In this document: positions 1-64,000 of the stretch, piece after piece | How positions within the stretch are numbered: the first letter of the stretch is position 1 | How the letters are laid out: each line of letters begins with the position of its first letter | Assembly (NCBI GenBank): GCA_030602315.1 | Contig: JAUVZY010000003.1 | Span: 83,537-147,536 of the forward strand | From: Pseudomonadaceae bacterium | GTDB lineage: Bacteria > Pseudomonadota > Gammaproteobacteria > Pseudomonadales > Pseudomonadaceae | Reading direction: 5' to 3' | Length of the DNA: 64,000 nt | The notes under the pieces: generated by a model | Database searches by the model: none | Told to the model about the DNA's origin: nothing | The model's input: the letters and a program-made list of their open reading frames with translations, nothing else | Position numbers and translations under genes: made by a program

Positions 1-1669
1 GTTCCGCGATGCCGAGTTCTCCGCCGACATGCACTCGCGCACGGTCAAGCGCATCGAGGACGTGGCCTACCTGCGCACCCACCAGTTCGCCGAAGACGCC
101 GGCCCCATGGCGCACCCGGTGCGCCCGGATTCGTTCATCGAGATCTCCAACTTCTACACCCTGACCGTTTACGAGAAGGGCGCCGAAGTGGTGCGGATGA
201 TCCACACCCTGCTGGGCGCCGAGGGCTTCCGAAAGGGCACCGACCTGTATTTTGAGCGCCATGACGGCCAGGCGGTGACCTGCGACGACTTCATCAAGGC
301 CATGGAAGACGCCAACGGCGTCGATCTGACCCAGTTCAAGCGCTGGTACAGCCAGTCCGGCACTCCGCGCCTGACGGTCAGCGAGCGGTACGACGCTGAA
401 CAGAAGACCTACAGCCTGACCTTCCATCAGAGCTGCCCGGCCACGCCCGGCCAGCCGAGCAAGCAGCCCTTCGTCATCCCGGTCAAGCTGGGCCTGTTGG
501 ACCGCCAGGGCCGCGAGCTGCCGCTGCGCCTGGTAGGCGAGGGCGCCGCCGTGGGCACCGACCGGGTGCTCTCGGTCACCGAGGCCGAGCAGACCTTCAC
601 CTTCCAGGACATCCCCGAGCAGCCCTTGCCCTCGCTGCTGCGCGGCTTCTCCGCGCCGGTCAAGCTGGATTTTCCCTACGACCGCGACCAGCTGATGTAC
701 CTGATGCAGCACGATTCCGACGGCTTCAACCGCTGGGAGGCCGGCCAGCAGCTGTCGGTGCAGGTGCTGCGTGAGCTGATCGGCCAACAGCAGCAGGGCG
801 AGCCGCTGCTGCTCGACCCGCGCCTGATTGCCGCGCTGCGCACCGTGCTGGAGAACGACGCACTGGACCCGGCCATGGTCGCCGAAATGCTCTCGCTGCC
901 GGGCGAGGCCTACCTGATCGAGATCAGCGAGGTGGCCGACGTCGAGGCCATCCACGCTGCCCGCGAGTTCGCCCGCAAGGCCATCGCCGAGGCGTTGTAC
1001 GCGCCGTTGTTCAAGCGCTACCAGGCCAATCGCGAGCTGTCGAAGCAGACGCCCTATATCGCCCAGGCCGAGCACTTCGCCCGCCGTGCGCTGCAGAACA
1101 TCGCGTTGTCCTACCTGATGCTCACCGAGCGGCCCGAGGTGCTGGCCGCCTGCCAGGAGCAGTTCGAACGCGCCGACAACATGACCGAGCGGCTGACCGC
1201 GCTGGCGGTGCTGGTCAACTCGCCGTTCGAGCAGGAGAAGGGCGCAGCGCTCAAGACCTTCGCCGACACCTTCAAGGACGACCCGCTGGTGATGGATCAG
1301 TGGTTCAGCGTGCAGGCCGGCAGCCCGCTGCCGGGCGGGCTGGAGCGGGTGCATCACCTGATGAATCACCCCGCGTTCACCCTCAAAAACCCGAACAAGG
1401 TGCGCGCGCTGATCGGCACCTTCGCCAACCAGAACCACATCAACTTCCACCAGGCCGATGGCTCGGGCTACCGCTTCCTCGCCGACCAGGTGATCACCCT
1501 CAACGCGCTCAACCCGCAGATCGCTTCGCGCCTGCTTTCGCCGCTGACCCGCTGGCGCAAGTACGACGCGGCGCGCCAGCAGCTGATGCGCGGCGAACTC
1601 GAGCGCATCCTCGCCTCCGGCGAGCTCTCCAGCGACGTCTACGAGGTGGTGAGCAAGAGCCTCGCCTGA
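1..1669 (+). CDS. pepN: Aminopeptidase N, C-terminal part (5' end outside window)
   Basis: M1-family zinc aminopeptidase that removes N-terminal residues from peptides in the cytoplasm. The reading frame is open from the first bases, so the gene starts upstream and the zinc-binding HEXXH site lies outside the window. Visible here are the FAEDAGPMAHPVRPDS stretch, then NFYTLTVYEKGAEVVRMIH, which carries the conserved tyrosine that stabilises the transition state. The WYSQSGTPRLTV segment and the long helical C-terminal domain of the E. coli PepN type follow. A good rho-independent terminator comes about 10 bases after the TGA. The next gene belongs to an unrelated polysaccharide cluster, so pepN is probably the end of its own transcription unit. 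Confidence 0.97.
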   Translation, partial: FRDAEFSADMHSRTVKRIEDVAYLRTHQFAEDAGPMAHPVRPDSFIEISNFYTLTVYEKGAEVVRMIHTLLGAEGFRKGTDLYFERHDGQAVTCDDFIKAMEDANGVDLTQFKRWYSQSGTPRLTVSERYDAEQKTYSLTFHQSCPATPGQPSKQPFVIPVKLGLLDRQGRELPLRLVGEGAAVGTDRVLSVTEAEQTFTFQDIPEQPLPSLLRGFSAPVKLDFPYDRDQLMYLMQHDSDGFNRWEAGQQLSVQVLRELIGQQQQGEPLLLDPRLIAALRTVLENDALDPAMVAEMLSLPGEAYLIEISEVADVEAIHAAREFARKAIAEALYAPLFKRYQANRELSKQTPYIAQAEHFARRALQNIALSYLMLTERPEVLAACQEQFERADNMTERLTALAVLVNSPFEQEKGAALKTFADTFKDDPLVMDQWFSVQAGSPLPGGLERVHHLMNHPAFTLKNPNKVRALIGTFANQNHINFHQADGSGYRFLADQVITLNALNPQIASRLLSPLTRWRKYDAARQQLMRGELERILASGELSSDVYEVVSKSLA

Positions 1670-1677
1670 TCCCGCGA

Positions 1678-1708
1678 AATCCCGCCGCCCGGCGGGATTT
1701 TCTTTTTT
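1678..1708 (+). terminator. Rho-independent terminator of pepN
   Basis: Hairpin AATCCCGCC / GGCGGGATT with a short CGCCC-type loop, followed by a T-rich tract (TTTTCTTTTTT). It starts 9 bases after the pepN stop codon and separates pepN from the EPS leader. Confidence 0.85.
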
Positions 1709-2146
1709 CGGCCAGCTCCGGCGCTGGATCGCGCGCCGCCGCGCCACCCGTCGGGCGCGGGGCGTGTTTGCGCTCCGGCGGTGGAACGCAGCGCCGAAAC
1801 GCGAAGTCACAAAGCCCGAGCCAGACGAGCTGACGCTTGTTTGGTTTCCCCCGCAGTAGGCCGCCTCGAGCGTTGGCCTGACGTTCCGCTTTCACCACCG
1901 CAGCCACCCGCTCGCTCGGTTTCGATAAGGCGAGCGCCGGCTGTGCGATGCCAAGGAAAGCTGTTTCCCAGGGAGTGCGTATGCATGGTGGCCGCCGTCA
2001 CCGTGCCGGCAAGGGCGCGCGCTGCAGACGCTCCCTGTGACGGGTGAGGTCGGGCGGTAGCGTGTCTGGTGTGCGCCAGATGGGGCATGCCGCGATCTTT
2101 CCCGACCGTGCGGCGCTGCCGCTGGTCCGACTGCGAGGATCACCCA
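1709..2146 (+). other. Long non-coding leader of EPS cluster 1
   Basis: About 440 bases between the pepN terminator and the first EPS gene. The open frames inside have no plausible RBS or recognisable product. The region holds an ops element (2053-2064) and a distant 7-bp inverted repeat, CAGGGAG (1969-1975) with CTCCCTG (2031-2037), lying just upstream of it. The promoter must be in this stretch, but I cannot place -35/-10 boxes with confidence. Confidence 0.6.
2053..2064 (+). promoter_or_regulatory. ops element (RfaH recruitment site) ahead of EPS cluster 1
   Basis: GGCGGTAGCGTG matches the classical ops core (part of JUMPstart) exactly, in the sense orientation, 83 bases before the first EPS start codon. 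In enterobacteria the paused RNA polymerase exposes this motif on the non-template strand. It recruits RfaH, which then suppresses termination across long polysaccharide operons. A 12-mer like this is expected only about 0.01-0.03 times in a window of this size and base composition. No obvious upstream remainder of the longer JUMPstart consensus is visible. Whether the genome encodes RfaH cannot be seen here. Confidence 0.8.
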
Positions 2147-4381
2147 ATGCCTGATGCGATCAGCCTTCCCGCAGCCGATCATGCCGAGGCGGAAATCAGC
2201 CTGCTCGAGCTGTTCGGTCGCCTGGTGGATAACCTGCCGTTCATCGCGTCGCTGGGTGCGCTGTTTGCCGTCCTGAGCCTGGTCTACGTGCTCCTGGCGC
2301 CGCCGGTCTACGAGGCCAGCGCGATGATCAAGGTGGATGCGCCCAAACCGGGGCTGGCGGCCTTCAGCGAGGACGGCATCGCCCTGCGCAGCGATCGCTC
2401 GCCGGCAGCGGCCGAGCAGCAGCTGGTCACCTCCATCGGCGTGTTGCTCGGGGCGGTGGAAAGCCTGGAATTGAACGTCCAGGTCAAGCCGCGGCGGGTG
2501 CCGGTGCTCGGTCGTCTGCTTGCCGAGCGTTTCGAGCGTGCTCGCCCCGGTGAGCTGAACAGCCCGCCGCCGGGCCTGTCAGGCTTTGGCTGGGGCGGTG
2601 AGCGCCTGGAGCTGGCGATGCTGTCGCTGCCATCGCACTTGCTCGAGCAGCCGCTCAGCCTGTGGGTCGAAGGCGAGGGGCGCTGGTCGCTGGAGGATCA
2701 CGACGGGCAACTGCTGGTCGAGGGCGTGGTGGGCGAGCGTGTCCATGGCAATGCCGTGGACATTGAGGTCAGCGCTTTGGAGGCCAACCCGGGGATGCGC
2801 TTTGAGCTGCTCAAGGAGCGGCCGCTGACCACCGCACTGCGCTATCGCCAGCATGTGGAGGTCACCGAGCTGGGCGATGACTCGGGGGTGCTGGCGCTGA
2901 CCCTGGAAAGCAGCGAGCCGGAGCAGGCTACGCGCATCCTCAACGAAATCGCCCGGCACTACGTGCGCGGCAATGCCGACCGCTCGGCGGCCGAGGCCAA
3001 TGCCAGTCTGGATTTCCTGCAGAACCAGCTGCCGGCGATGCGTCAGAAGCTCGAGTTGTCCGAGCAGGCGCTCAATGCCTATCAGGCCAAGGCGCAGTCG
3101 ATCGACATCAGCCTGGAGATCCAGGCGCTGCTCAACCAGATCGTCGAGCTGGATTCGCGCATCTCCGAACTGCGTCTGCAGCAGGCCGACATCGCCCGGC
3201 GCTTCACCCGCGAGCACCCGACCTACCAGACCATCGTCAGTCAGATCGACAGCCTCACCGCGCGTCAGCAGCGCCTGAGCCACAAGGTGGAAACGCTGCC
3301 CGAGACCCAGCAGGAGCTGGTGCGCCTGACCCGTGAGGTGAAGGTCAACAACGAGCTGTACATGCACCTGCTCAACCGCGCCCAGGAACTCGACGTGACG
3401 CGCAAGAGCACCATCGGCACCGCCCAGCTGGTGGACCCGGCGGTATACGACCCCAGCGAGCCGGTGCGCCCGCGCAAGGCGGTCACCGTGCTGGTCGCCA
3501 CCGTGGTCGGGCTGGTGCTGGCGGTCGGCCTGATCCTCCTGCGCAAGACGCTCTATCCGGGCATCGAGTCGTCCAGGGCGATCGAACAGGCCGGGCTGCC
3601 GGTATATGCCAGCGTGCCGAAAAGTGTCGCGCCGCGCTCGGCCTGGCGCTGGCGCTGGCGTGCGCCGCCGTTGCGCGATCCTGCCGCCGGCCTGCTGGCC
3701 AGCACCGATCCAGGCGATCCGGCGCTCGAAGCGGTGCGCACCCTGCGCACCGGGTTGCGCCACCTGCTCGCCGCGGCGCCGAACAACCGCTTGATGATCT
3801 GCGGGCCGACGCCGCTGGTCGGCAAGACCTTCATCGCTGCCAACCTGGCTGCGGTAATCGCCAGGACCGGCCAGCGCGTGTTGCTGATCGACGCCGACAT
3901 GCGCAAGGGCTATCTGCATGACTTGCTGCATACCAGCGCCGAGCCTGGACTGTCCGACCTTCTGGGCAAGCGCTGCGCCGCTCGCGCGGCGATCCGCCGG
4001 ACAGCCATCGACGGTGTGTGCCTGCTGCCGCGCGGCAGTCTGCCGTCGAACCCGTCGGAGTTGCTGATGCACCCCAGCTTCGCAACGCTCCTCGAAGAGC
4101 TCGGACGCAGCTTCGACGTGGTGCTGATCGACACGCCGCCGCTGTTGGCGGTGACCGATGCGCTGGTGGTCGGCCAGCTTGCCGGGGTGAACCTTCTGGT
4201 GGCGCGCTTCGATTTCACTGCACCGCGGGAGTTGGAGCAGTGCCTGCAGAGCGCCGCGCAAAATGGCGTGGCACTGCATGGCGCGGTGCTCAACGCGGTG
4301 GAGCGGCGTGCCTCGACGCGCTATGGCTACAGCAAGAGCTATCACCGTTACGACTACCGCCTCGGCCGGGCCGAAGCCTGA
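2147..4381 (+). CDS. Wzz/Wzc-type polysaccharide co-polymerase with tyrosine autokinase domain
   Basis: Inner-membrane BY-kinase that controls chain length and export of a Wzy-dependent polysaccharide (744 aa). An N-terminal Wzz domain has a membrane helix near residues 35-55. The large periplasmic part ends in a GNVR-like region, then a second helix (about 440-465) and the cytoplasmic kinase. Walker A is GPTPLVGKT (553-561), Walker A' is LLIDADMRKG with Asp582/584, and Walker B is VLIDTPP with Asp662. The tail is Tyr-rich (RYGYSKSYHRYDYR), as expected for trans-autophosphorylation. Start: ATG 2147 has GAGG 9-10 bases upstream and gives the usual Wzc N-terminus; the frame extends further upstream without support. 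No cognate phosphatase lies in this cluster. A paralogue sits at 44416-46620. Confidence 0.92.
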   Translation: MPDAISLPAADHAEAEISLLELFGRLVDNLPFIASLGALFAVLSLVYVLLAPPVYEASAMIKVDAPKPGLAAFSEDGIALRSDRSPAAAEQQLVTSIGVLLGAVESLELNVQVKPRRVPVLGRLLAERFERARPGELNSPPPGLSGFGWGGERLELAMLSLPSHLLEQPLSLWVEGEGRWSLEDHDGQLLVEGVVGERVHGNAVDIEVSALEANPGMRFELLKERPLTTALRYRQHVEVTELGDDSGVLALTLESSEPEQATRILNEIARHYVRGNADRSAAEANASLDFLQNQLPAMRQKLELSEQALNAYQAKAQSIDISLEIQALLNQIVELDSRISELRLQQADIARRFTREHPTYQTIVSQIDSLTARQQRLSHKVETLPETQQELVRLTREVKVNNELYMHLLNRAQELDVTRKSTIGTAQLVDPAVYDPSEPVRPRKAVTVLVATVVGLVLAVGLILLRKTLYPGIESSRAIEQAGLPVYASVPKSVAPRSAWRWRWRAPPLRDPAAGLLASTDPGDPALEAVRTLRTGLRHLLAAAPNNRLMICGPTPLVGKTFIAANLAAVIARTGQRVLLIDADMRKGYLHDLLHTSAEPGLSDLLGKRCAARAAIRRTAIDGVCLLPRGSLPSNPSELLMHPSFATLLEELGRSFDVVLIDTPPLLAVTDALVVGQLAGVNLLVARFDFTAPRELEQCLQSAAQNGVALHGAVLNAVERRASTRYGYSKSYHRYDYRLGRAEA

Positions 4382-4399
4382 GTCGTGGCGGAGTCGGAG

Positions 4400-5680
4400 A
4401 TGAGCAGCAAGTCGCTCGGGGCCAGCGCGTCCGCGGGCCGGCGCCCGTCGCTGGGGCAATGGAACTGGGCGCTGCTCGATCAGGCGCTGGTCAGTGGCAG
4501 CAACTTTCTGGTCGGCCTGCTGCTGGTGCGCTACCTGGGCATGGAGCAGTACGGGCGCTATGTGCTGGCCTGGATGCTGGTGCAGTTCGCCTTGAGCGTG
4601 CAGAGCGCGCTGGTGGTCGCGCCGATGCTGTCGTTGGCCCCGACTTTGGAGAGCGAGCGGCGCAAGGCCTACTACGATGCCACGCTGGTATTGCAGGCGG
4701 GGCTGCTGGTGGTCCTGGCCGCGGGGCTGGGCGTGGCCTGGTTGCTGCCGGCGGCCTGGCTGCCCGCCTGGTTGGATGGCGAGACGCTACCGGTGCTGGG
4801 CGCCTGTCTGTTGCTGGTGCTGGCCCAGGACTACCTGCGGCGGGCGTTGTTTTCGCGGCACGCGGCGCGGCGTGCGTTCGTGCTGGACATGCTCGCCTAC
4901 GGCTTGCAGTTGCCGCTGCTGCTGTGGGTGCTGCAGGGCGAGGCGTCGCCTACCCGGGCGTTGCTGGTGATCGCCCTGGCCATGCTGCTGGCGCTGCTTC
5001 CCGGCGGCTACTGGGTAAGGCCGCGCTGGCCGGCGGCTGACGTGCTGGGCGAGACGGCGCGGCGGCATTGGCGCTCGTCGCGCTGGCTGCTCGGTTCGGC
5101 GCTCTTGCAGTGGCTGTCGGCCAACTACTTCCTGCTGGTTGCCGGGGTGCTGCTCGGGCCGGTCATGGTGGGGGCGATTCGCGCGGCGCAGAACCTGCTG
5201 GGACTGACCCATATCCTGTTCCAGGGGTTGGAAAACGTAGTGCCGGGCCAGGCCAGCGCGCGCCTTGCGCAGGATGGCCCCGAGGCGCTCGTTGGGTATA
5301 TCGGACGCACCGCGCTGGTGCTGTTGCTGGTAACCGGCGCAGTTGCCGGTGCCGCCGCGCTGTGCGCCGAGCCGCTGCTCGGCTTTGTCTATGGCGAGGT
5401 CAGCGCGACGGCGATCGCCGCGCTCGGCTGGTTCGTGCCGTTCTACATGCTGGCGGCGCTGGTGCTGCCGCTGCGCGCGGGGCTGCGCAGTCTCGAGCGC
5501 ACCCGGGCGATCTTCTTCGCGCAGCTTGGCTGTGCGCTGTTCGCCCTGGCGCTAGCGCATCCTGTGGTGGCGCGCTGGCAGTTGGACGGGGTGATGGCGG
5601 GGATGGTGTTCAGTTCGCTGGCCACCGCGCTGGGCCTGGGGCTGGCCCTGCGCCGTGCGGCGCGTTGCAGGCAGGGGTAG
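4400..5680 (+). CDS. Wzx-type flippase / polysaccharide transporter (MATE/MVF-like)
   Basis: Integral membrane protein of about 426 aa with 12 or more hydrophobic segments. It starts with the typical NWALLDQALVSGSNFLVGLLLVRYLG-like region of oligosaccharide flippases. Such proteins move undecaprenyl-diphosphate-linked repeat units from the cytoplasmic to the periplasmic face. A GTG at 4385 is in frame, but ATG 4400 is preferred because GGAG (4390-4393) sits 6 bases before it. It lies 18 bases after the kinase stop and is followed 2 bases later by the polymerase ATG, so it is within an operon. This is the only flippase in the window; EPS cluster 2 has none. Confidence 0.85.
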   Translation: MSSKSLGASASAGRRPSLGQWNWALLDQALVSGSNFLVGLLLVRYLGMEQYGRYVLAWMLVQFALSVQSALVVAPMLSLAPTLESERRKAYYDATLVLQAGLLVVLAAGLGVAWLLPAAWLPAWLDGETLPVLGACLLLVLAQDYLRRALFSRHAARRAFVLDMLAYGLQLPLLLWVLQGEASPTRALLVIALAMLLALLPGGYWVRPRWPAADVLGETARRHWRSSRWLLGSALLQWLSANYFLLVAGVLLGPVMVGAIRAAQNLLGLTHILFQGLENVVPGQASARLAQDGPEALVGYIGRTALVLLLVTGAVAGAAALCAEPLLGFVYGEVSATAIAALGWFVPFYMLAALVLPLRAGLRSLERTRAIFFAQLGCALFALALAHPVVARWQLDGVMAGMVFSSLATALGLGLALRRAARCRQG

Positions 5681-5682
5681 AC

Positions 5683-6792
5683 ATGCTTACGCGGCTGGGG
5701 TTTTTCGTCCTGCTGTTTCCGGTGGCGCTGCTGCAATCGCTGCCGGCGGCGCTGATCGGGGCGGGGCTGTGGCTGTATTCGTTCGCCGTGCGGCCGAAGC
5801 TCAACCTGCTCGATCTTGCGCTCGGGCTGCTGTTGCTGGCGCTCGGGCTGTCATGGACGAGCGCGCCGGACTATGGCCGCAGCTTCATCGACACCCATGT
5901 GGCCTCGTATCTGGTGTTTCTGTTCACCCTGCGCTTTCTCTACGCCTGTCGTGCCGAACTGCTGCGTTTCGTCGTCGATCTGCCGTTGTACGGCTACCTG
6001 GCGCTGTGTGCGTTCTATCTGGTGGTGCAACTGAAGGTCGGTTACGAGTACGAGGTGGGCACCCTGGAAGCGTTCCTGCTGATGCGCCTGGTGCTCGATC
6101 CGCGCGTGCGCCAGCCGCTTTTGGCCTTGCTGGTCGCCTACCTGCTGTTGATGTACGCGGTTTCCACCCGCGGCACCCCGCTGGTCATCGCGCTGATCGT
6201 GCTGACGGTGCAGTGGCTGCGGCCGCCGCGGCTGCTGCTGCGCACGGCCTACCTGGCGGTTTTGCTGGGCACGCCGTTGCTGGGGCTGCTGCTGTCGGCC
6301 GAGCTGACCGACAGGCTGAGTGTGGTGGACGACAACGCGTCGATCCGCTTCGAGATGATCAAGGGCGCCAGCGCCAACCTCGGGCTGCAACAGGTGCTGT
6401 TCGGCAGCGGCTTCGGCGAGCCTTTTCGCGCGCCGGACTACGCCTACGCCTTTCGCCATCCGCTTCTGAACGATCCGTACTGGGTGCATCAGGTGTCCAA
6501 CCACAACTCGCTGTTCGACCTGTTCCTGCGGCTGGGGCTGCCGGCCTATGCGCTGTTCTGCCTGGTCTTTCTCGGCGTCTGGCGACTGCGCGAGGGATTG
6601 CCGCCGGCCTACTACACACTGCTGTTCGTGGTGCTGTTTTCGCTGTCGATCAACGCTTATCTGGACAAGACCAAGCTGGCGCCCTGCATCGCCGTGCTGG
6701 TGGCCGGCATCCTGTTCTGCGTCCCGCGCAGCGCCGGCGAGCGCGGCGTGCCGCGGGTGGGGCGCTGGGCTGTGCGGGGGCAGCGCGGATGA
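5683..6792 (+). CDS. O-antigen polymerase/ligase-like membrane protein (Wzy candidate)
   Basis: About 369 aa with about 10 hydrophobic segments. The late periplasmic stretch VSNHNSLFDLFLRLGLPAY is typical of the Wzy/WaaL superfamily, where a conserved His-Asn-Ser-containing motif precedes the last helices. It probably polymerises lipid-linked repeat units at the periplasmic face. The open frame extends far upstream in shadow of the flippase gene; ATG 5683 is chosen because it begins the hydrophobic N-terminus (MLTRLGFFVLLFPVALL) and has AGGGG just before it. Its TGA overlaps the next ATG (ATGA), indicating translational coupling. Wzy versus WaaL activity cannot be told from sequence, but the context favours Wzy. 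Confidence 0.78.
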   Translation: MLTRLGFFVLLFPVALLQSLPAALIGAGLWLYSFAVRPKLNLLDLALGLLLLALGLSWTSAPDYGRSFIDTHVASYLVFLFTLRFLYACRAELLRFVVDLPLYGYLALCAFYLVVQLKVGYEYEVGTLEAFLLMRLVLDPRVRQPLLALLVAYLLLMYAVSTRGTPLVIALIVLTVQWLRPPRLLLRTAYLAVLLGTPLLGLLLSAELTDRLSVVDDNASIRFEMIKGASANLGLQQVLFGSGFGEPFRAPDYAYAFRHPLLNDPYWVHQVSNHNSLFDLFLRLGLPAYALFCLVFLGVWRLREGLPPAYYTLLFVVLFSLSINAYLDKTKLAPCIAVLVAGILFCVPRSAGERGVPRVGRWAVRGQRG

Positions 6793-8051
6793 GCAAGCGC
6801 ATCCTGTTGTCGGCCTTTGCCTGCGACCCGGCCATGGGCTCGGAGCCCTATGTGGGCTGGAACTGGCTGCGCCAGCTGCTGGCTGCCTATCCCGGCCCGC
6901 TGTTGCTGTTGACCCGGCAGCAGCATGCCGCGCCGGTGCGGGCGGCGTTGCCGGCGGAGGAGGCGGCGCGGCTGGAGGTGCTGGCGTTCGATCTGCCGGG
7001 GTTCGCCGGTCTGGATCACCGGCATCGGCTGATGAAGCTCTACTACGTGGTCTGGCAGTGCGCCGCGCTGCTGGTGGTGCTGTGGCGCCAAGGCCGGCGG
7101 CAGGACATCAGCCTGATCCACCACTGCACCTACAACGTGGTGGACATGCCCGGCCTGCTCTGGCTGGTGCCGGGCGCGGCGTTTCTCTGGGGGCCGATCG
7201 GCGGTGGTCAGGTGCCACCGGCCTGGGCGGCGCCGATCTACGGCCGTGGCTGGGCACGCGAACGGCGCCGGCGGCGGATGAAGCGGCTGATCCGCTACAA
7301 CCCGCTGGTGCTGCTGGCGGCCTGGCGCGCCCGGGCGATCCTGGTGGCCAATGAAGACACCCTGGCTGTTCTGCCGCGCTTTGCCCAGGCCAAGAGCGTG
7401 CGCCTGCTGGAAACCGCGGTGAGTACCACCGGCCCGCTGCGCCCGCGCGGGCAGGGCGACAGGTTCCGCCTGCTCTGGGTCGGCCAGCTGGAGCCGCGCA
7501 AGGGGCTGGTCCTGCTGTTGCAGGCATTGCGCACCCTGCGCGAGACGGCGCCGACGCTGTTCGCGCGTCTCGAGCTAGCGGTGGTCGGCAGCGGCCCGGA
7601 ACAGGCAGCGATGCAGCAGGCGGTGGCCGACTGGGCTCTGGCCGGGCAGGTACGCCTGATCGGTGCGCTGGACTATCAGGCCGTGCAGGCGCTGTACGCC
7701 CGTGCCGACCTGTTCGTTTTCACCAGCGTGCAGGACACCTCCGGCAACGTGCTGCTGGAGGCGCTTTCCAACGGCCTGCCGGCGTTGGCCTTCGATCATC
7801 AGGGCGCCCGCGAGATCCTCGCCGGTGGCGGGGGTCGCCGCCTGCCGGCCGACTCGCTGGAGCAGGCGGTTGAGGGGTTGGTGAGCGCCATCACCGAGCT
7901 GGCGGATGCGCCTGCGCAGTTGCAGGCGTATGCCGAAGCGGCAATCGACAACGTCAACCAGCGCTTTCTCTGGGAACAGAAGGGCGTCGTACTGCGGAGG
8001 GTGCTCGATGAAATTCTCCAAGATCCAGAAAGCCTTGAGTTTCTGTCGTAG
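6789..8051 (+). CDS. GT4-family glycosyltransferase
   Basis: About 420 aa, GT-B fold. The N-terminus, [20 protein letters not shown], is characteristic of a GT4 subgroup found in EPS clusters. The C-terminal nucleotide-sugar domain has [20 protein letters not shown], then VVGSGPE, and the E-x7-E-like region [20 protein letters not shown]. It is a cytoplasmic or membrane-associated enzyme that adds a sugar to the growing lipid-linked repeat unit. Donor and acceptor cannot be inferred. ATG 6789 overlaps the polymerase stop (ATGA). The 3' end overlaps the acetyltransferase gene by 44 bases. Confidence 0.88.
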
Positions 8052-8523
8052 GGCGCGCATCCGCCTGCTGGGCGGGCCGGTGCGCTTTGGCCGCAACGTC
8101 TACATCGGGCGCAACTCCAGCATCAGCGGCATCTACGGGCTGACCTTCGGCGATGACGTCTACATCGGCAAGAACGTGACCATCGAGGTGGAGGGGCGGA
8201 TCGGCTCGGGGGTGCTGATCGCCAATAACGTCGGCATCGTCGGCCGGCGCGACCACGACGTGTTCAACAACCATCTGCCGGCGTTCCATGCGCGCACCGT
8301 GCGCGAGGAGCGCAGCCTGTCCACGCCGACGGTGATCGAGGACGGGGTGTGGATCGGCTTCGGCGCGGTGGTCATGTCCGGGGTGACCATCGGTGCCAAT
8401 GCGGTGGTCGCCGCCGGCTCGGTAGTCACTCGCGACGTGCCGGCCCACAGCATCGTCGGCGGCAATCCGGCGCGGGTGATTTCCAGTCGCCTCGAACAGA
8501 AGATCCAGCTGGTCCAGGCCTGA
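8008..8523 (+). CDS. Left-handed beta-helix (hexapeptide) acyltransferase
   Basis: About 171 aa. Hexapeptide repeats run almost throughout ([17 protein letters not shown], then [13 protein letters not shown], then [20 protein letters not shown]). The end, [13 protein letters not shown], is that of WcaF/maltose-acetyltransferase-like O-acetyltransferases, which act as trimers with acetyl-CoA. It probably acetylates a sugar of the EPS repeat unit. The frame is open upstream, but ATG 8008 has a strong CGGAGGG RBS (7994-8000) and lies inside the 3' end of the preceding GT gene (44-base overlap), a coupling pattern. A 9-bp inverted repeat follows the stop. Confidence 0.85.
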
Positions 8524-8524
8524 T

Positions 8525-8580
8525 CGGCCGACTTTCCTTTTCGCCGCCCGCGCGCCTGACCCGTGCGAAGCAGTCGGCCG
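8525..8580 (+). repeat. Intercistronic inverted repeat in EPS cluster 1
   Basis: Perfect 9-base arms CGGCCGACT (8525-8533) and AGTCGGCCG (8572-8580) around a 38-base, partly T-rich loop. It lies between the acetyltransferase and pyruvyltransferase genes. There is no T-run after the right arm, so an attenuator or processing hairpin is more likely than a terminator. Confidence 0.5.
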
Positions 8581-8611
8581 GCCGTACTCGTTCACGTACA
8601 GAAGGCCCTCC

Positions 8612-9469
8612 ATGCTCAACGCATTCCATCAGCTTGCCGAGGACATCAAGCGCCAGGCTGGCGACCGCCGCATCGTCTACATCCCCAATGCCGGCAACTG
8701 GGGCGACGGGCTGATTCGCCACGCCACCCGGCAGTTCTTTAGCGATTACGCCATCGAAGTCAGCGAACTGTCGCTCAGCCACCGCTGGGGGCGGCTCCAC
8801 CTGATGCCCTGGCTGCTGCCGGGGCTGGTCGAGCGGTACTTCTTCATCTACGGCGGCGGTGGGGCCTGGTGCGAAACCTACCCCGGAGGCATGCGCCTGG
8901 TGCGTTACCTGCTGCGCTTCACGGAGCATGTGCTGGTGCTGCCGAGCACCTATGAGATCGGCCTGCCCGGCGAGCGGGGCACCTTCTACAGCCGCGGCCG
9001 GCGTGAAAGCCTGCAGACCATGCCCGAGGCGCGCTTTTGCCACGACATGGCGCTGTACCTGCATGCCCGCGCGCCGGGCCAGGCGGTGCCTTATCTGGCG
9101 ACCAAGGCGACCGGCATCTTCATCCGCCAGGATCGCGAATCGGCGCTCGGTAGCAGCGGCCTGCCCGAGCAGGCCTGGGACATCAGCGCCATGGGCAACG
9201 AGCGTTCCTGCGGCGACATCTTCCTGCGCAGCGTGGCGGCCTACCGCACCATCTTCACCGACCGTCTGCATGTGGCCATCGCCGGCTGCATGAGCGGGCG
9301 ATCGGTGCATCTGATGAGCGGCAACTATTTCAAGATCCGCGAGATTCACCAGGCCTCGCTGGCCGAGGAGTTTCCTGACCTGCGCCTGTACAGCCAGCCG
9401 CGCAGCTTTCTGGCGGCCCTGCAGCAGCGACTGGACAGCGCGGCGCAGCCCGGGGCGGTGCTGCCATGA
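8612..9469 (+). CDS. Polysaccharide pyruvyltransferase family protein
   Basis: About 285 aa with the family's hallmarks. IVYIPNAGNWGDGLIR lies near the N-terminus, a glycine-rich IYGGGGAWCE follows, and IFTDRLHVAIAGCMSG lies near the C-terminus. These enzymes transfer pyruvate from phosphoenolpyruvate to a sugar as a ketal, adding negative charge. Similar folds also occur in EpsO/CsaB-like and WcaK-like proteins. ATG 8612 has GAAGG upstream. It sits 88 bases after the acetyltransferase and just before another GT4 gene. Together with the acetyltransferase it suggests a decorated, acidic EPS. Confidence 0.82.
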   Translation: MLNAFHQLAEDIKRQAGDRRIVYIPNAGNWGDGLIRHATRQFFSDYAIEVSELSLSHRWGRLHLMPWLLPGLVERYFFIYGGGGAWCETYPGGMRLVRYLLRFTEHVLVLPSTYEIGLPGERGTFYSRGRRESLQTMPEARFCHDMALYLHARAPGQAVPYLATKATGIFIRQDRESALGSSGLPEQAWDISAMGNERSCGDIFLRSVAAYRTIFTDRLHVAIAGCMSGRSVHLMSGNYFKIREIHQASLAEEFPDLRLYSQPRSFLAALQQRLDSAAQPGAVLP

Positions 9470-9512
9470 ACCGGGCCCCCATCCAGCAGGCTGGCCAGGC
9501 GAGGTGCGCAGG

Positions 9513-10601
9513 ATGCTGAAGATCACCTTGGTGTCGTTTCCCATCGATTACGGCAACGTGACCTTGCAGAGCAATCTGGTGCGCCTGCTCGGCGAACGCT
9601 GCGACCTGGTTCACCATGTGTTCTCGGCCAGCGAGGCACCCGGCCTGGGCGCGCGCCTGAACGCGCCGCGGCGCGTGTGGCGCCGGCTGGGCGAGATGGC
9701 GCGGTTGCGCAGGGTGTGTGCCGAGGCGCGGCGCGAAGGGCGCATCCTGCTGTTTCAGCAGATCAGTCCGGCGCTGTTCGCCTGGCCGTTTCGCCGGGGC
9801 GTACCGAGCTACATTCTCAGCGACTGGACACGCAAGCTGTACGAGCCCCTGCTCGGCGAGCGGTTGTCCAGCGCGCCGGTGACCTGGCTGCACGCCCGCG
9901 TGCTGCGCTCGGTGGATGGCGTCCTGGCGTTCACCGCGGCGGCCGCCGATTCGCTGCGCCGCGACTATGGCGTGCCCGAGCCCCGCCTGCACCGTCTGGC
10001 CATGCCATTCGACGTACAGGCCACCCCGGTGGCGCCCGCCGAGCGCCCCGGTCCGCTGCGTGTGTTGTTCGTCGGTGGCGATTTCGAGCGCAAGGGCGGC
10101 CCGGCACTGCTGCGCTGGTATGCCAGGCAACGACCGGGCGCGCTGCGCCTGACGGTGCTGACCCAGTCGGCGGTGCAGCTGCCCGAGGGCGTAACGCTGC
10201 TGCGCAACGATCCGACCAAGGGCGCCCGTGATCTCTTCTTCGAGCATGACCTGTTCGTGCTGCCGACGCTTTGCGACGGCTACCCGCAGGCGCTTGGCGA
10301 GGCCGCCAGTGCCGGCCTGGCGCTGGTCACCACCGATAAGGCACTGGGCGCGCCGGAAATCATCGATGAGGGGCGCAACGGCCATGTGGTGCGCAGCGAG
10401 GCCGAGCTGGCTGCGCGGCTCGCCGAACTGATGCGCGACCCGGCGCGGCTGGCCGCCTACAAAGCGCACAGTCGGGCAAAGATGCTTGCGCAGTTCGCCT
10501 TCGAGCCGGTGTTCGCCCAGCTGGCGGCGATTCTCCACCCCCCCGCACACGGGTTGCCGCCCGTTGCAGCCAGGTCTTCCCCTACCGGCCAGGTCACCTA
10601 G
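9513..10601 (+). CDS. GT4-family glycosyltransferase
   Basis: About 362 aa. Start MLKITLVSFPIDYGNVTL; the C-terminal domain has LRVLFVGGDFERKGG and the donor-binding region FVLPTLCDGYPQALGEAASAG, followed by EIIDEGRNGHVV. This is the usual GT-B/GT4 layout with Glu-x7-Glu-like spacing. It probably adds one sugar to the EPS repeat unit. A GTG at 9504 is in frame, but ATG 9513 with GCGAGG about 9 bases upstream gives the better N-terminus. It shares no close resemblance with the GT at 6789, so it probably has a different specificity. Confidence 0.85.
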   Translation: MLKITLVSFPIDYGNVTLQSNLVRLLGERCDLVHHVFSASEAPGLGARLNAPRRVWRRLGEMARLRRVCAEARREGRILLFQQISPALFAWPFRRGVPSYILSDWTRKLYEPLLGERLSSAPVTWLHARVLRSVDGVLAFTAAAADSLRRDYGVPEPRLHRLAMPFDVQATPVAPAERPGPLRVLFVGGDFERKGGPALLRWYARQRPGALRLTVLTQSAVQLPEGVTLLRNDPTKGARDLFFEHDLFVLPTLCDGYPQALGEAASAGLALVTTDKALGAPEIIDEGRNGHVVRSEAELAARLAELMRDPARLAAYKAHSRAKMLAQFAFEPVFAQLAAILHPPAHGLPPVAARSSPTGQVT

Positions 10602-10653
10602 CTCGCGCCGGGTGATTGCCTGCCGATCCCTTGGAACCCGGAGGCTTGAACCG

Positions 10654-11484
10654 ATGGAAACCAGAGACCGCAATGCCGGCACCGTACGTTCGGTGATCGG
10701 CCTGCCGATCGACAGCCTGAGCTGGCCGATCGCACTGTCCCGGCTTTCCCGCTGGGCAGCGGCACGGGAGAGCCGTTACGTGTGCATCTGCAATGTGCAC
10801 TCGGTGGTCACCGCGCGGCTCGACCCGCGCTTTGCCATGATCATCCGTCAGGCCGACATGGCCACGCCGGACGGCGCGCCGATCGCCTGGCTGATGCGCC
10901 GGCTGGGCGCGCCGCGCCAGGAGCGGATCAACGGGCCGGATCTGATGTGGCTGTACTGCGCCCAGGCCGCCCCGCGCGAGGAGTCGATCTTTCTCTACGG
11001 CGGCCACCACGGCACCTTGCATATCCTCGAGCAGATGCTGCGCAAGCATTTTCCGGAGCTGCGCATCGCCGGGGCCTACTCGCCCCCGTACCGCGCGCTG
11101 ACCGCCGAAGAGGACGAGGCGGTGGTGGCGATGATCAACGCCTCGGGCGCCGGGACGGTGTGGGTCAGCCTCGGTTGCCCGAAGCAGGAGCGGTGGATGG
11201 CCGAGCATCGCGGGCGGATCCAGGCGACCATGATCGGCGTCGGCGCGGCCTTCGATTACCACGCCGGCACCATCACCCGCGCGCCGCTGTGGATGCAGCG
11301 CGCGGGGCTGGAATGGTTCCACCGCCTGTGCTGCGAGCCGCGCCGCCTGTGGCGCCGCTACCTGTACACCAACACCCTGTTCACCCTGTATGCCAGCTGG
11401 CAGCTGCTCGGCCGACGCATGACCCCCGACGGCGAGGCAGCCCTGGCCGGGTTTGGCGAGCGCGGGCGCAAGTCGTCCGGTTGA
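10654..11484 (+). CDS. WecG/TagA/CpsF-family glycosyltransferase
   Basis: About 276 aa, GT26 family. Motifs are CICNVHSVVTARLDP, TPDGAPIAWLMRRLG, WVSLGCPKQERWM and GVGAAFDYHAGTITRAP, followed by the amphipathic, Arg-rich C-terminal membrane-binding tail (EWFHRLCCEPRRLWRRY). Members transfer UDP- or GDP-activated sugars such as ManNAcA, ManNAc or Glc to lipid-linked intermediates, often as an early or final step. GGAGG at 10640-10644 fixes the ATG start. It is the last gene of EPS cluster 1 and ends 6 bases from the convergent batD stop, with no terminator between them. A paralogue lies in cluster 2 (40115-40879). Confidence 0.9.
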   Translation: METRDRNAGTVRSVIGLPIDSLSWPIALSRLSRWAAARESRYVCICNVHSVVTARLDPRFAMIIRQADMATPDGAPIAWLMRRLGAPRQERINGPDLMWLYCAQAAPREESIFLYGGHHGTLHILEQMLRKHFPELRIAGAYSPPYRALTAEEDEAVVAMINASGAGTVWVSLGCPKQERWMAEHRGRIQATMIGVGAAFDYHAGTITRAPLWMQRAGLEWFHRLCCEPRRLWRRYLYTNTLFTLYASWQLLGRRMTPDGEAALAGFGERGRKSSG

Positions 11485-11490
11485 GCCGAC

Positions 11491-13116
11491 TCAGCGAGGG
11501 TAGAGCGGCGGCAGGCTGCCGGTCGCCGCCTCCTGGCCGCTGGCCAGCGGCGCGGGCAGGCGGTTGATCGCCTCCCATAGCGCTTCGCCCTGCCAGCGTT
11601 CGGCGCTTTCGCTGTACAGCGCGCCATTCAGGCCATCCAGCGCGTCGGACAGCGGTACGTTGCGCGCGGCCATTTCCGCCAGGGTTTCCGGCTGCTGGCG
11701 GGCCCAGGCATCCAGTGCCTGACGGGTGGCCTGCGCATCGTTGGCCTGGCAGGCGCGGCGCAGATCGTCGAGCAGGCTGCGCGAGCTCGGCCCGCTGGCC
11801 GGGGTGCGCTGGATCGCGGGCTGGCGCCGTGCATGCAGCCACAGCCACAGCAGCAGCAGGGTCGTGGCGGCCAACAGCGCGGTGCTCAATTGCCAGGGCC
11901 AGAGCAGTGCCGGCGGGCCGGCCTCGGTGGGCAGCACTTCGGCCACTTCCGGCAGGCTCGGCAGGTCCGGGTTGGCCACCACCGTCAGGCTGCGGCCGGG
12001 CAGGTGCGCCCGCTCCAGCGACTCGCTCTCGGTGTTCCACCAGAACAGTTCGGTCGCCGCCAGCGACAGTTCGCCTTCGAGGCTGGCCACCAGCGCCTCG
12101 CTCTGTTCGCGGCTGCCGATCAGCCCCTCGTCGGTCGCCTGATCGGCCAGCGTGGGTTGATCGGGATAGCTGCGCAGGCCGGCGGCACGGGTGTCGGGCA
12201 AGGGTGGCAGCTGCGCGGCAGGCAGCCCCTCGGCCTTGAGCATCAGATTGCGGGTGACCGACTCGCCCACCCGCGGCGGCGTGCCGCTGCTCCAGCTCTC
12301 CACCAGGCTCAGCGAGCGGGCCGGCAGCCAGGCGGCATCGCGCGGGTAATCCGCCGGGATCGGCAGCACCGTAAGGGCGATCTCCGGCGACTTGACCTGC
12401 GTCTGCCGGCCCGGTTGCACCCCATAGGCGGAGTCGCGGCTGCCAATGGCCGCCGTGGTGGCGCTGAACAGTTGCGGCGGAATCAGGAGCTCGCCGCTGC
12501 GCTGCGGGTAAATCGCGTAGCGCACCTCGATCACCCCATGACGCACACCGTTGAGCGTGCGCTCGTAGGTACGCGGCTCGCCCAGGCGCTGCACCAGCGC
12601 ATCGTCCATCTGCAGCGGTGAGAGGCGGCTGTCGTCATACAGCGACACCGAGTGATAGATGCGCAGGGTCAGCAGCGCCTGGGCCTGCACGTAGACCCGT
12701 TCGCGATCGAGGCTGGCATCGATGAACACCGGGGCGAGTTGCGCCGGCGCCTGCAGGTCGCGCTCGCTGACCTGCAGGGCGATCGGCTGGCTGTGCCAGT
12801 CGCCCAAGCTCAGCGCGGGAATCTCCAGTTTGCCCGCCTGGCGCGGCTGCAAGGTGATCTGCCAGCGGGTGATCGCCCGGGCCTGGCCGCTGACCGTCGC
12901 CAACTGGTTGACCTGGCGTGGTGCGCTGACGATGAACTGCGCCTCCAGCACCTGCAGGTCCGGCTTGCCGAAGCGCAGCGCATCGGCGGCCTCGAGGGTC
13001 AGCTCGAGGGTTTCGCCCAGGCCGAGCTGGGTGCGGTCGACCCGCGCCAGCAGGCCCTCGGCCTGGGCGGGCAGGGCCAGGGTGAGCGCGAGGGCGAGCA
13101 GAAACAGGCGGATCAT
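11491..13116 (-). CDS. batD: BatD-like (oxygen tolerance) periplasmic/membrane protein
   Basis: About 541 aa. Signal peptide MIRLFLLALALTLALPAQA, long beta-rich extracytoplasmic part (RVDRTQLGLGETLELTLEA, typical of BatD N-terminal domains), and one C-terminal membrane helix near LWPWQLSTALLAATTLLLLW before a short cytoplasmic tail. It is the last gene of the moxR-bat operon and overlaps the vWA/TPR gene by 4 bases (ATGA). ATG 13116 is chosen because it begins the signal peptide. Bat operons are linked to stress tolerance and envelope assembly, but BatD's biochemical role is unknown. Confidence 0.85.
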   Translation of the reverse strand: MIRLFLLALALTLALPAQAEGLLARVDRTQLGLGETLELTLEAADALRFGKPDLQVLEAQFIVSAPRQVNQLATVSGQARAITRWQITLQPRQAGKLEIPALSLGDWHSQPIALQVSERDLQAPAQLAPVFIDASLDRERVYVQAQALLTLRIYHSVSLYDDSRLSPLQMDDALVQRLGEPRTYERTLNGVRHGVIEVRYAIYPQRSGELLIPPQLFSATTAAIGSRDSAYGVQPGRQTQVKSPEIALTVLPIPADYPRDAAWLPARSLSLVESWSSGTPPRVGESVTRNLMLKAEGLPAAQLPPLPDTRAAGLRSYPDQPTLADQATDEGLIGSREQSEALVASLEGELSLAATELFWWNTESESLERAHLPGRSLTVVANPDLPSLPEVAEVLPTEAGPPALLWPWQLSTALLAATTLLLLWLWLHARRQPAIQRTPASGPSSRSLLDDLRRACQANDAQATRQALDAWARQQPETLAEMAARNVPLSDALDGLNGALYSESAERWQGEALWEAINRLPAPLASGQEAATGSLPPLYPR

Positions 13117-14786
13117 GGTGCAGACTCCAGGCGCTTGCGGTGTTCGATGAGAAACTTCTGCCGCAGCAGCTCGGCCGGATCGTCGGGGATACGCCGCAGC
13201 CACAGATCGAGTTCCTGATTCTGCTCCAGGCTGATCGGCGAGACGGCGGCCGGTTGCGGCGGGCGCTCATTGCCGGTGTCGCCGGGCTGGTCGCCCTGCT
13301 GCGCGGCGCGTCGTTCGCGCTCGGCGTCGGCCGGCTCGGCAGGCGTTTCATCCCCGGCGTGGTCGGCGCTTTGTCCTTGTTCGGAGCGATCGCCAGCCTG
13401 CGTCTGGCGGCGGCGCTCGGCTGCTTCGCGCTCCTTGAGCAGTTGCTCGACCAGTGCACGGTTATGCCGTGCCCGCTGCAGCTGCGGATCGCGCGCGAGC
13501 GCCTGGTCGTAGGCTTCCAGGGCGGCCTGCAGGCGATCGCTGCGGGCCAGCGCGTTGCCGCGGTTGTAATGCGCCGCGGCGCTGTCGCTTTCGGCGAACA
13601 AGGCAGCGGCGAGCGGATAGTCGCCGGCCTGGTAGGCGGCGTAGCCACGCCACTGGGCGTCACGAAAGCGCGCGGCGGCCTCGGCCGGGCGTTGGGCTTG
13701 GAGCAGGCGCATGCCCTGCTGGTCCTCGCGTAGCCACAGATCCTGCCACTCCAGCGCCATGCTCGACGGCGACGGCAGCCATAGCAGCGGCACCAGCGCG
13801 AGCAGCCAGCCGCGGCGCCCGGCCAAGGCAGCGAGCAGCAACAGCGGCAGCAGCAGCCAGTAGCCCTGGTCCTTCCAGGCGGCCAGTTGCACGGCATCGC
13901 CCTGCTGATGCGCAGCCCGGCCGCCGGCGAGCAGGCCGAGTGCGCCAAGGTCGCTGTCATCGGTGCGTGCGCGCAGGTAGCGTCCGCCACTTTCGCGCGC
14001 CAGACGACTGAGACCGGCGTTGTCCAGCCGGGGCATGAGAATGGCGCCGCTGGCGTCCTTGAGCAGATTGCCGTTGGCATCCGGAACCGGCGCGCCTTCG
14101 GCGGTACCGATGCCGAGAACTGCCAGGGGCATGCGCTGCTTCTGCAGCTGGCGCAGCAGCGCGTCGAGATCGGCCTGGCCGGCACTGCTGGCGATCAACA
14201 ACAGCTGGCCCTTGCCAAGGCCGCTGCGCTGCAACAGTTCGAGAGCCGCTGCGACGGCGCGGTCGGGGCGCTGGCCGGGCTCGGGCATGATCGAGGGTTT
14301 CACCGCATCGAGCAGATTGCGCACTGTGGCCAGGTCATCGGAGAGCGGCACCAGGGTGTGGGCGCTGCCGGCATACACGATCACGGCGGTCTGCGCGTCG
14401 CGGCGCTGGGCGAGCAGGTCCAGCAGCTTGCGCTTGGCCTGCTCCAGGCGGTTGGGGCGGGCATCGGTGGCGAGCATCGCCGGGGTGACCTCCAGCATCA
14501 CCACCAGCGGACCGGCCTGCTTGAGATCGGGCTGCGCCAGCCGTTGCCAGGACGGGCCGAGCAGCGCCAGCAGCGCCAAGAGCCAGGCGAGCCCGAGCAG
14601 TATCCATGGCAGGCGGCTGCTGCGCAGGCGCGCCCGGGTCAGCAGCAGTGGCTGAAACGCCGGCGGCAGCAGGCGTTGCCAGCGCCCGATGCGCCGCTGG
14701 CGATGCCACAGCCGCCAGAGCAGCCAGCCGAGCAGGGGCGTCAGCAGCAGCCAGTAGGGGCGCAGGATTTCCGGCCACAGGTTCAT
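13113..14786 (-). CDS. BatB/BatC-like fusion: vWA domain plus TPR
   Basis: About 557 aa. Two N-terminal hydrophobic segments (YWLLLTPLLGWLLW and WILLGLAWLLALLALLG) precede a vWA domain, then another membrane segment and TPR repeats (AAAHYNRGNALARSDRLQAAL). A charged, low-complexity Glu/Ala/Gln-rich tail follows. In other bacteria BatB and BatC are separate; here they are one chain. The metal site is unusual: where BatB normally has DxSxS, this protein has MLEVTPAML (Glu, Thr, Ala), so divalent-metal binding is doubtful. It starts with a 4-base overlap on batA and ends overlapping batD. Confidence 0.85.
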   Translation of the reverse strand: MNLWPEILRPYWLLLTPLLGWLLWRLWHRQRRIGRWQRLLPPAFQPLLLTRARLRSSRLPWILLGLAWLLALLALLGPSWQRLAQPDLKQAGPLVVMLEVTPAMLATDARPNRLEQAKRKLLDLLAQRRDAQTAVIVYAGSAHTLVPLSDDLATVRNLLDAVKPSIMPEPGQRPDRAVAAALELLQRSGLGKGQLLLIASSAGQADLDALLRQLQKQRMPLAVLGIGTAEGAPVPDANGNLLKDASGAILMPRLDNAGLSRLARESGGRYLRARTDDSDLGALGLLAGGRAAHQQGDAVQLAAWKDQGYWLLLPLLLLAALAGRRGWLLALVPLLWLPSPSSMALEWQDLWLREDQQGMRLLQAQRPAEAAARFRDAQWRGYAAYQAGDYPLAAALFAESDSAAAHYNRGNALARSDRLQAALEAYDQALARDPQLQRARHNRALVEQLLKEREAAERRRQTQAGDRSEQGQSADHAGDETPAEPADAERERRAAQQGDQPGDTGNERPPQPAAVSPISLEQNQELDLWLRRIPDDPAELLRQKFLIEHRKRLESAP

Positions 14787-15781
14787 GCGCGGCCTCCACG
14801 AGTGGCGCGCCGTGGCCACAGCCGCCGCGCCACCAGGGCCAGGCTGCCGAACAGCGCCAAGGCCAGCGGCCACGGGTAGAGCGCCGTCACCACCCGGGCC
14901 TGCTCCGGCTCCTGGATCGCCGGTTCCAGCTCGTCCAGAGCCGCGCCGATCGCCTTGAGTTCTTCGGCGGAGCTGGCCAGGAAATAGCGCCCGCCGGTGA
15001 CGTCGGCGATGGCGCGCAAGGTGGGTTCGTCCAGCTCCAGCGCGGGGTTGAAGCCGAGGCCGCTGAGGGCGATTTGCGGTGGTGCGCCAATGCCGATGGT
15101 GTGGATGCGCACCCGCTCGCGGGCGGCCAGGCGGGCCGCGACCAGCGGGTCCAGCTCGCCGCCGTTGTTGGCACCGTCGGTGATCAGCACCAGCACCCGG
15201 CTGTCGGCGGGTCTATCCCGCAGGCGCTTGATGGACAGGCCAATGGCGTCGCCGATCGCGGTGTTGCTGCCGGCGATGCCGACGCTGGCCTCTTCCAGCC
15301 AGGTGCGCACGGTACGCCGGTCGAAGGTCAGCGGTGCCTGCAAGTAGGCCTTGCTGCCGAACAGGATCAGCCCGACGCGGTCGCCCCGGCGATTCTCGAC
15401 GAAGTCGGCGAACAGCTGTTGCACCAGCTCCAGGCGGCTGACCGACTCGCCCTGCCATTGCATGTCGGCGTAGTCCATCGAGCCGGAAACATCCACCGCC
15501 AGCAGCAGGTCGCGCCCGGAGGCGGGCAGGGGCAACGGTTCGCCGAGCCATTGCGGACGCGCGGCGGCTACCAGCAGCAGCGCCCACAGCAGCAGGTAGG
15601 GGGCCTGGGCCTTGAAGTCGGGCATCGCCAGGCGAGCGCGCTGACCGCTGAGCTGCTCCAGTTCGGCGAGGAAGGTGACCTTCAGTGCGGCTTCCCCGCT
15701 TTCCGAGGGCGGCAGCCAGGCGCGCAGCAGCCACGGCAGCGGTGCCAGCAGGAAGACCCACGGCCAGGCCAGCTCAAGCAT
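14783..15781 (-). CDS. batA: BatA-like vWA-domain membrane protein
   Basis: 332 aa. N-terminal hydrophobic segment (WPWVFLLAPLPWLLRAW), a second helix (LLLWALLLVAAARPQW), then a vWA domain with an intact MIDAS, DVSGSM. GSNTAIGDAIG supplies the threonine ligand and VLITDGANNGG the aspartate ligand. A C-terminal membrane helix follows. It is probably an inner-membrane protein with a periplasmic or cytoplasmic metal-dependent protein-binding face, working with MoxR and the DUF58 protein. It overlaps DUF4381 upstream by 8 bases and the BatB/C gene downstream by 4. Confidence 0.88.
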   Translation of the reverse strand: MLELAWPWVFLLAPLPWLLRAWLPPSESGEAALKVTFLAELEQLSGQRARLAMPDFKAQAPYLLLWALLLVAAARPQWLGEPLPLPASGRDLLLAVDVSGSMDYADMQWQGESVSRLELVQQLFADFVENRRGDRVGLILFGSKAYLQAPLTFDRRTVRTWLEEASVGIAGSNTAIGDAIGLSIKRLRDRPADSRVLVLITDGANNGGELDPLVAARLAARERVRIHTIGIGAPPQIALSGLGFNPALELDEPTLRAIADVTGGRYFLASSAEELKAIGAALDELEPAIQEPEQARVVTALYPWPLALALFGSLALVARRLWPRRATRGGRA

Positions 15782-16265
15782 GTTTGCGAATCCAGGTATC
15801 CACCGCCTTCTCCAGTCCGGCGATGGACTTTTCGTCCAGCCGGCATTCGGCGCGGTAGGCGCCTTCGACCAGCACCATCCAGCGGGTCAGGCCGGCGGCG
15901 GGGCAGCGACTGTCGAGAAAGGCCAGCCAGCGGCGGCCGCTGAGGGTATGGGGATGGTCGTCGGGGTAGCGCGTCCGGCACAGGCGCTTGAGCAGCGCAT
16001 TGAGCTGCTGCAGCCAGGCACTGGCCGGCTCGCCGGGGAGCGGTCGGGCCAGCTGGGCGAGCTCGACCAGGGCCGCCTGGCGCGCCAGGTCCAGCTCGCT
16101 GGGCGGTAGTTCGGGGCGCACGCGCAGGCGTTGCCAGCGCCACAGCACGGCAAGCCCCAGACCGAGCAGCGCCAGCGCGGCGAGCAGCCACCAGCCCGGC
16201 GCCGGCGGCCAGCTACTGATCGCTGGCGGGGCGATCGCTGGTGCCAGTTGATCGAGCGGGTTCAT
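15774..16265 (-). CDS. DUF4381 family protein
   Basis: 163 aa. Single membrane helix (GWWLLAALALLGLGLAVLWRW) near residues 25-45, followed by a cytoplasmic helical domain ending SIAGLEKAVDTWIRKHA. DUF4381 genes normally sit between the DUF58 and batA genes of bat operons, as here. It overlaps the DUF58 gene by 4 bases and batA by 8. No catalytic motif is visible; a scaffold role in the membrane complex is plausible. Confidence 0.8.
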   Translation of the reverse strand: MNPLDQLAPAIAPPAISSWPPAPGWWLLAALALLGLGLAVLWRWQRLRVRPELPPSELDLARQAALVELAQLARPLPGEPASAWLQQLNALLKRLCRTRYPDDHPHTLSGRRWLAFLDSRCPAAGLTRWMVLVEGAYRAECRLDEKSIAGLEKAVDTWIRKHA

Positions 16266-17218
16266 GGGCGTCGCTCCGCGGGCGCTTCGAGCAGCTCGTG
16301 CAGCTGTTCCACTGCCGATTGTTGGGTATTCAAGGGCAACAGCGGCACGCCCAGACGCCGCGCCAGTCGTTGCCAGCGGGCCTGGCGCTGTTGTGCCTGT
16401 TCGCGGTAGGTCTGGCGCAGGCGGCTGTCATGGGTGTCCAGTTCGAGGCGGCGCGCGCCACTGGCGAAGCGCAACAGGCCCGCGGCGGGCAGCGCGTGGT
16501 CGAGCGGGTCGGCCACCGGCAGCAGCAGCAGGTCGACCCGCCGGGCAAGCAGGGCGAGCTGCTGCTCGGCACTGTCGCTCAGCGCGCGCTCGTCGCAGAT
16601 CACCGGCGCCAGGCTGCCCGGACGCAGCACCTCGCGCGCCCGGCGCAGCGCCTGGCCGAGGCTGTCGGGGTCATCCGTGCCGTCGCTGCGCAGGCTCTGG
16701 TTGGCCCGCGCCAGGCGGTCGAGCAGGTGCAGCAGGCTGTGCTTGCTGCGCCGTGGCTTGACCTCCTCGAAGCGCTGGTTGCCGAACACCAGCCCGCCGA
16801 TGCGGTCGTTGTGTTCCAGCGCGGCCCAGCCGATCAGCGCCGCGGCCTGGGCGGCGACCACTGACTTGAACAGTGCGTCGCTGCCGAAGAACAGCCGCCG
16901 GCTCTGCTCGACCAACAGGTAGATGGGCCGTTCGCGCTCTTCGTGGAACAGCTTGGTGTGCGGCTCCTGGGTGCGCGCGGTGACCCGCCAATCGATGTTG
17001 CGCACATCGTCGCCGGGCTGGTAGACGCGCACCTGGTCGAAATCGACGCCGCGCCCACGCAGGCGGGAGTGATGCAGGCCGGCGAGCGGGCTGCGTCGCT
17101 GCGGCGTGGAGAACAGCGGCACTTCGCCCACCCGCCGGCGCAGCTCGATCAGCTCGGAGAGGGCCACCTGGGCACCGGCAACCCGTGCCGCCTGGCTGGC
17201 CGCGTCGCTGCGGGGCAT
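16262..17218 (-). CDS. DUF58 domain protein (MoxR-associated)
   Basis: About 318 aa. It contains the family signature DFDQVRVYQPGDDVRNIDWR, followed by a vWA-like fold with LVEQSRRLFFG in place of a canonical MIDAS. DUF58 proteins accompany MoxR ATPases and vWA proteins and are thought to be part of a chaperone-like assembly. ATG 17218 is preferred over the in-frame ATG 17239 because it lies 1 base beyond the moxR stop and gives the usual N-terminal length before ELIELRRRVG. Neither start has a strong RBS, so the call is modest. Confidence 0.82.
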   Translation of the reverse strand: MPRSDAASQAARVAGAQVALSELIELRRRVGEVPLFSTPQRRSPLAGLHHSRLRGRGVDFDQVRVYQPGDDVRNIDWRVTARTQEPHTKLFHEERERPIYLLVEQSRRLFFGSDALFKSVVAAQAAALIGWAALEHNDRIGGLVFGNQRFEEVKPRRSKHSLLHLLDRLARANQSLRSDGTDDPDSLGQALRRAREVLRPGSLAPVICDERALSDSAEQQLALLARRVDLLLLPVADPLDHALPAAGLLRFASGARRLELDTHDSRLRQTYREQAQQRQARWQRLARRLGVPLLPLNTQQSAVEQLHELLEAPAERRP

Positions 17219-17219
17219 G

Positions 17220-18179
<960 letters not shown>

Positions 18180-18338
18180 CTTTTCGACTCGTGCGCTGTC
18201 TGGAAAGCGAGGGGCCGGGCGACCGCCCGCCGGGTGAGAAGCGGCAGACACTTTACTGCATCGCTCGGTTTCTAGACTAACGTTAAAGCAGCGAGCCGAC
18301 TGGCAACCTGTCTCAGATACCACGCGACGGAGCACCGC

Positions 18339-21300
18339 ATGCCGTTCTTCACCGCCGCCAGCAAGGCCGAGTTCCTGCAGCAGCTGCAGGCAGCCCTGGC
18401 CCAGACCGTTCCCGCCGAGCTTTTGCCCCGACTGGAGCTTTTCGCCGCCGAATTCTTCGCCATCGTGCCGCTTGCCGAGTTGCAGACCAGGCGCATCAGC
18501 GACCTGGTGGGCGCCACCCTGGCGGCCTGGCGCTTGCTCGAGCAGTTCGACGAAAACGGTCCCGAAGTGCGCGTTTTCAACCCCGATTTCGAAAAGCATG
18601 GCTGGCAGTCGAGCCACAGCGCGGTGCACATCCTGCAGCGCGACATGCCGTTCATCGTCGACTCGACGCGCATGGAGCTGTCGCGGCGCGGCCATAGCAT
18701 CCACAACCTGCAGAGCGCCGTGCTGTGGGTGCGCCGCGATGCCCAGGGCCGGCTGCTGGAGCTGCTACCGCGCGGCACGGACGCACCGGGCGTCCGGCGT
18801 GAGGCGCTGATCTTCCTGGAGATCGACCGCAGCGCCAGCGCCGCCGAGCTGCGCGCGCTGGAGCAGGCGCTGCAGGAGGTGCTCGAAGAGGTGCAGCTGG
18901 CGGTGGCCGACTTTCCGGCGATGAAAGCCCGGGCACAGTCGCTGCGTCAGTCGCTGGCGACGATCCAGCCGGACGCGGCGGCCGACGAGCTGGCCGAGGT
19001 CGGTGATTTCTTCGACTGGCTGGTGAACGATCACTTCACCTTCCTCGGCTACGAAGAATTCTCCGTCAGCGAGGCCGAGGAGGGCGCAGGCCTGCGCTAC
19101 GTCGATGACAGCCTGCTTGGCCTGTCACGCCGCCTGCGCAGCGACTTGCTCGAGGAAGACACCCGGGTCGACCCCAAGGCGCTGGATTACCTGCGCCAGC
19201 CGCTGTTGCTTTCGTTCGCCAAGGCGGCGCGGCCCAGTCGCGTGCATCGTCCGGCGTACCCCGATTTCGTCTCGCTGCGCCAGCTCGACGAGACCGGCCA
19301 GGTGGTGCGCGAGTACCGCTTCATGGGCCTTTTCACCTCGGCGGTGTACACCCAGAGCGTGCTGCGCATCCCGTTCATCCGGCGCAAGGTCGAGCAGGTC
19401 ATGCATCAGGCGCATTTCGAGCACTCGGCCTACCTGGCGCGCGAGCTGGCGCGGGTGCTCGAGGTGCTGCCGCGTGACGAGCTGTTCCAGGGCTCGGCAG
19501 AGATGCTCTGCGCCACCGCCATCGCCATCGTGCAGATCCAGGAGCGCGACCTGCTGCGGCTGTTCTTGCGTGTCGAGCCCTACGGACGCTTCTGCTATTG
19601 CCTGGTCTATGTGCCCCGCGATGCCTATTCGACCGATACCCGGCTGAAGATCCAGCAGGTGCTGAGCACACGGCTGAAGGCCTGCGGGGTGGAGTTCTGG
19701 ACCTACTTTTCCGAATCGCGGCTGATTCGCGTGCAGTTCATCCTGCGCATCGATCCGACGCAGCCGCTGGACATCGATCCGGCGCAGCTCGAGCGCGAGG
19801 TGGCCCAGGCCTGCCGTGACTGGCGCGATGACTACGCCGAGCTGGTTCTCGAACGGCTAGGCGAAGCGCGCGGTAGCGCGGTGCTGAGCGATTTTCCGCG
19901 CGGCTTCCAGGCCGGTTACCGTGAGCGCTTCACGCCGCAGACGGCGGTGGTGGATGTCGAACACCTGCTCGACATCAGTCCGGAAAAGCCGCTGGTGATG
20001 AGCTTCTATCAGCCGCTGACTGCCGGCGAGAACCGTCTGCACTGCAAGATCTACCACGGTGAGCTGTCGCTGCCGCTGTCGGACGTGCTGCCGGTGCTGG
20101 AGAACCTGGGCCTGCGCGTGCTCGGCGAGGTGCCGTATCGGTTCGAGCACCGCGATGGCCGCGAATTCTGGATCCACGATTTCGCCTTCACCTACGCCGA
20201 AGGGCTGGAAATCGACCTGCTGGAAATCAATGAGCCGCTGCAGGACGCCTTCATCCACATCATCGATGGCCGCGCGGAAAACGATGCGTTCAACCGCCTG
20301 GTGCTGACCGCCGGTATCAGCTGGCGCGAGGCCGCGCTGCTGCGTGCCTATGCGCGCTACATGAAGCAGATTCGCCTGGGGTTCGACCTCAGCTACATGG
20401 CCAACGCGCTGGTCAACCACAGTGAAATTGCCCGCGAGCTGGTGCGCCTGTTCAAAATGCGCTTCTACCTCGCCCGCCGGCTCGGCGAAGAGGATCTTTC
20501 AGACAAGCAGCAGCGTCTGGAACAGGCGATTCTCGGCGCGCTGGATCAGGTGGCGGTGCTCAGCGAGGATCGCATCCTCAGGCGCTATCTGGACTTGATC
20601 AAGGCCACCCTGCGCACCAATTTCTACCAGCCGGACGCCGACGGTCAGCCCAAGAGCTATTTCAGCTTCAAGTTCGATCCGCATGGGATTCCGGAACTGC
20701 CGCGCCCGGTGCCGCGCTACGAAATCTTTGTCTATTCGCCGCGCATCGAGGGCGTGCATCTGCGCGGCGGTAAGGTTGCCCGCGGTGGGTTGCGCTGGTC
20801 CGATCGCGAGGAGGACTACCGCACCGAGGTGCTCGGGCTGGTCAAGGCGCAGCAGGTGAAGAACGCGGTGATCGTGCCCGATGGCGCCAAGGGCGGCTTC
20901 ATTCCGCGCCGGCTGCCAAGCGGGGGCTCTCGCGATGAAATCCAGGCCGAAGCCATCGCCTGCTACGAAATCTTCGTCTCGGCACTGCTCGATATCACCG
21001 ACAACCTGAAGGAAGGACAGCTCGTGGCGCCGCCCAACGTGGTGCGCTACGACGATGATGACCCGTACCTGGTGGTGGCCGCAGACAAGGGCACGGCGAG
21101 TTTCTCCGATATCGCCAACCGCATCGCCGCACGCTATGAGTTCTGGCTGGGCGATGCCTTCGCCTCGGGTGGCTCGGCCGGCTACGACCACAAGAAGATG
21201 GGCATCACCGCCAAGGGGGCCTGGGTGTCGGTGGAGCGGCATTTCCGCGAGCGCGGCATCGACGTGCAGCACGACAGCATCAGCGTGATTGGCATTGGTG

Positions 21301-23198
21301 ACATGTCCGGTGATGTGTTCGGCAATGGCCTTTTGTTGTCCGAACGGCTGCGCCTGGTGGCGGCGTTCAACCATCAGCACATTTTCATCGATCCCTCGCC
21401 CGACCCGGCGCGGAGTTTTGCCGAGCGCGAGCGTCTGTTTCGGCTGCCGCGCTCGACCTGGGCAGACTACGATCCGGCGCTGATTTCCGCCGGCGGCGGG
21501 GTGTTCTCGCGGAGTGCGAAAAGCATCCGTATCAGCGCGCAGATGAAGGAATGCCTGGCGATCGAGGCCAACCAGCTGACCCCTGCCGAGCTGGTGCATG
21601 CCCTGCTCAAGGCGCCGGTCGATCTGTTGTGGAACGGCGGCATCGGTACCTACGTCAAATCGCGCCGCGAGAGCCACGCCGAGGTAGGCGACAAGGCCAA
21701 CGATGCGGTGCGGGTCAATGGCGATGAACTCGGTGCGCGGGTGGTGGGCGAGGGCGGCAACCTCGGCATGACCCAGCTGGGGCGGGTCGAATACTGCCTG
21801 GCCGGCGGCGCCTGCAATACCGATTTCATCGACAATGCCGGCGGGGTTGACTGCTCCGACCACGAGGTGAACATCAAGATCCTGCTCAACGGGCTGATCG
21901 CCGAGGGCGATTTGACGGTCAAGCAGCGCAACGAGCTGTTGGCGGAAATGACCGAGGCGGTCGCCGGCCTGGTTCTGCTCGACAATTACAAGCAGACCCA
22001 GGCGTTGTCCTTGGCCGAGCGACGCGCCCGTGAGCGGCTGGGCGAATACCGTCGGCTGATCGGCGCGCTGGAAAGTTCGGGCCGGCTGGACCGCGCGCTG
22101 GAGTTCCTGCCGGGTGACGATGCCCTGGCCGAGCGCCTGATCCACGGTCACGGGCTGACCCGGCCGGAACTGGCGGTGCTGATTTCCTACAGCAAGATCG
22201 ATCTGAAGTCGGCGTTGCTGCACTCCGAGCTGCCAGACAACGATTACCTGACGCGCGACATGCAGCGCGCCTTTCCACGGATGTTGGCCGAGCGCTACGG
22301 AGCGGCCATGCGCCAACATCGACTGCGGCGGGAGATCGTCAGCACGCAGGTGGCCAACGATCTGATCAACCACATGGGCACCACCTTCGTGCAGCGCCTG
22401 CGCGAATCGTCCGGCATGAGCGCGGCGCACGTGGCCGGCGCCTATGTGGTGGTGCGCGATGTGTTCCACTTGCCGCACTGGTTCCGGCAGATCGAGGCGC
22501 TCGATCACCGAGTGCCGGCCGAGTTGCAGCTGGCGCTGATGGACGAGCTGATGCGCATGGGGCGGCGGGCGACCCGCTGGTTCCTGCGCAATCGCCGTTA
22601 TGCGCTGGACCCGGCGCGGGACGTGGCGCATTTTGGCCCGCGTGTCGCCGCGCTCGGCCTGCGTCTGGACGAACTGCTCGAAGGGACAGCCTGCGAGCAG
22701 TGGCAGGGCCGTTATCGCGGTTATGTCGAGGCCGGCGTGCCGGAGTTGCTGGCGCGGATGGTGGCCGGCACCAGCCACTTGTATACGCTGTTGCCGATCG
22801 TCGAGGCCGCCGACCAGACCGGCCAGCCGGATGATGCCGTCGCGGCAGCCTACTTTGCCGTGGGCGGCGCGCTGGAGCTGAACTGGTATCTGCAGCAGAT
22901 CACCAACCTCACGGTGGAGAACAACTGGCAGGCACTGGCGCGGGAAACCTTCCGCGACGATCTTGATGCGCAGCAGCGTGCGATAACCGTCTCGGTACTC
23001 GGGCAAAGCCACGTGCCGGCCAATCTGGAAGAGCGGATGGCACACTGGTTGAGCTTGCGGCCAAGGCTGGTGGCGCGCTGGCAGGAAATGCTCGCCAGCC
23101 TCGGCTCAGCGGCGACCGGTGACTATGCGATGCATGCGGTGGCCAGCCGGGAACTGCAGGATCTGGCGCAAAGCACTGCCGAGGGAACCAGCGCCTGA
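18339..23198 (+). CDS. gdhB: NAD-specific glutamate dehydrogenase, large (GDH-180) type
   Basis: 1619 aa, matching the about 1620-aa class known from Pseudomonas aeruginosa GdhB and Streptomyces. It oxidatively deaminates L-glutamate to 2-oxoglutarate and ammonia with NAD+, a catabolic step in arginine/glutamate use. The long N-terminal regulatory part contains ACT-like segments. The catalytic core is in the middle (KVARGGLRWSDREEDYR, then VIVPDGAKGGFI, then GSAGYDHKKMGITAKGAW), followed by the C-terminal helical domain. ATG 18339 follows GGAG. It is monocistronic: moxR is divergent upstream and the next gene is convergent 7 bases after the stop. In P. aeruginosa the enzyme is allosterically activated by arginine. 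Confidence 0.97.
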   Translation: MPFFTAASKAEFLQQLQAALAQTVPAELLPRLELFAAEFFAIVPLAELQTRRISDLVGATLAAWRLLEQFDENGPEVRVFNPDFEKHGWQSSHSAVHILQRDMPFIVDSTRMELSRRGHSIHNLQSAVLWVRRDAQGRLLELLPRGTDAPGVRREALIFLEIDRSASAAELRALEQALQEVLEEVQLAVADFPAMKARAQSLRQSLATIQPDAAADELAEVGDFFDWLVNDHFTFLGYEEFSVSEAEEGAGLRYVDDSLLGLSRRLRSDLLEEDTRVDPKALDYLRQPLLLSFAKAARPSRVHRPAYPDFVSLRQLDETGQVVREYRFMGLFTSAVYTQSVLRIPFIRRKVEQVMHQAHFEHSAYLARELARVLEVLPRDELFQGSAEMLCATAIAIVQIQERDLLRLFLRVEPYGRFCYCLVYVPRDAYSTDTRLKIQQVLSTRLKACGVEFWTYFSESRLIRVQFILRIDPTQPLDIDPAQLEREVAQACRDWRDDYAELVLERLGEARGSAVLSDFPRGFQAGYRERFTPQTAVVDVEHLLDISPEKPLVMSFYQPLTAGENRLHCKIYHGELSLPLSDVLPVLENLGLRVLGEVPYRFEHRDGREFWIHDFAFTYAEGLEIDLLEINEPLQDAFIHIIDGRAENDAFNRLVLTAGISWREAALLRAYARYMKQIRLGFDLSYMANALVNHSEIARELVRLFKMRFYLARRLGEEDLSDKQQRLEQAILGALDQVAVLSEDRILRRYLDLIKATLRTNFYQPDADGQPKSYFSFKFDPHGIPELPRPVPRYEIFVYSPRIEGVHLRGGKVARGGLRWSDREEDYRTEVLGLVKAQQVKNAVIVPDGAKGGFIPRRLPSGGSRDEIQAEAIACYEIFVSALLDITDNLKEGQLVAPPNVVRYDDDDPYLVVAADKGTASFSDIANRIAARYEFWLGDAFASGGSAGYDHKKMGITAKGAWVSVERHFRERGIDVQHDSISVIGIGDMSGDVFGNGLLLSERLRLVAAFNHQHIFIDPSPDPARSFAERERLFRLPRSTWADYDPALISAGGGVFSRSAKSIRISAQMKECLAIEANQLTPAELVHALLKAPVDLLWNGGIGTYVKSRRESHAEVGDKANDAVRVNGDELGARVVGEGGNLGMTQLGRVEYCLAGGACNTDFIDNAGGVDCSDHEVNIKILLNGLIAEGDLTVKQRNELLAEMTEAVAGLVLLDNYKQTQALSLAERRARERLGEYRRLIGALESSGRLDRALEFLPGDDALAERLIHGHGLTRPELAVLISYSKIDLKSALLHSELPDNDYLTRDMQRAFPRMLAERYGAAMRQHRLRREIVSTQVANDLINHMGTTFVQRLRESSGMSAAHVAGAYVVVRDVFHLPHWFRQIEALDHRVPAELQLALMDELMRMGRRATRWFLRNRRYALDPARDVAHFGPRVAALGLRLDELLEGTACEQWQGRYRGYVEAGVPELLARMVAGTSHLYTLLPIVEAADQTGQPDDAVAAAYFAVGGALELNWYLQQITNLTVENNWQALARETFRDDLDAQQRAITVSVLGQSHVPANLEERMAHWLSLRPRLVARWQEMLASLGSAATGDYAMHAVASRELQDLAQSTAEGTSA

Positions 23199-23205
23199 GC
23201 GCTAC

Positions 23206-24069
23206 TCAGACCAGGCGGTGCAGGTAGGCGGTGAAGTCGGACGCCCCGGCCTGGACCAGTCCTCGGCCGAGGGCGTCGGCCAGCGGGTCCTGGCGGTCCA
23301 GCAGGAGCATTTCCAGGGCGTGGCGTTTGAGCCGCAGGCGGGCGTAGGGCACGCCGCTCTCGAGCAGGTGGCGCATGAAGTCGCGGTCACTCCAGGCGGC
23401 TTCGGGCATCAGCAGTACGTGAAAGGCCTGCTCCAGGGCGGCCAGCCCGGCCGGGTCGATGCGATATTGCACCAGGTGGCAGGGCACGCTGATATCCAGT
23501 CCGCGCAGGCGGGCATAGGCAATCGCGCAGGCGAAGGCTTCGCTGTGCTGCTCGCCCGTCCAGAACAACCGCTCGCCTTGCCAGCTTGCCTGCAGCAGGG
23601 TCACGGTCGGTCCGCCCTTGAAGCCCGGCAGCGCCTCGTTCAGGGTGCGGGTGAAGTCCTTGAAGCTGATGATGCGGATGGCTCGGCAGTGGGGGGTTGC
23701 CGCGTAGGTCTCGAAGCTCGGGCACGGCCCGTCGAGCGGATTGACACTGCATAGGCCATCGACTCGCCGCAGATCGATCGCTGGCAGGTGGACCTGCTGG
23801 CGATCGACCACCCGCACCAGCAGACCATGGGCGCGCGCCTTGTATTCCTGGATCGGACCGGAGAGGGCCCCGCGCGGCAGCTCATGCAGATAGTGCAACG
23901 GCGGATTGTCGTCCCAGAAGATGCTCGGCTGCAGTTCGGGCAGGGCAGGAAATGGCAGCACCAGCCTCGCCGCGCGCTGCTGAAGGCTGCGCGGTGTCTG
24001 GTCACGAGTGCCGAATCCCAGCCAGCTGGCGAGACCGGAAAGGCGCGAGATCAATGAGGGGCTCGACAC
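23206..24069 (-). CDS. Conserved Pseudomonas hypothetical protein
   Basis: 287 aa, no signal peptide, membrane helix or recognised catalytic motif. The N-terminus is hydrophobic-amphipathic (MSSPSLISRLSGLASWLGFG). The body contains CRAIRIISFKDFTRTLNEAL and MPEAAWSDRDFMRHLLESG. Start codon is GTG with a weak AAGAGA upstream. Convergent with gdhB (7-base gap) and divergent from the DUF2835 gene. I recall a hypothetical gene beside gdhB in other Pseudomonas, so the neighbourhood looks conserved, but I cannot assign a function. Confidence 0.7.
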   Translation of the reverse strand: MSSPSLISRLSGLASWLGFGTRDQTPRSLQQRAARLVLPFPALPELQPSIFWDDNPPLHYLHELPRGALSGPIQEYKARAHGLLVRVVDRQQVHLPAIDLRRVDGLCSVNPLDGPCPSFETYAATPHCRAIRIISFKDFTRTLNEALPGFKGGPTVTLLQASWQGERLFWTGEQHSEAFACAIAYARLRGLDISVPCHLVQYRIDPAGLAALEQAFHVLLMPEAAWSDRDFMRHLLESGVPYARLRLKRHALEMLLLDRQDPLADALGRGLVQAGASDFTAYLHRLV

Positions 24070-24209
24070 TATCTCTTCAACATCATGCGAAGGCCCGGGG
24101 CGAAAGTGCCATGGCCGATTGTCTTGGCAGGTTACAGCGCATCCTCCGTGAAGCCGGCGCGAGGGCCGGCGGCTGTGGCATCATTTTGCAATCCTGTGCG
24201 GGAGTTCCG

Positions 24210-24434
24210 ATGCCAAACCTGATTCTGGATATTGCCTTATCCGCCGACGAGCTGCTAGCGCTGTATCAAGGCCGCGCCAACCGGATCATGGTCAGGAGCC
24301 GCGACGGACGGCGAGTCAGCCTGCCGGCGCATCATCTGCGTCCCTTTTTCAGCCATGAAGGACTGTATGGCGCTTTCGAGTTGAGCTACTCACCCGAGGG
24401 GCAATTGCTGGCCTTGCGCCGACTGACAGGTTGA
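24210..24434 (+). CDS. DUF2835 family small protein
   Basis: 74 aa. [21 protein letters not shown], then [24 protein letters not shown], then [10 protein letters not shown]: the DUF2835 pattern, a small gamma-proteobacterial family of unknown function with a beta-rich fold. ATG 24210 has GGAG (24201-24204) 5 bases before it. The frame continues upstream without support, so the longer version is rejected. It lies 71 bases before pyrD in the same direction and may share its promoter. Confidence 0.8.
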
Positions 24435-24505
24435 GCAGGCTGGTGGGACAGCAGGTGGTGCCCCCGGTATACTGGCGCACCGCATTTTTCATGACCGGAC
24501 TGCGC

Positions 24506-25537
24506 ATGTACAACCTGGCCCGCGAACTGCTGTTCAAGCTCTCTCCCGAAGGCGCCCACGAGCTTTCCCTGGACCTGATCGGGGCGAGCGGTCGGCTCGG
24601 CCTGACGCGTCTGCTCACCAAGAAACCGGCGGCGTTGCCGGTGACCGTGATGGGGCTGGAGTTTCCCAATCCGGTGGGTTTGGCCGCGGGTCTGGACAAG
24701 AACGGCCAGGCCATCGATGGTCTGGCCCAGCTCGGTTTCGGCTTCATCGAGATCGGCACGGTGACGCCGCGCCCGCAGCCTGGCAACCCGCAGCCGCGCA
24801 TCTTCCGCTTGCCGGAGGCCGAGGCGATCATCAATCGCATGGGGTTCAACAACCTCGGCGTCGATGCGCTGCTGGCGCGTGTGGAGGCGGCGCGCTTCCA
24901 GGGCATTCTTGGCATCAACATCGGCAAGAACTTCGATACCCCGGTCGAGCGTGCCGAGGACGATTACCTGCTGTGCATGGAAAAGGTCTACAACCACGCC
25001 AGCTATATCACCGTGAACGTCAGTTCGCCGAACACCCCCGGCTTGCGCAGTCTGCAGTTCGGCGACTCGCTCAAGTCGCTGCTCGAAGCGTTGCGCGTGC
25101 GGCGTGAAGACCTCCAGGCGCGTCATGGCAAGCGTGTGCCGGTGGCGATCAAGATCGCCCCGGACATGACCGACGAAGAAACCGTGCTGGTGGCGGAAGC
25201 CGTGCGGGACGCCGGCATGGACGCGATCATCGCCACCAACACCACCCTCAGCCGCGAGGGCGTCGCCGGCCTGGCGCATGCCGATGAAGCGGGCGGCTTG
25301 TCGGGCGCCCCGGTGCGTGAGCGCAGCACACACACCGTTCGGGTGCTGGCGCAGGCGCTGGGCGGGAAGCTGCCGATCATCGCCGTGGGCGGTATTACCG
25401 AAGGGCGTCATGCGGCGGAGAAGATCGAGGCGGGGGCGAGCCTGGTGCAGCTGTACACCGGGTTCATCTACAAGGGGCCGGAGTTGATCCGTGCCTCGGT
25501 GGATGCGATCGCTGCGCTGAAGCGGGCAGAGCCCTGA
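24506..25537 (+). CDS. pyrD: Dihydroorotate dehydrogenase (quinone), class 2
   Basis: About 343 aa. Membrane-associated FMN enzyme of pyrimidine synthesis oxidising dihydroorotate to orotate with ubiquinone. The N-terminal amphipathic segment ([22 protein letters not shown]) for quinone binding marks class 2. Then come [19 protein letters not shown], the catalytic-serine region [12 protein letters not shown], and FMN phosphate site [13 protein letters not shown] 24506 gives the standard N-terminus; the frame extends upstream without support. Followed by a 10-bp hairpin and the convergent rmf gene. Confidence 0.97.
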
Positions 25538-25551
25538 AGAGTAACCCGGAA

Positions 25552-25575
25552 GGGCTCTCCCTTAAGGGAGAGCCC
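25552..25575. terminator. Hairpin between convergent pyrD and rmf
   Basis: Perfect 10-base arms GGGCTCTCCC / GGGAGAGCCC around a TTAA loop, 14 bases after the pyrD stop and 45 bases past the rmf stop. No U-tract on either strand, so it is either an imperfect bidirectional terminator or a 3'-end stabilising hairpin. Confidence 0.65.
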
Positions 25576-25620
25576 GGACGCCCGGGTCAGGCGTCAAAGG
25601 GGACAACGGAGTGATCCGTA

Positions 25621-25836
25621 TCAGCCTACCGCGTGGAATTGATTCAGACGGTGCACGCCGGCGATGCCGGTCAGGCCGTCCCAGTTATCGGTACGACCTT
25701 CGCGCCAACCGTTCAGCCAGGCCTGGCGAGTATCGGGTTGCTGGAAGGGACAGAGTTCGCGGGACTTGCCATAAACGCCGTGCTGATAGCCACGTTGGAA
25801 AGCTCGTTCCATCGGATCACGCTTAAGTCTTCTCAT
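25621..25836 (-). CDS. rmf: Ribosome modulation factor
   Basis: 71 aa, very basic: MRRLKRDPMERAFQRGYQHG, then RELCPFQQPDTRQAWLNGWREG. RMF drives 70S ribosomes into inactive 100S dimers in stationary phase. Location between pyrD and rlmKL fits Pseudomonas. The ribosome-binding GAGGG lies in a small hairpin: on the minus strand AGGG and CCCT flank CTTCA immediately before the ATG (25837-25849). Translation is therefore probably regulated. A structured leader extends upstream. Confidence 0.95.
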   Translation of the reverse strand: MRRLKRDPMERAFQRGYQHGVYGKSRELCPFQQPDTRQAWLNGWREGRTDNWDGLTGIAGVHRLNQFHAVG

Positions 25837-25990
25837 AGGGTGAAGCCCTCAGTGGTTGACTGTGTTCCCGTTGGCCTAGAAGGCCGGCAGGTGGCCTGCC
25901 AGTGGTGTCCGCTGCCGGCGTGGCGGACGACCCTCCCTCCCATTGCAGGAGGGGTTGTTCGAGTTCTACTCCAACGATTCGGCGGCGGGA
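25837..25990 (-). ncRNA. rmf 5' leader RNA (rmf RNA motif)
   Basis: Three perfect stems lie upstream of rmf: GGCAGG/CCTGCC (25886-25891 with 25895-25900), GTCCGC/GCGGAC (25907-25912 with 25923-25928) and CCCTCC/GGAGGG (25935-25940 with 25948-25953), plus the small stem over the SD (25837-25849). A conserved rmf RNA motif has been described in 5' regions of Pseudomonas rmf genes, and this position fits. The boundaries are my estimate; A/T-rich sequence beyond 25990 could hold the promoter. Confidence 0.7.
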
Positions 25991-26170
25991 ATGACCTTTT
26001 TGTAATAAGAAATAAACCTGACTGTGCTTGCTGGGCATTAAAACGAGCAAAAGCCTGAATCCAGCCGCCTTTTCGCGGTTGGCGATCGCCGAGATATCGC
26101 TTGTCTCAGATCAACTAATCAACGATTTGCCCGTGGCCTGGCTGCGGCACATAACCTCCATGGAAATGTC
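25991..26170. promoter_or_regulatory. Intergenic region between divergent rmf and rlmKL
   Basis: Relatively A/T-rich for this genome (for example TTTTTGTAATAAGAAATAAA around 25998-26017) and gene-free, so it should contain promoters for rmf on the minus strand and rlmKL on the plus strand. I cannot assign boxes with confidence. Confidence 0.45.
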
Positions 26171-28345
26171 ATGACCGAGCGCCATCAACTCATCCTCACC
26201 TGCCCCAAGGGACTGGAATCGCTGCTGCGCGAGGAGGCGCTCGCGCTTGGCCTGGAGGAAGCCCGCGAGCAGATCGCCGTGGTGAGCGGATTCGCTGATA
26301 TCGAGGTTGCCTACCGCCTTTGCCTCTGGTCGCGTCTGGCCAATCGTGTGCTGCTGGTACTGGCGCGCTTTCCCGTGGATAACCCGCAAGCGCTTTACGA
26401 TGGCGTGCATGCCGTCGACTGGAGCGAGCATCTCGAAGCGACCGGGACCCTGGCGGTGGAGTTCACCGGGCAGGGCGCGGGGATTCAGAACACCCATTTC
26501 GGGGCGCTCAAGGTAAAAGACGCGATTGTCGACCGGCTGCGCTCGGCCAGCGGTGAGCGGCCCGGCATCGACAAGCTCAGCCCCGATGTGCGCGTGCATG
26601 CGCGGCTCGAACGTGGCGAGGTGGTGCTGTCGCTGGATCTGTCCGGTCACAGCCTGCATCAGCGCGGCTACCGTCTGCAGCAAGGCGCCGCGCCGCTGAA
26701 GGAGAACCTGGCGGCAGCGGTGCTGCTGCGCGCGGGTTGGCCGCGAATCGCCGCTGAAGGCGGTGCGCTGGTCGATCCGATGTGCGGGGTTGGTACCTTC
26801 CTGGTCGAGGCGGCGCTGATTGCCGCCGATATCGCGCCAAACCTGCGCCGCGAGCGTTGGGGGTTTTCTGGCTGGCTGGGCCATGTGCCGCAGGTCTGGA
26901 AGCGTCTGCATGAAGAGGCCGAGGCGCGCGCCGCCGCCGGCCTGGCCCGCCCGCCGTTGTGGATTCGGGGCTATGAGGCCGATCCGCGGCTGATCCAGCC
27001 GGCGCGCAACAACATCGAGCGCGCGGGCCTCGGCGACTGGATTCGGGTCTACCAGGGTGAGTTGGCAAGTTTCGAGCCGCACCCCGACCGAGGCCAGAAA
27101 GGTCTGGTGATCTGCAACCCGCCCTATGGCGAGCGCCTGGGGGACGAGGCGAGCCTGTTGTACCTCTACCAGCATCTGGGCGAGCGGCTACGCCAGGCGT
27201 GCGTCGGCTGGGAAGCTGGCGTGTTCACCGGGGCGCCCGAGCTCGGCAAGCGCATGGGGCTGCGCAGCCACAAGCAGTACGCCCTGTGGAACGGCGCGCT
27301 GCCTTGCAAGCTGCTGCTGTTCAAGGTGACGCCGGATCAGTTCGTCACCCATCGCACCGCCGAGGCCGGCACTCAGGCGCCTATGGTCGAACCCGCGCGC
27401 CTCTCCGAGGGCGGTCAGATGTTCGCCAACCGTCTGCGCAAGAATCTCAAGCAGCTCGGCAAATGGGCGGCGCGCGAAGGCATCGAATGCTATCGACTGT
27501 ACGATGCGGACATGCCCGAGTACGCGCTGGCGATCGACATCTACCAGGGCTGGGCGCACGTGCAGGAGTACGCACCGCCGCGCTCGATCGATCCCGAAAA
27601 GGCGCAGACGCGCCTGCTCGACGCGCTAGCCGCGATCCCGCAAGCCCTCGAGCTTGACCCGGCGAAGGTCGTGGTCAAGCGTCGTGAACGACAGGCGGGC
27701 ACACGCCAGTACGAGCGTCAGGGCAGCGAGGGACGCTTCATGGAGGTGTCCGAGGGTGGTGCCAAACTTCTGGTGAACCTCACCGACTACCTCGACACCG
27801 GGCTGTTTCTCGATCACCGGCCGATGCGGCTGCGTCTGCAGCGCGAGGCGGTCGGCAAGCGCTTCCTCAACCTGTTCTGCTACACCGGGGCGGCGACCGT
27901 ACATGCGGCCAAGGGCGGGGCGCGTAGCACCACCAGCGTCGATTTGTCCAAGACCTACCTCGACTGGGCCCGGCGCAACCTCGCGCTCAACGGCTTTTCC
28001 GAGCGCCATCAGCTGGTGCAGGCCGATGTGATGAACTGGCTGGAGCAGGATCAGGGGCAGTACGACCTGATCTTCATCGACCCGCCGACCTTCTCCAACT
28101 CCAAGCGCATGGAGGGGGTGTTCGACGTACAGCGGGATCAGGTGCGTCTGATCGATCTGGCGATGGCGCGCCTGGCGCCGGGTGGCGTGCTGTATTTCTC
28201 CAACAACTTCCGCAAGTTCGCCCTGGATGAGCGGCTGGCCGAGCGCTATGCAATCGAAGAGATCAGCGCGCAGACGCTGGACGAGGACTTTCGCCGCAAT
28301 CCCAAGATCCACCGGGCCTGGCGGGTGCAGGCCCGGGCGCGCTGA
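26171..28345 (+). CDS. rlmL: Bifunctional 23S rRNA methyltransferase RlmKL (m2G2445 and m7G2069)
   Basis: 724 aa, the fused length found in gamma-proteobacteria. N-terminal THUMP domain (LILTCPKGLESLLREEALAL onward). The first methyltransferase domain has PMCGVGTFLVEAALIA and VICNPPYGERLGD (NPPY motif, N2-guanine methylation, RlmL). The second, RlmK domain, has FLNLFCYTGAATVHAAKGGA and LIFIDPPTFSNSKRM (N7-guanine methylation). Cytoplasmic, modifies 23S rRNA during 50S assembly. Ends 3 bases before the convergent dacB stop. Confidence 0.96.
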   Translation: MTERHQLILTCPKGLESLLREEALALGLEEAREQIAVVSGFADIEVAYRLCLWSRLANRVLLVLARFPVDNPQALYDGVHAVDWSEHLEATGTLAVEFTGQGAGIQNTHFGALKVKDAIVDRLRSASGERPGIDKLSPDVRVHARLERGEVVLSLDLSGHSLHQRGYRLQQGAAPLKENLAAAVLLRAGWPRIAAEGGALVDPMCGVGTFLVEAALIAADIAPNLRRERWGFSGWLGHVPQVWKRLHEEAEARAAAGLARPPLWIRGYEADPRLIQPARNNIERAGLGDWIRVYQGELASFEPHPDRGQKGLVICNPPYGERLGDEASLLYLYQHLGERLRQACVGWEAGVFTGAPELGKRMGLRSHKQYALWNGALPCKLLLFKVTPDQFVTHRTAEAGTQAPMVEPARLSEGGQMFANRLRKNLKQLGKWAAREGIECYRLYDADMPEYALAIDIYQGWAHVQEYAPPRSIDPEKAQTRLLDALAAIPQALELDPAKVVVKRRERQAGTRQYERQGSEGRFMEVSEGGAKLLVNLTDYLDTGLFLDHRPMRLRLQREAVGKRFLNLFCYTGAATVHAAKGGARSTTSVDLSKTYLDWARRNLALNGFSERHQLVQADVMNWLEQDQGQYDLIFIDPPTFSNSKRMEGVFDVQRDQVRLIDLAMARLAPGGVLYFSNNFRKFALDERLAERYAIEEISAQTLDEDFRRNPKIHRAWRVQARAR

Positions 28346-28348
28346 TGC

Positions 28349-29854
28349 TCAGCGCTGGGCGGTCTGCGCGGCGTCCTTGCGGCTCGACAGGCTGACCAGC
28401 ACCTGGTCGAGAATCGCCGAGGCGCCCCACGGCTGCGGATGGTTGAGGATGGCCACTACCGCCCAGGTATTGCCGGCGCCGTCACGGCTGTAGCCGGCGA
28501 TCGCTCGGACGTTCTTCAACGTACCGGTCTTGATGTGCGCATTACCGGCCACCGCGGTGTTGCGCAGACGTTTGCGCATGGTGCCGTCCATCGCCACCAG
28601 CGGCATCGAGGAGATGAATTCCGCCGCGTAGGGGCTGCGCCAGGCCGCCTGCAGCAATTGCGCGAGTTCTCGCGCGCTGATGCGCTCCTCGCGCGACAGT
28701 CCCGAGCCGTTTTCCATGACCAGATGCGAGGCATTGATGCCCTTTTTCGCCAGCCAGCCGCGGATCACCCGCTGCGCTGCGCGGGCATCGTCGACATCGG
28801 CGCTGGTCCGAAACGCGGCGCCCAGGCTCAGGAACAGCTGCCGGGCCATGGTGTTGTTGCTGTATTTGTTGATGTCGCGGATCACCTCGGTGAGGTCCGG
28901 AGAATAGGCGCGTGCCAGCAGGCGCGCGTTGCTCGGCACATTGGCGATGCGGTCTGTCCCCTGGATCTCGCCACCCAGCTCCTTCCAGATCGAGCGAACC
29001 GCGCCGGCGGCGTATTCACCGTGATCGAGTAGGGAGAGGTAGGTCTGGCCGTGGCAGCCCGCGGCAAGCTGACCGCTGACGATCACAGTGACGCCCTCCG
29101 CGGTGCGTACCGGGTTGTAACGCACGTCGGGCCAGCCTGGGCACTTCGCGGCGGGCAGGGCCTTGACCCGATTGTCGATGCGTACCGACTCGATCGGCGG
29201 TTCCATGCTGATGTGAACCTGACCGCCCTCGTTGCGGGAGACGAAGCGCACCGCCTTGAGATTGACCAGCAGGGAGTCGGGGCCGACCAGGAAGGGTTTG
29301 TTGTCATCGCCGCCGTCGTCATCGAATACGCTCACGGCTGGCTGCACGAAATGGCTGCGATCGAGCACCAGGTCGCCGCGGATCTGGCGGACGCCATTGG
29401 TGCGCAGGTCACGCATCAGCAGCCACAGGCGCTCCAGGTTCAGCTTCGGATCACCACCGCCCTTGAGGTAGAGATTGCCGTCCAGCACGCCGTCGCGAAG
29501 CGTGCCGTCGGTAAAGAACTCGGTCTTCCACTGATAGGTCGGGCCGAGCAGTTCGAGCGCCGCATAGGTCGTGACGAGTTTCATGGTGGAGGCGGGATTT
29601 ACCGAAACATCGGCATTCACCAGCGTCGGCGTGCCCTGGCCGTTCATCGGCAGCATGACCACCGAGAGGGCATTGCTGGAGAGCTTGTTGGCCTTGAGGG
29701 CCTGCTCGACGCTCGGCGGGAGCGCCTGATTGATGCTTTCGGCGTGGGCTGCGACGGTGATCAGCAGCGGCGCCAGCAGCAGCGGGCGCAGGAGTCGAGT
29801 GAGCGGCCGCAGCGCGCGGCGCACCGGGGGGAGCGAGGGGATGAAGTCAGTCAT
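28349..29854 (-). CDS. dacB: D-alanyl-D-alanine carboxypeptidase/endopeptidase (PBP4 type)
   Basis: 501 aa. Peptidase S13 penicillin-binding protein acting on peptidoglycan cross-links in the periplasm. Long signal peptide ending VAAHA near residue 38. Active-site motifs are all present: S89-T-M-K92 (SxxK), S332-N-N (SxN) and K442-T-G (KTG). An intervening region between SxxK and SxN is the extra domain typical of class C type A PBPs. In P. aeruginosa dacB loss induces ampC; no ampC is visible here. Convergent with rlmKL. Confidence 0.95.
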   Translation of the reverse strand: MTDFIPSLPPVRRALRPLTRLLRPLLLAPLLITVAAHAESINQALPPSVEQALKANKLSSNALSVVMLPMNGQGTPTLVNADVSVNPASTMKLVTTYAALELLGPTYQWKTEFFTDGTLRDGVLDGNLYLKGGGDPKLNLERLWLLMRDLRTNGVRQIRGDLVLDRSHFVQPAVSVFDDDGGDDNKPFLVGPDSLLVNLKAVRFVSRNEGGQVHISMEPPIESVRIDNRVKALPAAKCPGWPDVRYNPVRTAEGVTVIVSGQLAAGCHGQTYLSLLDHGEYAAGAVRSIWKELGGEIQGTDRIANVPSNARLLARAYSPDLTEVIRDINKYSNNTMARQLFLSLGAAFRTSADVDDARAAQRVIRGWLAKKGINASHLVMENGSGLSREERISARELAQLLQAAWRSPYAAEFISSMPLVAMDGTMRKRLRNTAVAGNAHIKTGTLKNVRAIAGYSRDGAGNTWAVVAILNHPQPWGASAILDQVLVSLSSRKDAAQTAQR

Positions 29855-29965
29855 GATGTATGTCCCAACTGCTTGATGGGAGAGCGGGCGCCATTATGCC
29901 CGAGCCCCCTCAAGCGTGAACCAGTTCCTTAATAGATACGACGAACGACAGCGAAGCGCCAGTGT

Positions 29966-31036
29966 TCAGCGGTCTGCGCGTGGTTCGGCGGGCTCGTTGG
30001 TGCGGTGGTCTGGCCTGGCGACCAGGCGGTCGGCGAGCAGCCCCAGCGAGATGATCAGCAGCGCGAGCGCGCTGCCGAGGGCAGCGTTCACCAGGCGCCA
30101 TTGCGGTTCGCTCCACGCGCCGGAGAGCGATTCGCTCAGCAGCAGCAGACCGAGGCAGCTCTGCAGCAGGAACAGGGCCGGCGGGCGTGCCTGCAGCAGC
30201 CGGAACAGGGCCACCATGGCGATTGCGATCATTACCATCAGCGGGGTGCCGACCAGGCTGTAGCCGAAGAACATCAGCGCGGCGGCACCAAGCACCAGTA
30301 GGCCGCCGCGAAGCAGCAGCATCGGCCAAGGCGTCTGCCGCAGTGGGCCGAGCAGCAGAATCGCCGCAAAGCTGAGCCAGTGACTGTCGGGAAAGACCAG
30401 CATGCTGGCGGCCACGCCAGCCAGGCAAACCAGCACGGCGTGGGTGGCAAGGCTTAGCCATTCATGGCGGCCAAGGGGCTGTTGGCGCCAGCGTCGGGTG
30501 AGCCGCCAAAGCACTTTCAACGCCGGGCGTTGCGGCCACATGCGCAGGCCGTGCAGGCCGCGCAGGCCGAAGCCGAGGAGGGTGACCCCGAGTGCGCCGA
30601 GCAGAAACAGCGTGGCAATGGCGGCGGGGTTGTCGAACGAGCCGCGGCCGAACTGCCCGGCGCCCAGGGCGAGGCAGAGGGTGATGACAAAGGAGAACTT
30701 GGCGGGCTCGGGGCCGAGGCGGCGACTGGCTGCCAGCAGCAAACCGAATAGCAGAAACGCCAGCAGACTGGCCATGGTGGTCTGACCGGCCCAATAGCCC
30801 AGCGCCACGCTGAATGCGCCAGCGCTGGAAAGCAGCAGCATGCCGTGCATGCCCAGGCGCTGGCGTGGGTCTGCCAGGCTCGCGACGAACGCGCCCAGGG
30901 TTGCCCAGTAAAAGCCCGGGTGGCCGCTGAATACACCCAGCATCAGCGGCAGGGCGCAGCCGAGGGCGGCGGCCAGCGCCGGCCCCCAGGCGGGCGGATG
31001 AAAGAGCTTCGGAAGGCGTCGGAGCAGGGCGAACAT
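29966..31036 (-). CDS. FUSC-like inner-membrane protein
   Basis: 356 aa with about ten hydrophobic segments in two halves (for example LAAALGCALPLMLGVFSGHP, then AVLVCLAGVAASMLVFPDSH). This two-bundle arrangement and the HPGFYWATLGAFVASLADP motif after the first helices resemble the FUSC/aromatic-acid-exporter/YccS superfamily, although the large cytoplasmic domain is short or missing. It starts 6 bases after the dgt stop, so the two are probably co-transcribed. Substrate unknown. Confidence 0.7.
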   Translation of the reverse strand: MFALLRRLPKLFHPPAWGPALAAALGCALPLMLGVFSGHPGFYWATLGAFVASLADPRQRLGMHGMLLLSSAGAFSVALGYWAGQTTMASLLAFLLFGLLLAASRRLGPEPAKFSFVITLCLALGAGQFGRGSFDNPAAIATLFLLGALGVTLLGFGLRGLHGLRMWPQRPALKVLWRLTRRWRQQPLGRHEWLSLATHAVLVCLAGVAASMLVFPDSHWLSFAAILLLGPLRQTPWPMLLLRGGLLVLGAAALMFFGYSLVGTPLMVMIAIAMVALFRLLQARPPALFLLQSCLGLLLLSESLSGAWSEPQWRLVNAALGSALALLIISLGLLADRLVARPDHRTNEPAEPRADR

Positions 31037-31042
31037 GCGAGG

Positions 31043-32374
31043 TCAGACGGGGCTGGATCGGCCGGTCATCTCCCGGGCCATTTCGGTGGCATAGCTGTCG
31101 GTCATCCCGGCGATGAAGTCGATCATACGCAAAAACGCCTGGTACAGCGGCCATTCCGGATGCGGGGCGTTGCTGCCGAGCAGATCGAGAATCCGTTGGT
31201 TCTTGAATGACAGGCTGCCGCGCTGATGCTGGGCGAGCGCCGCGCCGCAGAAGGCATTGAGCAGGATTTCCAAGGTGGTGTAGGCGCCGATCTCGTGTAG
31301 GGTCTTGCGCTTGTCCTGGAAGATCTTCTCCCGCGCCAGCGCCTTGGCATGCAGTACGCAGCGCTTGGCGGGCCCGTGCATATGCTCCACCAGATCACCT
31401 GGCAGGGCCCCCGCGAGCAGACCCTCCTGCTGCTGGACGAAGGCATGGGCCGCGGCGTTGGTCAGATGCTCGATCGCCTTGCCGCGCAGAATCGCCAGCT
31501 TGCGTCGGCGCGAGTCGCGCGGGCCGAGCTGGCGGTAGGTCGCGGGTAGGTCGTCACCGACCAGGTCGAGCAACAGGTTTTCTACCTCTGCATAATCCAA
31601 CAGGTCCATCTCCAGCCCGTCTTCCAGGTCGATCAGGCCGTAGCAGATATCGTCGGCCGCTTCCATCAGGTAGACCAGAGGATGCCTGCCCCAGCGTTGT
31701 TCGCACTGTTGCGGCAGGCCGAGGCGCGTGGCGATCTGCTCGAGCAGTGGCAGCTCGCTCTGGTAGCAGCCGAACTTGTGCTTCTTGTAACCCAGCGCCT
31801 CGGCGTGGCGCGAGCTCCAGGGGTACTTCAGATAGGTGCCGAGGGTGGCATAGGTCAAGCGTGTGCCACCGTCGAACTGGTGGTATTCCAGCTGGGTCAG
31901 TACGCGAAACCCCTGGGCGTTGCCTTCGAAATTCAGGAAGTCGAGCCGCTCGCTTTCCTGCATGTCATCCATCCAGCCGCGCTCGGCGGCCAGGTGGAAC
32001 CAGTGGCGGATGGCATCCTCACCGGAATGACCGAAAGGAGGGTTGCCGATGTCGTGGGCGAGGCAGGCCGACTGCACGATCATTCCCAGGTCCGCCGGAG
32101 AGCACCATTCCGGCAGCGCCTCGCGCAGCACCTCGCCGACGCGCATGCCGAGCGAGCGGCCTACGCAGCTTACTTCCAACGAGTGGGTCAGGCGGGTATG
32201 GATATGGTCATTGCTGGAAACGGGGTGAACCTGGGTCTTGCGGCCGAGACGACGGAAGGCTCCGGAGAAGATGATCCGATCGTGATCCTTGTGGAACGGG
32301 CTGCGACCAAGTTCGTCGTTGCTGTGGACAGGCTTGCCCAATCGTTCACGTGTCAGCAGGGTGTGCCAATCCAA
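31043..32374 (-). CDS. dgt: Deoxyguanosinetriphosphate triphosphohydrolase-like protein
   Basis: 443 aa, HD-domain dNTPase that cleaves dGTP (and related dNTPs) to nucleoside and tripolyphosphate. Metal ligands: His64 in RLTHSLEV, His107-Asp108 in [18 protein letters not shown], and a distal Asp in [12 protein letters not shown]. The start is a TTG (32374) with GGAG about 10 bases upstream; the family N-terminus [14 protein letters not shown] supports it and no ATG nearby does. Upstream gene-free stretch to 32532 is 158 bases. Probably forms an operon with the FUSC-like gene. Confidence 0.92.
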
Positions 32375-32532
32375 GCGGTTTCTACTCCAGCGAATCGACC
32401 CTCGGCACGCATGCGCGGCGCCAGATCGAACAGTGTCCGGTTCTGCACGGAGCGCCGATCATAACGCGCTGCGATGCCGCTCGAACACTGACGAGAGGGA
32501 TAATTCGACGCGGCACCGGCAGGTACCGGCGT

Positions 32533-32844
32533 TCAGGGGCGCAGCTGCTTGCCGGCTTTCAGCAAGGGGTAGAGGGTAAGGCCGAGGCGGGCGAGGGTGC
32601 CCAGTTTGCCCAAACGTTTGCCGAACACTGCAAGCACGGCGGTCGATACCAGCAGCGGCAACTTGGAGTTGCCGCTGTGGCTGTGTCCATGCCGCCGCCG
32701 GGTGAACATTCCCTTCACCTGATCGAGCGGATGGCAGAGCGGTTGGGCGTGAAAGCGTAGCTGTTGACGGTGCATTTCCATACGCAGACGCGCCAGCTCC
32801 TTGCGCGCCTGAAGATCGCTGGCAGATGAGAGGGGAAGGCTCAT
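32533..32844 (-). CDS. Small basic protein, YqjK-like position
   Basis: 103 aa, Arg/Lys/His-rich N-terminal half (RKELARLRMEMHRQQLRFH) and a hydrophobic stretch LPLLVSTAVLAVFGKR toward the C-terminus. No recognised domain. It overlaps the YqjE-like gene by 4 bases and is third in a yqjD-yqjE-yqjK-like operon, so a role in the same inner-membrane/ribosome-associated stress system is inferred from position only. Confidence 0.7.
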   Translation of the reverse strand: MSLPLSSASDLQARKELARLRMEMHRQQLRFHAQPLCHPLDQVKGMFTRRRHGHSHSGNSKLPLLVSTAVLAVFGKRLGKLGTLARLGLTLYPLLKAGKQLRP

Positions 32845-33218
32845 GGTAATAGTCGCTCCTTGTTGCGCTCCAGCTCTTCCAGGGTCGCCTGGAACGGATG
32901 CATGCAGGCTTTGGCAAGCTTCAGTGCGCGGTTAAGGCTCGCTGCCAGGATCGCGCCATAAAGGATGCAGAGTATGAGGATTGCAGCCACCGGCGAAGAG
33001 CCCCAGAAGCCTATGACGATGGCGGCAGAAAGCCCGACCAGAATCAGCATGGCGAGGATCAGGGCGATGCCGGCATACAGCAAAAGCTCCAGCATCCGCG
33101 CCTTCTCTTCTTGCAGCTCCAGCCCGATCAGTTCCAGATGACCTTGCAACAGCCCCATAAAGGCGCCGCCAAGGCGTTTAATCGAAGGTTGTGGCGCGTT
33201 GTTGTCTGCGGCGTCCAT
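32841..33218 (-). CDS. YqjE-like phage-holin-superfamily membrane protein
   Basis: 125 aa. Two hydrophobic helices (LLLYAGIALILAMLILVGLSA, split here by the end of the segment, then FWGSSPVAAILILCILYGAI) follow an N-terminal helix LGGAFMGLLQGHLELIGLEL, with a basic tail. This is the YqjE/holin III superfamily pattern. RBS GGGAGA precedes the ATG. Lies 13 bases downstream of the ElaB/YqjD-like gene and overlaps the next by 4 bases. Confidence 0.8.
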   Translation of the reverse strand: MDAADNNAPQPSIKRLGGAFMGLLQGHLELIGLELQEEKARMLELLLYAGIALILAMLILVGLSAAIVIGFWGSSPVAAILILCILYGAILAASLNRALKLAKACMHPFQATLEELERNKERLLP

Positions 33219-33231
33219 CCCAGGTCTCCCG

Positions 33232-33654
33232 TCAGCGCCGGGTGATCAGGCCGAGCAGAAAGCCCACCCCAGCGGCGATGCCGATCGATTGCCAGGGACG
33301 GTTATGCACATAGTCCTCGGTGCAGCGAATGGCTTGCTCGCACTGACTGCGCACGTTGCCCTCGCGCTCTTGCAGCATGGAGCGGGCACGCTCCAGGTTT
33401 GCATTGACTCGGCTACGAAGCTCCTGTGCCTGGCTGCCGGCGTTGTCTTGAGTGAACTTGAGCAAGCGCTCGGTATCGGCGATCAGTGTATGAAACTCAT
33501 CGATCAGGGCCTGTTGCGCCGTCTCCAGATTGCGCCGATGGGCCTGGCGGTCAAAAAAACCGGAGCCGGAAAGGTTGTTCTGCTCGGTCGAGAGGGTTTC
33601 CGACGCGCTGGCGGTCGTGTTCTGGCCGGTCACATCGTTATCGGTTGCGCTCAT
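33232..33654 (-). CDS. ElaB/YqjD/DUF883-family membrane-anchored protein
   Basis: 140 aa. Long amphipathic helix (LETAQQALIDEFHTLIADTE through SMLQEREGNV), likely coiled coil, then the DUF883 tail DYVHNRPWQSIGIAAGVGFLLGLITRR, whose C-terminal helix inserts in the inner membrane. E. coli YqjD and ElaB bind stationary-phase ribosomes at the membrane; that role is known for the family, not shown here. First gene of a three-gene operon with good RBS GGAGCG. Confidence 0.88.
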   Translation of the reverse strand: MSATDNDVTGQNTTASASETLSTEQNNLSGSGFFDRQAHRRNLETAQQALIDEFHTLIADTERLLKFTQDNAGSQAQELRSRVNANLERARSMLQEREGNVRSQCEQAIRCTEDYVHNRPWQSIGIAAGVGFLLGLITRR

Positions 33655-33750
33655 GGTCGCTCCTTAAAAGGCGGTTGAAGTGTTCTCTGCCGTCTTTTTC
33701 GAGCGCTTTCTTCGTCGCGAGGTTCCGCTGCATCTGGGGCATGGAAACGA

Positions 33751-33777
33751 AAAGGCCCGCCAAATTGGCGGGCCTTT
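33751..33777 (-). terminator. Rho-independent terminator of the porin gene
   Basis: Arms AAAGGCCCGCCA / TGGCGGGCCTTT with a 3-base AAT loop. On the minus strand the stem ends in a short T tract (TTTTCGT), about 20 bases past the porin stop. A-T-rich on both sides, so it may also work in the other direction. Confidence 0.85.
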
Positions 33778-33798
33778 CGTTCACCGAAGTGACACCGA

Positions 33799-35055
33799 TT
33801 ACATCAGCGGGATAGTGTAGCTGACGATCAGACGGTTTTCGTCGACGTCGTCAATCGCACCGCTCGAGCGAACAGTGGCGTTACGCCAGCGAACACCCAG
33901 ATTTTTCAGGACGCCATCTTGGAACACATAGGCGATGTCGGTGTCGCGTTCCCACTCTTTGCCCTTGTTATCGGCACCGAAGTTGTCGCCGGTGATGTAA
34001 CGGGTCATGAAGGTCAGGCCCGGAATGCCCATGGCGGCAAAGTTGTAATCATAACGTGCCTGCCAGGAGCGCTCGTCTGCTCGTGCAAAATCGCGGATCT
34101 GAACATAGTTGACCAGGTAGGGGTCGGTGAACCCGCCCAGATAGGCATAGCCACTGTCACCGCTCATCTTCTGATAGCCCAGGCCGAAGGAGTGACCAGA
34201 CAGGGCGTAGGTGAACATGGCGCCGAAGGCCTTATTGTCGATGTTAGTATTACCATCGTCCTTCGAGCGAGCATAGCGCAGGTCGGATTTGAACGATTGG
34301 CCATCGGCGATCGGCAGTACATGCAGCACGTTGAAAATGTGCTGCTTGTAGTTGTCCTCGAGGTTGCCGTAGTTGTAGCCGACCGTGAGAGTCTTGTTCA
34401 CGGCATAGCTACCGCCAGCCAGCCAGAACTCGTTGCTATCAGTGCTGCCGGTGATACCCGTGGTCGGGTTCACATTCATGTCGATGCGCGAGCTATCGTT
34501 TCGCGGGCTGTGCTGATACAGGCGGCCAGCATTGAAGGTCAGGCCATCGATTTCCTGGGACGTCAGCAACACGCCATCGAAGGTCTGCGGCAGCAAACGA
34601 GCGTCGCTGGAACTTACGGTCGGCAGCTTTGGCATCAGGGTACCGGCGCGCAGCACGCTCTTGGATACCTTGACCTTGGCAGTGGCGCCGAGCTGGCTGT
34701 ATTCATCGGGGATGCCGTTACGGTCTACCGGCAGAAGCTGAGTGCCACGACGGTCCCAGCTCGAGTCCAGCTTGACGCCCAGCAGACCCAGTGCGTCAAC
34801 GCCGACGCCGACTGCCCCGTCGGTGAAACCGGATTCGTAGCGCAGGATGAAGCCTTGGGCCCATTCTTCTTGCTTAGCTTGGTTCGCCGCGGCGCTTCCG
34901 CCTTCTTGGCGGAAATCACGGTTGAAATAGAAGTTGCGCAGCTCGAGAGAGGCCTTGCTGTCCTCTACGAAGGCTGCCTGAGCCAGAGACGGAATTGCCA
35001 GGGTTGCTCCCAGAGTTGCCAGGGTAACGGCCCGGGCGATTGGAGTCTTGAGCAT
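33799..35055 (-). CDS. OprD-family outer-membrane porin (OpdQ-like by position)
   Basis: 418 aa. Signal peptide MLKTPIARAVTLATLGATLA ending SLAQA, then FVEDSKASLELRNFYFNRDF, the OprD family opening. Alternating beta-strands form an 18-strand channel with loop motifs such as DGVLLTSQEIDGLTFNAG. It ends VSYTIPLM. The family takes up amino acids, small peptides or aromatic acids and affects carbapenem entry; which substrate applies is not readable. The neighbours (yqjD-like operon and mobA) are those I recall around P. aeruginosa opdQ. Strong RBS GAGGAG, 9 bases before ATG. Codon choice is noticeably more A/T-tolerant than the surroundings, as for highly expressed porins. Confidence 0.92.
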   Translation of the reverse strand: MLKTPIARAVTLATLGATLAIPSLAQAAFVEDSKASLELRNFYFNRDFRQEGGSAAANQAKQEEWAQGFILRYESGFTDGAVGVGVDALGLLGVKLDSSWDRRGTQLLPVDRNGIPDEYSQLGATAKVKVSKSVLRAGTLMPKLPTVSSSDARLLPQTFDGVLLTSQEIDGLTFNAGRLYQHSPRNDSSRIDMNVNPTTGITGSTDSNEFWLAGGSYAVNKTLTVGYNYGNLEDNYKQHIFNVLHVLPIADGQSFKSDLRYARSKDDGNTNIDNKAFGAMFTYALSGHSFGLGYQKMSGDSGYAYLGGFTDPYLVNYVQIRDFARADERSWQARYDYNFAAMGIPGLTFMTRYITGDNFGADNKGKEWERDTDIAYVFQDGVLKNLGVRWRNATVRSSGAIDDVDENRLIVSYTIPLM

Positions 35056-35413
35056 TTATTATATCTCCTCGTTGGATGATGCTCTGTTGTCGCTCAATTA
35101 CGGCATGGCAACTTAAGCACTAGAACAGGGTTGAAGACTCTTAGACTTTAGTCTTTTGTCCTGCTTCAAACGCAAGCCTGGTGGGGCTTGCAGGCACCCC
35201 AGCGCAAACTTGGGGCCTGACTCTTAAGTTGCGCAAGGCTGCGCTGCAGCAGGCTTGCCAGCGAATCCTAGCCCGCCGATATCCAAGCGTCGAACAAAAA
35301 TCCTGCAATGTGCGAAGCTCGGCAATGTTCGTGGTTGGTTGCGCCGACACGTCGGTCAGACCGCTTTGAAAGCCAAAGGTGCTAGACTTTTGCTTATTTG
35401 AGGGATTGGCGCT
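35056..35413. promoter_or_regulatory. Porin / glutaredoxin divergent promoter region
   Basis: 358 bases without a gene. It contains three AGACT-type half-sites: AAGACT (35134-35139), then AGACT (35143-35147) and AGTCT (35150-35154) as a 5-2-5 inverted repeat about 90 bases upstream of the porin start. A second TAGACTTT occurs at 35383-35390, next to the glutaredoxin-like gene. A separate palindrome CCGAC-AC-GTCGG lies at 35344-35355. These look like operator sites; the regulators are not identifiable. Confidence 0.5.
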
Positions 35414-35653
35414 TTGTTTGTGGAATGTCAACTTTTTGGAACCTTGGGCTGCCACCTCTGTGAGGAGGCTGAGGCGCTGCTGATGCCCTTGGTAGAGCGG
35501 GGGCTGGTCGTGGAGTTGCTGGATGTCGCGGATCGGCCCGAGTGGGTCGAGCGATATGGTGTGCGGATCCCGGTTCTGCGGCGGATCGATACCGGTGATG
35601 AACTTGATTGGCCGTTCGATGGGCAGCAGGTCGTTGACTTTCTTTCGCACTGA
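35414..35653 (+). CDS. Glutaredoxin-like (DUF836-type) thiol protein
   Basis: 79 aa thioredoxin-fold protein. Short CXXC motif G-C-H-L-C-E near residues 12-17, then RIPVLRRIDTGDELDWPFDG, giving the cis-Pro (IPV) region. Fold and length match glutaredoxin-like YbbN/DUF836 proteins. No ATG fits: the start is TTG 35414, with GAGGG (35400-35404) 9 bases before, or GTG 35420. Followed by a strong terminator. Cytoplasmic redox role inferred from the CXXC only. Confidence 0.75.
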   Translation: MFVECQLFGTLGCHLCEEAEALLMPLVERGLVVELLDVADRPEWVERYGVRIPVLRRIDTGDELDWPFDGQQVVDFLSH

Positions 35654-35670
35654 TAAAGCTGGAGCAATAA

Positions 35671-35697
35671 AAAAACCCGCTCATTGGCGGGTTTTTT
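35671..35697. terminator. Bidirectional terminator after the glutaredoxin-like gene
   Basis: A-rich left flank, arms AAAAACCCGC / GCGGGTTTTT with a TCATTG loop, then a T run. It ends the glutaredoxin-like gene and is also located to terminate transcription of tRNA-Pro coming from the other side. Confidence 0.9.
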
Positions 35698-35722
35698 TAT
35701 TCAGCTCGGGAGGCTGATTGTT

Positions 35723-35799
35723 TGGTCGGAGCGACTGGATTCGAACCAGCGACCTTCTCGTCCCGAACGAGACGCGCTACCAAGCTGCGCTACGCTCCG
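35723..35799 (-). tRNA. tRNA-Pro (anticodon CGG)
   Basis: 77-nt cloverleaf read on the minus strand. Acceptor CGGAGCG pairs with CGCTCCG; D arm is GCGCAGCTTGGTAGCGC; anticodon stem TCTCG/CGAGA holds loop TTCGGGA, so the anticodon is CGG, reading CCG. T arm loop is GGTTCGAATCC. Discriminator A is followed by an encoded CCA (35723-35725). No duplicated 3' end or integrase is seen nearby, so no integration event is indicated. Confidence 0.97.
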
Positions 35800-35843
35800 A
35801 AGATGGCGCGCATTCTACAGAAAACTTTTTGATGCACAAGGGC

Positions 35844-36467
35844 TTACCGCGATTTTTTTTCATTGGCACCTTGTTTGGGCGCGAGCCCTGGATTGAAGGC
35901 GTCCGGCGTATTGAAGTTGGCGGTACGCGGGTCGTCCTCCGGCAGATCATAGGCGGTCGCGCCCAGTTCGAGCAGAGCGTCTCGCGGGCTGCGGATGCCA
36001 GCCTGCCAGGTTCGCTCCAAGGCGTCGGCCAGTTGCGTGGGAATGATGCAAAACAGCGGTTGCCAGCGATTGGCCTGACGCACCATTAGCGGTCGGTCGG
36101 CCATGGACTGGCTGCGTTCGAACAGCGTGAGCAACAGCTCCGCATTTAGCTTGGGGCAGTCGCACGGCACGACGAGTAGCAAGCGGTGGCGAGCCACTGC
36201 CAGCCCGGCGCGGATGCCCGCCAATGGACCGGGAAAGCCCGGTTCGGAGTCGCTTACCAGCTGATCGGCATAATCCTGATAGGTGTCGAGATGGCGGTTA
36301 CAAGAAATGATCAGGTCGTCGGTTAGCGGGCGAGCGGCACGGTAAACCCATTCGATCAGCGGCCGGCCATGCCAGGGCTCGAGTCCCTTGTCGCGCCCGC
36401 CGAGGCGCGAGCCCTGGCCGCCGGCCAGAATCAGTACCGAGCACGGTAAGCGTTGCGGGGCGGGCAT
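35844..36467 (-). CDS. mobA: Molybdenum cofactor guanylyltransferase
   Basis: 207 aa. It adds GMP from GTP to molybdopterin to make MGD for DMSO-reductase-type enzymes. Nucleotidyltransferase motif [15 protein letters not shown] at residues 14-28; [11 protein letters not shown] and VPCDCPKL carry the metal-binding region. ATG 36467 has GGAG upstream. Divergent from moaB-moeA with 66 bases between, so Mo-cofactor genes are grouped here. Confidence 0.95.
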
Positions 36468-36533
36468 GGCAGGGCTCCATTAAAAGCCTGTGATATAACA
36501 CCGGACACTTTCTCTCCTCAACGGATGCCCGCC

Positions 36534-37073
36534 ATGAGCCATAAGCCCGACCAGCCCTTTGTGCCACTCGATATCGCCGTACTCACGGTGAGCGACACGC
36601 GATCGCTCGATAACGATACCTCGGGCCAGCTGCTGGTGGATCGGCTCACCGGTGCCGGACACCGGCTCGCTGCGCGAAAGCTGCTGAAGGACGACCTGTA
36701 CCGCATTCGCGCCCAGGTCGCCCAATGGATTGCCGAGGACGAGGTACAGGTGGTCCTAGTCACCGGAGGCACCGGTTTCACCGGGCGAGATAGCACCCCC
36801 GAGGCGGTGACGTGTCTGCTGGACAAGCAGGTGGACGGCTTTGGCGAGTTGTTCCGTCAGATATCCGTGGCTGATATCGGCACCTCCACGGTTCAGTCGC
36901 GGGCGTTTGCAGGTCTGGCGAACGGCACCTTGGTGTGCTGCCTGCCAGGCTCGACCAATGCCTGTCGCACCGCCTGGGACGGTATTTTGGCGGAGCAGCT
37001 CGACGCCCGTCATCGACCGTGCAACTTCGTGCCGCATCTGAAGCAAACCGCCCATTGCGGCTCGCGCGGGTGA
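36534..37073 (+). CDS. moaB: Molybdenum cofactor biosynthesis protein MoaB
   Basis: About 179 aa. MPT adenylyltransferase-like fold with VLVTGGTGFTGRDSTPEAV, FRQISVADIGTS and CCLPGSTNACR. Works on molybdopterin in Mo-cofactor synthesis; in E. coli MoaB's activity is poorly supported but the fold equals MogA. ATG 36534 (MSHKPDQPF) is chosen; ATG 36525 is in frame too and neither has a strong RBS. moeA follows after 4 bases. Confidence 0.9.
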   Translation: MSHKPDQPFVPLDIAVLTVSDTRSLDNDTSGQLLVDRLTGAGHRLAARKLLKDDLYRIRAQVAQWIAEDEVQVVLVTGGTGFTGRDSTPEAVTCLLDKQVDGFGELFRQISVADIGTSTVQSRAFAGLANGTLVCCLPGSTNACRTAWDGILAEQLDARHRPCNFVPHLKQTAHCGSRG

Positions 37074-37077
37074 GCCC

Positions 37078-38277
37078 ATGGCCAAGCTCATGACCCTCGA
37101 AGAGGCGCGCGAGGCGTTGCTGCTCCAGGCAAGCCGCGAGCGACTGACGACAAGCGAGCGTGTGGCGCTGGGCGAGGCCGATGGCCGGGTGCTCGCCGAA
37201 CCGCTGCACGCTGCGCTGGATCTGCCGCCGTGGCCCAACAGTGCCATGGATGGATATGCGCTACGCTTTGAGGACTGGGTTGGCGTGCCGCTGCCGGTCA
37301 GCCAGAAGATCTTTGCCGGCAGCGCGCCGGCGCCGCTGCAGTCTGGTACCTGTGCCCGCATCTTCACCGGGGCGCCATTACCAGAGGGCGCTGACACCGT
37401 CGAGATGCAGGAAAATACCCGTCTCGCCGCCGACGGCAGCGTCGAGTTCACCGAAGCCTTGCAGCGCGGACGCCATGTTCGCCCGCGCGGAGGGGAAGCG
37501 CAGACGGGTGAGCTCGTGCTCGAGCGCGGCACGCGCCTGGGCCCTGTGGAGTTGGCGCTGGCGGCTTCGCTGGGGGCAGTTGAGCTTGCCGTCGTTCGAC
37601 GGCCGCGCGTGGCGCTTTTGTCGACTGGCGATGAGCTACGCGAGCCAGGCAGCCCGCTCGGACCCGGTCAGATCTACAACAGCAACCGCTACCTGCTCGC
37701 AAGTTGGCTGCGCCGGCTGGGATGCGCGGTGCAGGACGAAGGCGTTCTGGCTGACGATCCGCAACAGATCCGTGAGGTGCTAGACAGTCTGAAAGATGTG
37801 GATCTGATTCTTGCCACCGGCGGCGTTTCGGTCGGCGAGGCGGACTACCTCGGGCAGATCCTCCAAAGCAGTGGTGAGCTCACGCTCTGGAAACTCGCCA
37901 TCAAGCCTGGCAAGCCACTGACCTGCGCTCGATATCAGGACACGCCGGTGATCGGACTGCCTGGCAATCCGGCGTCGGCCCTGGTGACCTTCGGCTTGTT
38001 GGCCCGTCCCTACCTGTTGCGGCGGCTTGGCATCGAGCGAGTGATTCCGCTGGCTCTTGAAGTTCCTGCAAAGTTCGAACGGAGCCGCCCGGGCAACCGT
38101 CGGGAATTCATGCAGGCTCGGGTGGTAGAGGGTCGCGTGGTGCTTCATGAGAACCAGAGCTCGGCTGTGCTGCGCAGTGCCGCCTGGGCGGATGGGCTGG
38201 TGGAATTGCCGGAAGGGCAGGTGATTCTTCCAGGTCAGCCGGTGCGCTTCATTCCCTATTCTGAGCTGATCGACTGA
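37078..38277 (+). CDS. moeA: Molybdopterin molybdenumtransferase MoeA
   Basis: 399 aa. It inserts molybdate into adenylylated molybdopterin. Motifs: PNSAMDGYA, IFTGAPLPEGADTVEMQE, LLSTGDELREPGSPLGPGQI with YNSNRY, GGVSVGEADY and GLPGNPASALVTF. ATG 37078 lies 4 bases after the moaB stop, indicating a two-gene operon. Its last 29 bases overlap the convergent vanZ-like gene's 3' end. Confidence 0.95.
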   Translation: MAKLMTLEEAREALLLQASRERLTTSERVALGEADGRVLAEPLHAALDLPPWPNSAMDGYALRFEDWVGVPLPVSQKIFAGSAPAPLQSGTCARIFTGAPLPEGADTVEMQENTRLAADGSVEFTEALQRGRHVRPRGGEAQTGELVLERGTRLGPVELALAASLGAVELAVVRRPRVALLSTGDELREPGSPLGPGQIYNSNRYLLASWLRRLGCAVQDEGVLADDPQQIREVLDSLKDVDLILATGGVSVGEADYLGQILQSSGELTLWKLAIKPGKPLTCARYQDTPVIGLPGNPASALVTFGLLARPYLLRRLGIERVIPLALEVPAKFERSRPGNRREFMQARVVEGRVVLHENQSSAVLRSAAWADGLVELPEGQVILPGQPVRFIPYSELID

Positions 38278-38635
38278 CCGCCCCGGGAAGCCCACTTGTG
38301 CTGCGGCGAATCAGCCAGAGCAGGCCGGCACCGATCAGAAAACCGCAGAGGTTCGCCAGCAGATCCGCCACCGAGGCGGTTCTGGTGGGGCTGAGCATCT
38401 GGCCCCACTCGATCAGCACGCCGACCCCGATCACCACCGCCGCGATCCGGCGCCAGGACATCGCCGGATAGGCGAGGCCGCCCATGAGCGTGAGGAACGC
38501 GAAGGCCAGGGCGTGATAGAGCTTGTCGGCTGCATCGAACAGCTGCTCCGGTGGCGACGGTTTCAGGCCCATCAGGGCGATGAAGCCGAGCAGCAGCCAG
38601 AACGCGGTTCGCAGCAGAGCCAAGGGGTTGTGCAT
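38249..38635 (-). CDS. VanZ-like membrane protein
   Basis: About 128 aa with four hydrophobic segments. FWLLLGFIALMGLKPSPPEQ, then DKLYHALAFAFLTLMGGLA and the VanZ signature VGVLIEWGQMLSPTRTASVADLLANL-type region near the C-terminus. VanZ-like genes are common in EPS clusters; function unknown. ATG 38635 is the first Met of the domain; upstream frame is unsupported. The terminal 29 bases overlap moeA on the opposite strand. Separated from wza by a terminator-like hairpin. Confidence 0.8.
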   Translation of the reverse strand: MHNPLALLRTAFWLLLGFIALMGLKPSPPEQLFDAADKLYHALAFAFLTLMGGLAYPAMSWRRIAAVVIGVGVLIEWGQMLSPTRTASVADLLANLCGFLIGAGLLWLIRRSTSGLPGAVSRSAQNRE

Positions 38636-38653
38636 GTACGGAATTCCGAAATG

Positions 38654-38685
38654 AAAAGGCCGCTCCGGGAGCCCGGGGCGGCCTT
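38654..38685 (-). terminator. Terminator-like hairpin between wza and vanZ
   Basis: Arms AAGGCCGC (38656-38663) and GCGGCCTT (38678-38685); on the minus strand the stem is followed by TTTTCATTT. It lies 19 bases after the wza stop. Transcription of vanZ would require read-through or a separate promoter. Confidence 0.75.
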
Positions 38686-38703
38686 GGCCAGTGGCAATGA
38701 AGC

Positions 38704-39795
38704 TTAGAGGTTGTTTTCGATGGCGGCACCGGTGGCAAGCGCCGAGGCCGACGGGAGGAGCTGGCTGATGAAGCGGTTCCAGCGGGTGATATTGGCCGGG
38801 CCGACGAACACCACATCCTGCGGCTGAAGCGGGAAGTGCTTGGCCAGGGCGAACGCCGCCGGCGATTTGGCATCCAGCTGATACACCGTCGCACCTTCGT
38901 TGGCGATATTTTCTGCCCCGCGGATCACATACACCGCCTTGCCGTCGGCTGTCTCCTGGCGCAGGCCGCCGGCAGTACCGAGGGCGTCCATCAGATTCAG
39001 GCTGGTGGTCTTGAACACCATCGATTGGGGACGCAGCACTTCGCCGAGTACATAGACCTTTTTCTGATCGTTGTACGGCAGGTGAATCTGATCGCCATCC
39101 TTTAGGTAGACCTGATTGAGCCACGAGTCGGACTGGTTCAACTGGTCAAGGTTGAGCATGTACTCGCGTCCGTCGCGCTTGAGCACCAAGGTGCTGAGGT
39201 CGGCATCGCCCGTGTTCACACCCGCCTGGCCGACCGCTTGAACCAGGGTCATCGGCGAGGCGGTGACCGGAATTTCACCGGCCTGGTTGAAGGCACCCGA
39301 GACCACCACGCGCTGGCTGCCGTAGCGCAGAACGCCGACGTCCACCTGCGGACTGTCGATGTAGTTGGTCAGACGGCGGGCAATGGTCGAGCGCAGCTCC
39401 TCGAGCGTCATGCCGGCGGCCTTTACCTGGCCGATGTAGGGATAGAACAGCGTGCCGTCCGGGCGTACCAGGCGACCGTTGGCGTCCAGCTGTTGCTGGG
39501 TGCCGGCCGGCGAAGTCAGCTCCGGGTGATCCCACACAGTGATGTACAAAAGATCGTTCGGGCCAATCCGGTACGGCTCGGGTTTGAAGCTGGTCAGCTC
39601 TTGCTTGGCCGTGCTGCTGCTGTTTTGCAGCAGCCCGCTGGTCAGCAGGTCGCGGTTGATCGGCACGAGCCGGACGTCGTCCTTCTCCACGACACCGTCG
39701 CGCTTGAATTTGTCGGGGTCCAGATGCTGACCGGGCGCAAAGGCACAGCCCTGTAGGACGAGAATCGAGGCGGCGAGGCAGGTAAGTGCTTTCAT
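38704..39795 (-). CDS. Wza-type outer-membrane polysaccharide export lipoprotein
   Basis: 363 aa. Lipoprotein signal MKALTCLAASILVLQGC, lipobox LQGC with Cys17. Then the export domain YRIGPNDLLYITVWDHPEL and two SLBB-like domains (YGSQRVVVSGAFNQAGEIPV, then KKVYVLGEVLRPQSM). It probably forms the octameric outer-membrane channel. The only Wza in the window; cluster 1 has none. Upstream 319 bases could contain its own promoter. Confidence 0.92.
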   Translation of the reverse strand: MKALTCLAASILVLQGCAFAPGQHLDPDKFKRDGVVEKDDVRLVPINRDLLTSGLLQNSSSTAKQELTSFKPEPYRIGPNDLLYITVWDHPELTSPAGTQQQLDANGRLVRPDGTLFYPYIGQVKAAGMTLEELRSTIARRLTNYIDSPQVDVGVLRYGSQRVVVSGAFNQAGEIPVTASPMTLVQAVGQAGVNTGDADLSTLVLKRDGREYMLNLDQLNQSDSWLNQVYLKDGDQIHLPYNDQKKVYVLGEVLRPQSMVFKTTSLNLMDALGTAGGLRQETADGKAVYVIRGAENIANEGATVYQLDAKSPAAFALAKHFPLQPQDVVFVGPANITRWNRFISQLLPSASALATGAAIENNL

Positions 39796-40114
39796 CTATT
39801 CATCCTTGACGCAAGGAGTTCTGGGCCGATTCCACGCAGACCCTGGCGGTCGCGGTGGGGCGTGACGGACGGACGGACTGCGAGCGACGGGGAGGTGCTT
39901 TGCCTCCAGGCTCTTGGAAGGTGATGCGTGAGCAGTTAGTCAAGGTGGCCTCCCTTATTGGCTTGCGCGTCGAACGCACGCTCGGAGCATTCCGTATCGG
40001 GTTCGCTGCGACATCCACATGGCGTCGAGTTACTGACTGACGCAGGAATAGACCGCTTCGTTAAACAACGGTTCATCCCCGACCGCCGGCTTTCCCTAGC
40101 ACGGCGGTCGGGGA
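39796..40114. other. Gene-free stretch between wza and the wecG-type gene
   Basis: 319 bases. Its wecG-proximal end is a 14-bp perfect inverted repeat (listed separately). The rest lacks a credible gene; a promoter for wza on the minus strand would be expected here but I cannot place boxes. RBS-like AAGGA precedes wza. Confidence 0.5.
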
Positions 40115-40115
40115 T
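40075..40115 (-). terminator. Long perfect hairpin at the end of the wecG-type gene
   Basis: Perfect 14-base arms ATCCCCGACCGCCG (40075-40088) and CGGCGGTCGGGGAT (40102-40115), loop 13 bases. It touches the stop codon. No U-tract follows on the minus strand, so it may be a 3'-end stabiliser or attenuator before wza. Confidence 0.6.
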
Positions 40116-40879
40116 TACCGGTCCTGTTCGGCGGGCCTTATCGGGAGTTTCTGGCTGCGTTCGCGCCAGTAGGCAGGGATGATGTAGAACAGATCGTGCA
40201 GATAGCGACGGCCAAGGCGGCGCGGCTCGGTACACAGCCTGTGCAGCCACTCCAGGCGCGCGTTCTGCATCCAGCGCGGCGCCCGTTTGACGGTGCCGGT
40301 GGCGAAGGCGATCGAGGCGCCGATGCACAGGCCGATACCGTCGCGCTCATGGCTTTTGACCATGCTTGCGAGCAACTCCTGGCGCGGCGCACCAACCGCA
40401 TAGAAGATCAGCTGCGAGGGGTGTTCGCGGATGAAGCTCAAGCAGCGCTCGACTTCCAGCGGATCGTTGATAAAGCCCATCGGAGGGTTGTAGTGGTGAA
40501 TCTCGATGCCCGGAAAGCGGCGCCGCAGGCGACTGCATTCGCTGTCGCTTGAGCCGATCAGCACCAGCGAAAGCCCTTCGGCCTGCGCCAGACGCAGCAG
40601 GTCGACTGTCAGGTCGCTGCCGGGAATCACCTCCGGCACTGCCACACCGAGCGAGCGCAGCAGCGGCAGCAGCACCCGACTGTCGCAGACTCGCAGTCTG
40701 GCCTTGGCATAGGCTCGGCGGAAGGGCTCGCTGTCTTGCAGCTGGGCCAGATGGTCCACATTGGGCGTGACGATGTAGGAGTACGGCTGGCTCATTCCAT
40801 CGCGGATCAGCTTCAGCAAGTCGGCCTTGCTGCCGGTGAAGAAATCCACGCCGAACGCTTGGCTGTTTTCATTCGACAC
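40115..40879 (-). CDS. WecG/TagA/CpsF-family glycosyltransferase
   Basis: 254 aa, GT26. YSYIVTPNVDHLAQLQDSEP, then VCDSRVLLPLLRSLG, IFYAVGAPRQELL, and GASIAFATGTVKRAP followed by the Arg-rich membrane-binding tail RLEWLHRLCTEPRRLGRRY. GTG start at 40879, with AAGGAG 9 bases before; it lies in the 3' end of the GT2 gene (11-base overlap), so coupled translation is likely. Paralogue of the gene at 10654-11484, but divergent enough to suggest another sugar. Confidence 0.88.
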   Translation of the reverse strand: MSNENSQAFGVDFFTGSKADLLKLIRDGMSQPYSYIVTPNVDHLAQLQDSEPFRRAYAKARLRVCDSRVLLPLLRSLGVAVPEVIPGSDLTVDLLRLAQAEGLSLVLIGSSDSECSRLRRRFPGIEIHHYNPPMGFINDPLEVERCLSFIREHPSQLIFYAVGAPRQELLASMVKSHERDGIGLCIGASIAFATGTVKRAPRWMQNARLEWLHRLCTEPRRLGRRYLHDLFYIIPAYWRERSQKLPIRPAEQDR

Positions 40880-41750
40880 TCATCGTTACTCCTTTGAAGG
40901 CACCCTTGATCCCGGACCAGGCCAGAGCCGGGCGCTTGAACTCTTTGATCACCGTGATGGTGGAAAGCATGCAAGCCGAGGTGAAGGCGAACAGGAGGCC
41001 GTAGAAGCGCTTGTTGAAGCGGGTGGCGGCACGGTTGCGGTAGTAGTGGTAGAACGCCGAGCGTCCGCCCGAGCTCAGCGAGCCGTGGTGGTAAATGACG
41101 CTTTGTGCAACCACCTTGATCGAGATGCCGAGGTTCTTGGCCCGGTACTGCCAGTCAACCTCTTCCGAATACATGAAGTAGCGCTCGTCCATCAGTCCGA
41201 TGCGGTCGAGCAGAGTGGCGGAAAAGGCCAGGCTGCAACCCATCAGGTAATCGGGCTCCTGATGGTCGCGCTGGACGTCGGCCAGCGAGCGTCCCTTGCC
41301 GAGCAACCTGGCCTTGCCCAGCAGCGGGTACAGCTTGCCGCCGCCAAAACATTCCAGATCGCCGTTTTCGGCGTTCAGTACCACCGAGCCGACGAAGCGC
41401 CTGTCGTCCTCGAGCAGTGCCTGCTCCAGCGGGGCGAAGGCGTCGCGATCGAGATAGGTGTCGTTGTTCAGAATCCAGAAATGCCGTGCGTCTGGCAGGT
41501 TCTCGCGGGCCCAGCGCAGGGCAAAGTTGTTGCCCCCGGCAAAGCCGTTGTTCTGTGGGCTGGCCAGCAGGGTCACCTTGTCCATGGCCTTGTCGGTCTT
41601 CCAGCGCTCGAACGCCTCCATCGAGCCGTCGCCCGAATCGTTGTCGATAAGCAGGACGCGATCGATGCCCGGACAGTGCGCCAACACGCTCTCGACGCAG
41701 CTGATCGACTCAGAAGCTGCCTTGTAGTTGAGGATAAGTGCGATATTCAT
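40869..41750 (-). CDS. GT2-family glycosyltransferase
   Basis: About 293 aa, rhamnosyltransferase-like GT-A fold. MNIALILNYKAASESISCVES, then LLIDNDSGDGS, the donor/metal DXD-like ILNNDTYLD, and the acceptor region EPDYLMGCSLAFSA with MYSEEVDWQYRAK (catalytic ED). A C-terminal hydrophobic helix may associate with the membrane. ATG 41750 has AGGAG 8 bases upstream. Overlaps the polymerase gene by 41 bases and the wecG-type gene by 11 bases. Confidence 0.88.
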   Translation of the reverse strand: MNIALILNYKAASESISCVESVLAHCPGIDRVLLIDNDSGDGSMEAFERWKTDKAMDKVTLLASPQNNGFAGGNNFALRWARENLPDARHFWILNNDTYLDRDAFAPLEQALLEDDRRFVGSVVLNAENGDLECFGGGKLYPLLGKARLLGKGRSLADVQRDHQEPDYLMGCSLAFSATLLDRIGLMDERYFMYSEEVDWQYRAKNLGISIKVVAQSVIYHHGSLSSGGRSAFYHYYRNRAATRFNKRFYGLLFAFTSACMLSTITVIKEFKRPALAWSGIKGAFKGVTMSVE

Positions 41751-42975
41751 GGACCTGCTCCTGACTACGACGATGTTGGGCACTCAGCGAATGCATGACG
41801 AACAGCATCGCGAACACGTTTTGGGTGTATTCGAGCAAGCCGTTCAGCGGCCAGATGACGATGAACGCCAGGACTGCCGCATAGATGAATGACATGTCGT
41901 GGTAGATGTTTCGGGCGATGCGCTGATACAGGTACAGCGTGACCGGCACGATGAGAAAGGTCAGGAAGCCGAAGCGGAACAGCAGGCCGAAGATTCCCAC
42001 GTCGGCGAGGAAGAAATGTTCGCCGAAGAACGGCACGAATCCGTTCTGCCACATCAAGGACAACGAGCCGCTGGGCAGCCAGTGCATCTGGTCGAGGTGG
42101 TTGAAGATCGTGGCGATGGTGTTCGGGCGCACGTTGTCTTCGACCCCGCTCTGAAACTGGTCGGTATAGAAGCTGATGTCGATGCCCAGGTACTGCAGGA
42201 TCTCGGGGAACAGGTAGATCGGCGCGACCAGCACCGCCACGCTCATGCCCCAGACGATCGCCTTGGCGCGCAGATAGAACAGCGAGAAGCACAGGCAAAG
42301 GGCGATCAGCTGGCGCGTCTGGGTGGCGAACACCAGTGTCAGCAGCAGGATCGCGGCAATCACCAGATAAGGCAGCTTGGCGCGCGGCGAGTCATCGATC
42401 AGCGAAGCGCCGCGACTCCACAGCGCGATGCAATAGAAGAAGGCAAAGCACAGCAGGTAAGGGCCGATCGAGGAGCGGTCTGGTCGGTCCCACGAGGCCA
42501 CCTCGTCACGCCAGTCCGGCACCACACCGAACTTGAAACCCCAGGACAGCGCCGCCGCCAGCAATGCCACGCTCAGGAAGGCGCGCTCGAACTGTGTCGG
42601 AGTCACACGGCGCCCTAAAAACAGCAGCGGTGCGAAACCCAGCGAGAACAGCACTCGGCGTTCTTCGATGAAGCCGTAAATCAGCGGCTGACCATAGACG
42701 AGATGGGAAAACACCATGGGCATGCCGATGAACACCACACAGGTGTAGATGCCGTAGTACATCAGCAGGCGAAATTCCCGTGCGGTCTGATCGGTGCTCG
42801 CCAGCATGACCAGAAACACGAACCCGATGCAGGCCACCAGATACAGCTCGTTCAATCCGCGTATGCCGATCGGGTTGTGGGTGCTGTCGCCGAACAGCGT
42901 GAAGTGCATGATCAGCACCACCACCAGCATGGGGTAGAACAGAAAGCGCGAGGTGAAAGTCGGGTTGGAAATCAT
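41710..42975 (-). CDS. O-antigen polymerase/ligase-like membrane protein (Wzy candidate)
   Basis: 421 aa, about ten or more hydrophobic segments. After the middle helices a periplasmic loop (SGVEDNVRPNTIATIFNHLD, then FFGEHFFLADVGIFGLLFRF) has the shape seen in Wzy proteins, with clustered His/Asn/Asp residues. Probably polymerises cluster 2 repeat units. Start ATG 42975; RBS weak. The downstream GT2 gene starts 41 bases inside it. Not a close relative of the polymerase in cluster 1, which argues for two repeat-unit specificities or an accessory role. Confidence 0.75.
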   Translation of the reverse strand: MISNPTFTSRFLFYPMLVVVLIMHFTLFGDSTHNPIGIRGLNELYLVACIGFVFLVMLASTDQTAREFRLLMYYGIYTCVVFIGMPMVFSHLVYGQPLIYGFIEERRVLFSLGFAPLLFLGRRVTPTQFERAFLSVALLAAALSWGFKFGVVPDWRDEVASWDRPDRSSIGPYLLCFAFFYCIALWSRGASLIDDSPRAKLPYLVIAAILLLTLVFATQTRQLIALCLCFSLFYLRAKAIVWGMSVAVLVAPIYLFPEILQYLGIDISFYTDQFQSGVEDNVRPNTIATIFNHLDQMHWLPSGSLSLMWQNGFVPFFGEHFFLADVGIFGLLFRFGFLTFLIVPVTLYLYQRIARNIYHDMSFIYAAVLAFIVIWPLNGLLEYTQNVFAMLFVMHSLSAQHRRSQEQVHEYRTYPQLQGSF

Positions 42976-43261
42976 CTCTGGCCACGATCCTTGAGCGAGA
43001 CTGGACCCACATGTAGTTGTTCTAATGCCAGCGCTGGGTCGCGCGTGCCGCTGCGCTTATGTCGAGGCGCTCGAGGTAGCGCCTGATACCCGCAGCGGGC
43101 GGGCTCCTTTGCAACACTCGGCAACACTGCGCCCAGGCGGTACGACGGCCTTGCGCAGCCAGGCAATGCGTTGCGCCGTTTCGATTGGTATGCCCTGCTT
43201 TGGACTGGGTTGCTCCGATGCGGTTTCATGCGGCGCATTGCCCTTCGTCGGCCAATGCGGC
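42976..43261. other. Gap between GH5 and polymerase genes
   Basis: 286 bases. Apparent reading frames here have no RBS or domain support. It splits cluster 2 into an upstream set (wcaJ, wzb, wzc, GH5) and a downstream set (wzy, GT2, wecG-type), so a separate promoter is possible. I see no clear promoter boxes. Confidence 0.45.
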
Positions 43262-44338
43262 TCATGGCGCGCCACCGGCCTCGGTGTCAGGAGTAGGGCC
43301 GATTTCCTGGCAGTCGTTGGCGATGTGCTTTTGCAGTACGTGCATTTGCGGGCGGTCGAGGTTCTTGCGCGGCTCGATGGCCAGGCGATAGCTGCCCCAG
43401 TTCGGTCCGGCAGCCCAATAGGCGCTGGGGATGCACTGCTCGTTGAGGTAGGCGAGCAGGTTGTCCATCGCCTGCAGCATCGAGGGAGCGTCATCCGGCA
43501 CGCCGTACTCGCCGATGAAGCCCTTGTAGCCGTGCTGCTTGAGCCATTCCACGAACGGGCGTACCCGCTCGACGCCGAGCATCGGGTCGACTTCCTCCGG
43601 TTCGGCGTAACGGCCGGAGAAGTCCTTGTCGAAATAGACATGCGCCTCATAGACGAGGCGATTGGCCGGGTCCTGTATATGCAGGTTGCCGTTCACCCGC
43701 GGCCAGTGCCAGGCGTTGGCCCAGCGGTCGCCCTCGATGAAGATCAGCGTGTGCGGATCAACTTTGCGAATCGCATCGACCGCCGCTTGCGCTGCGCCGG
43801 GCCACAGGCCTTGCGTGCTATGGGGCTCGTTCATGATGTCGTAGCCGTAGAGCGCCGGATGCCCCTTCAGCTCGCTGGCCAGCTTGCGCCAGACATCGGC
43901 GAATGCCTCGTAGGGAACTGCTGGGGTGCCGATCAGCTCGCCGTGGTAGCGGGCATAGTTGTGCATGTCCACGATCACCCGCTGTTCGTGCATCGCGGCC
44001 AGGTCGAGGGCCTTCTTCAGGCGCCGGATTTCCTGGTGATCGAGGCGGGCGCCGAGGCTGTGCTGAACGCGCTCCCAGCGAAACGGGAAGCGGATCAGAC
44101 GGATGTTCTTGTCGCGGTAGTAAGCGAAGTGGCGCTTTTCCGGATAGAAATAGTCGGTGCCGAACTTGCCGGGCAGCTTCTGATAGCCGAACTCGGCGCC
44201 GGCCATGTTGACGCCTGCCAGCGGTATGCCCGACGGCTGCTGTGCGGCGGCGAAGCCGGACAGCGCCACGAGCATGACCAGCGCCAGCGTTCGGAGCGCA
44301 TGCAGGTGCTTGCTGAATCCATTGATCGGGTACGTCAT
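43262..44338 (-). CDS. Secreted GH5-family glycoside hydrolase
   Basis: 358 aa. Signal peptide LRTLALVMLVALSGFAAAQ; (beta/alpha)8 cellulase fold. Predicted acid/base Glu171 in YDIMNEPH, nucleophile Glu277 in FIGEYGV, and supporting Arg84-region, His126, His233 and Trp308. Members cleave beta-glucans, mannans and other beta-linked polymers. In an EPS operon it probably trims or recycles the polymer in the periplasm, as PslG, AlgL or BcsZ do for other polysaccharides. Separated from wzc by a stable hairpin. Confidence 0.88.
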   Translation of the reverse strand: MTYPINGFSKHLHALRTLALVMLVALSGFAAAQQPSGIPLAGVNMAGAEFGYQKLPGKFGTDYFYPEKRHFAYYRDKNIRLIRFPFRWERVQHSLGARLDHQEIRRLKKALDLAAMHEQRVIVDMHNYARYHGELIGTPAVPYEAFADVWRKLASELKGHPALYGYDIMNEPHSTQGLWPGAAQAAVDAIRKVDPHTLIFIEGDRWANAWHWPRVNGNLHIQDPANRLVYEAHVYFDKDFSGRYAEPEEVDPMLGVERVRPFVEWLKQHGYKGFIGEYGVPDDAPSMLQAMDNLLAYLNEQCIPSAYWAAGPNWGSYRLAIEPRKNLDRPQMHVLQKHIANDCQEIGPTPDTEAGGAP

Positions 44339-44389
44339 CGGTCCTTTGGTCCCTGACGAAAGCGTGTGCTGCCCTGGGCTGGCGGGGAG

Positions 44390-44409
44390 GGCGCTCCCGA
44401 AGGAGCGCC
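44390..44409 (-). promoter_or_regulatory. UUCG-tetraloop hairpin between wzc and the GH5 gene
   Basis: Perfect 8-base arms GGCGCTCC/GGAGCGCC; on the minus (sense) strand the loop is TTCG closed by C-G, the hyperstable cUUCGg tetraloop. It lies 7 bases after the wzc stop with no U-tract after it. Likely limits 3'-exonuclease decay or read-through into GH5. Confidence 0.7.
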
Positions 44410-44415
44410 GGGTGC

Positions 44416-46620
44416 TTAGCGGCCGTACTCGTACTGGTAGTAGCCGTACTCGCCGTACGTCGAAGCCTTGCGCTTGACGGCGTTGAAGATCACCCCCTTG
44501 ACCATCACACCGTTCTGTTCGAGGCGGCGTTTGGCCAGTTCGATCTCTTTCAGACGGTTCTGACCGTAGCGGGTGACCATCAGCGTGGTGCCGGCCTGGC
44601 TGCCCACCAGCGCGGCGTCGGTAACCGCGAGGATCGGCGGGGTATCGAAGATCACCAGGTCGTACATGCTGCTGACCTCGCGCACGAAGCGGGTGAAGTT
44701 CTCGTGCATCAACAGCTCCGAGGGGTTCGGCGGCAGCTGCCCGTGGCTGATCACGTGCAGGTTATGCAGCTGGGTCTTCTGGATCGCGTCGAACAGGGTG
44801 ATGCGCCCGGAGAGGATGTCGGACAGCCCCTTCTCGGCGCGTCCGCGCAGCATCTTGTGCAGGTAGCCCTTGCGCATGTCGGCATCGATCAGCAGCACCT
44901 TCTTGCCGGACTGGGCGATGACCACCGCCAGGTTGGTGGTGACGAACGACTTGCCCACCGCCGGACTCGGGCCGGTGATCATCATCACGTTGTTCTTCGC
45001 CTCGATCATCGCGAAGTGCAGGCTGGTGCGCAGGCTGCGCAGCGCTTCGGTGGCCAGCTCGGCGGGATCGTTGAGCGCCAGCAGGTACGAGGCTTCGCTC
45101 TTGTCACGCTTGCTGGTCAGGCGTTCTTCGATTTCCTGCTGGCGATCGCTGAACGGGATGGTGGCGTAGACCGGCACGCCGGCCCGCTCGATTTCGTCAG
45201 GGTTTTCCACGCCGCGTTTGAGCGCTTCGCGGACATACACGAACATCAGCGCGATGAACCCGCCGAGAATGGTGGCGGCGATCACCACCAGCGGCTTGTT
45301 CGGCTTGACGGGCTTGTCCACATCCACCGCGGCGTGGTCGATGATGCGCACGTTGCCCACCGTGCCGGCGCGCAGGATGTCCAGCTCCTGGGTCTTGTTC
45401 AGCAGCAGGGCGTAGGTGTCGGAGGCGACCTCCACATCGCGGGTCAGGCGCAGCAGCTCCTGCTGGGTGGACGGCAAGCCCTGGATCTGCTGCTCCAGAA
45501 CGCTTTTCTCCACTTTGAGCTGATCGATCTGGTTGAGCACCGCACGGAAGTTGGGATGCTGGCGAGTGAAGCGCCGCTCCATGTCGGTACGCTGCAGATT
45601 CAGCTCGGAGATCTTCGCTTCGATCTCGATGATGCGGTCCAGTACGCCCTGGGTTTCCGCGCTGATGTCCACCGATTTGGCGGTGGTCTGGTACTCGCGC
45701 AGCGCGGTCTGGGCTCTTTCCAGCTGGCGGCGCACTTCAGGGATCTGCTTGTCGAGGAACTCCAGGCTCTGGGTGGCCTCGGCGGCATTGCGCGCCACGT
45801 TCTGCTGCACGTAGCGCTGGGCGATTTCCTGCAGCACGCGCACTGCCTGCTCGGGGTCGCGATCTTCGAGGGAGATACCAACGATGCCTGACTGCTTGCC
45901 ACGTTCACCGGCACGCAGGGCGTCCTGGTATTCCTCGATGGTGGTGTAGGTGCGGTTCTTGATGACGGTGAACGTGGTGCCGGGGCGAGCGAGCAGTTCG
46001 CTTACACGAATCCGGTAACCGTTGCTCTCGATGGTCTGGCCAACCACGCCCTGAATGACGACTTCATCGTCCGGATCGCGCAGCAAAAAGCCGTTGTTTT
46101 CTGCCGCCTCGAAACTCAACTTCTCACCATGCGCCGCATCGGGCACCAGTAGCTCGGCGATCTTGAGTCTCTCGCCGCCCCACGCGTAGCCGCCGAAGCC
46201 CTCCGGATACCAGCCCAGTTCGGCCTCTTCAGTGGGCTCGAAGCGACGCGCCATGAACCCGCCGATCAGCGGGAAGTAGTCGGGCTTGATGATGATATCG
46301 AGGCTCAGCGCTTCAACCGCTGCGCCCACTACCGAGCGCGACTTGAGCAGGGAAATCTCCGTCTCCGCCGGGGACACCGGCGGATTGACGCTGACCACGT
46401 CGGTCAGGCTGGGCAACCCGCTCTTGGGCTCGATCTGAATCATCGCCGTGGCCTGATAGATCGGCGTGCCGAGCAGCGCATAGGCCAGGCCAAGCGCGGT
46501 GAAGAACCCGGTTATGCTGAGGATCAGCTTGCGATTGTTCAGGAACGTGTCGAAAAGATGAGCGAGGTCGAGGTCCTTGCTTTCTTTCGTTTCGTACAGG
46601 GGACGGGGCATGGTAGTCAT
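44416..46620 (-). CDS. Wzc-type tyrosine autokinase / chain-length regulator
   Basis: About 734 aa. N-terminal Wzz domain with a membrane helix (LILSITGFFTALGLAYALLG), long periplasmic coiled-coil part (SLEFLDKQIPEVRRQLERAQ), a second helix (PLVVIAATILGGFIALMFVY) and cytoplasmic kinase domain. Walker A GPSPAVGKSF, Walker A' LLIDADMRKG, Walker B LVIFDTPP and Tyr-rich tail (STYGEYGYYQYEYG). ATG 46620 has AAGGG about 6 bases upstream; the open frame upstream lacks support. It follows wzb by 14 bases. The paralogue is at 2147-4381. Confidence 0.93.
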   Translation of the reverse strand: MTTMPRPLYETKESKDLDLAHLFDTFLNNRKLILSITGFFTALGLAYALLGTPIYQATAMIQIEPKSGLPSLTDVVSVNPPVSPAETEISLLKSRSVVGAAVEALSLDIIIKPDYFPLIGGFMARRFEPTEEAELGWYPEGFGGYAWGGERLKIAELLVPDAAHGEKLSFEAAENNGFLLRDPDDEVVIQGVVGQTIESNGYRIRVSELLARPGTTFTVIKNRTYTTIEEYQDALRAGERGKQSGIVGISLEDRDPEQAVRVLQEIAQRYVQQNVARNAAEATQSLEFLDKQIPEVRRQLERAQTALREYQTTAKSVDISAETQGVLDRIIEIEAKISELNLQRTDMERRFTRQHPNFRAVLNQIDQLKVEKSVLEQQIQGLPSTQQELLRLTRDVEVASDTYALLLNKTQELDILRAGTVGNVRIIDHAAVDVDKPVKPNKPLVVIAATILGGFIALMFVYVREALKRGVENPDEIERAGVPVYATIPFSDRQQEIEERLTSKRDKSEASYLLALNDPAELATEALRSLRTSLHFAMIEAKNNVMMITGPSPAVGKSFVTTNLAVVIAQSGKKVLLIDADMRKGYLHKMLRGRAEKGLSDILSGRITLFDAIQKTQLHNLHVISHGQLPPNPSELLMHENFTRFVREVSSMYDLVIFDTPPILAVTDAALVGSQAGTTLMVTRYGQNRLKEIELAKRRLEQNGVMVKGVIFNAVKRKASTYGEYGYYQYEYGR

Positions 46621-46634
46621 CGAAATCCCTTTAC

Positions 46635-47072
46635 TCAGGTCAGGTAGGGAAGCCAACTCGTGACGGATTTCGTCAGGAGCATGTGGACGTGTTCGAAGGC
46701 GGGGCGCGCCTGTCGATAGGGGTCGGGTATTTCCACGTCGTTTTGCCATTTGCCTATGAGAAAAGTCTTTCCATGAACTTCCGGCGCCAATTGCCGCAGG
46801 CGCTGGATGTGGCTGTGCTCCATGGCGAGGATCAAATCGGCCAGGTGCAGCATGTTCGGCTCTACCTGCCGGGCACGATGGGGACCGGGCTCGACGCCGT
46901 TGTCGCGCAGTACCTGCTCGGCCGTCTTGTCCATCGGATTACCCACGAGTGCGCCGATACCGGCGGAGCTGAACAGCGGTCCCTGGCCCCTGAATCTGTG
47001 ACGGAAAAGCTCCTCGGCCATGGGGCTACGGCAGATGTTGCCGACACAGATGATCAGGACGTTCTGGAACAT
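46635..47072 (-). CDS. Low-molecular-weight protein tyrosine phosphatase (Wzb type)
   Basis: 145 aa. P-loop C9-VGNIC-R15 (CX5R), and general acid Asp117 in IPDPYRQ. It dephosphorylates the Tyr-rich tail of Wzc, enabling kinase cycling during export. Directly upstream of wzc (14 bases). The single phosphatase of the window, so it may serve both kinases. Confidence 0.93.
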   Translation of the reverse strand: MFQNVLIICVGNICRSPMAEELFRHRFRGQGPLFSSAGIGALVGNPMDKTAEQVLRDNGVEPGPHRARQVEPNMLHLADLILAMEHSHIQRLRQLAPEVHGKTFLIGKWQNDVEIPDPYRQARPAFEHVHMLLTKSVTSWLPYLT

Positions 47073-47199
47073 GGGTCTGCCTTGCTTCCTGTTGGCGAAT
47101 TCATCGGATCTGTCTTCCTTGGAAGAACGAAAGTGAGAGGTAATTCGCCGCGCTTAAGTTCCCGCTAGCCCCCGCGCCATGCGGCTTTGAGGGCTACCA

Positions 47200-47224
47200 C
47201 CGGTCTCCTTGCAAGCCAGACCGG
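47200..47224 (-). promoter_or_regulatory. Hairpin after the priming transferase gene
   Basis: Arms CCGGTCT (47200-47206) and AGACCGG (47218-47224) around an 11-base loop, just past the priming gene's stop and about 130 bases before wzb. No U-tract; probably an intercistronic attenuator or processing site. Confidence 0.5.
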
Positions 47225-47234
47225 GGGCGGGGCG

Positions 47235-48671
47235 TCAGTAGACGTCCTTGTTCAACAGCAAGGCGGGAACGGTCCGCGCCAGGATGTAGATGTCGAACCA
47301 CAGCGACCAGCGCTCGATGTAGTCGAGGTCGTAGTGCACGCGCTTCTCGATCTTTTCCAGAGTGTCGGTTTCGCCGCGATAACCATGGATCTGCGCCCAG
47401 CCGGTGATGCCCGGCTTGACCCGGTGGCGCGCCGAATATTCGGCCACGGCGTCCTCGAACAGCACGCCGGCCGCCTTGGTGGCCGTGGCATGAGGGCGTG
47501 GGCCTACCATCGACATGCTGCCGAGGAACACGTTGATCAGCTGTGGCAACTCGTCGAGGCTGGTCTTGCGAATGAAACGGCCGACCCGGGTGATGCGGTC
47601 GTCGTCGCGGGTGGTTTGGCGATCGGCGTTGGCATCGGCCTTGGCGTGGTACATCGAGCGGAACTTGTAGACCTCGATCAGCCGGTTGTTGTAGCCGTAG
47701 CGCTTCTGCTTGAAGAGTACCGGGCCGGGCGAGTCGATCTTGATCGCCAGCGCCACCGCAAGCATGACCGGCGCCGCCAGGATCAGCGCCAGGCTCGACA
47801 GCACGATGTCTTCGATGCGCTTGAACAGCGGCGACCAGCCGCGCAGCGGCAGATCCGAGGCGATCAGCGCGGGCAGGCCGGCCACGTCGGTGATGCGCTT
47901 GTTGGCATGGCGGAAGGCGACCACGTCCGGCACCAGCAGCACGTTCACCGGCAGCTTGCGCAGCTCGTTCATCACCTGCCCGATGCGGTTGTCAGCGAAC
48001 CACGGCAGGGCGACCAGCACCTGGGTGACCTTCTCTTCACGGATCATGCGTTCGAGGTCGCGCAGGTTGCCCAGCAGCGGAAGGTTGGCAAGGCTCTTGG
48101 GCAGACGCTCCAGGCGGTCGTCGACAAAGCCAACCACCCCGGTACGGATGTCGCGGTTTTCCAGCAGGTACTCGGCCACGCGCACGCCGTTGTCGGTGCC
48201 GCCAAGGATCACCGCATTCTGCAGGTACATGCCCTTGTCCATGCGCCGGCGAAACAGTGCCAGCATGCACAGCCGCTCGACGCCGAACAGCAGCGCGCTG
48301 GCGGCGAACCAGATACCCAGGTGCACCGGCTCCAGATAGCTCAGCATGCCCAGTCCCTGGTGCATGAAAATCAGCATGGTAAAGGCGGTGGCCCAGGCCA
48401 GCAGCATGATGCGAAAGCGCAGGAGGGTGCTGAAGATCTCCTCGCTGTAGATGCCGACGGTCTGGAAAATCAGCACGCTGACTACGCCGAAAAACACCAG
48501 AAACGGCGCGAAGCTGCTGCCAGGCTGGGACATGTCGAACGGTTGCAGGGCCAGCAGCACAAGGCCCGGCAGCATCACGGTCAGCGCATGAATGGCGCGT
48601 ACGCTAGCCTTGAAGTAATCGACGAAACTTGGGTGGCTGTATTCCAGGGTTCCAACTGTCTGTAAGCGCAT
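47235..48671 (-). CDS. Undecaprenyl-phosphate sugar phosphotransferase (WcaJ/EpsL type)
   Basis: About 478 aa polyisoprenyl-phosphate hexose-1-phosphate transferase that starts repeat-unit assembly by putting the first sugar phosphate on undecaprenyl phosphate. Four N-terminal hydrophobic helices, a CoA-binding-like middle domain ([19 protein letters not shown]), a reentrant helix [20 protein letters not shown], then the catalytic domain: [51 protein letters not shown]. Start ATG 48671 with AAGGAG 8 bases upstream. The only priming enzyme in the window. Preceded by a long structured leader. Confidence 0.92.
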
Positions 48672-49014
48672 CTGAAAGGCTCCTTCCTTCGCCGGAACGG
48701 TTGGCGACGCGACGGATGGGACCGGATGGTCCCCAGGGACGGTAACGAACCCGATGAGGCATCGGATATGTGCTCCGACCCTGGGCAAAAAAATCAGTTC
48801 ATTGCCCAGACGTAACGCGGGCGAAAAGCCGACTGTGTTGCATGGGATTGGTAAGTGCTTGGAAGCAAAGCGTTTTTCAATCTGTGCCGGTAGAGCGTGG
48901 GCTGGCCATGCGACAACTTCGCAGCGTCCGTGGAGTCCAAACCCAGCGCGAGCCAATAGGCGATTTCCTACACGCCCCCTTTAGGGGAATGGCGGCATGG
49001 CTTTCGAGGTCAGC
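48672..49014. promoter_or_regulatory. Structured leader/promoter region between priming gene and yegS-like gene
   Basis: 343 bases without a gene. Three perfect stems: GGGACC/GGTCCC (48718-48723 with 48728-48733), CCGATG/CATCGG (48751-48756 with 48760-48765) and CTGGGCAA/TTGCCCAG (48781-48788 with 48802-48809). All lie within about 140 bases of the priming-gene start, so they would sit in its 5' leader on the minus strand. The longest stem has an A-rich loop and may be an operator. No ops motif. Confidence 0.55.
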
Positions 49015-49935
49015 ATGAGCGAGCGAAGGGCCTGGATGATTCTCAACGGCAAGCAGGCCGGCAACGAGGAGGTGCGCCGGGCGGTTCGCTATCGCCGGGA
49101 GCTGGGCTGGGAGTTGGCGGTGCGGGTCACCTGGGAGGCCGAGGATGTCCCGCGATTGGTCCACGAGGGTCTGGCTGCCGGGTACACCCACTTGGTTGCC
49201 GGCGGTGGCGACGGCACGCTGAGCGGGGTGGCCGAGGCGATGGTGCAGCAGCAGGCGCAGGCCAGCCTGACCCTGATGCCGCTGGGTACGGCGAACGATT
49301 TCGCCCGCGCCGCTGGGGTCCCGCTGGTGCCGTTGGACGCGCTGGCGCTGATCGACCAGCCGCCGGTGGCGGTGGACATGGGGCAGGTCGCCTCGCGCTA
49401 TTTTCTCAACATGGCTACCGGCGGCTTCGGCTCACGGGTGACTGCCAGTACCTCCGAGGAGCTCAAGCGCTTTCTGGGGGGCGGCGCCTACCTGTTCACA
49501 GGGCTTACGCGGTTTGCCGAAGTCCGTTCCATGCACGGTCGCTTCATCGGTCCGAACTTCGACTGGGAGGGGGACTTTCTCGCCTTCGGCATCGGCAACG
49601 GGCGTCAGGCCGGCGGGGGGCAGCTGCTTTGCCCCAACGCACTGATCGACGATGGCTTGCTGGACGTCTGCATCGTGCCGGCGCCGCCGGACAACCTCAG
49701 TACCCTGGGCACGCTGCTGGCCGGCGGCCTGGGTGGGCTGGAGTCGGTGTCGCTCAGCACGCGGCTGGCGTGGCTGGAGATCGAGGCGCCGGATGCGGTG
49801 GACATCAACCTCGACGGCGAGCCGCTGGTCGAGGCGCAACTGCGTTTCGCCGTGGCGCCGCGCGCCTTGTGGTTGCATCTGCCGGAGGATTCGGCGCTGC
49901 TTGGGCGGGCGGCCGCCGAGACGGCGAACGCCTGA
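49015..49935 (+). CDS. YegS-like lipid (diacylglycerol) kinase family protein
   Basis: About 306 aa. DAGK catalytic domain with the ATP-binding GGGDGTLSGVAEAM, PLGTANDFARAAG and a C-terminal beta-sandwich (DGLLDVCIV, then DINLDGEPL). Members phosphorylate phosphatidylglycerol or diacylglycerol in vitro; the physiological substrate is not known. ATG 49015 is preferred (GAGG at 49006-49009) over ATG 48997. Divergent from the priming transferase gene. Confidence 0.87.
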   Translation: MSERRAWMILNGKQAGNEEVRRAVRYRRELGWELAVRVTWEAEDVPRLVHEGLAAGYTHLVAGGGDGTLSGVAEAMVQQQAQASLTLMPLGTANDFARAAGVPLVPLDALALIDQPPVAVDMGQVASRYFLNMATGGFGSRVTASTSEELKRFLGGGAYLFTGLTRFAEVRSMHGRFIGPNFDWEGDFLAFGIGNGRQAGGGQLLCPNALIDDGLLDVCIVPAPPDNLSTLGTLLAGGLGGLESVSLSTRLAWLEIEAPDAVDINLDGEPLVEAQLRFAVAPRALWLHLPEDSALLGRAAAETANA

Positions 49936-50017
49936 TATCATTGTGCCCGTATGCTTCAAGCACAGCCGCGAGCGGCCGATAACCTCAGTTCATCCATCAG
50001 CATCCAAGGGGCTTCCC

Positions 50018-50944
50018 ATGCCTGCCATTCTCGACTCGGTCGACCAACGCACGCGCCTGGTAGGTGAAAACCGCCTGGAAATCCTGATGTTCAGGCTGTC
50101 GGGTCGGCAGCTGTTCGCGATCAACGTGTTCAAGGTACAGGAAGTGGTGCAGTTGCCCCGCCTGACCCTGATGCCGCATAGCCACCCGCATGTGCGCGGG
50201 GTGATCAACCTGCGCGGGCAGACCTTGCCGGTGATCGACCTGGCCCAGGCAATCGGCATGAAGCCCTTGGTGGCGGACGAGAAGAGCACCATCATCGTCA
50301 CCGAATACAACCGCAGCGTGCAGGCGTTTCTGGTGGGGGGCGTGGAGCGCATCCTCAACCTGACCTGGGAGTCGATCCAGCCGCCGCCTGGTACGGCCGG
50401 CCGCCACCATTACCTGACGGCGATTACCCGGGTCGGCGAGCAGTTGGTGGAAATTATCGACGTGGAGCGGGTATTGGCGGAAATCGTCCCCTACAACACG
50501 GCGATTCCCGCCGATCGTCTGGCTGATCCTGTGCTGGAGCGTGCGCGCGGCCGGGAAGTGCTGCTGGTGGACGATTCCAATGTGGCGATCAGTCAGTTGA
50601 AGGAAACCCTCTCGCAGCTGGACATCAAGATCCACACCGCCAGTGACGGCCTGCAAGGGCTGAAGAAGCTCAAGGCCTGGGCCGACGCTGGCGAGGTGAT
50701 GACCGACAAGCTGCTGATGGTCTTTACCGATGCCGAGATGCCGGAAATGGACGGTTACCGTCTGACCACCGAGATCCGCCAGGACCCGCGCCTGCGTGAT
50801 CTCTACGTGGTGCTGCACACGTCGCTGTCCGGCGCTTTCAACCACGCGATGGTGAAGAAGGTCGGCTGCGACAACTTCCTCTCCAAGTTCCAGCCCGAGG
50901 GTCTGGTCGACGTGGTGCGCGACCGCCTGCAGCGCGACGTCTGA
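50018..50944 (+). CDS. CheV-type chemotaxis coupling/response regulator
   Basis: About 308 aa. N-terminal CheW domain (NRLEILMFRLSGRQLFAINV, then RGVINLRGQTLPVIDL) and C-terminal receiver domain with VLLVDDSNVA acidic pocket, phospho-acceptor Asp in FTDAEMPEMDGY, Thr in LHTSLSG and Lys in LSKFQPEG. Couples CheA to receptors and may buffer signalling. ATG 50018 with AAGGGG upstream; the frame is open further upstream only as shadow. Convergent with slt, with an 11-bp hairpin between. Confidence 0.92.
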   Translation: MPAILDSVDQRTRLVGENRLEILMFRLSGRQLFAINVFKVQEVVQLPRLTLMPHSHPHVRGVINLRGQTLPVIDLAQAIGMKPLVADEKSTIIVTEYNRSVQAFLVGGVERILNLTWESIQPPPGTAGRHHYLTAITRVGEQLVEIIDVERVLAEIVPYNTAIPADRLADPVLERARGREVLLVDDSNVAISQLKETLSQLDIKIHTASDGLQGLKKLKAWADAGEVMTDKLLMVFTDAEMPEMDGYRLTTEIRQDPRLRDLYVVLHTSLSGAFNHAMVKKVGCDNFLSKFQPEGLVDVVRDRLQRDV

Positions 50945-50949
50945 ATCCG

Positions 50950-50990
50950 GTGGGCGCCGGTGCCGGCGGATGGGGCCGGCCGGCGCCCAC
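50950..50990. terminator. Hairpin between convergent cheV-type and slt genes
   Basis: Perfect 11-base arms GTGGGCGCCGG / CCGGCGCCCAC with a 19-base loop, 5 bases after the CheV stop. No U-tract; likely a shared 3'-end structure. Confidence 0.55.
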
Positions 50991-50998
50991 TGGCGGCG

Positions 50999-52921
50999 TT
51001 ACTGGTCCTCGAAGAAGCGCTCGTGCCACTCCACCAAGGGCTGCGGCGCATTGAGCTTCTGGCCGTAGATCACCGAGTAGGTCAGCACGTTCTGCACGTA
51101 CTGGCGGGTTTCGTCGAACGGAATGTTCTCCACCCACACGTCGAATGACAGGTGCGATGCATCGCGCAGCCACTGGCGAACCCGGCCGGGGCCGGCGTTG
51201 TAGGCGGCCGAGGCGAGCACCCGGTTGCCCTTGAACTGCCCGTAGATCTGGTTCATGTACGCGGTGCCGAGCTGGATATTGAGCGCCGGATTGATCAGCT
51301 GGTGCTGAGCGGTATAGGGAATGTTGTAGCGCTTGGCCGTCTCCTTGGCCGTGGCCGGCATCAGCTGCATCAGCCCGGTGGCACCTACCGGTGAGCGAGC
51401 ATCGGTCATGAAGCCGCTTTCCTGGCGGGTGATGGCGAACGCCCAGGCCGGGTGCACCTGGCGTTGGCGCGCGGCGCGTACCAGTTCGTCGCGGTAGGCC
51501 ATCGGGAAGCGAATGTCCAGATCGTCCCAGTACTCGGCCTGGCTGATGGTGCGAATGGCCGGGAAATACCACTGCATGTCGTAGCCGATCCGCGCCTGCG
51601 CCACCTTCTCGTCGCGCTCGAAGAACTGGGTGGCGTGGTACCACTCGCGGCGACCGTCGGCGATCTTGCCGCGCGCGTGGAACTCCAGTGCGCGACGAAT
51701 ACCCGGCGCGTTGCGCACGCGGTCGATCACGCCCTTGTCCAGCCGCAGCGGCTGGTGATTCAGCCGGTAGGGCGCCTGGATGCGGTCGGCGGCCAGAAAG
51801 CCGTAGTAATCGCGCTCCTGGGCTACCGGCCGGTAAAGCTCGACGGCGGCCTTGCTATCGTGGGTGGCCAGTTCGAAGCTGCGCGCCCGCCAGTAGCGCC
51901 AGCGATTGTGCTTGGCCAGGTCTTCGGGGAAGCGTGAGATCAGCTCATGGGCTTCCTTCCAGCGCCCCAGGCGCAGCAACAGTCGCGCGCGCCATTCGCT
52001 GAGGTTGTTGTCACGCAAGGTCGGGTCGTACTTGGCGGCGACTTCCAGCGCGCGCGGATCGAAGCGCTTGGCCAGGCTCAGGCCGATCTGGCGGGCGAGG
52101 GCGACCTTCTCGTCGTCGGAGAATTCCAGGCGCTTGGCGTACAGCTCGAGCAGCCCCAGGGCCTTTTCCGGATCCTGGCGGGCCAGGCGGCGCAGGCCCA
52201 TGCCGACCACATCGCCCATGATCCGCCCATTGCCGGCAAACCGAGCGGTATTGGCGATCAGTTGCGGATTCTGGGCCACCTCGATCATCAGCTGCGCTTC
52301 GTTACCGTGGCGAGCCAGTTGTCTGGCCAGAAAGCTCGCCAGGCTGTAGTTGCCGGCCTCGACGGCAAGACGCGTGCGCTGCCAGCGCAGCTCCTCGGTC
52401 AGCTGGCCGGCTGCGCTCCATTGCTCGAACAAAGGATCACACTGGTTCGGCTGGGACTTGCCGGCGAGCCACAGGCGCTGGGCCTCGGCCCAGGCTTCGC
52501 TCTGCCGGCCGCGCTGCAGATACCCTCGCGCATTGAGGCAATCCAGCTCGGTGAAGCCGAGCTTGGGCGAGTAGTGCCGGTCGAAGGTGGTCCAGTCGCC
52601 GCGGCCGGCCAGCTGGCTGAGCCAGCGCAGTTTCATCCAGCGGATTTGCGGCAGGTCGCCGTGCTGGGCGAGAAAACGCTCGATCTCCTCGGTGCTGGCG
52701 TGGCGAATGCGGCCGTTGAGCTCCTCGTAGGCAAGGTAGGGCTCGAGCGGGTAATTGCGCAGGGCCGCGGCATAGCGCCGGTACGGGCCGGCATCGCCCT
52801 TGCCGAGGGCACGCATCGCCTCATCGTAATAGGTACGCTGCTGAGTGAGGGTGGCGGCCTGGCTGGATGCGCAGAATGAAAAGGCGATGCAACAGGAAAG
52901 CAGGACGAGTCGGCTGCGCAT
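50999..52921 (-). CDS. slt: Soluble lytic murein transglycosylase (Slt70 type)
   Basis: About 640 aa periplasmic enzyme cleaving peptidoglycan MurNAc-GlcNAc bonds to 1,6-anhydroMurNAc. Signal peptide MRSRLVLLSCCIAFSFCASS ending SQA. Long alpha-superhelical U and L domains, then the C-terminal GEWL-like domain with ITRQESGFMTDARSPVGATG (catalytic Glu about 501), LMQLMPATA and ASAAYNAGPGRV. ATG 52921 is preferred over an upstream GTG because it begins the signal peptide. Divergent from cfa. Confidence 0.94.
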   Translation of the reverse strand: MRSRLVLLSCCIAFSFCASSQAATLTQQRTYYDEAMRALGKGDAGPYRRYAAALRNYPLEPYLAYEELNGRIRHASTEEIERFLAQHGDLPQIRWMKLRWLSQLAGRGDWTTFDRHYSPKLGFTELDCLNARGYLQRGRQSEAWAEAQRLWLAGKSQPNQCDPLFEQWSAAGQLTEELRWQRTRLAVEAGNYSLASFLARQLARHGNEAQLMIEVAQNPQLIANTARFAGNGRIMGDVVGMGLRRLARQDPEKALGLLELYAKRLEFSDDEKVALARQIGLSLAKRFDPRALEVAAKYDPTLRDNNLSEWRARLLLRLGRWKEAHELISRFPEDLAKHNRWRYWRARSFELATHDSKAAVELYRPVAQERDYYGFLAADRIQAPYRLNHQPLRLDKGVIDRVRNAPGIRRALEFHARGKIADGRREWYHATQFFERDEKVAQARIGYDMQWYFPAIRTISQAEYWDDLDIRFPMAYRDELVRAARQRQVHPAWAFAITRQESGFMTDARSPVGATGLMQLMPATAKETAKRYNIPYTAQHQLINPALNIQLGTAYMNQIYGQFKGNRVLASAAYNAGPGRVRQWLRDASHLSFDVWVENIPFDETRQYVQNVLTYSVIYGQKLNAPQPLVEWHERFFEDQ

Positions 52922-53176
52922 GGGAGTTCCGGCAAGCAAGGGGATTAACACGGCCGGGCTAGCTTAACGTGGCGATCCAGAGCGGGAAATCGGTCATATG
53001 TAAAAGCCGATGAAGCGAGGCCGAACCCGCGACGGCGCCTAGCCCGGCGGTTCTGCCGCGTTGCCACAGCGAAGCGAACAAAAGCCCTCTGCCGACGGTC
53101 GGATCGTCAGGCGCTGCCGCTGGCCGGATCAGGCGATGCGAGCAGCAAGTCGCCTGACTCCAGAGGAGGCCAAACC

Positions 53177-54355
53177 ATGGTCGATGGCACGCCGGGTATC
53201 TCCGCACCGATGGCGATTCCCGAGCAGGCGCCAACGGGCGAGGACACCCGCTTGCTGCGCCTGATGGGGGCGCTGCTCGCCGAGGCGGACGTTCGCATCA
53301 ACGGTGATCGTCCCTGGGATATCCGCCTGCATTCGCCCCAGGTCGCCGAGCGGGCATTTTCCCTGGGCAATCTCGGTCTTGGCGAGGCGTACATGGACGG
53401 CAGCTGGGACTGCCAGGCGCTGGATGAGTTCTTCTGCCATCTGCTGCGCGCGCGGATCGACCAGCGGGTGCAGCCCTGGCGGCTGATCCTGCATGCGCTG
53501 CGCGTACGCCTGCTCAACCTGCAGAGTGTGTCGCGCGCCTGGCAGGTGGGCGAGGCGCACTATGACCTGGGCAATGACTTTTACGCCGCCATGCTCGATC
53601 CGCGAATGACCTATACCTGTGGCTACTGGGCCAACGCCACCACGCTGGCCGAGGCGCAGGAGGCCAAGCTCGAGCTGATCTGCCGCAAGTTGCGGCTCGA
53701 GCCGGGCATGCGCGTGCTGGACATCGGCTGCGGCTGGGGCAGCTTCATGGGCTATGCCGCCGAGCGCTACGGCGTGGAATGCGTCGGCGTGACGGTTTCC
53801 CGCGAGCAGGTCGAATGGGCGAGCCAGCGCTATGCCGGGCTGCCATTGAGCTTTCGCCTGCAGGATTACCGCGAGCTCAACGAGCCTTTCGATCGCATCG
53901 TCAGCGTCGGCATGTTCGAACATGTCGGGCGCCGGAATCATCGCGTATTCATGGAGGTGGCCCGGCGCTGCCTGGCCGGCGACGGCCTGTTCCTGCTGCA
54001 TACCATCGGCAAGAACCGGCGCGCTGGCGTGCCCGATCCGTGGGTCGATCGCTACATCTTCCCCAACGGCGATCTACCGTCGATCGGGCAGATCGGCGAT
54101 GCGGTCGATGGGCTGTTCGTCGTGGAGGACTTGCACAACTTCGGTGCCGATTACGACCGGACGCTGATGGCCTGGCACGCCAACTTCGAGGCGGCCTGGC
54201 CGCGCTTCGCGGATCAGCTCGGCGAGCGCTTTCGGCGGATGTGGCGTTATTACCTGCTGTCCTGCGCCGGCGCGTTTCGCGCGCGCAATCTGCAGCTCTG
54301 GCAGTGGGTGTTGTCGCATCAGGGCGTGCAGGGAGGCTATTGCCGACCGCTCTGA
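53177..54355 (+). CDS. cfa: Cyclopropane-fatty-acyl-phospholipid synthase
   Basis: 392 aa. Transfers a methylene from S-adenosylmethionine to unsaturated acyl chains in membrane phospholipids, usually in stationary phase. N-terminal lipid-binding region; QVGEAHYDLGNDFYAAMLDP; SAM motif VLDIGCGWGSFM; FDRIVSVGMFEHVGRRNH; and HTIGKN. ATG 53177 follows GAGGAGG 8 bases upstream. The 225 bases to slt are gene-free and should hold both divergent promoters. Confidence 0.94.
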   Translation: MVDGTPGISAPMAIPEQAPTGEDTRLLRLMGALLAEADVRINGDRPWDIRLHSPQVAERAFSLGNLGLGEAYMDGSWDCQALDEFFCHLLRARIDQRVQPWRLILHALRVRLLNLQSVSRAWQVGEAHYDLGNDFYAAMLDPRMTYTCGYWANATTLAEAQEAKLELICRKLRLEPGMRVLDIGCGWGSFMGYAAERYGVECVGVTVSREQVEWASQRYAGLPLSFRLQDYRELNEPFDRIVSVGMFEHVGRRNHRVFMEVARRCLAGDGLFLLHTIGKNRRAGVPDPWVDRYIFPNGDLPSIGQIGDAVDGLFVVEDLHNFGADYDRTLMAWHANFEAAWPRFADQLGERFRRMWRYYLLSCAGAFRARNLQLWQWVLSHQGVQGGYCRPL

Positions 54356-54424
54356 GGTTGGCATCGACGCGCCGCGTCGCGCCGGCGGGGTCTGCTAGAA
54401 TGCCGCCCCCGTGCGGAGGTACCC

Positions 54425-56344
54425 ATGACGCTGCTGAAGTTCACCGATGTTTGCTTGGCCTATGGCGCAACGCCCCTGTTGGATCATGTTTCCTGGCAGA
54501 TCGCCAAGGGGGAGAGGGCCTGCATCATCGGTCGCAACGGGACCGGCAAATCCAGCCTGCTGCGGCTGGTCAAGGGCGACCAACTGCCCGACGACGGCGA
54601 AATCTGGCGCGCTCCGTCACTCAAGATCGGCGAATTGCCGCAAGAGCTGCCGCGCGCCGACGAACGCACGGTGTACGACGTGGTGGCCGAGGGGCTGGCG
54701 GAGGTCGGCAAGCTGCTCGCCGAATACCATCACCTGAGTCAGCACATCCAGACCGAGGATGACCTGGCCCGGCTTTCGCGGGTACAGCACGCGCTGGAGG
54801 CCCAGGACGGCTGGCGCCTGGGGCAGTTGGTCGACAGCATCCTCAGTCGCCTGCAGCTGCCGGCGGACAAGACCCTGGCCGAGCTCTCCGGAGGCTGGCG
54901 CCGCCGTGTGCTGCTGGCGCAGGCGCTGGTCTCCGAGCCGGACCTGCTGCTGCTGGACGAGCCGACCAACCACCTGGACATCGGCGCCATCGCCTGGCTG
55001 GAAGAGGCGCTCAAGGGCTTCAACGGCGCGGTGCTGTTCATCACCCACGACCGCAGCTTCCTGCAGAACCTCGCCACCCGCATCCTCGAACTCGACCGTG
55101 GGCATCTGATCGACTGGAACGGCGATTACGCCAGCTTCCTGTTGCACAAGGAGCAGCAGCTGGCGGCCGAAGAAACCGCCAACGCGCTGTTCGACAAGCG
55201 CCTGGCGCAGGAAGAGGTGTGGATCCGCCAGGGCATCAAGGCGCGGCGCACCCGCAACGAGGGTCGTGTGCGTGCGCTCAAGGCGATGCGCGCCGAGCGC
55301 CAGGAGCGCCGCGAGCGCCAGGGGCGGGCGAGCTTTCAGGTCGAAACGGCCGACAAATCCGGTAAGCAGGTGATCGTCGCCGAACAGGTGAGCTTCGCCC
55401 ATCCCGGCGGCGAGGCGCTGATCCGCGATTTTTCCATGGTCATCCAGCGCGGCGACCGGATCGGTCTGCTCGGTGCCAACGGCACCGGCAAGACCACGCT
55501 GCTCAAGCTGCTGCTCGGCGAACTGCAGCCAACCGCCGGCAAGATCGAGATCGGCACCAAGCTCGAGGTGGCCTACTTCGACCAGCTGCGCCTGCAGCTC
55601 GAGCCGGAAAAGACGGTGATCGACAACCTCGCCGAAGGCCGCGATTTCATCAGCATCAACGGGCAGAACCGTCATGTGCTGAGCTATCTGGGCGACTTTC
55701 TGTTCAGCCCGCAGCGTGCGCGCACGCCGGTGAAGGCGCTGTCGGGTGGCGAACGGGCACGACTGTTGCTGGCCAAGCTTTTCAGCAAGCCGGCCAACAT
55801 GCTGGTGCTGGACGAGCCGACCAACGATCTGGATGTGGAAACCCTCGAACTCCTGGAGGAGGTGCTGCTGGAGTTTTCCGGTACCGTACTGATGGTCAGC
55901 CACGACCGGAGCTTCCTGGATAACGTGGTCACCAGCACACTGGTGTTCGAAGGCGAAGGTCGCGTGCGCGAGTATGTTGGCGGTTATCAGGACTGGATCC
56001 GCCAGGGCGGCTCGCCGCGCCTTCTGGGAGTGAGTGACACTAAAAATGACAAGCGCGAGGTGGAGCCCGCGCCGCAGCCGCCGGTGGCTGAAAAGCCGGC
56101 GAGCGAGGCGAGCGCCGCCACGCCGAAAAAGAAACTCAGCTACAAGTTGCAGCGCGAGCTGGACGCCTTGCCCGCGCGCATCGATGAGACTGAGGCATCC
56201 ATTGCCGCGTTGCAGCAACAAATAACGGACCCCGCCTTCTTCCAGCAGCCGAGCGAGCAGACTTCTGCCGCGCTGGCGCGCCTGGAGGGCCTGCAACAGG
56301 AACTCGATCAGTTGCTCGAGCGGTGGGCGGAGCTAGAAGAGTAG
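54425..56344 (+). CDS. uup: ABC-F ATPase Uup
   Basis: 639 aa, close to E. coli Uup (635). Two ATPase domains: GRNGTGKSS (36-44) and GANGTGKTT; signature sequences LSGGWRRR and LSGGERAR; Walker B LLLLDEPTNHLD and MLVLDEPTNDLD. A long C-terminal coiled coil (KKKLSYKLQRELDALPARI) with DNA-binding role distinguishes Uup from EttA. Soluble; acts on ribosomes and is linked to precise transposon excision and replication-fork recovery in E. coli. Downstream gene starts 17 bases after its stop. Confidence 0.93.
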   Translation: MTLLKFTDVCLAYGATPLLDHVSWQIAKGERACIIGRNGTGKSSLLRLVKGDQLPDDGEIWRAPSLKIGELPQELPRADERTVYDVVAEGLAEVGKLLAEYHHLSQHIQTEDDLARLSRVQHALEAQDGWRLGQLVDSILSRLQLPADKTLAELSGGWRRRVLLAQALVSEPDLLLLDEPTNHLDIGAIAWLEEALKGFNGAVLFITHDRSFLQNLATRILELDRGHLIDWNGDYASFLLHKEQQLAAEETANALFDKRLAQEEVWIRQGIKARRTRNEGRVRALKAMRAERQERRERQGRASFQVETADKSGKQVIVAEQVSFAHPGGEALIRDFSMVIQRGDRIGLLGANGTGKTTLLKLLLGELQPTAGKIEIGTKLEVAYFDQLRLQLEPEKTVIDNLAEGRDFISINGQNRHVLSYLGDFLFSPQRARTPVKALSGGERARLLLAKLFSKPANMLVLDEPTNDLDVETLELLEEVLLEFSGTVLMVSHDRSFLDNVVTSTLVFEGEGRVREYVGGYQDWIRQGGSPRLLGVSDTKNDKREVEPAPQPPVAEKPASEASAATPKKKLSYKLQRELDALPARIDETEASIAALQQQITDPAFFQQPSEQTSAALARLEGLQQELDQLLERWAELEE

Positions 56345-56361
56345 TCACGCAAGGAGCCAGG

Positions 56362-57054
56362 ATGTCCATTGAATACCGCGTCACGCTGGATGAGACGCAT
56401 GAGTTCACCTACACCATCGATCTGGACCGCCAGTACGATCCCGCCGCAGCGGAAAAGGCGCCCAAATGGACGCGCCTCTGCCACCAGCAGTGCAGCAACT
56501 GTCCGCTATCGCGCGAGCAGTACACTCATTGCCCGGCGGCGGTCGACCTGCACCGGGTCATCGAGGATTTCCAGGGGCTGCCGGCGATCCAGAAGGCACG
56601 TGTCTGGGTCAAGACGCCCGAGCGCGAGTACTCCAAGGTGGTGGGCCTGGAAGAGGCACTGCGCTCGCTTTTAGGGGTGATCATGGCTTCCAGCGCCTGC
56701 CCGGTGCTGCACAAGTTGAAGCCGATGGCGCAGCAGCATCTGCCGTTCGCCAACAACCAGGAGTTCGTCCTGCGCACCATTTCGGTGTACCTGATGCGCC
56801 AGTACTTCAACCTGCGCGAGGGTCGCTACCCCGATTGGGAACTGAAGGGTCTGGTCAGTTCGTTCCAGCAGCTGCAGCTGGTGAACCAGGCGTTCTGGCA
56901 GCGGATTCTCGACACCTGCAGTGGCGACTCGAACCTCAAGGCCTTTTTGACCTTCTTTTCGATGTCCTCGAGCCTGACCTATTCGCTGGAAACCCAGCTA
57001 CAGAAGATTCGTCCGCTGGTGATGGGCGAAGATGGGCTGGGCCGGATGTTCTGA
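56362..57054 (+). CDS. Conserved Cys-rich hypothetical protein
   Basis: 230 aa. N-terminal half contains a Cys cluster C-x3-C-x2-C-x9-C in RLCHQQCSNCPLSREQYTHC, typical of a metal site (zinc or iron). Later CPVLHKLKPMAQQHLPFANN and a helical C-terminal half. No signal peptide or transmembrane helix. AAGGAG gives a strong RBS. It is 17 bases after uup, so probably in the same operon. I do not recognise a function; a metal-binding sensor or ribosome-associated factor is speculation. Confidence 0.75.
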   Translation: MSIEYRVTLDETHEFTYTIDLDRQYDPAAAEKAPKWTRLCHQQCSNCPLSREQYTHCPAAVDLHRVIEDFQGLPAIQKARVWVKTPEREYSKVVGLEEALRSLLGVIMASSACPVLHKLKPMAQQHLPFANNQEFVLRTISVYLMRQYFNLREGRYPDWELKGLVSSFQQLQLVNQAFWQRILDTCSGDSNLKAFLTFFSMSSSLTYSLETQLQKIRPLVMGEDGLGRMF

Positions 57055-57063
57055 TGGGCGGCC

Positions 57064-57085
57064 GGGCGGGGCGTCAGCCCCGCCC
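57064..57085. terminator. Hairpin between convergent Cys-rich gene and uspA-like gene
   Basis: Perfect 9-base arms GGGCGGGGC / GCCCCGCCC with a GTCA loop, 10 bases after one stop and 9 before the other. Lacks U-tracts; likely a shared 3'-end structure. Confidence 0.6.
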
Positions 57086-57093
57086 GTGCGGTC

Positions 57094-57531
57094 TCAGTTG
57101 TCCGGCTTCAGGCGGACCGCCAGCACATCGCACGGGGCGCCATGCAGGATGTCGTTGGCAGTGGAGCCGAGCAGCAGCGCCAGGCCGTGCCGGCCATGGC
57201 TGCCCACCACGATCAGCTCGCAGTCTTGCTCGGCGGCCATGCGATGCACTTCCTGACGAGGCTGGCCGTAGGTCAGGTGGCAGCGCTCGGTGGTCAGGCT
57301 CGGGTACTGATCGACGAATCGGTCCAGCCGCGCGCGGGCCTGCTCGAACTGCTGCTGCTGCAGCAGCGAGAGGTCCATTGGCACATCGCCACCAAACGCC
57401 ATGGCCATTGGCTCGATGACGTGGATCAGCCGGACGATGGCGCCTTCGCCGGCGATCGCCTGGGCTCGGGCAACAACCGCATGGCATTCCTCCGTCAGGT
57501 CGATGGCGACCAGAATGCGTTGGTAGGACAT
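57094..57531 (-). CDS. Universal stress protein (UspA family)
   Basis: 145 aa. MSYQRILVAIDLTEECHAVV, then the ATP-binding signature G-2x-G-9x-G-S (VVGSHGRHGLALLLGSTAN) near the C-terminus. Cytoplasmic dimeric stress protein; ATP-binding type by motif. Single-gene unit with promoter in the 176 bases before the divergent membrane protein. Confidence 0.92.
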   Translation of the reverse strand: MSYQRILVAIDLTEECHAVVARAQAIAGEGAIVRLIHVIEPMAMAFGGDVPMDLSLLQQQQFEQARARLDRFVDQYPSLTTERCHLTYGQPRQEVHRMAAEQDCELIVVGSHGRHGLALLLGSTANDILHGAPCDVLAVRLKPDN

Positions 57532-57707
57532 GATGACGCTCCTTGTGAGGATAGGGTGTTGAGTGGGCAGGCCGCCGCCGGGCGCCTGCTTGCGTTATAA
57601 GCGCTGGCCTCAATCTGCGCCAGTGCAGCGGTGGCGGGCAGCGTGTGTGCGTGCCGGCCTGTTATGATGCGCGCCTGCCGGAGGCGGCCATAGGGGAAAG
57701 TGGTTTG

Positions 57708-58160
57708 ATGGGGATGTTTGAAAGCGACTATCAGCTCGCCTGGGCCGTTTACCTGATCGGCGCGGTCGGTTGCCTGGCGGTGGGGTTTCGGATCACCCGC
57801 TGGATGTGGCGCTGGCTGCGCGAAATCATCCGCCTTGTCGGCGCGGTGCTGCTGTTCACCCCGACGCTGGTCGACCCCGAACGAATGCTGTACGCGCCGG
57901 CGATTGCCATTGGTGCGCTGGATCTGCTGTTTCGCACCGGCAACAACGTCTGGCAGGCCGCCTCGGACCTGGCGATCTACGGCATCGTCGGCTTCGTGCT
58001 GTATCTGGTGCTGGTTGTTCTGCGTTGGCTGGTCAATCGCCTGACCGCCCGTCCGGCCGAGGACGACCGGCGCACCCTCAGCCAACGCATCGCCGAACAG
58101 GCTGACGATGGCTTCGACGACCGTCGCGTGCGCGGCCTGCGCGCCGACCCGCGCTACTGA
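57708..58160 (+). CDS. Hypothetical inner-membrane protein
   Basis: About 150 aa with four hydrophobic segments (LAWAVYLIGAVGCLAVGF, then IIRLVGAVLLFTPTLVD, MLYAPAIAIGALDLLF, IYGIVGFVLYLVLVVLRWLV) and a charged C-terminal tail. The FTPTLVDPE motif is found in small conserved Pseudomonas membrane proteins. RBS AGGGGAAAG precedes ATG 57708. Function unknown; amidotransferase gene follows after 40 bases. Confidence 0.75.
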   Translation: MGMFESDYQLAWAVYLIGAVGCLAVGFRITRWMWRWLREIIRLVGAVLLFTPTLVDPERMLYAPAIAIGALDLLFRTGNNVWQAASDLAIYGIVGFVLYLVLVVLRWLVNRLTARPAEDDRRTLSQRIAEQADDGFDDRRVRGLRADPRY

Positions 58161-58200
58161 TCGATTGATCGCCCCAGCTGTTTAATCAGGAGCTTTCTGC

Positions 58201-58986
58201 ATGTGCGAACTGCTCGGCATGAGCGCCAACGTCCCCACCGACATCCTGTTCAGCTTCACCGGCCTGATGCAGCGCAGTGGACCGCAGGCGCCGCATCGCG
58301 ATGGTTGGGGCGTCGCTTTCTACGAGGGCAAGGGCTTGCGGCTGTTCCAGGACAGCGTGGCGGGTGCCGACTCGGAAGTGGCGGCGCTGGTGCGCCGCTA
58401 TCCGATCAAGAGCGAGATCGTCATCGGCCACATCCGCCATGCCAATGTCGGGGGGGTAAGCCTGGCCAACACTCATCCGTTCGTGCGCGAGCTGTGGGGG
58501 CGTAACTGGTGCTTTGCGCACAACGGCCAGCTGGCCGACTTTCATCCGCCGCGCGGGTTTTACCAGCCGGTAGGGGAAACCGACAGCGAGCGCGCCTTCT
58601 GTGATCTGCTCAATCGCATTCGTACGGTGCATGCCGAGGAGGTCGAGGGAACTCGCCTGTTGCCCATTCTCACCCAGGCCTGTACCGAATTCCGTCAGCA
58701 TGGTGTGTTCAATTGCCTGCTGAGCAATGGCGAGTGGCTGTTCACCTGCTGCAGCACCAAGCTGGTGGAAATCACCCGCAAGGCGCCGTTCGGTCCGGCC
58801 CGGTTGCGCGACGCGGATCTGACGGTGGACTTTCATGCCGAAACCACCCCGCGCGACGTGGTCACGGTATTGGCCACCGAGCCGCTGACCGAAGGCGAGC
58901 AGTGGGATCAACACCCCTCGGGTAGCTGGAGCCTGTGGCGGCTAGGCGAGTGCGTGGCGCGCGGGCGTCTGGGCGGTGAAGCATGA
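58201..58986 (+). CDS. Class II glutamine amidotransferase (YafJ type)
   Basis: 261 aa. N-terminal nucleophile Cys2 (MCELLGMSAN), HRDGWGVAFYEG and HIRHANVGGVSLANTHPF, FAHNGQLADF: NTN-hydrolase glutaminase features. No synthase domain, so ammonia acceptor unknown. RBS AGGAG 6-9 bases upstream of ATG. Overlaps the DUF2937 gene (ATGA). Confidence 0.9.
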   Translation: MCELLGMSANVPTDILFSFTGLMQRSGPQAPHRDGWGVAFYEGKGLRLFQDSVAGADSEVAALVRRYPIKSEIVIGHIRHANVGGVSLANTHPFVRELWGRNWCFAHNGQLADFHPPRGFYQPVGETDSERAFCDLLNRIRTVHAEEVEGTRLLPILTQACTEFRQHGVFNCLLSNGEWLFTCCSTKLVEITRKAPFGPARLRDADLTVDFHAETTPRDVVTVLATEPLTEGEQWDQHPSGSWSLWRLGECVARGRLGGEA

Positions 58987-59507
58987 TTCTGAGCTATGTG
59001 CGTCTGGCGCTGTTCGCCTTCGGCCTGCTGGCCGGTGTGCAGATACCCGGATTTCTCCACGATTATGCGCAGCACGTATCGGCGCGGCGCCTGGAGATCA
59101 ACGGCGCTCTTGCCGGTTATCAGAAGACGGCCGACGAGTTTTTTGCAGGTGATCTGCAGGCGCTGATCGGGCATTACCACGCCAGCGACGATCCGGTATT
59201 TCATCGCGATGCGGACAACGTGCGCTATGTGGCCTTGCGTGCCCAGGTGCTGCAGCGCGAATGGCAGGCGATGCAAGGGCCGTGGTACGGCCAGGCCTGG
59301 CATATCCTGGCACGCGCCGATCAGAAGCTGTTGCGCGAGACGTGGGAGGCTTATCAGTTCCTGGTGTTGCTCAAGCCGGCCGCGATCGCCTGGGCGATCG
59401 CCTGCGGCCTGTTGCTGGCGATGTTCGTCGAGTTCATCTGGCTGGTGGTGAGCTGGCCCGCGCGCCGGGAGGCCCGATCTGGCGGCAGGCGCCAGCGCTC
59501 GGCCTAG
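58983..59507 (+). CDS. DUF2937 family membrane protein
   Basis: 174 aa. N-terminal hydrophobic segment VRLALFAFGLLAGVQIPGFL, large periplasmic or cytoplasmic helical part, and C-terminal helices KPAAIAWAIACGLLLAMFVE and FIWLVVSWPARRE. Fits DUF2937, unknown function. Coupled to the amidotransferase gene by 4-base overlap. Ends 2 bases from the convergent vWA gene. Confidence 0.8.
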   Translation: MILSYVRLALFAFGLLAGVQIPGFLHDYAQHVSARRLEINGALAGYQKTADEFFAGDLQALIGHYHASDDPVFHRDADNVRYVALRAQVLQREWQAMQGPWYGQAWHILARADQKLLRETWEAYQFLVLLKPAAIAWAIACGLLLAMFVEFIWLVVSWPARREARSGGRRQRSA

Positions 59508-59509
59508 GT

Positions 59510-60694
59510 TCAGCGGGCGAGCTGGCGCATGCCCTGTTCCAGCCCCGCCAGCGTCAGCGGGTACATCTGGCCGTCGAGCAGTTCATGGATGATCGCGGTG
59601 GAAGCGCTGTAGCTCCATGACTGTTCGTCATGCGGGTTGAGCCAGATGACCTTGCGAAAATGCGCCAGAAAGCGCTGCATCCAGACGAACCCCGCTTCCT
59701 CGTTCCAGTGCTCGATGCTGCCGCCCGCCTGCATTATTTCCTGCGGCGCCATGGAGGCGTCCCCGACGAAGATCACTTTCCAGTCAGCGCCATAGGTGCG
59801 CAGCACCGCTTCGGTCGGGGTGATCTCCTGCATGCGGCGAAAGTCGTTTCGCCACAGCGCCTCGTAGATGAAGTTGTGAAAGTAGTAGTACTCCAGGTGC
59901 TTGAACTCGCTGCGGCAGGCCGAGAACAGCTCCTGGCAGACCTTGACGTGCAGGTCCATCGACCCGCCGATATCGAACAGCATCAGAAGCTTCACGGCGT
60001 TGTGCCGTTCCGGACGCAGGCGGATGTTGAGCAGGCCGCCGTCCTGCGCCGTGGCCTCGATGGTGCCGGCCAGATCCAGCTCTTGCGCGGCGCCCTGGCG
60101 GGCGAAGCGACGCAGGCGGCGCACCGCCATCTGCAGGTTGCGCCGGCCGAGCGCGACCGTCTCATCGAGCGCCTGGTATTCGCGCCGCTCCCATACCTTG
60201 AGCGCCTTGCCCTGGCGTTCACCGGCCTCACCGACGCGAATGCCCTCGGGGAAATAGCCGCCCGAGCCGAACGGGCAGGCCCCGGAGGTGCCGATCCATC
60301 GATTGCCGCCGGCATGACGTTCGTTTTGCTGGGCCAGTCGCTGGCGGAACTGCTCGATCAGCGCCTCGAGCCCACCGCGGGCGCTCAGTCGCGCCTTTTC
60401 CTCCTCGCTTAATAGCCGCTCGAACTCCTGGCGCAACCACTCCGGCGGTAGCGAGGGCTCGGGCGCGTCGCTCGAAAGCGCCTCGGGCTGCCCCTGGAAG
60501 TACTCAGCGAAGGCGCGGTCGAAGCGGTCGAAGTGGCGCTCATCCTTGACCAGCATGCTACGGGCAAGAAAGTAGAAAGCGTTCATGTCGGCGAACGTCA
60601 GGTGCTGCTCGAGCGCCTCTATCAGGTCCAGCAGTTCGCGCAGGGACGCCGGGATGCCGGCGCGGCGCAGATGCTCGAACAGGCCGATCAGCAC
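59510..60694 (-). CDS. vWA-domain protein, CoxE-like
   Basis: About 394 aa. Helical N-terminus (LIGLFEHLRRAGIPASLREL), then vWA domain with LLMLFDIGGSMDLHV (MIDAS DxGGS) and GDASMAPQEIM. Together with the MoxR-type ATPase at 61126 it forms a CoxD/CoxE-like pair, thought to assist assembly of a partner complex. GTG start 60694 has CGGAG upstream and lies 4 bases after the GFA gene stop; the longer frame runs through the GFA gene and is unsupported. Confidence 0.82.
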   Translation of the reverse strand: MLIGLFEHLRRAGIPASLRELLDLIEALEQHLTFADMNAFYFLARSMLVKDERHFDRFDRAFAEYFQGQPEALSSDAPEPSLPPEWLRQEFERLLSEEEKARLSARGGLEALIEQFRQRLAQQNERHAGGNRWIGTSGACPFGSGGYFPEGIRVGEAGERQGKALKVWERREYQALDETVALGRRNLQMAVRRLRRFARQGAAQELDLAGTIEATAQDGGLLNIRLRPERHNAVKLLMLFDIGGSMDLHVKVCQELFSACRSEFKHLEYYYFHNFIYEALWRNDFRRMQEITPTEAVLRTYGADWKVIFVGDASMAPQEIMQAGGSIEHWNEEAGFVWMQRFLAHFRKVIWLNPHDEQSWSYSASTAIIHELLDGQMYPLTLAGLEQGMRQLAR

Positions 60695-60698
60695 CGGC

Positions 60699-61094
60699 TT
60701 ACTCCGAGTCCAGGCGATGCTGCGGCCAGCGATCACAGATTTCGACCCAGTCGGCCTTGGAGTCGACGAAGATGTGTGCCTGGGGCACCTCGCCCAGCGG
60801 CGTGTCGAGGGTGCCGGCGGCGACGCCCAGGTCGTGCCGGCGGTTGTCGACAAACTGCAAGGTCGCGCCGCAATGACTGCAGAAGGTGCGGGTGCAGTGC
60901 GCCGAGGAGTGATACACGCCCAGCTGATCCTTGCCTCGGGTGAGGTGAAAGCGCTCCAGCGGCACCTGGGCATAACTGCCGAACGCCGCGCCGTGTGCTT
61001 TGCGGCACATGGAGCAGTGGCAGTGCACGAGGCTATCGATGGCGCCGTCGATGCGGTATTCGACGGCCTTGCACAGGCAGCTACCGGTGTACAT
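60699..61094 (-). CDS. GFA-fold (Gfa/Mss4-like) zinc protein
   Basis: 131 aa. Cysteine motifs CLCKAVEY, HCHCSMCRKAHG and FCSHCGATL match the S-(hydroxymethyl)glutathione synthase-like (GFA) family, which binds one or two zinc ions. Despite the name, most members have no proven formaldehyde activity. Inserted between the MoxR-type and vWA genes, so co-transcription is likely but a functional link is uncertain. Confidence 0.88.
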   Translation of the reverse strand: MYTGSCLCKAVEYRIDGAIDSLVHCHCSMCRKAHGAAFGSYAQVPLERFHLTRGKDQLGVYHSSAHCTRTFCSHCGATLQFVDNRRHDLGVAAGTLDTPLGEVPQAHIFVDSKADWVEICDRWPQHRLDSE

Positions 61095-61125
61095 GCGTTC
61101 CTCCAGGCCGGCCTTTGGCGCGGGG

Positions 61126-61971
61126 TCAGTGGTTGGCGCGCCGGGTCATGAAGGCCAGACGCTCCAGCAGTTGCACGTCTTGTTCGTTCTTCACCAGTGC
61201 GCCGGCCAGAGGTGGCACCGCGCGGGTCGGGTCGCGCTCGCGCAGCGCCGCCTGGTCGATCTGGTCGGCGAGCAGCAGCCGCAGCCAGTCGACCAGCTCA
61301 GAGGTGGACGGTTTCTTGCGCAGCCCAGGTACCTTGCGCAGGTCGAAGAACAGTTCCAGCGCCTCTTTGACCAGCGCCTGACTGATGTCAGGGAAATGCA
61401 CATCGACGATCTTCTGCAGCGTGGCCTTGTCGGGGAAGGCGATGTAATGGAAGAAGCAGCGCCGCAGAAAGGCATCGGGCAGCTCCTTCTCGTTGTTCGA
61501 AGTGATGATGATGATCGGTCGATGGCGTGCGCGGATCGTTTCATTGATTTCGTAGACGAAGAACTCCATGCGATCGAGTTCCTGCAGCAGATCGTTGGGA
61601 AATTCGATATCTGCCTTGTCGATTTCATCGATCAGCAGCACCACGCGCGCTTCGGCCTCGAAGGCCTCCCAGAGCTTGCCCTTGCGCAGGTAGTTGCGCA
61701 CGTCGCGCACCCGCTCATCGCCCAGCTGCGAGTCGCGCAGGCGACTGACCGCGTCGTACTCGTAGAGGCCTTGATGGGCCTTGGTCGTCGACTTGATATG
61801 CCAGGTGATCAGCGGCGCGCCGAGCGCTTGGGCCAGCTGCTCGGCCAGCATGGTCTTCCCGGTACCCGGTTCACCCTTGACCAGCAGCGGGCGCTGCAGG
61901 GTGATGGCCGCGTTCACCGCCAGCTTGAGGTCGTCGGTGGCGACATAACTGGCGGTGCCTTGGAATTTCAT
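61126..61971 (-). CDS. MoxR/CoxD-type AAA+ ATPase
   Basis: About 281 aa. Walker [14 protein letters not shown], Walker [11 protein letters not shown], sensor [19 protein letters not shown]. Cytoplasmic chaperone-like ATPase of the CoxD branch, distinct from the bat-operon MoxR. ATG 61971 follows GAGGAGGA. Divergent from cysK with 151 bases between. First gene of the ATPase-GFA-vWA operon. Confidence 0.88.
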
Positions 61972-62122
61972 CGGCGTGTCCTCCTCGCGGTTGTGCTCAA
62001 GCATAGGCTGGACGTGGCAGGGCCGCCTGACGATCGACTGCTGCGCGTTCCCGCGGTTCGCTGGACGGCGTCCCGCTCGGCGAATAGGCTTGACGTTTTT
62101 ACGGTCAGCCAAGGGACGCACC

Positions 62123-63097
<975 letters not shown>

Positions 63098-63128
63098 CTC
63101 CATCGACGCGGTGCCCCAACCGCTGATG

Positions 63129-63163
63129 ACGCCCGCCGCTACGCTCGGCGGGCGTTTCCTTTT
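63129..63163 (+). terminator. Terminator of cysK
   Basis: Arms ACGCCCGCCG (63129-63138) / CGGCGGGCGT (63146-63155), loop CTACGCT, followed by TTTCCTTTT. Lies 32 bases after the cysK stop. Confidence 0.8.
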
Positions 63164-63237
63164 CCGAGACTGTCCATGCCCACGTCGTGCCCCGCCAGCG
63201 ATGTCTTCCCGTACCGCCGTTCTGAGGGCCGTGCGTG

Positions 63238-63846
63238 ATGGCCGAGCGCATGCCCCGTCAGCGTTGCGAGCGCTGCTTGCGTCCGCAAGGTCACTGCCTG
63301 TGTGCGCTGATTCCGTCGTTGCCCAGTCGAACACGGGTGTTGCTTTTGCAGCATCCCAGCGAATGCGACCACGCGCTCAATACCGCGCGACTCGCCGCGC
63401 TGGGGTTGCAGAACGCCGAGTTGATGGTGGGCGGGCAGTTCGGCGAGGCGTTGACGGAGCGGTTGGCCGACCCGGGCTATCGCAGCGTGCTGCTGTTTCC
63501 CGGGCCGGAGGCGAGCGTGCCTACCCCGCTCGAGGCCGGCGAGCGGCCGTGGCAGCTGGTGGTGCCGGACGGCACCTGGCGCAAGGCGCGCAAGCTGCTC
63601 TATGTAAATCCCGCGCTGGCGGCATTGCCGAGGGTGTGTCTGCCCGCTGGGGCGGTGTCGCGCTACCGCTTGCGCAAGGCGCCTGAGCCGGGTGCGCTTT
63701 CGACCCTCGAGGCGGTGGTGCAGGCGCTCGGCCTGCTGGAGGGGGAGGGGCGCTTCGAGGCGTTGCTGCGGCCGTTCGATGCACTGATCGAGGCGCAGAT
63801 CGCCGCGATGGGGGCGGCGACCTATCAGCGCAACTACCGGTCCTAG
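63238..63846 (+). CDS. DTW-domain protein (tRNA-uridine aminocarboxypropyltransferase-like)
   Basis: About 202 aa. Zinc-type Cys cluster CERCLRPQGHCLC, HPSECDHALNTARL, and the DxTW motif in VVPDGTWRKARKLL; TLEAVVQAL follows. DTW proteins such as TapT transfer 3-amino-3-carboxypropyl from SAM to uridine-47 of tRNA. ATG 63238 has GAGGG 9 bases upstream; GTG 63235 and ATG 63250 are alternatives. Its stop overlaps that of the convergent adaptor gene. Confidence 0.85.
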   Translation: MAERMPRQRCERCLRPQGHCLCALIPSLPSRTRVLLLQHPSECDHALNTARLAALGLQNAELMVGGQFGEALTERLADPGYRSVLLFPGPEASVPTPLEAGERPWQLVVPDGTWRKARKLLYVNPALAALPRVCLPAGAVSRYRLRKAPEPGALSTLEAVVQALGLLEGEGRFEALLRPFDALIEAQIAAMGAATYQRNYRS

Positions 63847-64000
63847 CGTTCGCGCAGCGCTTCGCTGCGCGCCTTGAGCACCGGCTTGAGCAGGTAGTCG
63901 AGCACGCTCTTCTGGCCGGTGATGATGTCCACCGTGGCCACCATGCCCGGGATGATCTGCAAGGGGTGCTCCTCGCTACCGAGATGGCTTTTCTCGGTGC
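63843..64000 (-). CDS. HlyD-family type I secretion membrane fusion protein, C-terminus only
   Basis: The last 52 residues are readable: TEKSHLGSEEHPLQIIPGMV, then ATVDIITGQKSVLDYLLKP, ending LKARSEALRER. This is the PGMxATVDI-TG-KSVLDYLLKP signature of LapC/HlyD-type adaptors, which bridge an inner-membrane ABC exporter and an outer-membrane TolC-like channel. The rest lies beyond the window. LapC would export a giant adhesin, but the substrate is not visible. Confidence 0.88.
   Translation of the reverse strand, partial: TEKSHLGSEEHPLQIIPGMVATVDIITGQKSVLDYLLKPVLKARSEALRER

Follow-up and report, generated by a model that had tools for sequence, protein, structure and literature searches.

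A probable RfaH-responsive ops element before an exopolysaccharide operon of a Pseudomonadaceae genome, and a candidate pseudoknot upstream of many ops sites

The RfaH-ops regulons of Enterobacterales include rfa/waa, rfb, kps, hly and tra. In the RfaH protein, K10 and R73 are described as the residues that bind ops DNA, F56 as a contact to RNA polymerase, and E48, I93 and F130 as residues of autoinhibition (PMC7593976). A 2020 survey in the same publication records RfaH as absent from about 60% of Pseudomonadaceae, and therefore as present in about 40% (PMC7593976). RfaH is encoded by single cistrons according to a review, in which loaP, taA and upxY adjoin their targets (PMC7819879). The JUMPstart motif was presented by Weinberg 2010 as a stem-loop, pseudoknots being assigned in that account to other motifs (PMC2864571).

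The window analyzed here (the whole stretch of DNA, 64 kb of a Pseudomonadaceae genome) carries at 2147-11484 an exopolysaccharide (EPS) operon of 9.3 kb with eight closely spaced same-strand genes of the wzc-wzx-wzy-glycosyltransferase type, in agreement with the operon of about 9 kb that a sequence-only reading of this DNA had placed behind an ops element. All eight genes lie on the plus strand: a wzc-like polysaccharide co-polymerase/BY-kinase as first gene (2147-4381; domains Wzz, WZC_N, GNVR and AAA_31), a wzx-like flippase (4385-5680; MatE), a wzy-like polymerase (5683-6792; Wzy_C), a predicted group 1 glycosyltransferase as fourth gene (6789-8051; gene call, function read from the sequence without a domain scan), a hexapeptide acyltransferase (8008-8523; gene call and Pfam), a probable polysaccharide pyruvyl transferase (8612-9469; judged by eye, no Pfam match), a group 1 glycosyltransferase (9513-10601; Glyco_trans_1_4) and, as last gene, a WecG/TagA-type glycosyltransferase (10654-11484; gene call and domain scan). 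A convergent gene follows the operon end at 11484. Between the upstream gene and wzc lies an intergenic leader (1670-2146, plus strand), in which a terminator-like hairpin with a T-run was found 3' of the upstream gene (1676-1701, plus strand; 1 found versus a shuffle mean of 0.4). No sigma-70 consensus promoter was found in the leader at 1670-2146, the RNA folding of the leader was unremarkable (z -1.31), and an Rfam scan of the window at gathering threshold returned rmf and tRNA only.

The ops signal for pausing and RfaH recruitment, GGCGGTAGCGTG, is present in this leader as an exact 12-mer at 2053-2064 on the plus strand, sense to the operon and in sequence classed as noncoding by the codon model. 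Neither strand of the window holds a second exact copy, and exact ops occurred in 0 of 100 dinucleotide shuffles of the window, which bears out the exact element that had been claimed. The chance expectation from single-base frequencies was computed as 0.028 copies in the window, within the 0.01-0.03 estimated earlier, and as 1.2 copies in the 2.79-Mb assembly. From the end of ops to the wzc ATG at 2147 we measured 82 nt, so that the position before the first gene stands and the distance of 83 bases given for it does not. With up to two mismatches, ops sites showed no excess in the window (8 observed versus 12.2 expected), and one-mismatch sites were not enriched in the genome (29 versus 52 for the reversed motif). 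Relaxed matching, including GGCGGTAGNNTG (6 sites versus 8 for the reversed control), was dropped because it gave no excess, and exact copies were used throughout; the ops signal in the genome rests on exact matches together with position. As in RfaH-ops regulons, a long run of surface- or secreted-polymer genes lies downstream of ops (9.3 kb). In the leader of the window's other EPS cluster (minus strand, about 38.7-48.7 kb), the best ops match within the 329 bases upstream of the first gene has five mismatches, and this cluster should therefore be independent of RfaH.

The rfaH homologue on which the sequence-only reading depended was found in the same genome, where an RfaH equivalog (TIGR01955, 170 bits; cut-off 144.5) is encoded on contig C43, apart from the window contig. 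It is the sole NusG-type domain of the genome (2.79 Mb, 78% complete) and is not the housekeeping NusG, with 47.9 bits against the nusG profile (cut-off 135.7). No housekeeping NusG was found in the 78% complete assembly, and further NusG paralogues may therefore be missing from it too. Classification of the protein as an UpxY/LoaP-type paralogue was rejected (UpxY, 75 bits, cut-off 100; LoaP, 47.3 bits, cut-off 125). The protein is identical to E. coli RfaH at 58 of 145 aligned residues and keeps K10, Q13, R16, H20, F56, T72, R73, I93, F130 and R138; position E48 is Q, with I93 and F130 retained. In an AlphaFold model (pLDDT 77.7) the C-terminal domain came out as strands and the autoinhibited helices were not seen, which, from an alignment of 8 sequences, does not speak for or against the closed state. 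The nearest RfaH among the named loci compared is that of Stutzerimonas stutzeri (61%).

Exact ops occurs five times in the whole genome and the reversed control not at all. Three of the five copies are noncoding by the codon model, sense, and directly upstream of polysaccharide genes: the window copy (contig C28), a copy at C12:8407 that lies 32 nt before a wzc-like gene (L191), and a copy at C43:930 (L190), separated by 79 nt from the stop codon of rfaH on its 5' side and by 48 nt from a BBP2_2 outer-membrane protein gene on its 3' side. Behind the BBP2_2 gene come genes that were read by eye as export-protein-like, wzc-like, ugd-like, flippase-like and glycosyltransferase-like. The copies on C22 and C24 lie within coding sequence and are probably due to chance. 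The search for other ops sites in the genome thus added two further ops-led polysaccharide gene sets, one of them directly behind rfaH.

Across the family of the window, at least one exact ops 12-mer was present in 168 of 198 genomes, and RfaH exceeded the cut-off in 125 of the 198. That figure, together with the published survey (PMC7593976), weakens the claim that RfaH-type control in a pseudomonad is notable: RfaH in Pseudomonadaceae is already known from publication, and the window case adds one example. A codon-usage model was used to class 150 listed ops sites in 67 genomes, and it called 473 of 2684 random control positions noncoding (17.6%). Among these 150 sites, RfaH-positive genomes had 62 noncoding and 36 coding copies and RfaH-negative genomes 6 and 46, where G103 and G184 were taken as RfaH-positive post hoc (hits below the cut-off, E 2.1e-40 and 8.6e-39); with the strict cut-off the listed sites divided into 59 noncoding and 33 coding versus 9 and 49. 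Counted by genome with the strict cut-off, noncoding ops was present in 32 of 35 RfaH-positive versus 6 of 32 RfaH-negative genomes (67 genomes with listed sites). Of the RfaH-negative exceptions with noncoding ops, G056, G103 and G184 have RfaH-like matches below the cut-off (E 1.4e-41 to 8.6e-39), G195 has no NusG-type match at all, as in an assembly gap, and G112 and G181 are exceptions without explanation. Leaders with ops were identical between family genomes and Pseudomonas-named records in two pairs (L181 = L302, L166 = L312); together with the likeness to the Stutzerimonas RfaH, this points to Pseudomonadaceae as the probable family. G001, a member of the same genus, has no RfaH over the cut-off, and its single ops copy is in coding sequence. 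A class-wide 14-mer search matched 8 of 369 genomes, including the own genome; the other 7 were judged by eye to be chance.

The genes behind ops were tallied from the 68 noncoding sites, which gave 54 called genes, of which 49 were scanned (4 from RfaH-negative genomes and the duplicate L174 omitted); no gene was called within 1 kb for 12 of the 62 noncoding sites of RfaH-positive genomes. Among the best 25 of 53 Pfam families (n=49), first genes carried GDP_Man_Dehyd/Epimerase (5), Wzz (4), GNVR (4), UDPG_MGDP_dh (3), Wzy_C (3), LMWPc (2), BBP2_2 (2), Poly_export (2) and Polysacc_synt (2), but Beta-Casp in 6. Polysaccharide genes are prominent behind ops, not universal.

A same-strand ops within 1 kb downstream of rfaH was found in 19 of 36 RfaH-positive genomes with listed sites, and within 310 nt in 18; both the 36 and the 19 include G056 (143.1 bits, below the cut-off). 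In named records, ops lay 62-345 nt after the rfaH stop in 11 of 13 with a clear RfaH homologue (among the matches listed, the weak RfaH matches L263 and L311 being excluded by the E-value limit), and the linked records include Stutzerimonas, several Pseudomonas, Serpens, Thalassolituus and a Nevskiaceae MAG. L291 and L319 have an RfaH homologue without linked ops downstream among the named records listed. An rfaH gene that often precedes an ops-led operon by a few hundred bases appears to be a new arrangement, and one relevant to the question of how the trans-acting RfaH could have arisen from a cis-acting NusG paralogue.

Among the 30 best wzc loci, exact ops was found within 700 nt upstream of wzc in 5, own locus included (L079, without upstream sequence, and L084, with about 590 nt only, were scored as ops-less), and 16 of the 30 have rfaH within 1.5 kb behind wzc, in the same orientation, and no ops upstream of wzc. 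The ops-wzc pairing is not universal. The picture for conservation of ops in related loci is mixed: noncoding ops goes with RfaH across the family, but few of the wzc leaders carry it (5 of 30). The share of wzc loci with ops, and the two of five genome copies that are probably chance, were counted against a working ops in the window.

Among noncoding sites, 36 of 68 had a hairpin of at least 5 pairs directly before ops, compared with 17 of 82 among coding sites and 209 of 1500 among control positions. Many pseudomonad sites have the form CGTnCTCAGGA-n4-GACG-n2-AAATCCTGG-GGCGGTAGCGTG (alignment A1), in which helix 2 (CAGGA/TCCTG) is the counterpart of the JUMPstart stem in Rfam (RF01707) and the bases before helix 2 pair with its loop as a crossing helix 1. 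RF01707 matched 5 of 9 loci scanned at 23.5-25.8 bits, below the gathering score of 35; within the same 9 there was no match at the three own-genome loci or L013. Three alignments were scored for covariation, none of them a random sample and all of them open to inflation of the scores by kinship of the sequences: A1 (28 pseudomonad sites, being 27 of 30 regular-expression sites, with L174, L175 and L245 omitted as identical or nearly identical, together with L103, chosen by eye) scored 0.225 versus 0.141 shuffled (reached by 0 of 500) and at most 0.087 when slid, with helix 1 paired at 77.9% and helix 2 at 99.3%; A4 (48 sites including named records, being A1 plus 20 of 23 further sites, repeats of A1 omitted) scored 0.240 versus 0.145; and A3 (35 mostly enterobacterial sites, picked by eye from 80 named loci) scored 0.221 versus 0.125 (0 of 500), with two of five covariation measures no better than shuffled. 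Helix 1 of A4 alone scored 0.307 versus 0.191 (0 of 500) and at most 0.144 when slid; it is 76.5% paired, its outer pair fails in 30 of 48 sites, and its pairs changed on both sides were reached by 93 of 500 shuffles. Helix 1 of A3 has few double changes; in A3 the both-sides measure was reached by 276 and the number of pair types by 211 of 500 shuffles. When helix 1 was permuted in its best free register, 34 of 114 sites had a stem of at least 4 (mean 19.5, maximum 30 in 500 permutations), a result that is significant but weak. For the g18 sites and for 7 named loci that form a class with ACC/GGT-like arms, inspection was visual only. A title and abstract search of the literature available found no description of a pseudoknot in JUMPstart or with RfaH, and the covarying H-type pseudoknot (JUMPstart) predicted before many pseudomonad and enterobacterial ops sites appears to be new. 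It would give the JUMPstart sequence a concrete, mutable and testable structure.

At the window site, the sequence immediately 5' of ops showed no JUMPstart hairpin, stem or crossing helix, and the element therefore reads as a bare ops; of the features of RF01707, the terminal GGGCGGTAGCGTG is present and the stem-loop was not found. At the C43 site a hairpin of 6 bp stops 2 nt short of ops, and one of 5 bp precedes ops in G002, which belongs to the same genus. If the pseudoknot adds to pausing, the window operon may recruit RfaH less strongly. The missing upstream hairpin at the window site and the Q at position E48 of RfaH were also counted against a working ops.

We lean towards a wider model in which the pause-and-recruit signal of RfaH would be a composite of DNA and RNA, with a pseudoknot in the nascent transcript 5' of ops. 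A module of rfaH, pseudoknot, ops and polysaccharide operon would then be common outside Enterobacterales, with the RfaH gene next to one of its targets and the protein serving others in trans; the window operon would be a stripped-down trans target. In such a composite, helix 1 would be CGTC/GACG-like in pseudomonads and CAG[T/C]/[G/A]CTG in enterobacteria, and helix 2 would be CAGGA/TCCTG or CTGG/CCAG, with a last linker often rich in A. A single nucleotide separates the end of helix 2 from ops, which suggests, by analogy with hairpin pauses, that helix 2 would clear the RNA exit channel as the polymerase stands at ops, where it could block backtracking or lengthen the pause during RfaH docking.

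For the window itself, the 12-mer is best explained as a genuine, working ops element under RfaH control (probability about 0.86), and a control circuit familiar mainly from gut bacteria is very probably at work in this pseudomonad. In support stand the sequence of the 12-mer, its position and strand, the presence of rfaH in the genome and the family-wide association of noncoding ops with RfaH. By the example of E. coli RfaH, RNA polymerase coming from the wzc promoter would pause at ops, where the exposed non-template strand would fold into a small ops hairpin; RfaH would bind this hairpin, open, stay on the polymerase, exclude NusG and Rho and recruit the ribosome, and the 9.3-kb EPS operon would be transcribed through to its distal glycosyltransferases. 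Since rfaH lies in trans on C43, just upstream of the second ops-led EPS operon, one RfaH would coordinate three polysaccharide loci.

A chance 12-mer that fell into the leader of a GC-rich genome is improbable: the assembly should hold about 1.2 exact copies by chance, two of the five are coding, the window site has no JUMPstart stem and 25 of 30 wzc loci lack ops at the same place, yet 0 of 100 window shuffles carry ops, RfaH is encoded in the genome, and three of five copies are sense, noncoding and before polysaccharide genes, compared with 17.6% noncoding at random positions. A still smaller chance falls to decay, whereby the operon would have been acquired with ops and its RfaH control since lost or replaced. 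All 12 ops positions are intact and an RfaH with K10 and R73 is still encoded, which speaks against decay, whereas the lack of a JUMPstart hairpin or pseudoknot at the window site, the location of rfaH on a different contig, and the same-genus G001 without RfaH over the cut-off and with one coding ops copy would fit it.

The least probable account is a consensus pause site that acts without RfaH, through leader RNA folding or NusG-dependent pausing. Ops does match the consensus pause sequence (PMC6391919), and ops-like sequences are reported to pause diverse polymerases (PMC7593976); such a role would not need RfaH, however, and noncoding exact ops tracks RfaH among the genomes with listed sites (32 of 35 versus 6 of 32). 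The working, RfaH-dependent element would bring pseudomonad exopolysaccharide under a defined transcription-elongation switch, and searching noncoding sequence for exact ops would offer a way to find RfaH regulons in Pseudomonadaceae.

Several described systems share parts of this arrangement. The linked rfaH of the family resembles UpxY, LoaP and TaA in that the paralogue gene adjoins the operon it serves, whereas the protein encoded here passes the RfaH cut-off but neither that of UpxY nor that of LoaP; LoaP differs further in using an RNA hairpin and antagonizing NusA (PMC12691694). In contrast to the single-cistron rfaH of the review (PMC7819879), rfaH in the window's family often lies directly upstream of an ops-led stretch. 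The EPS273 locus of Pseudomonas stutzeri 273 is alike in having an RfaH-domain protein as proposed activator, in an account whose available part makes no mention of ops (PMC5532660). Azotobacter, for which the part of the lipopolysaccharide (LPS) account at hand likewise does not mention ops, is alike in that LPS or surface-polysaccharide clusters lie directly distal to rfaH (PMC4465626). The window site shares the terminal GGGCGGTAGCGTG with JUMPstart RF01707, and the pseudomonad and enterobacterial sites differ from it by a predicted second, crossing helix that is absent from the Rfam structure line. The closest likeness is to the RfaH-ops systems of Enterobacterales, with which the window has in common the same 12-mer, its place in the leader of a long surface-polysaccharide operon, and an RfaH equivalog that keeps K10 and R73.

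The second EPS cluster of the window (38707-48671, minus strand) comprises a wzc homologue (43%) together with wzb-, Wza-, WbaP- and WecG-like genes that were assigned by eye. Its leader contained no ops, the closest match having 5 mismatches, and the cluster is an internal contrast to cluster 1, the ops-led EPS operon. The minus strand of the window also carries an rmf leader RNA (25855-25973; RF01755, 74.9 bits).

Elsewhere in the same genome, rfaH lies directly upstream of another ops-led EPS operon (both within L190:338-10661), and the end of the contig falls within this operon. At a further own-genome ops site (L191), a one-mismatch copy, GTCGGTAGCGTG (contig C12:8314-8325, minus strand), was located ~80 nt upstream of the exact ops and on the opposite strand to it.

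In genus g6 of the family (L123-L145), ops was found about 37-42 kb downstream of rfaH, and in one genome (G058) also at 30 kb downstream. When the first gene downstream of ops was scanned with Pfam at 49 of the listed sites, 6 proved to encode beta-CASP metallo-hydrolases, which are not polysaccharide genes; these six probably belong to g6.

Directly 5' of ops, alignments of pseudomonad and enterobacterial sites (A1, A3 and A4, none a random sample; L103-L199, L256-L335) predict a covarying H-type pseudoknot. A separate enterobacterial JUMPstart class (L265, L282, L297, L308, L317, L323 and L331) carries ACC..GGGC..GGT..GGCC before ops, and inspection by eye suggests that it can form the same crossing topology from other letters.
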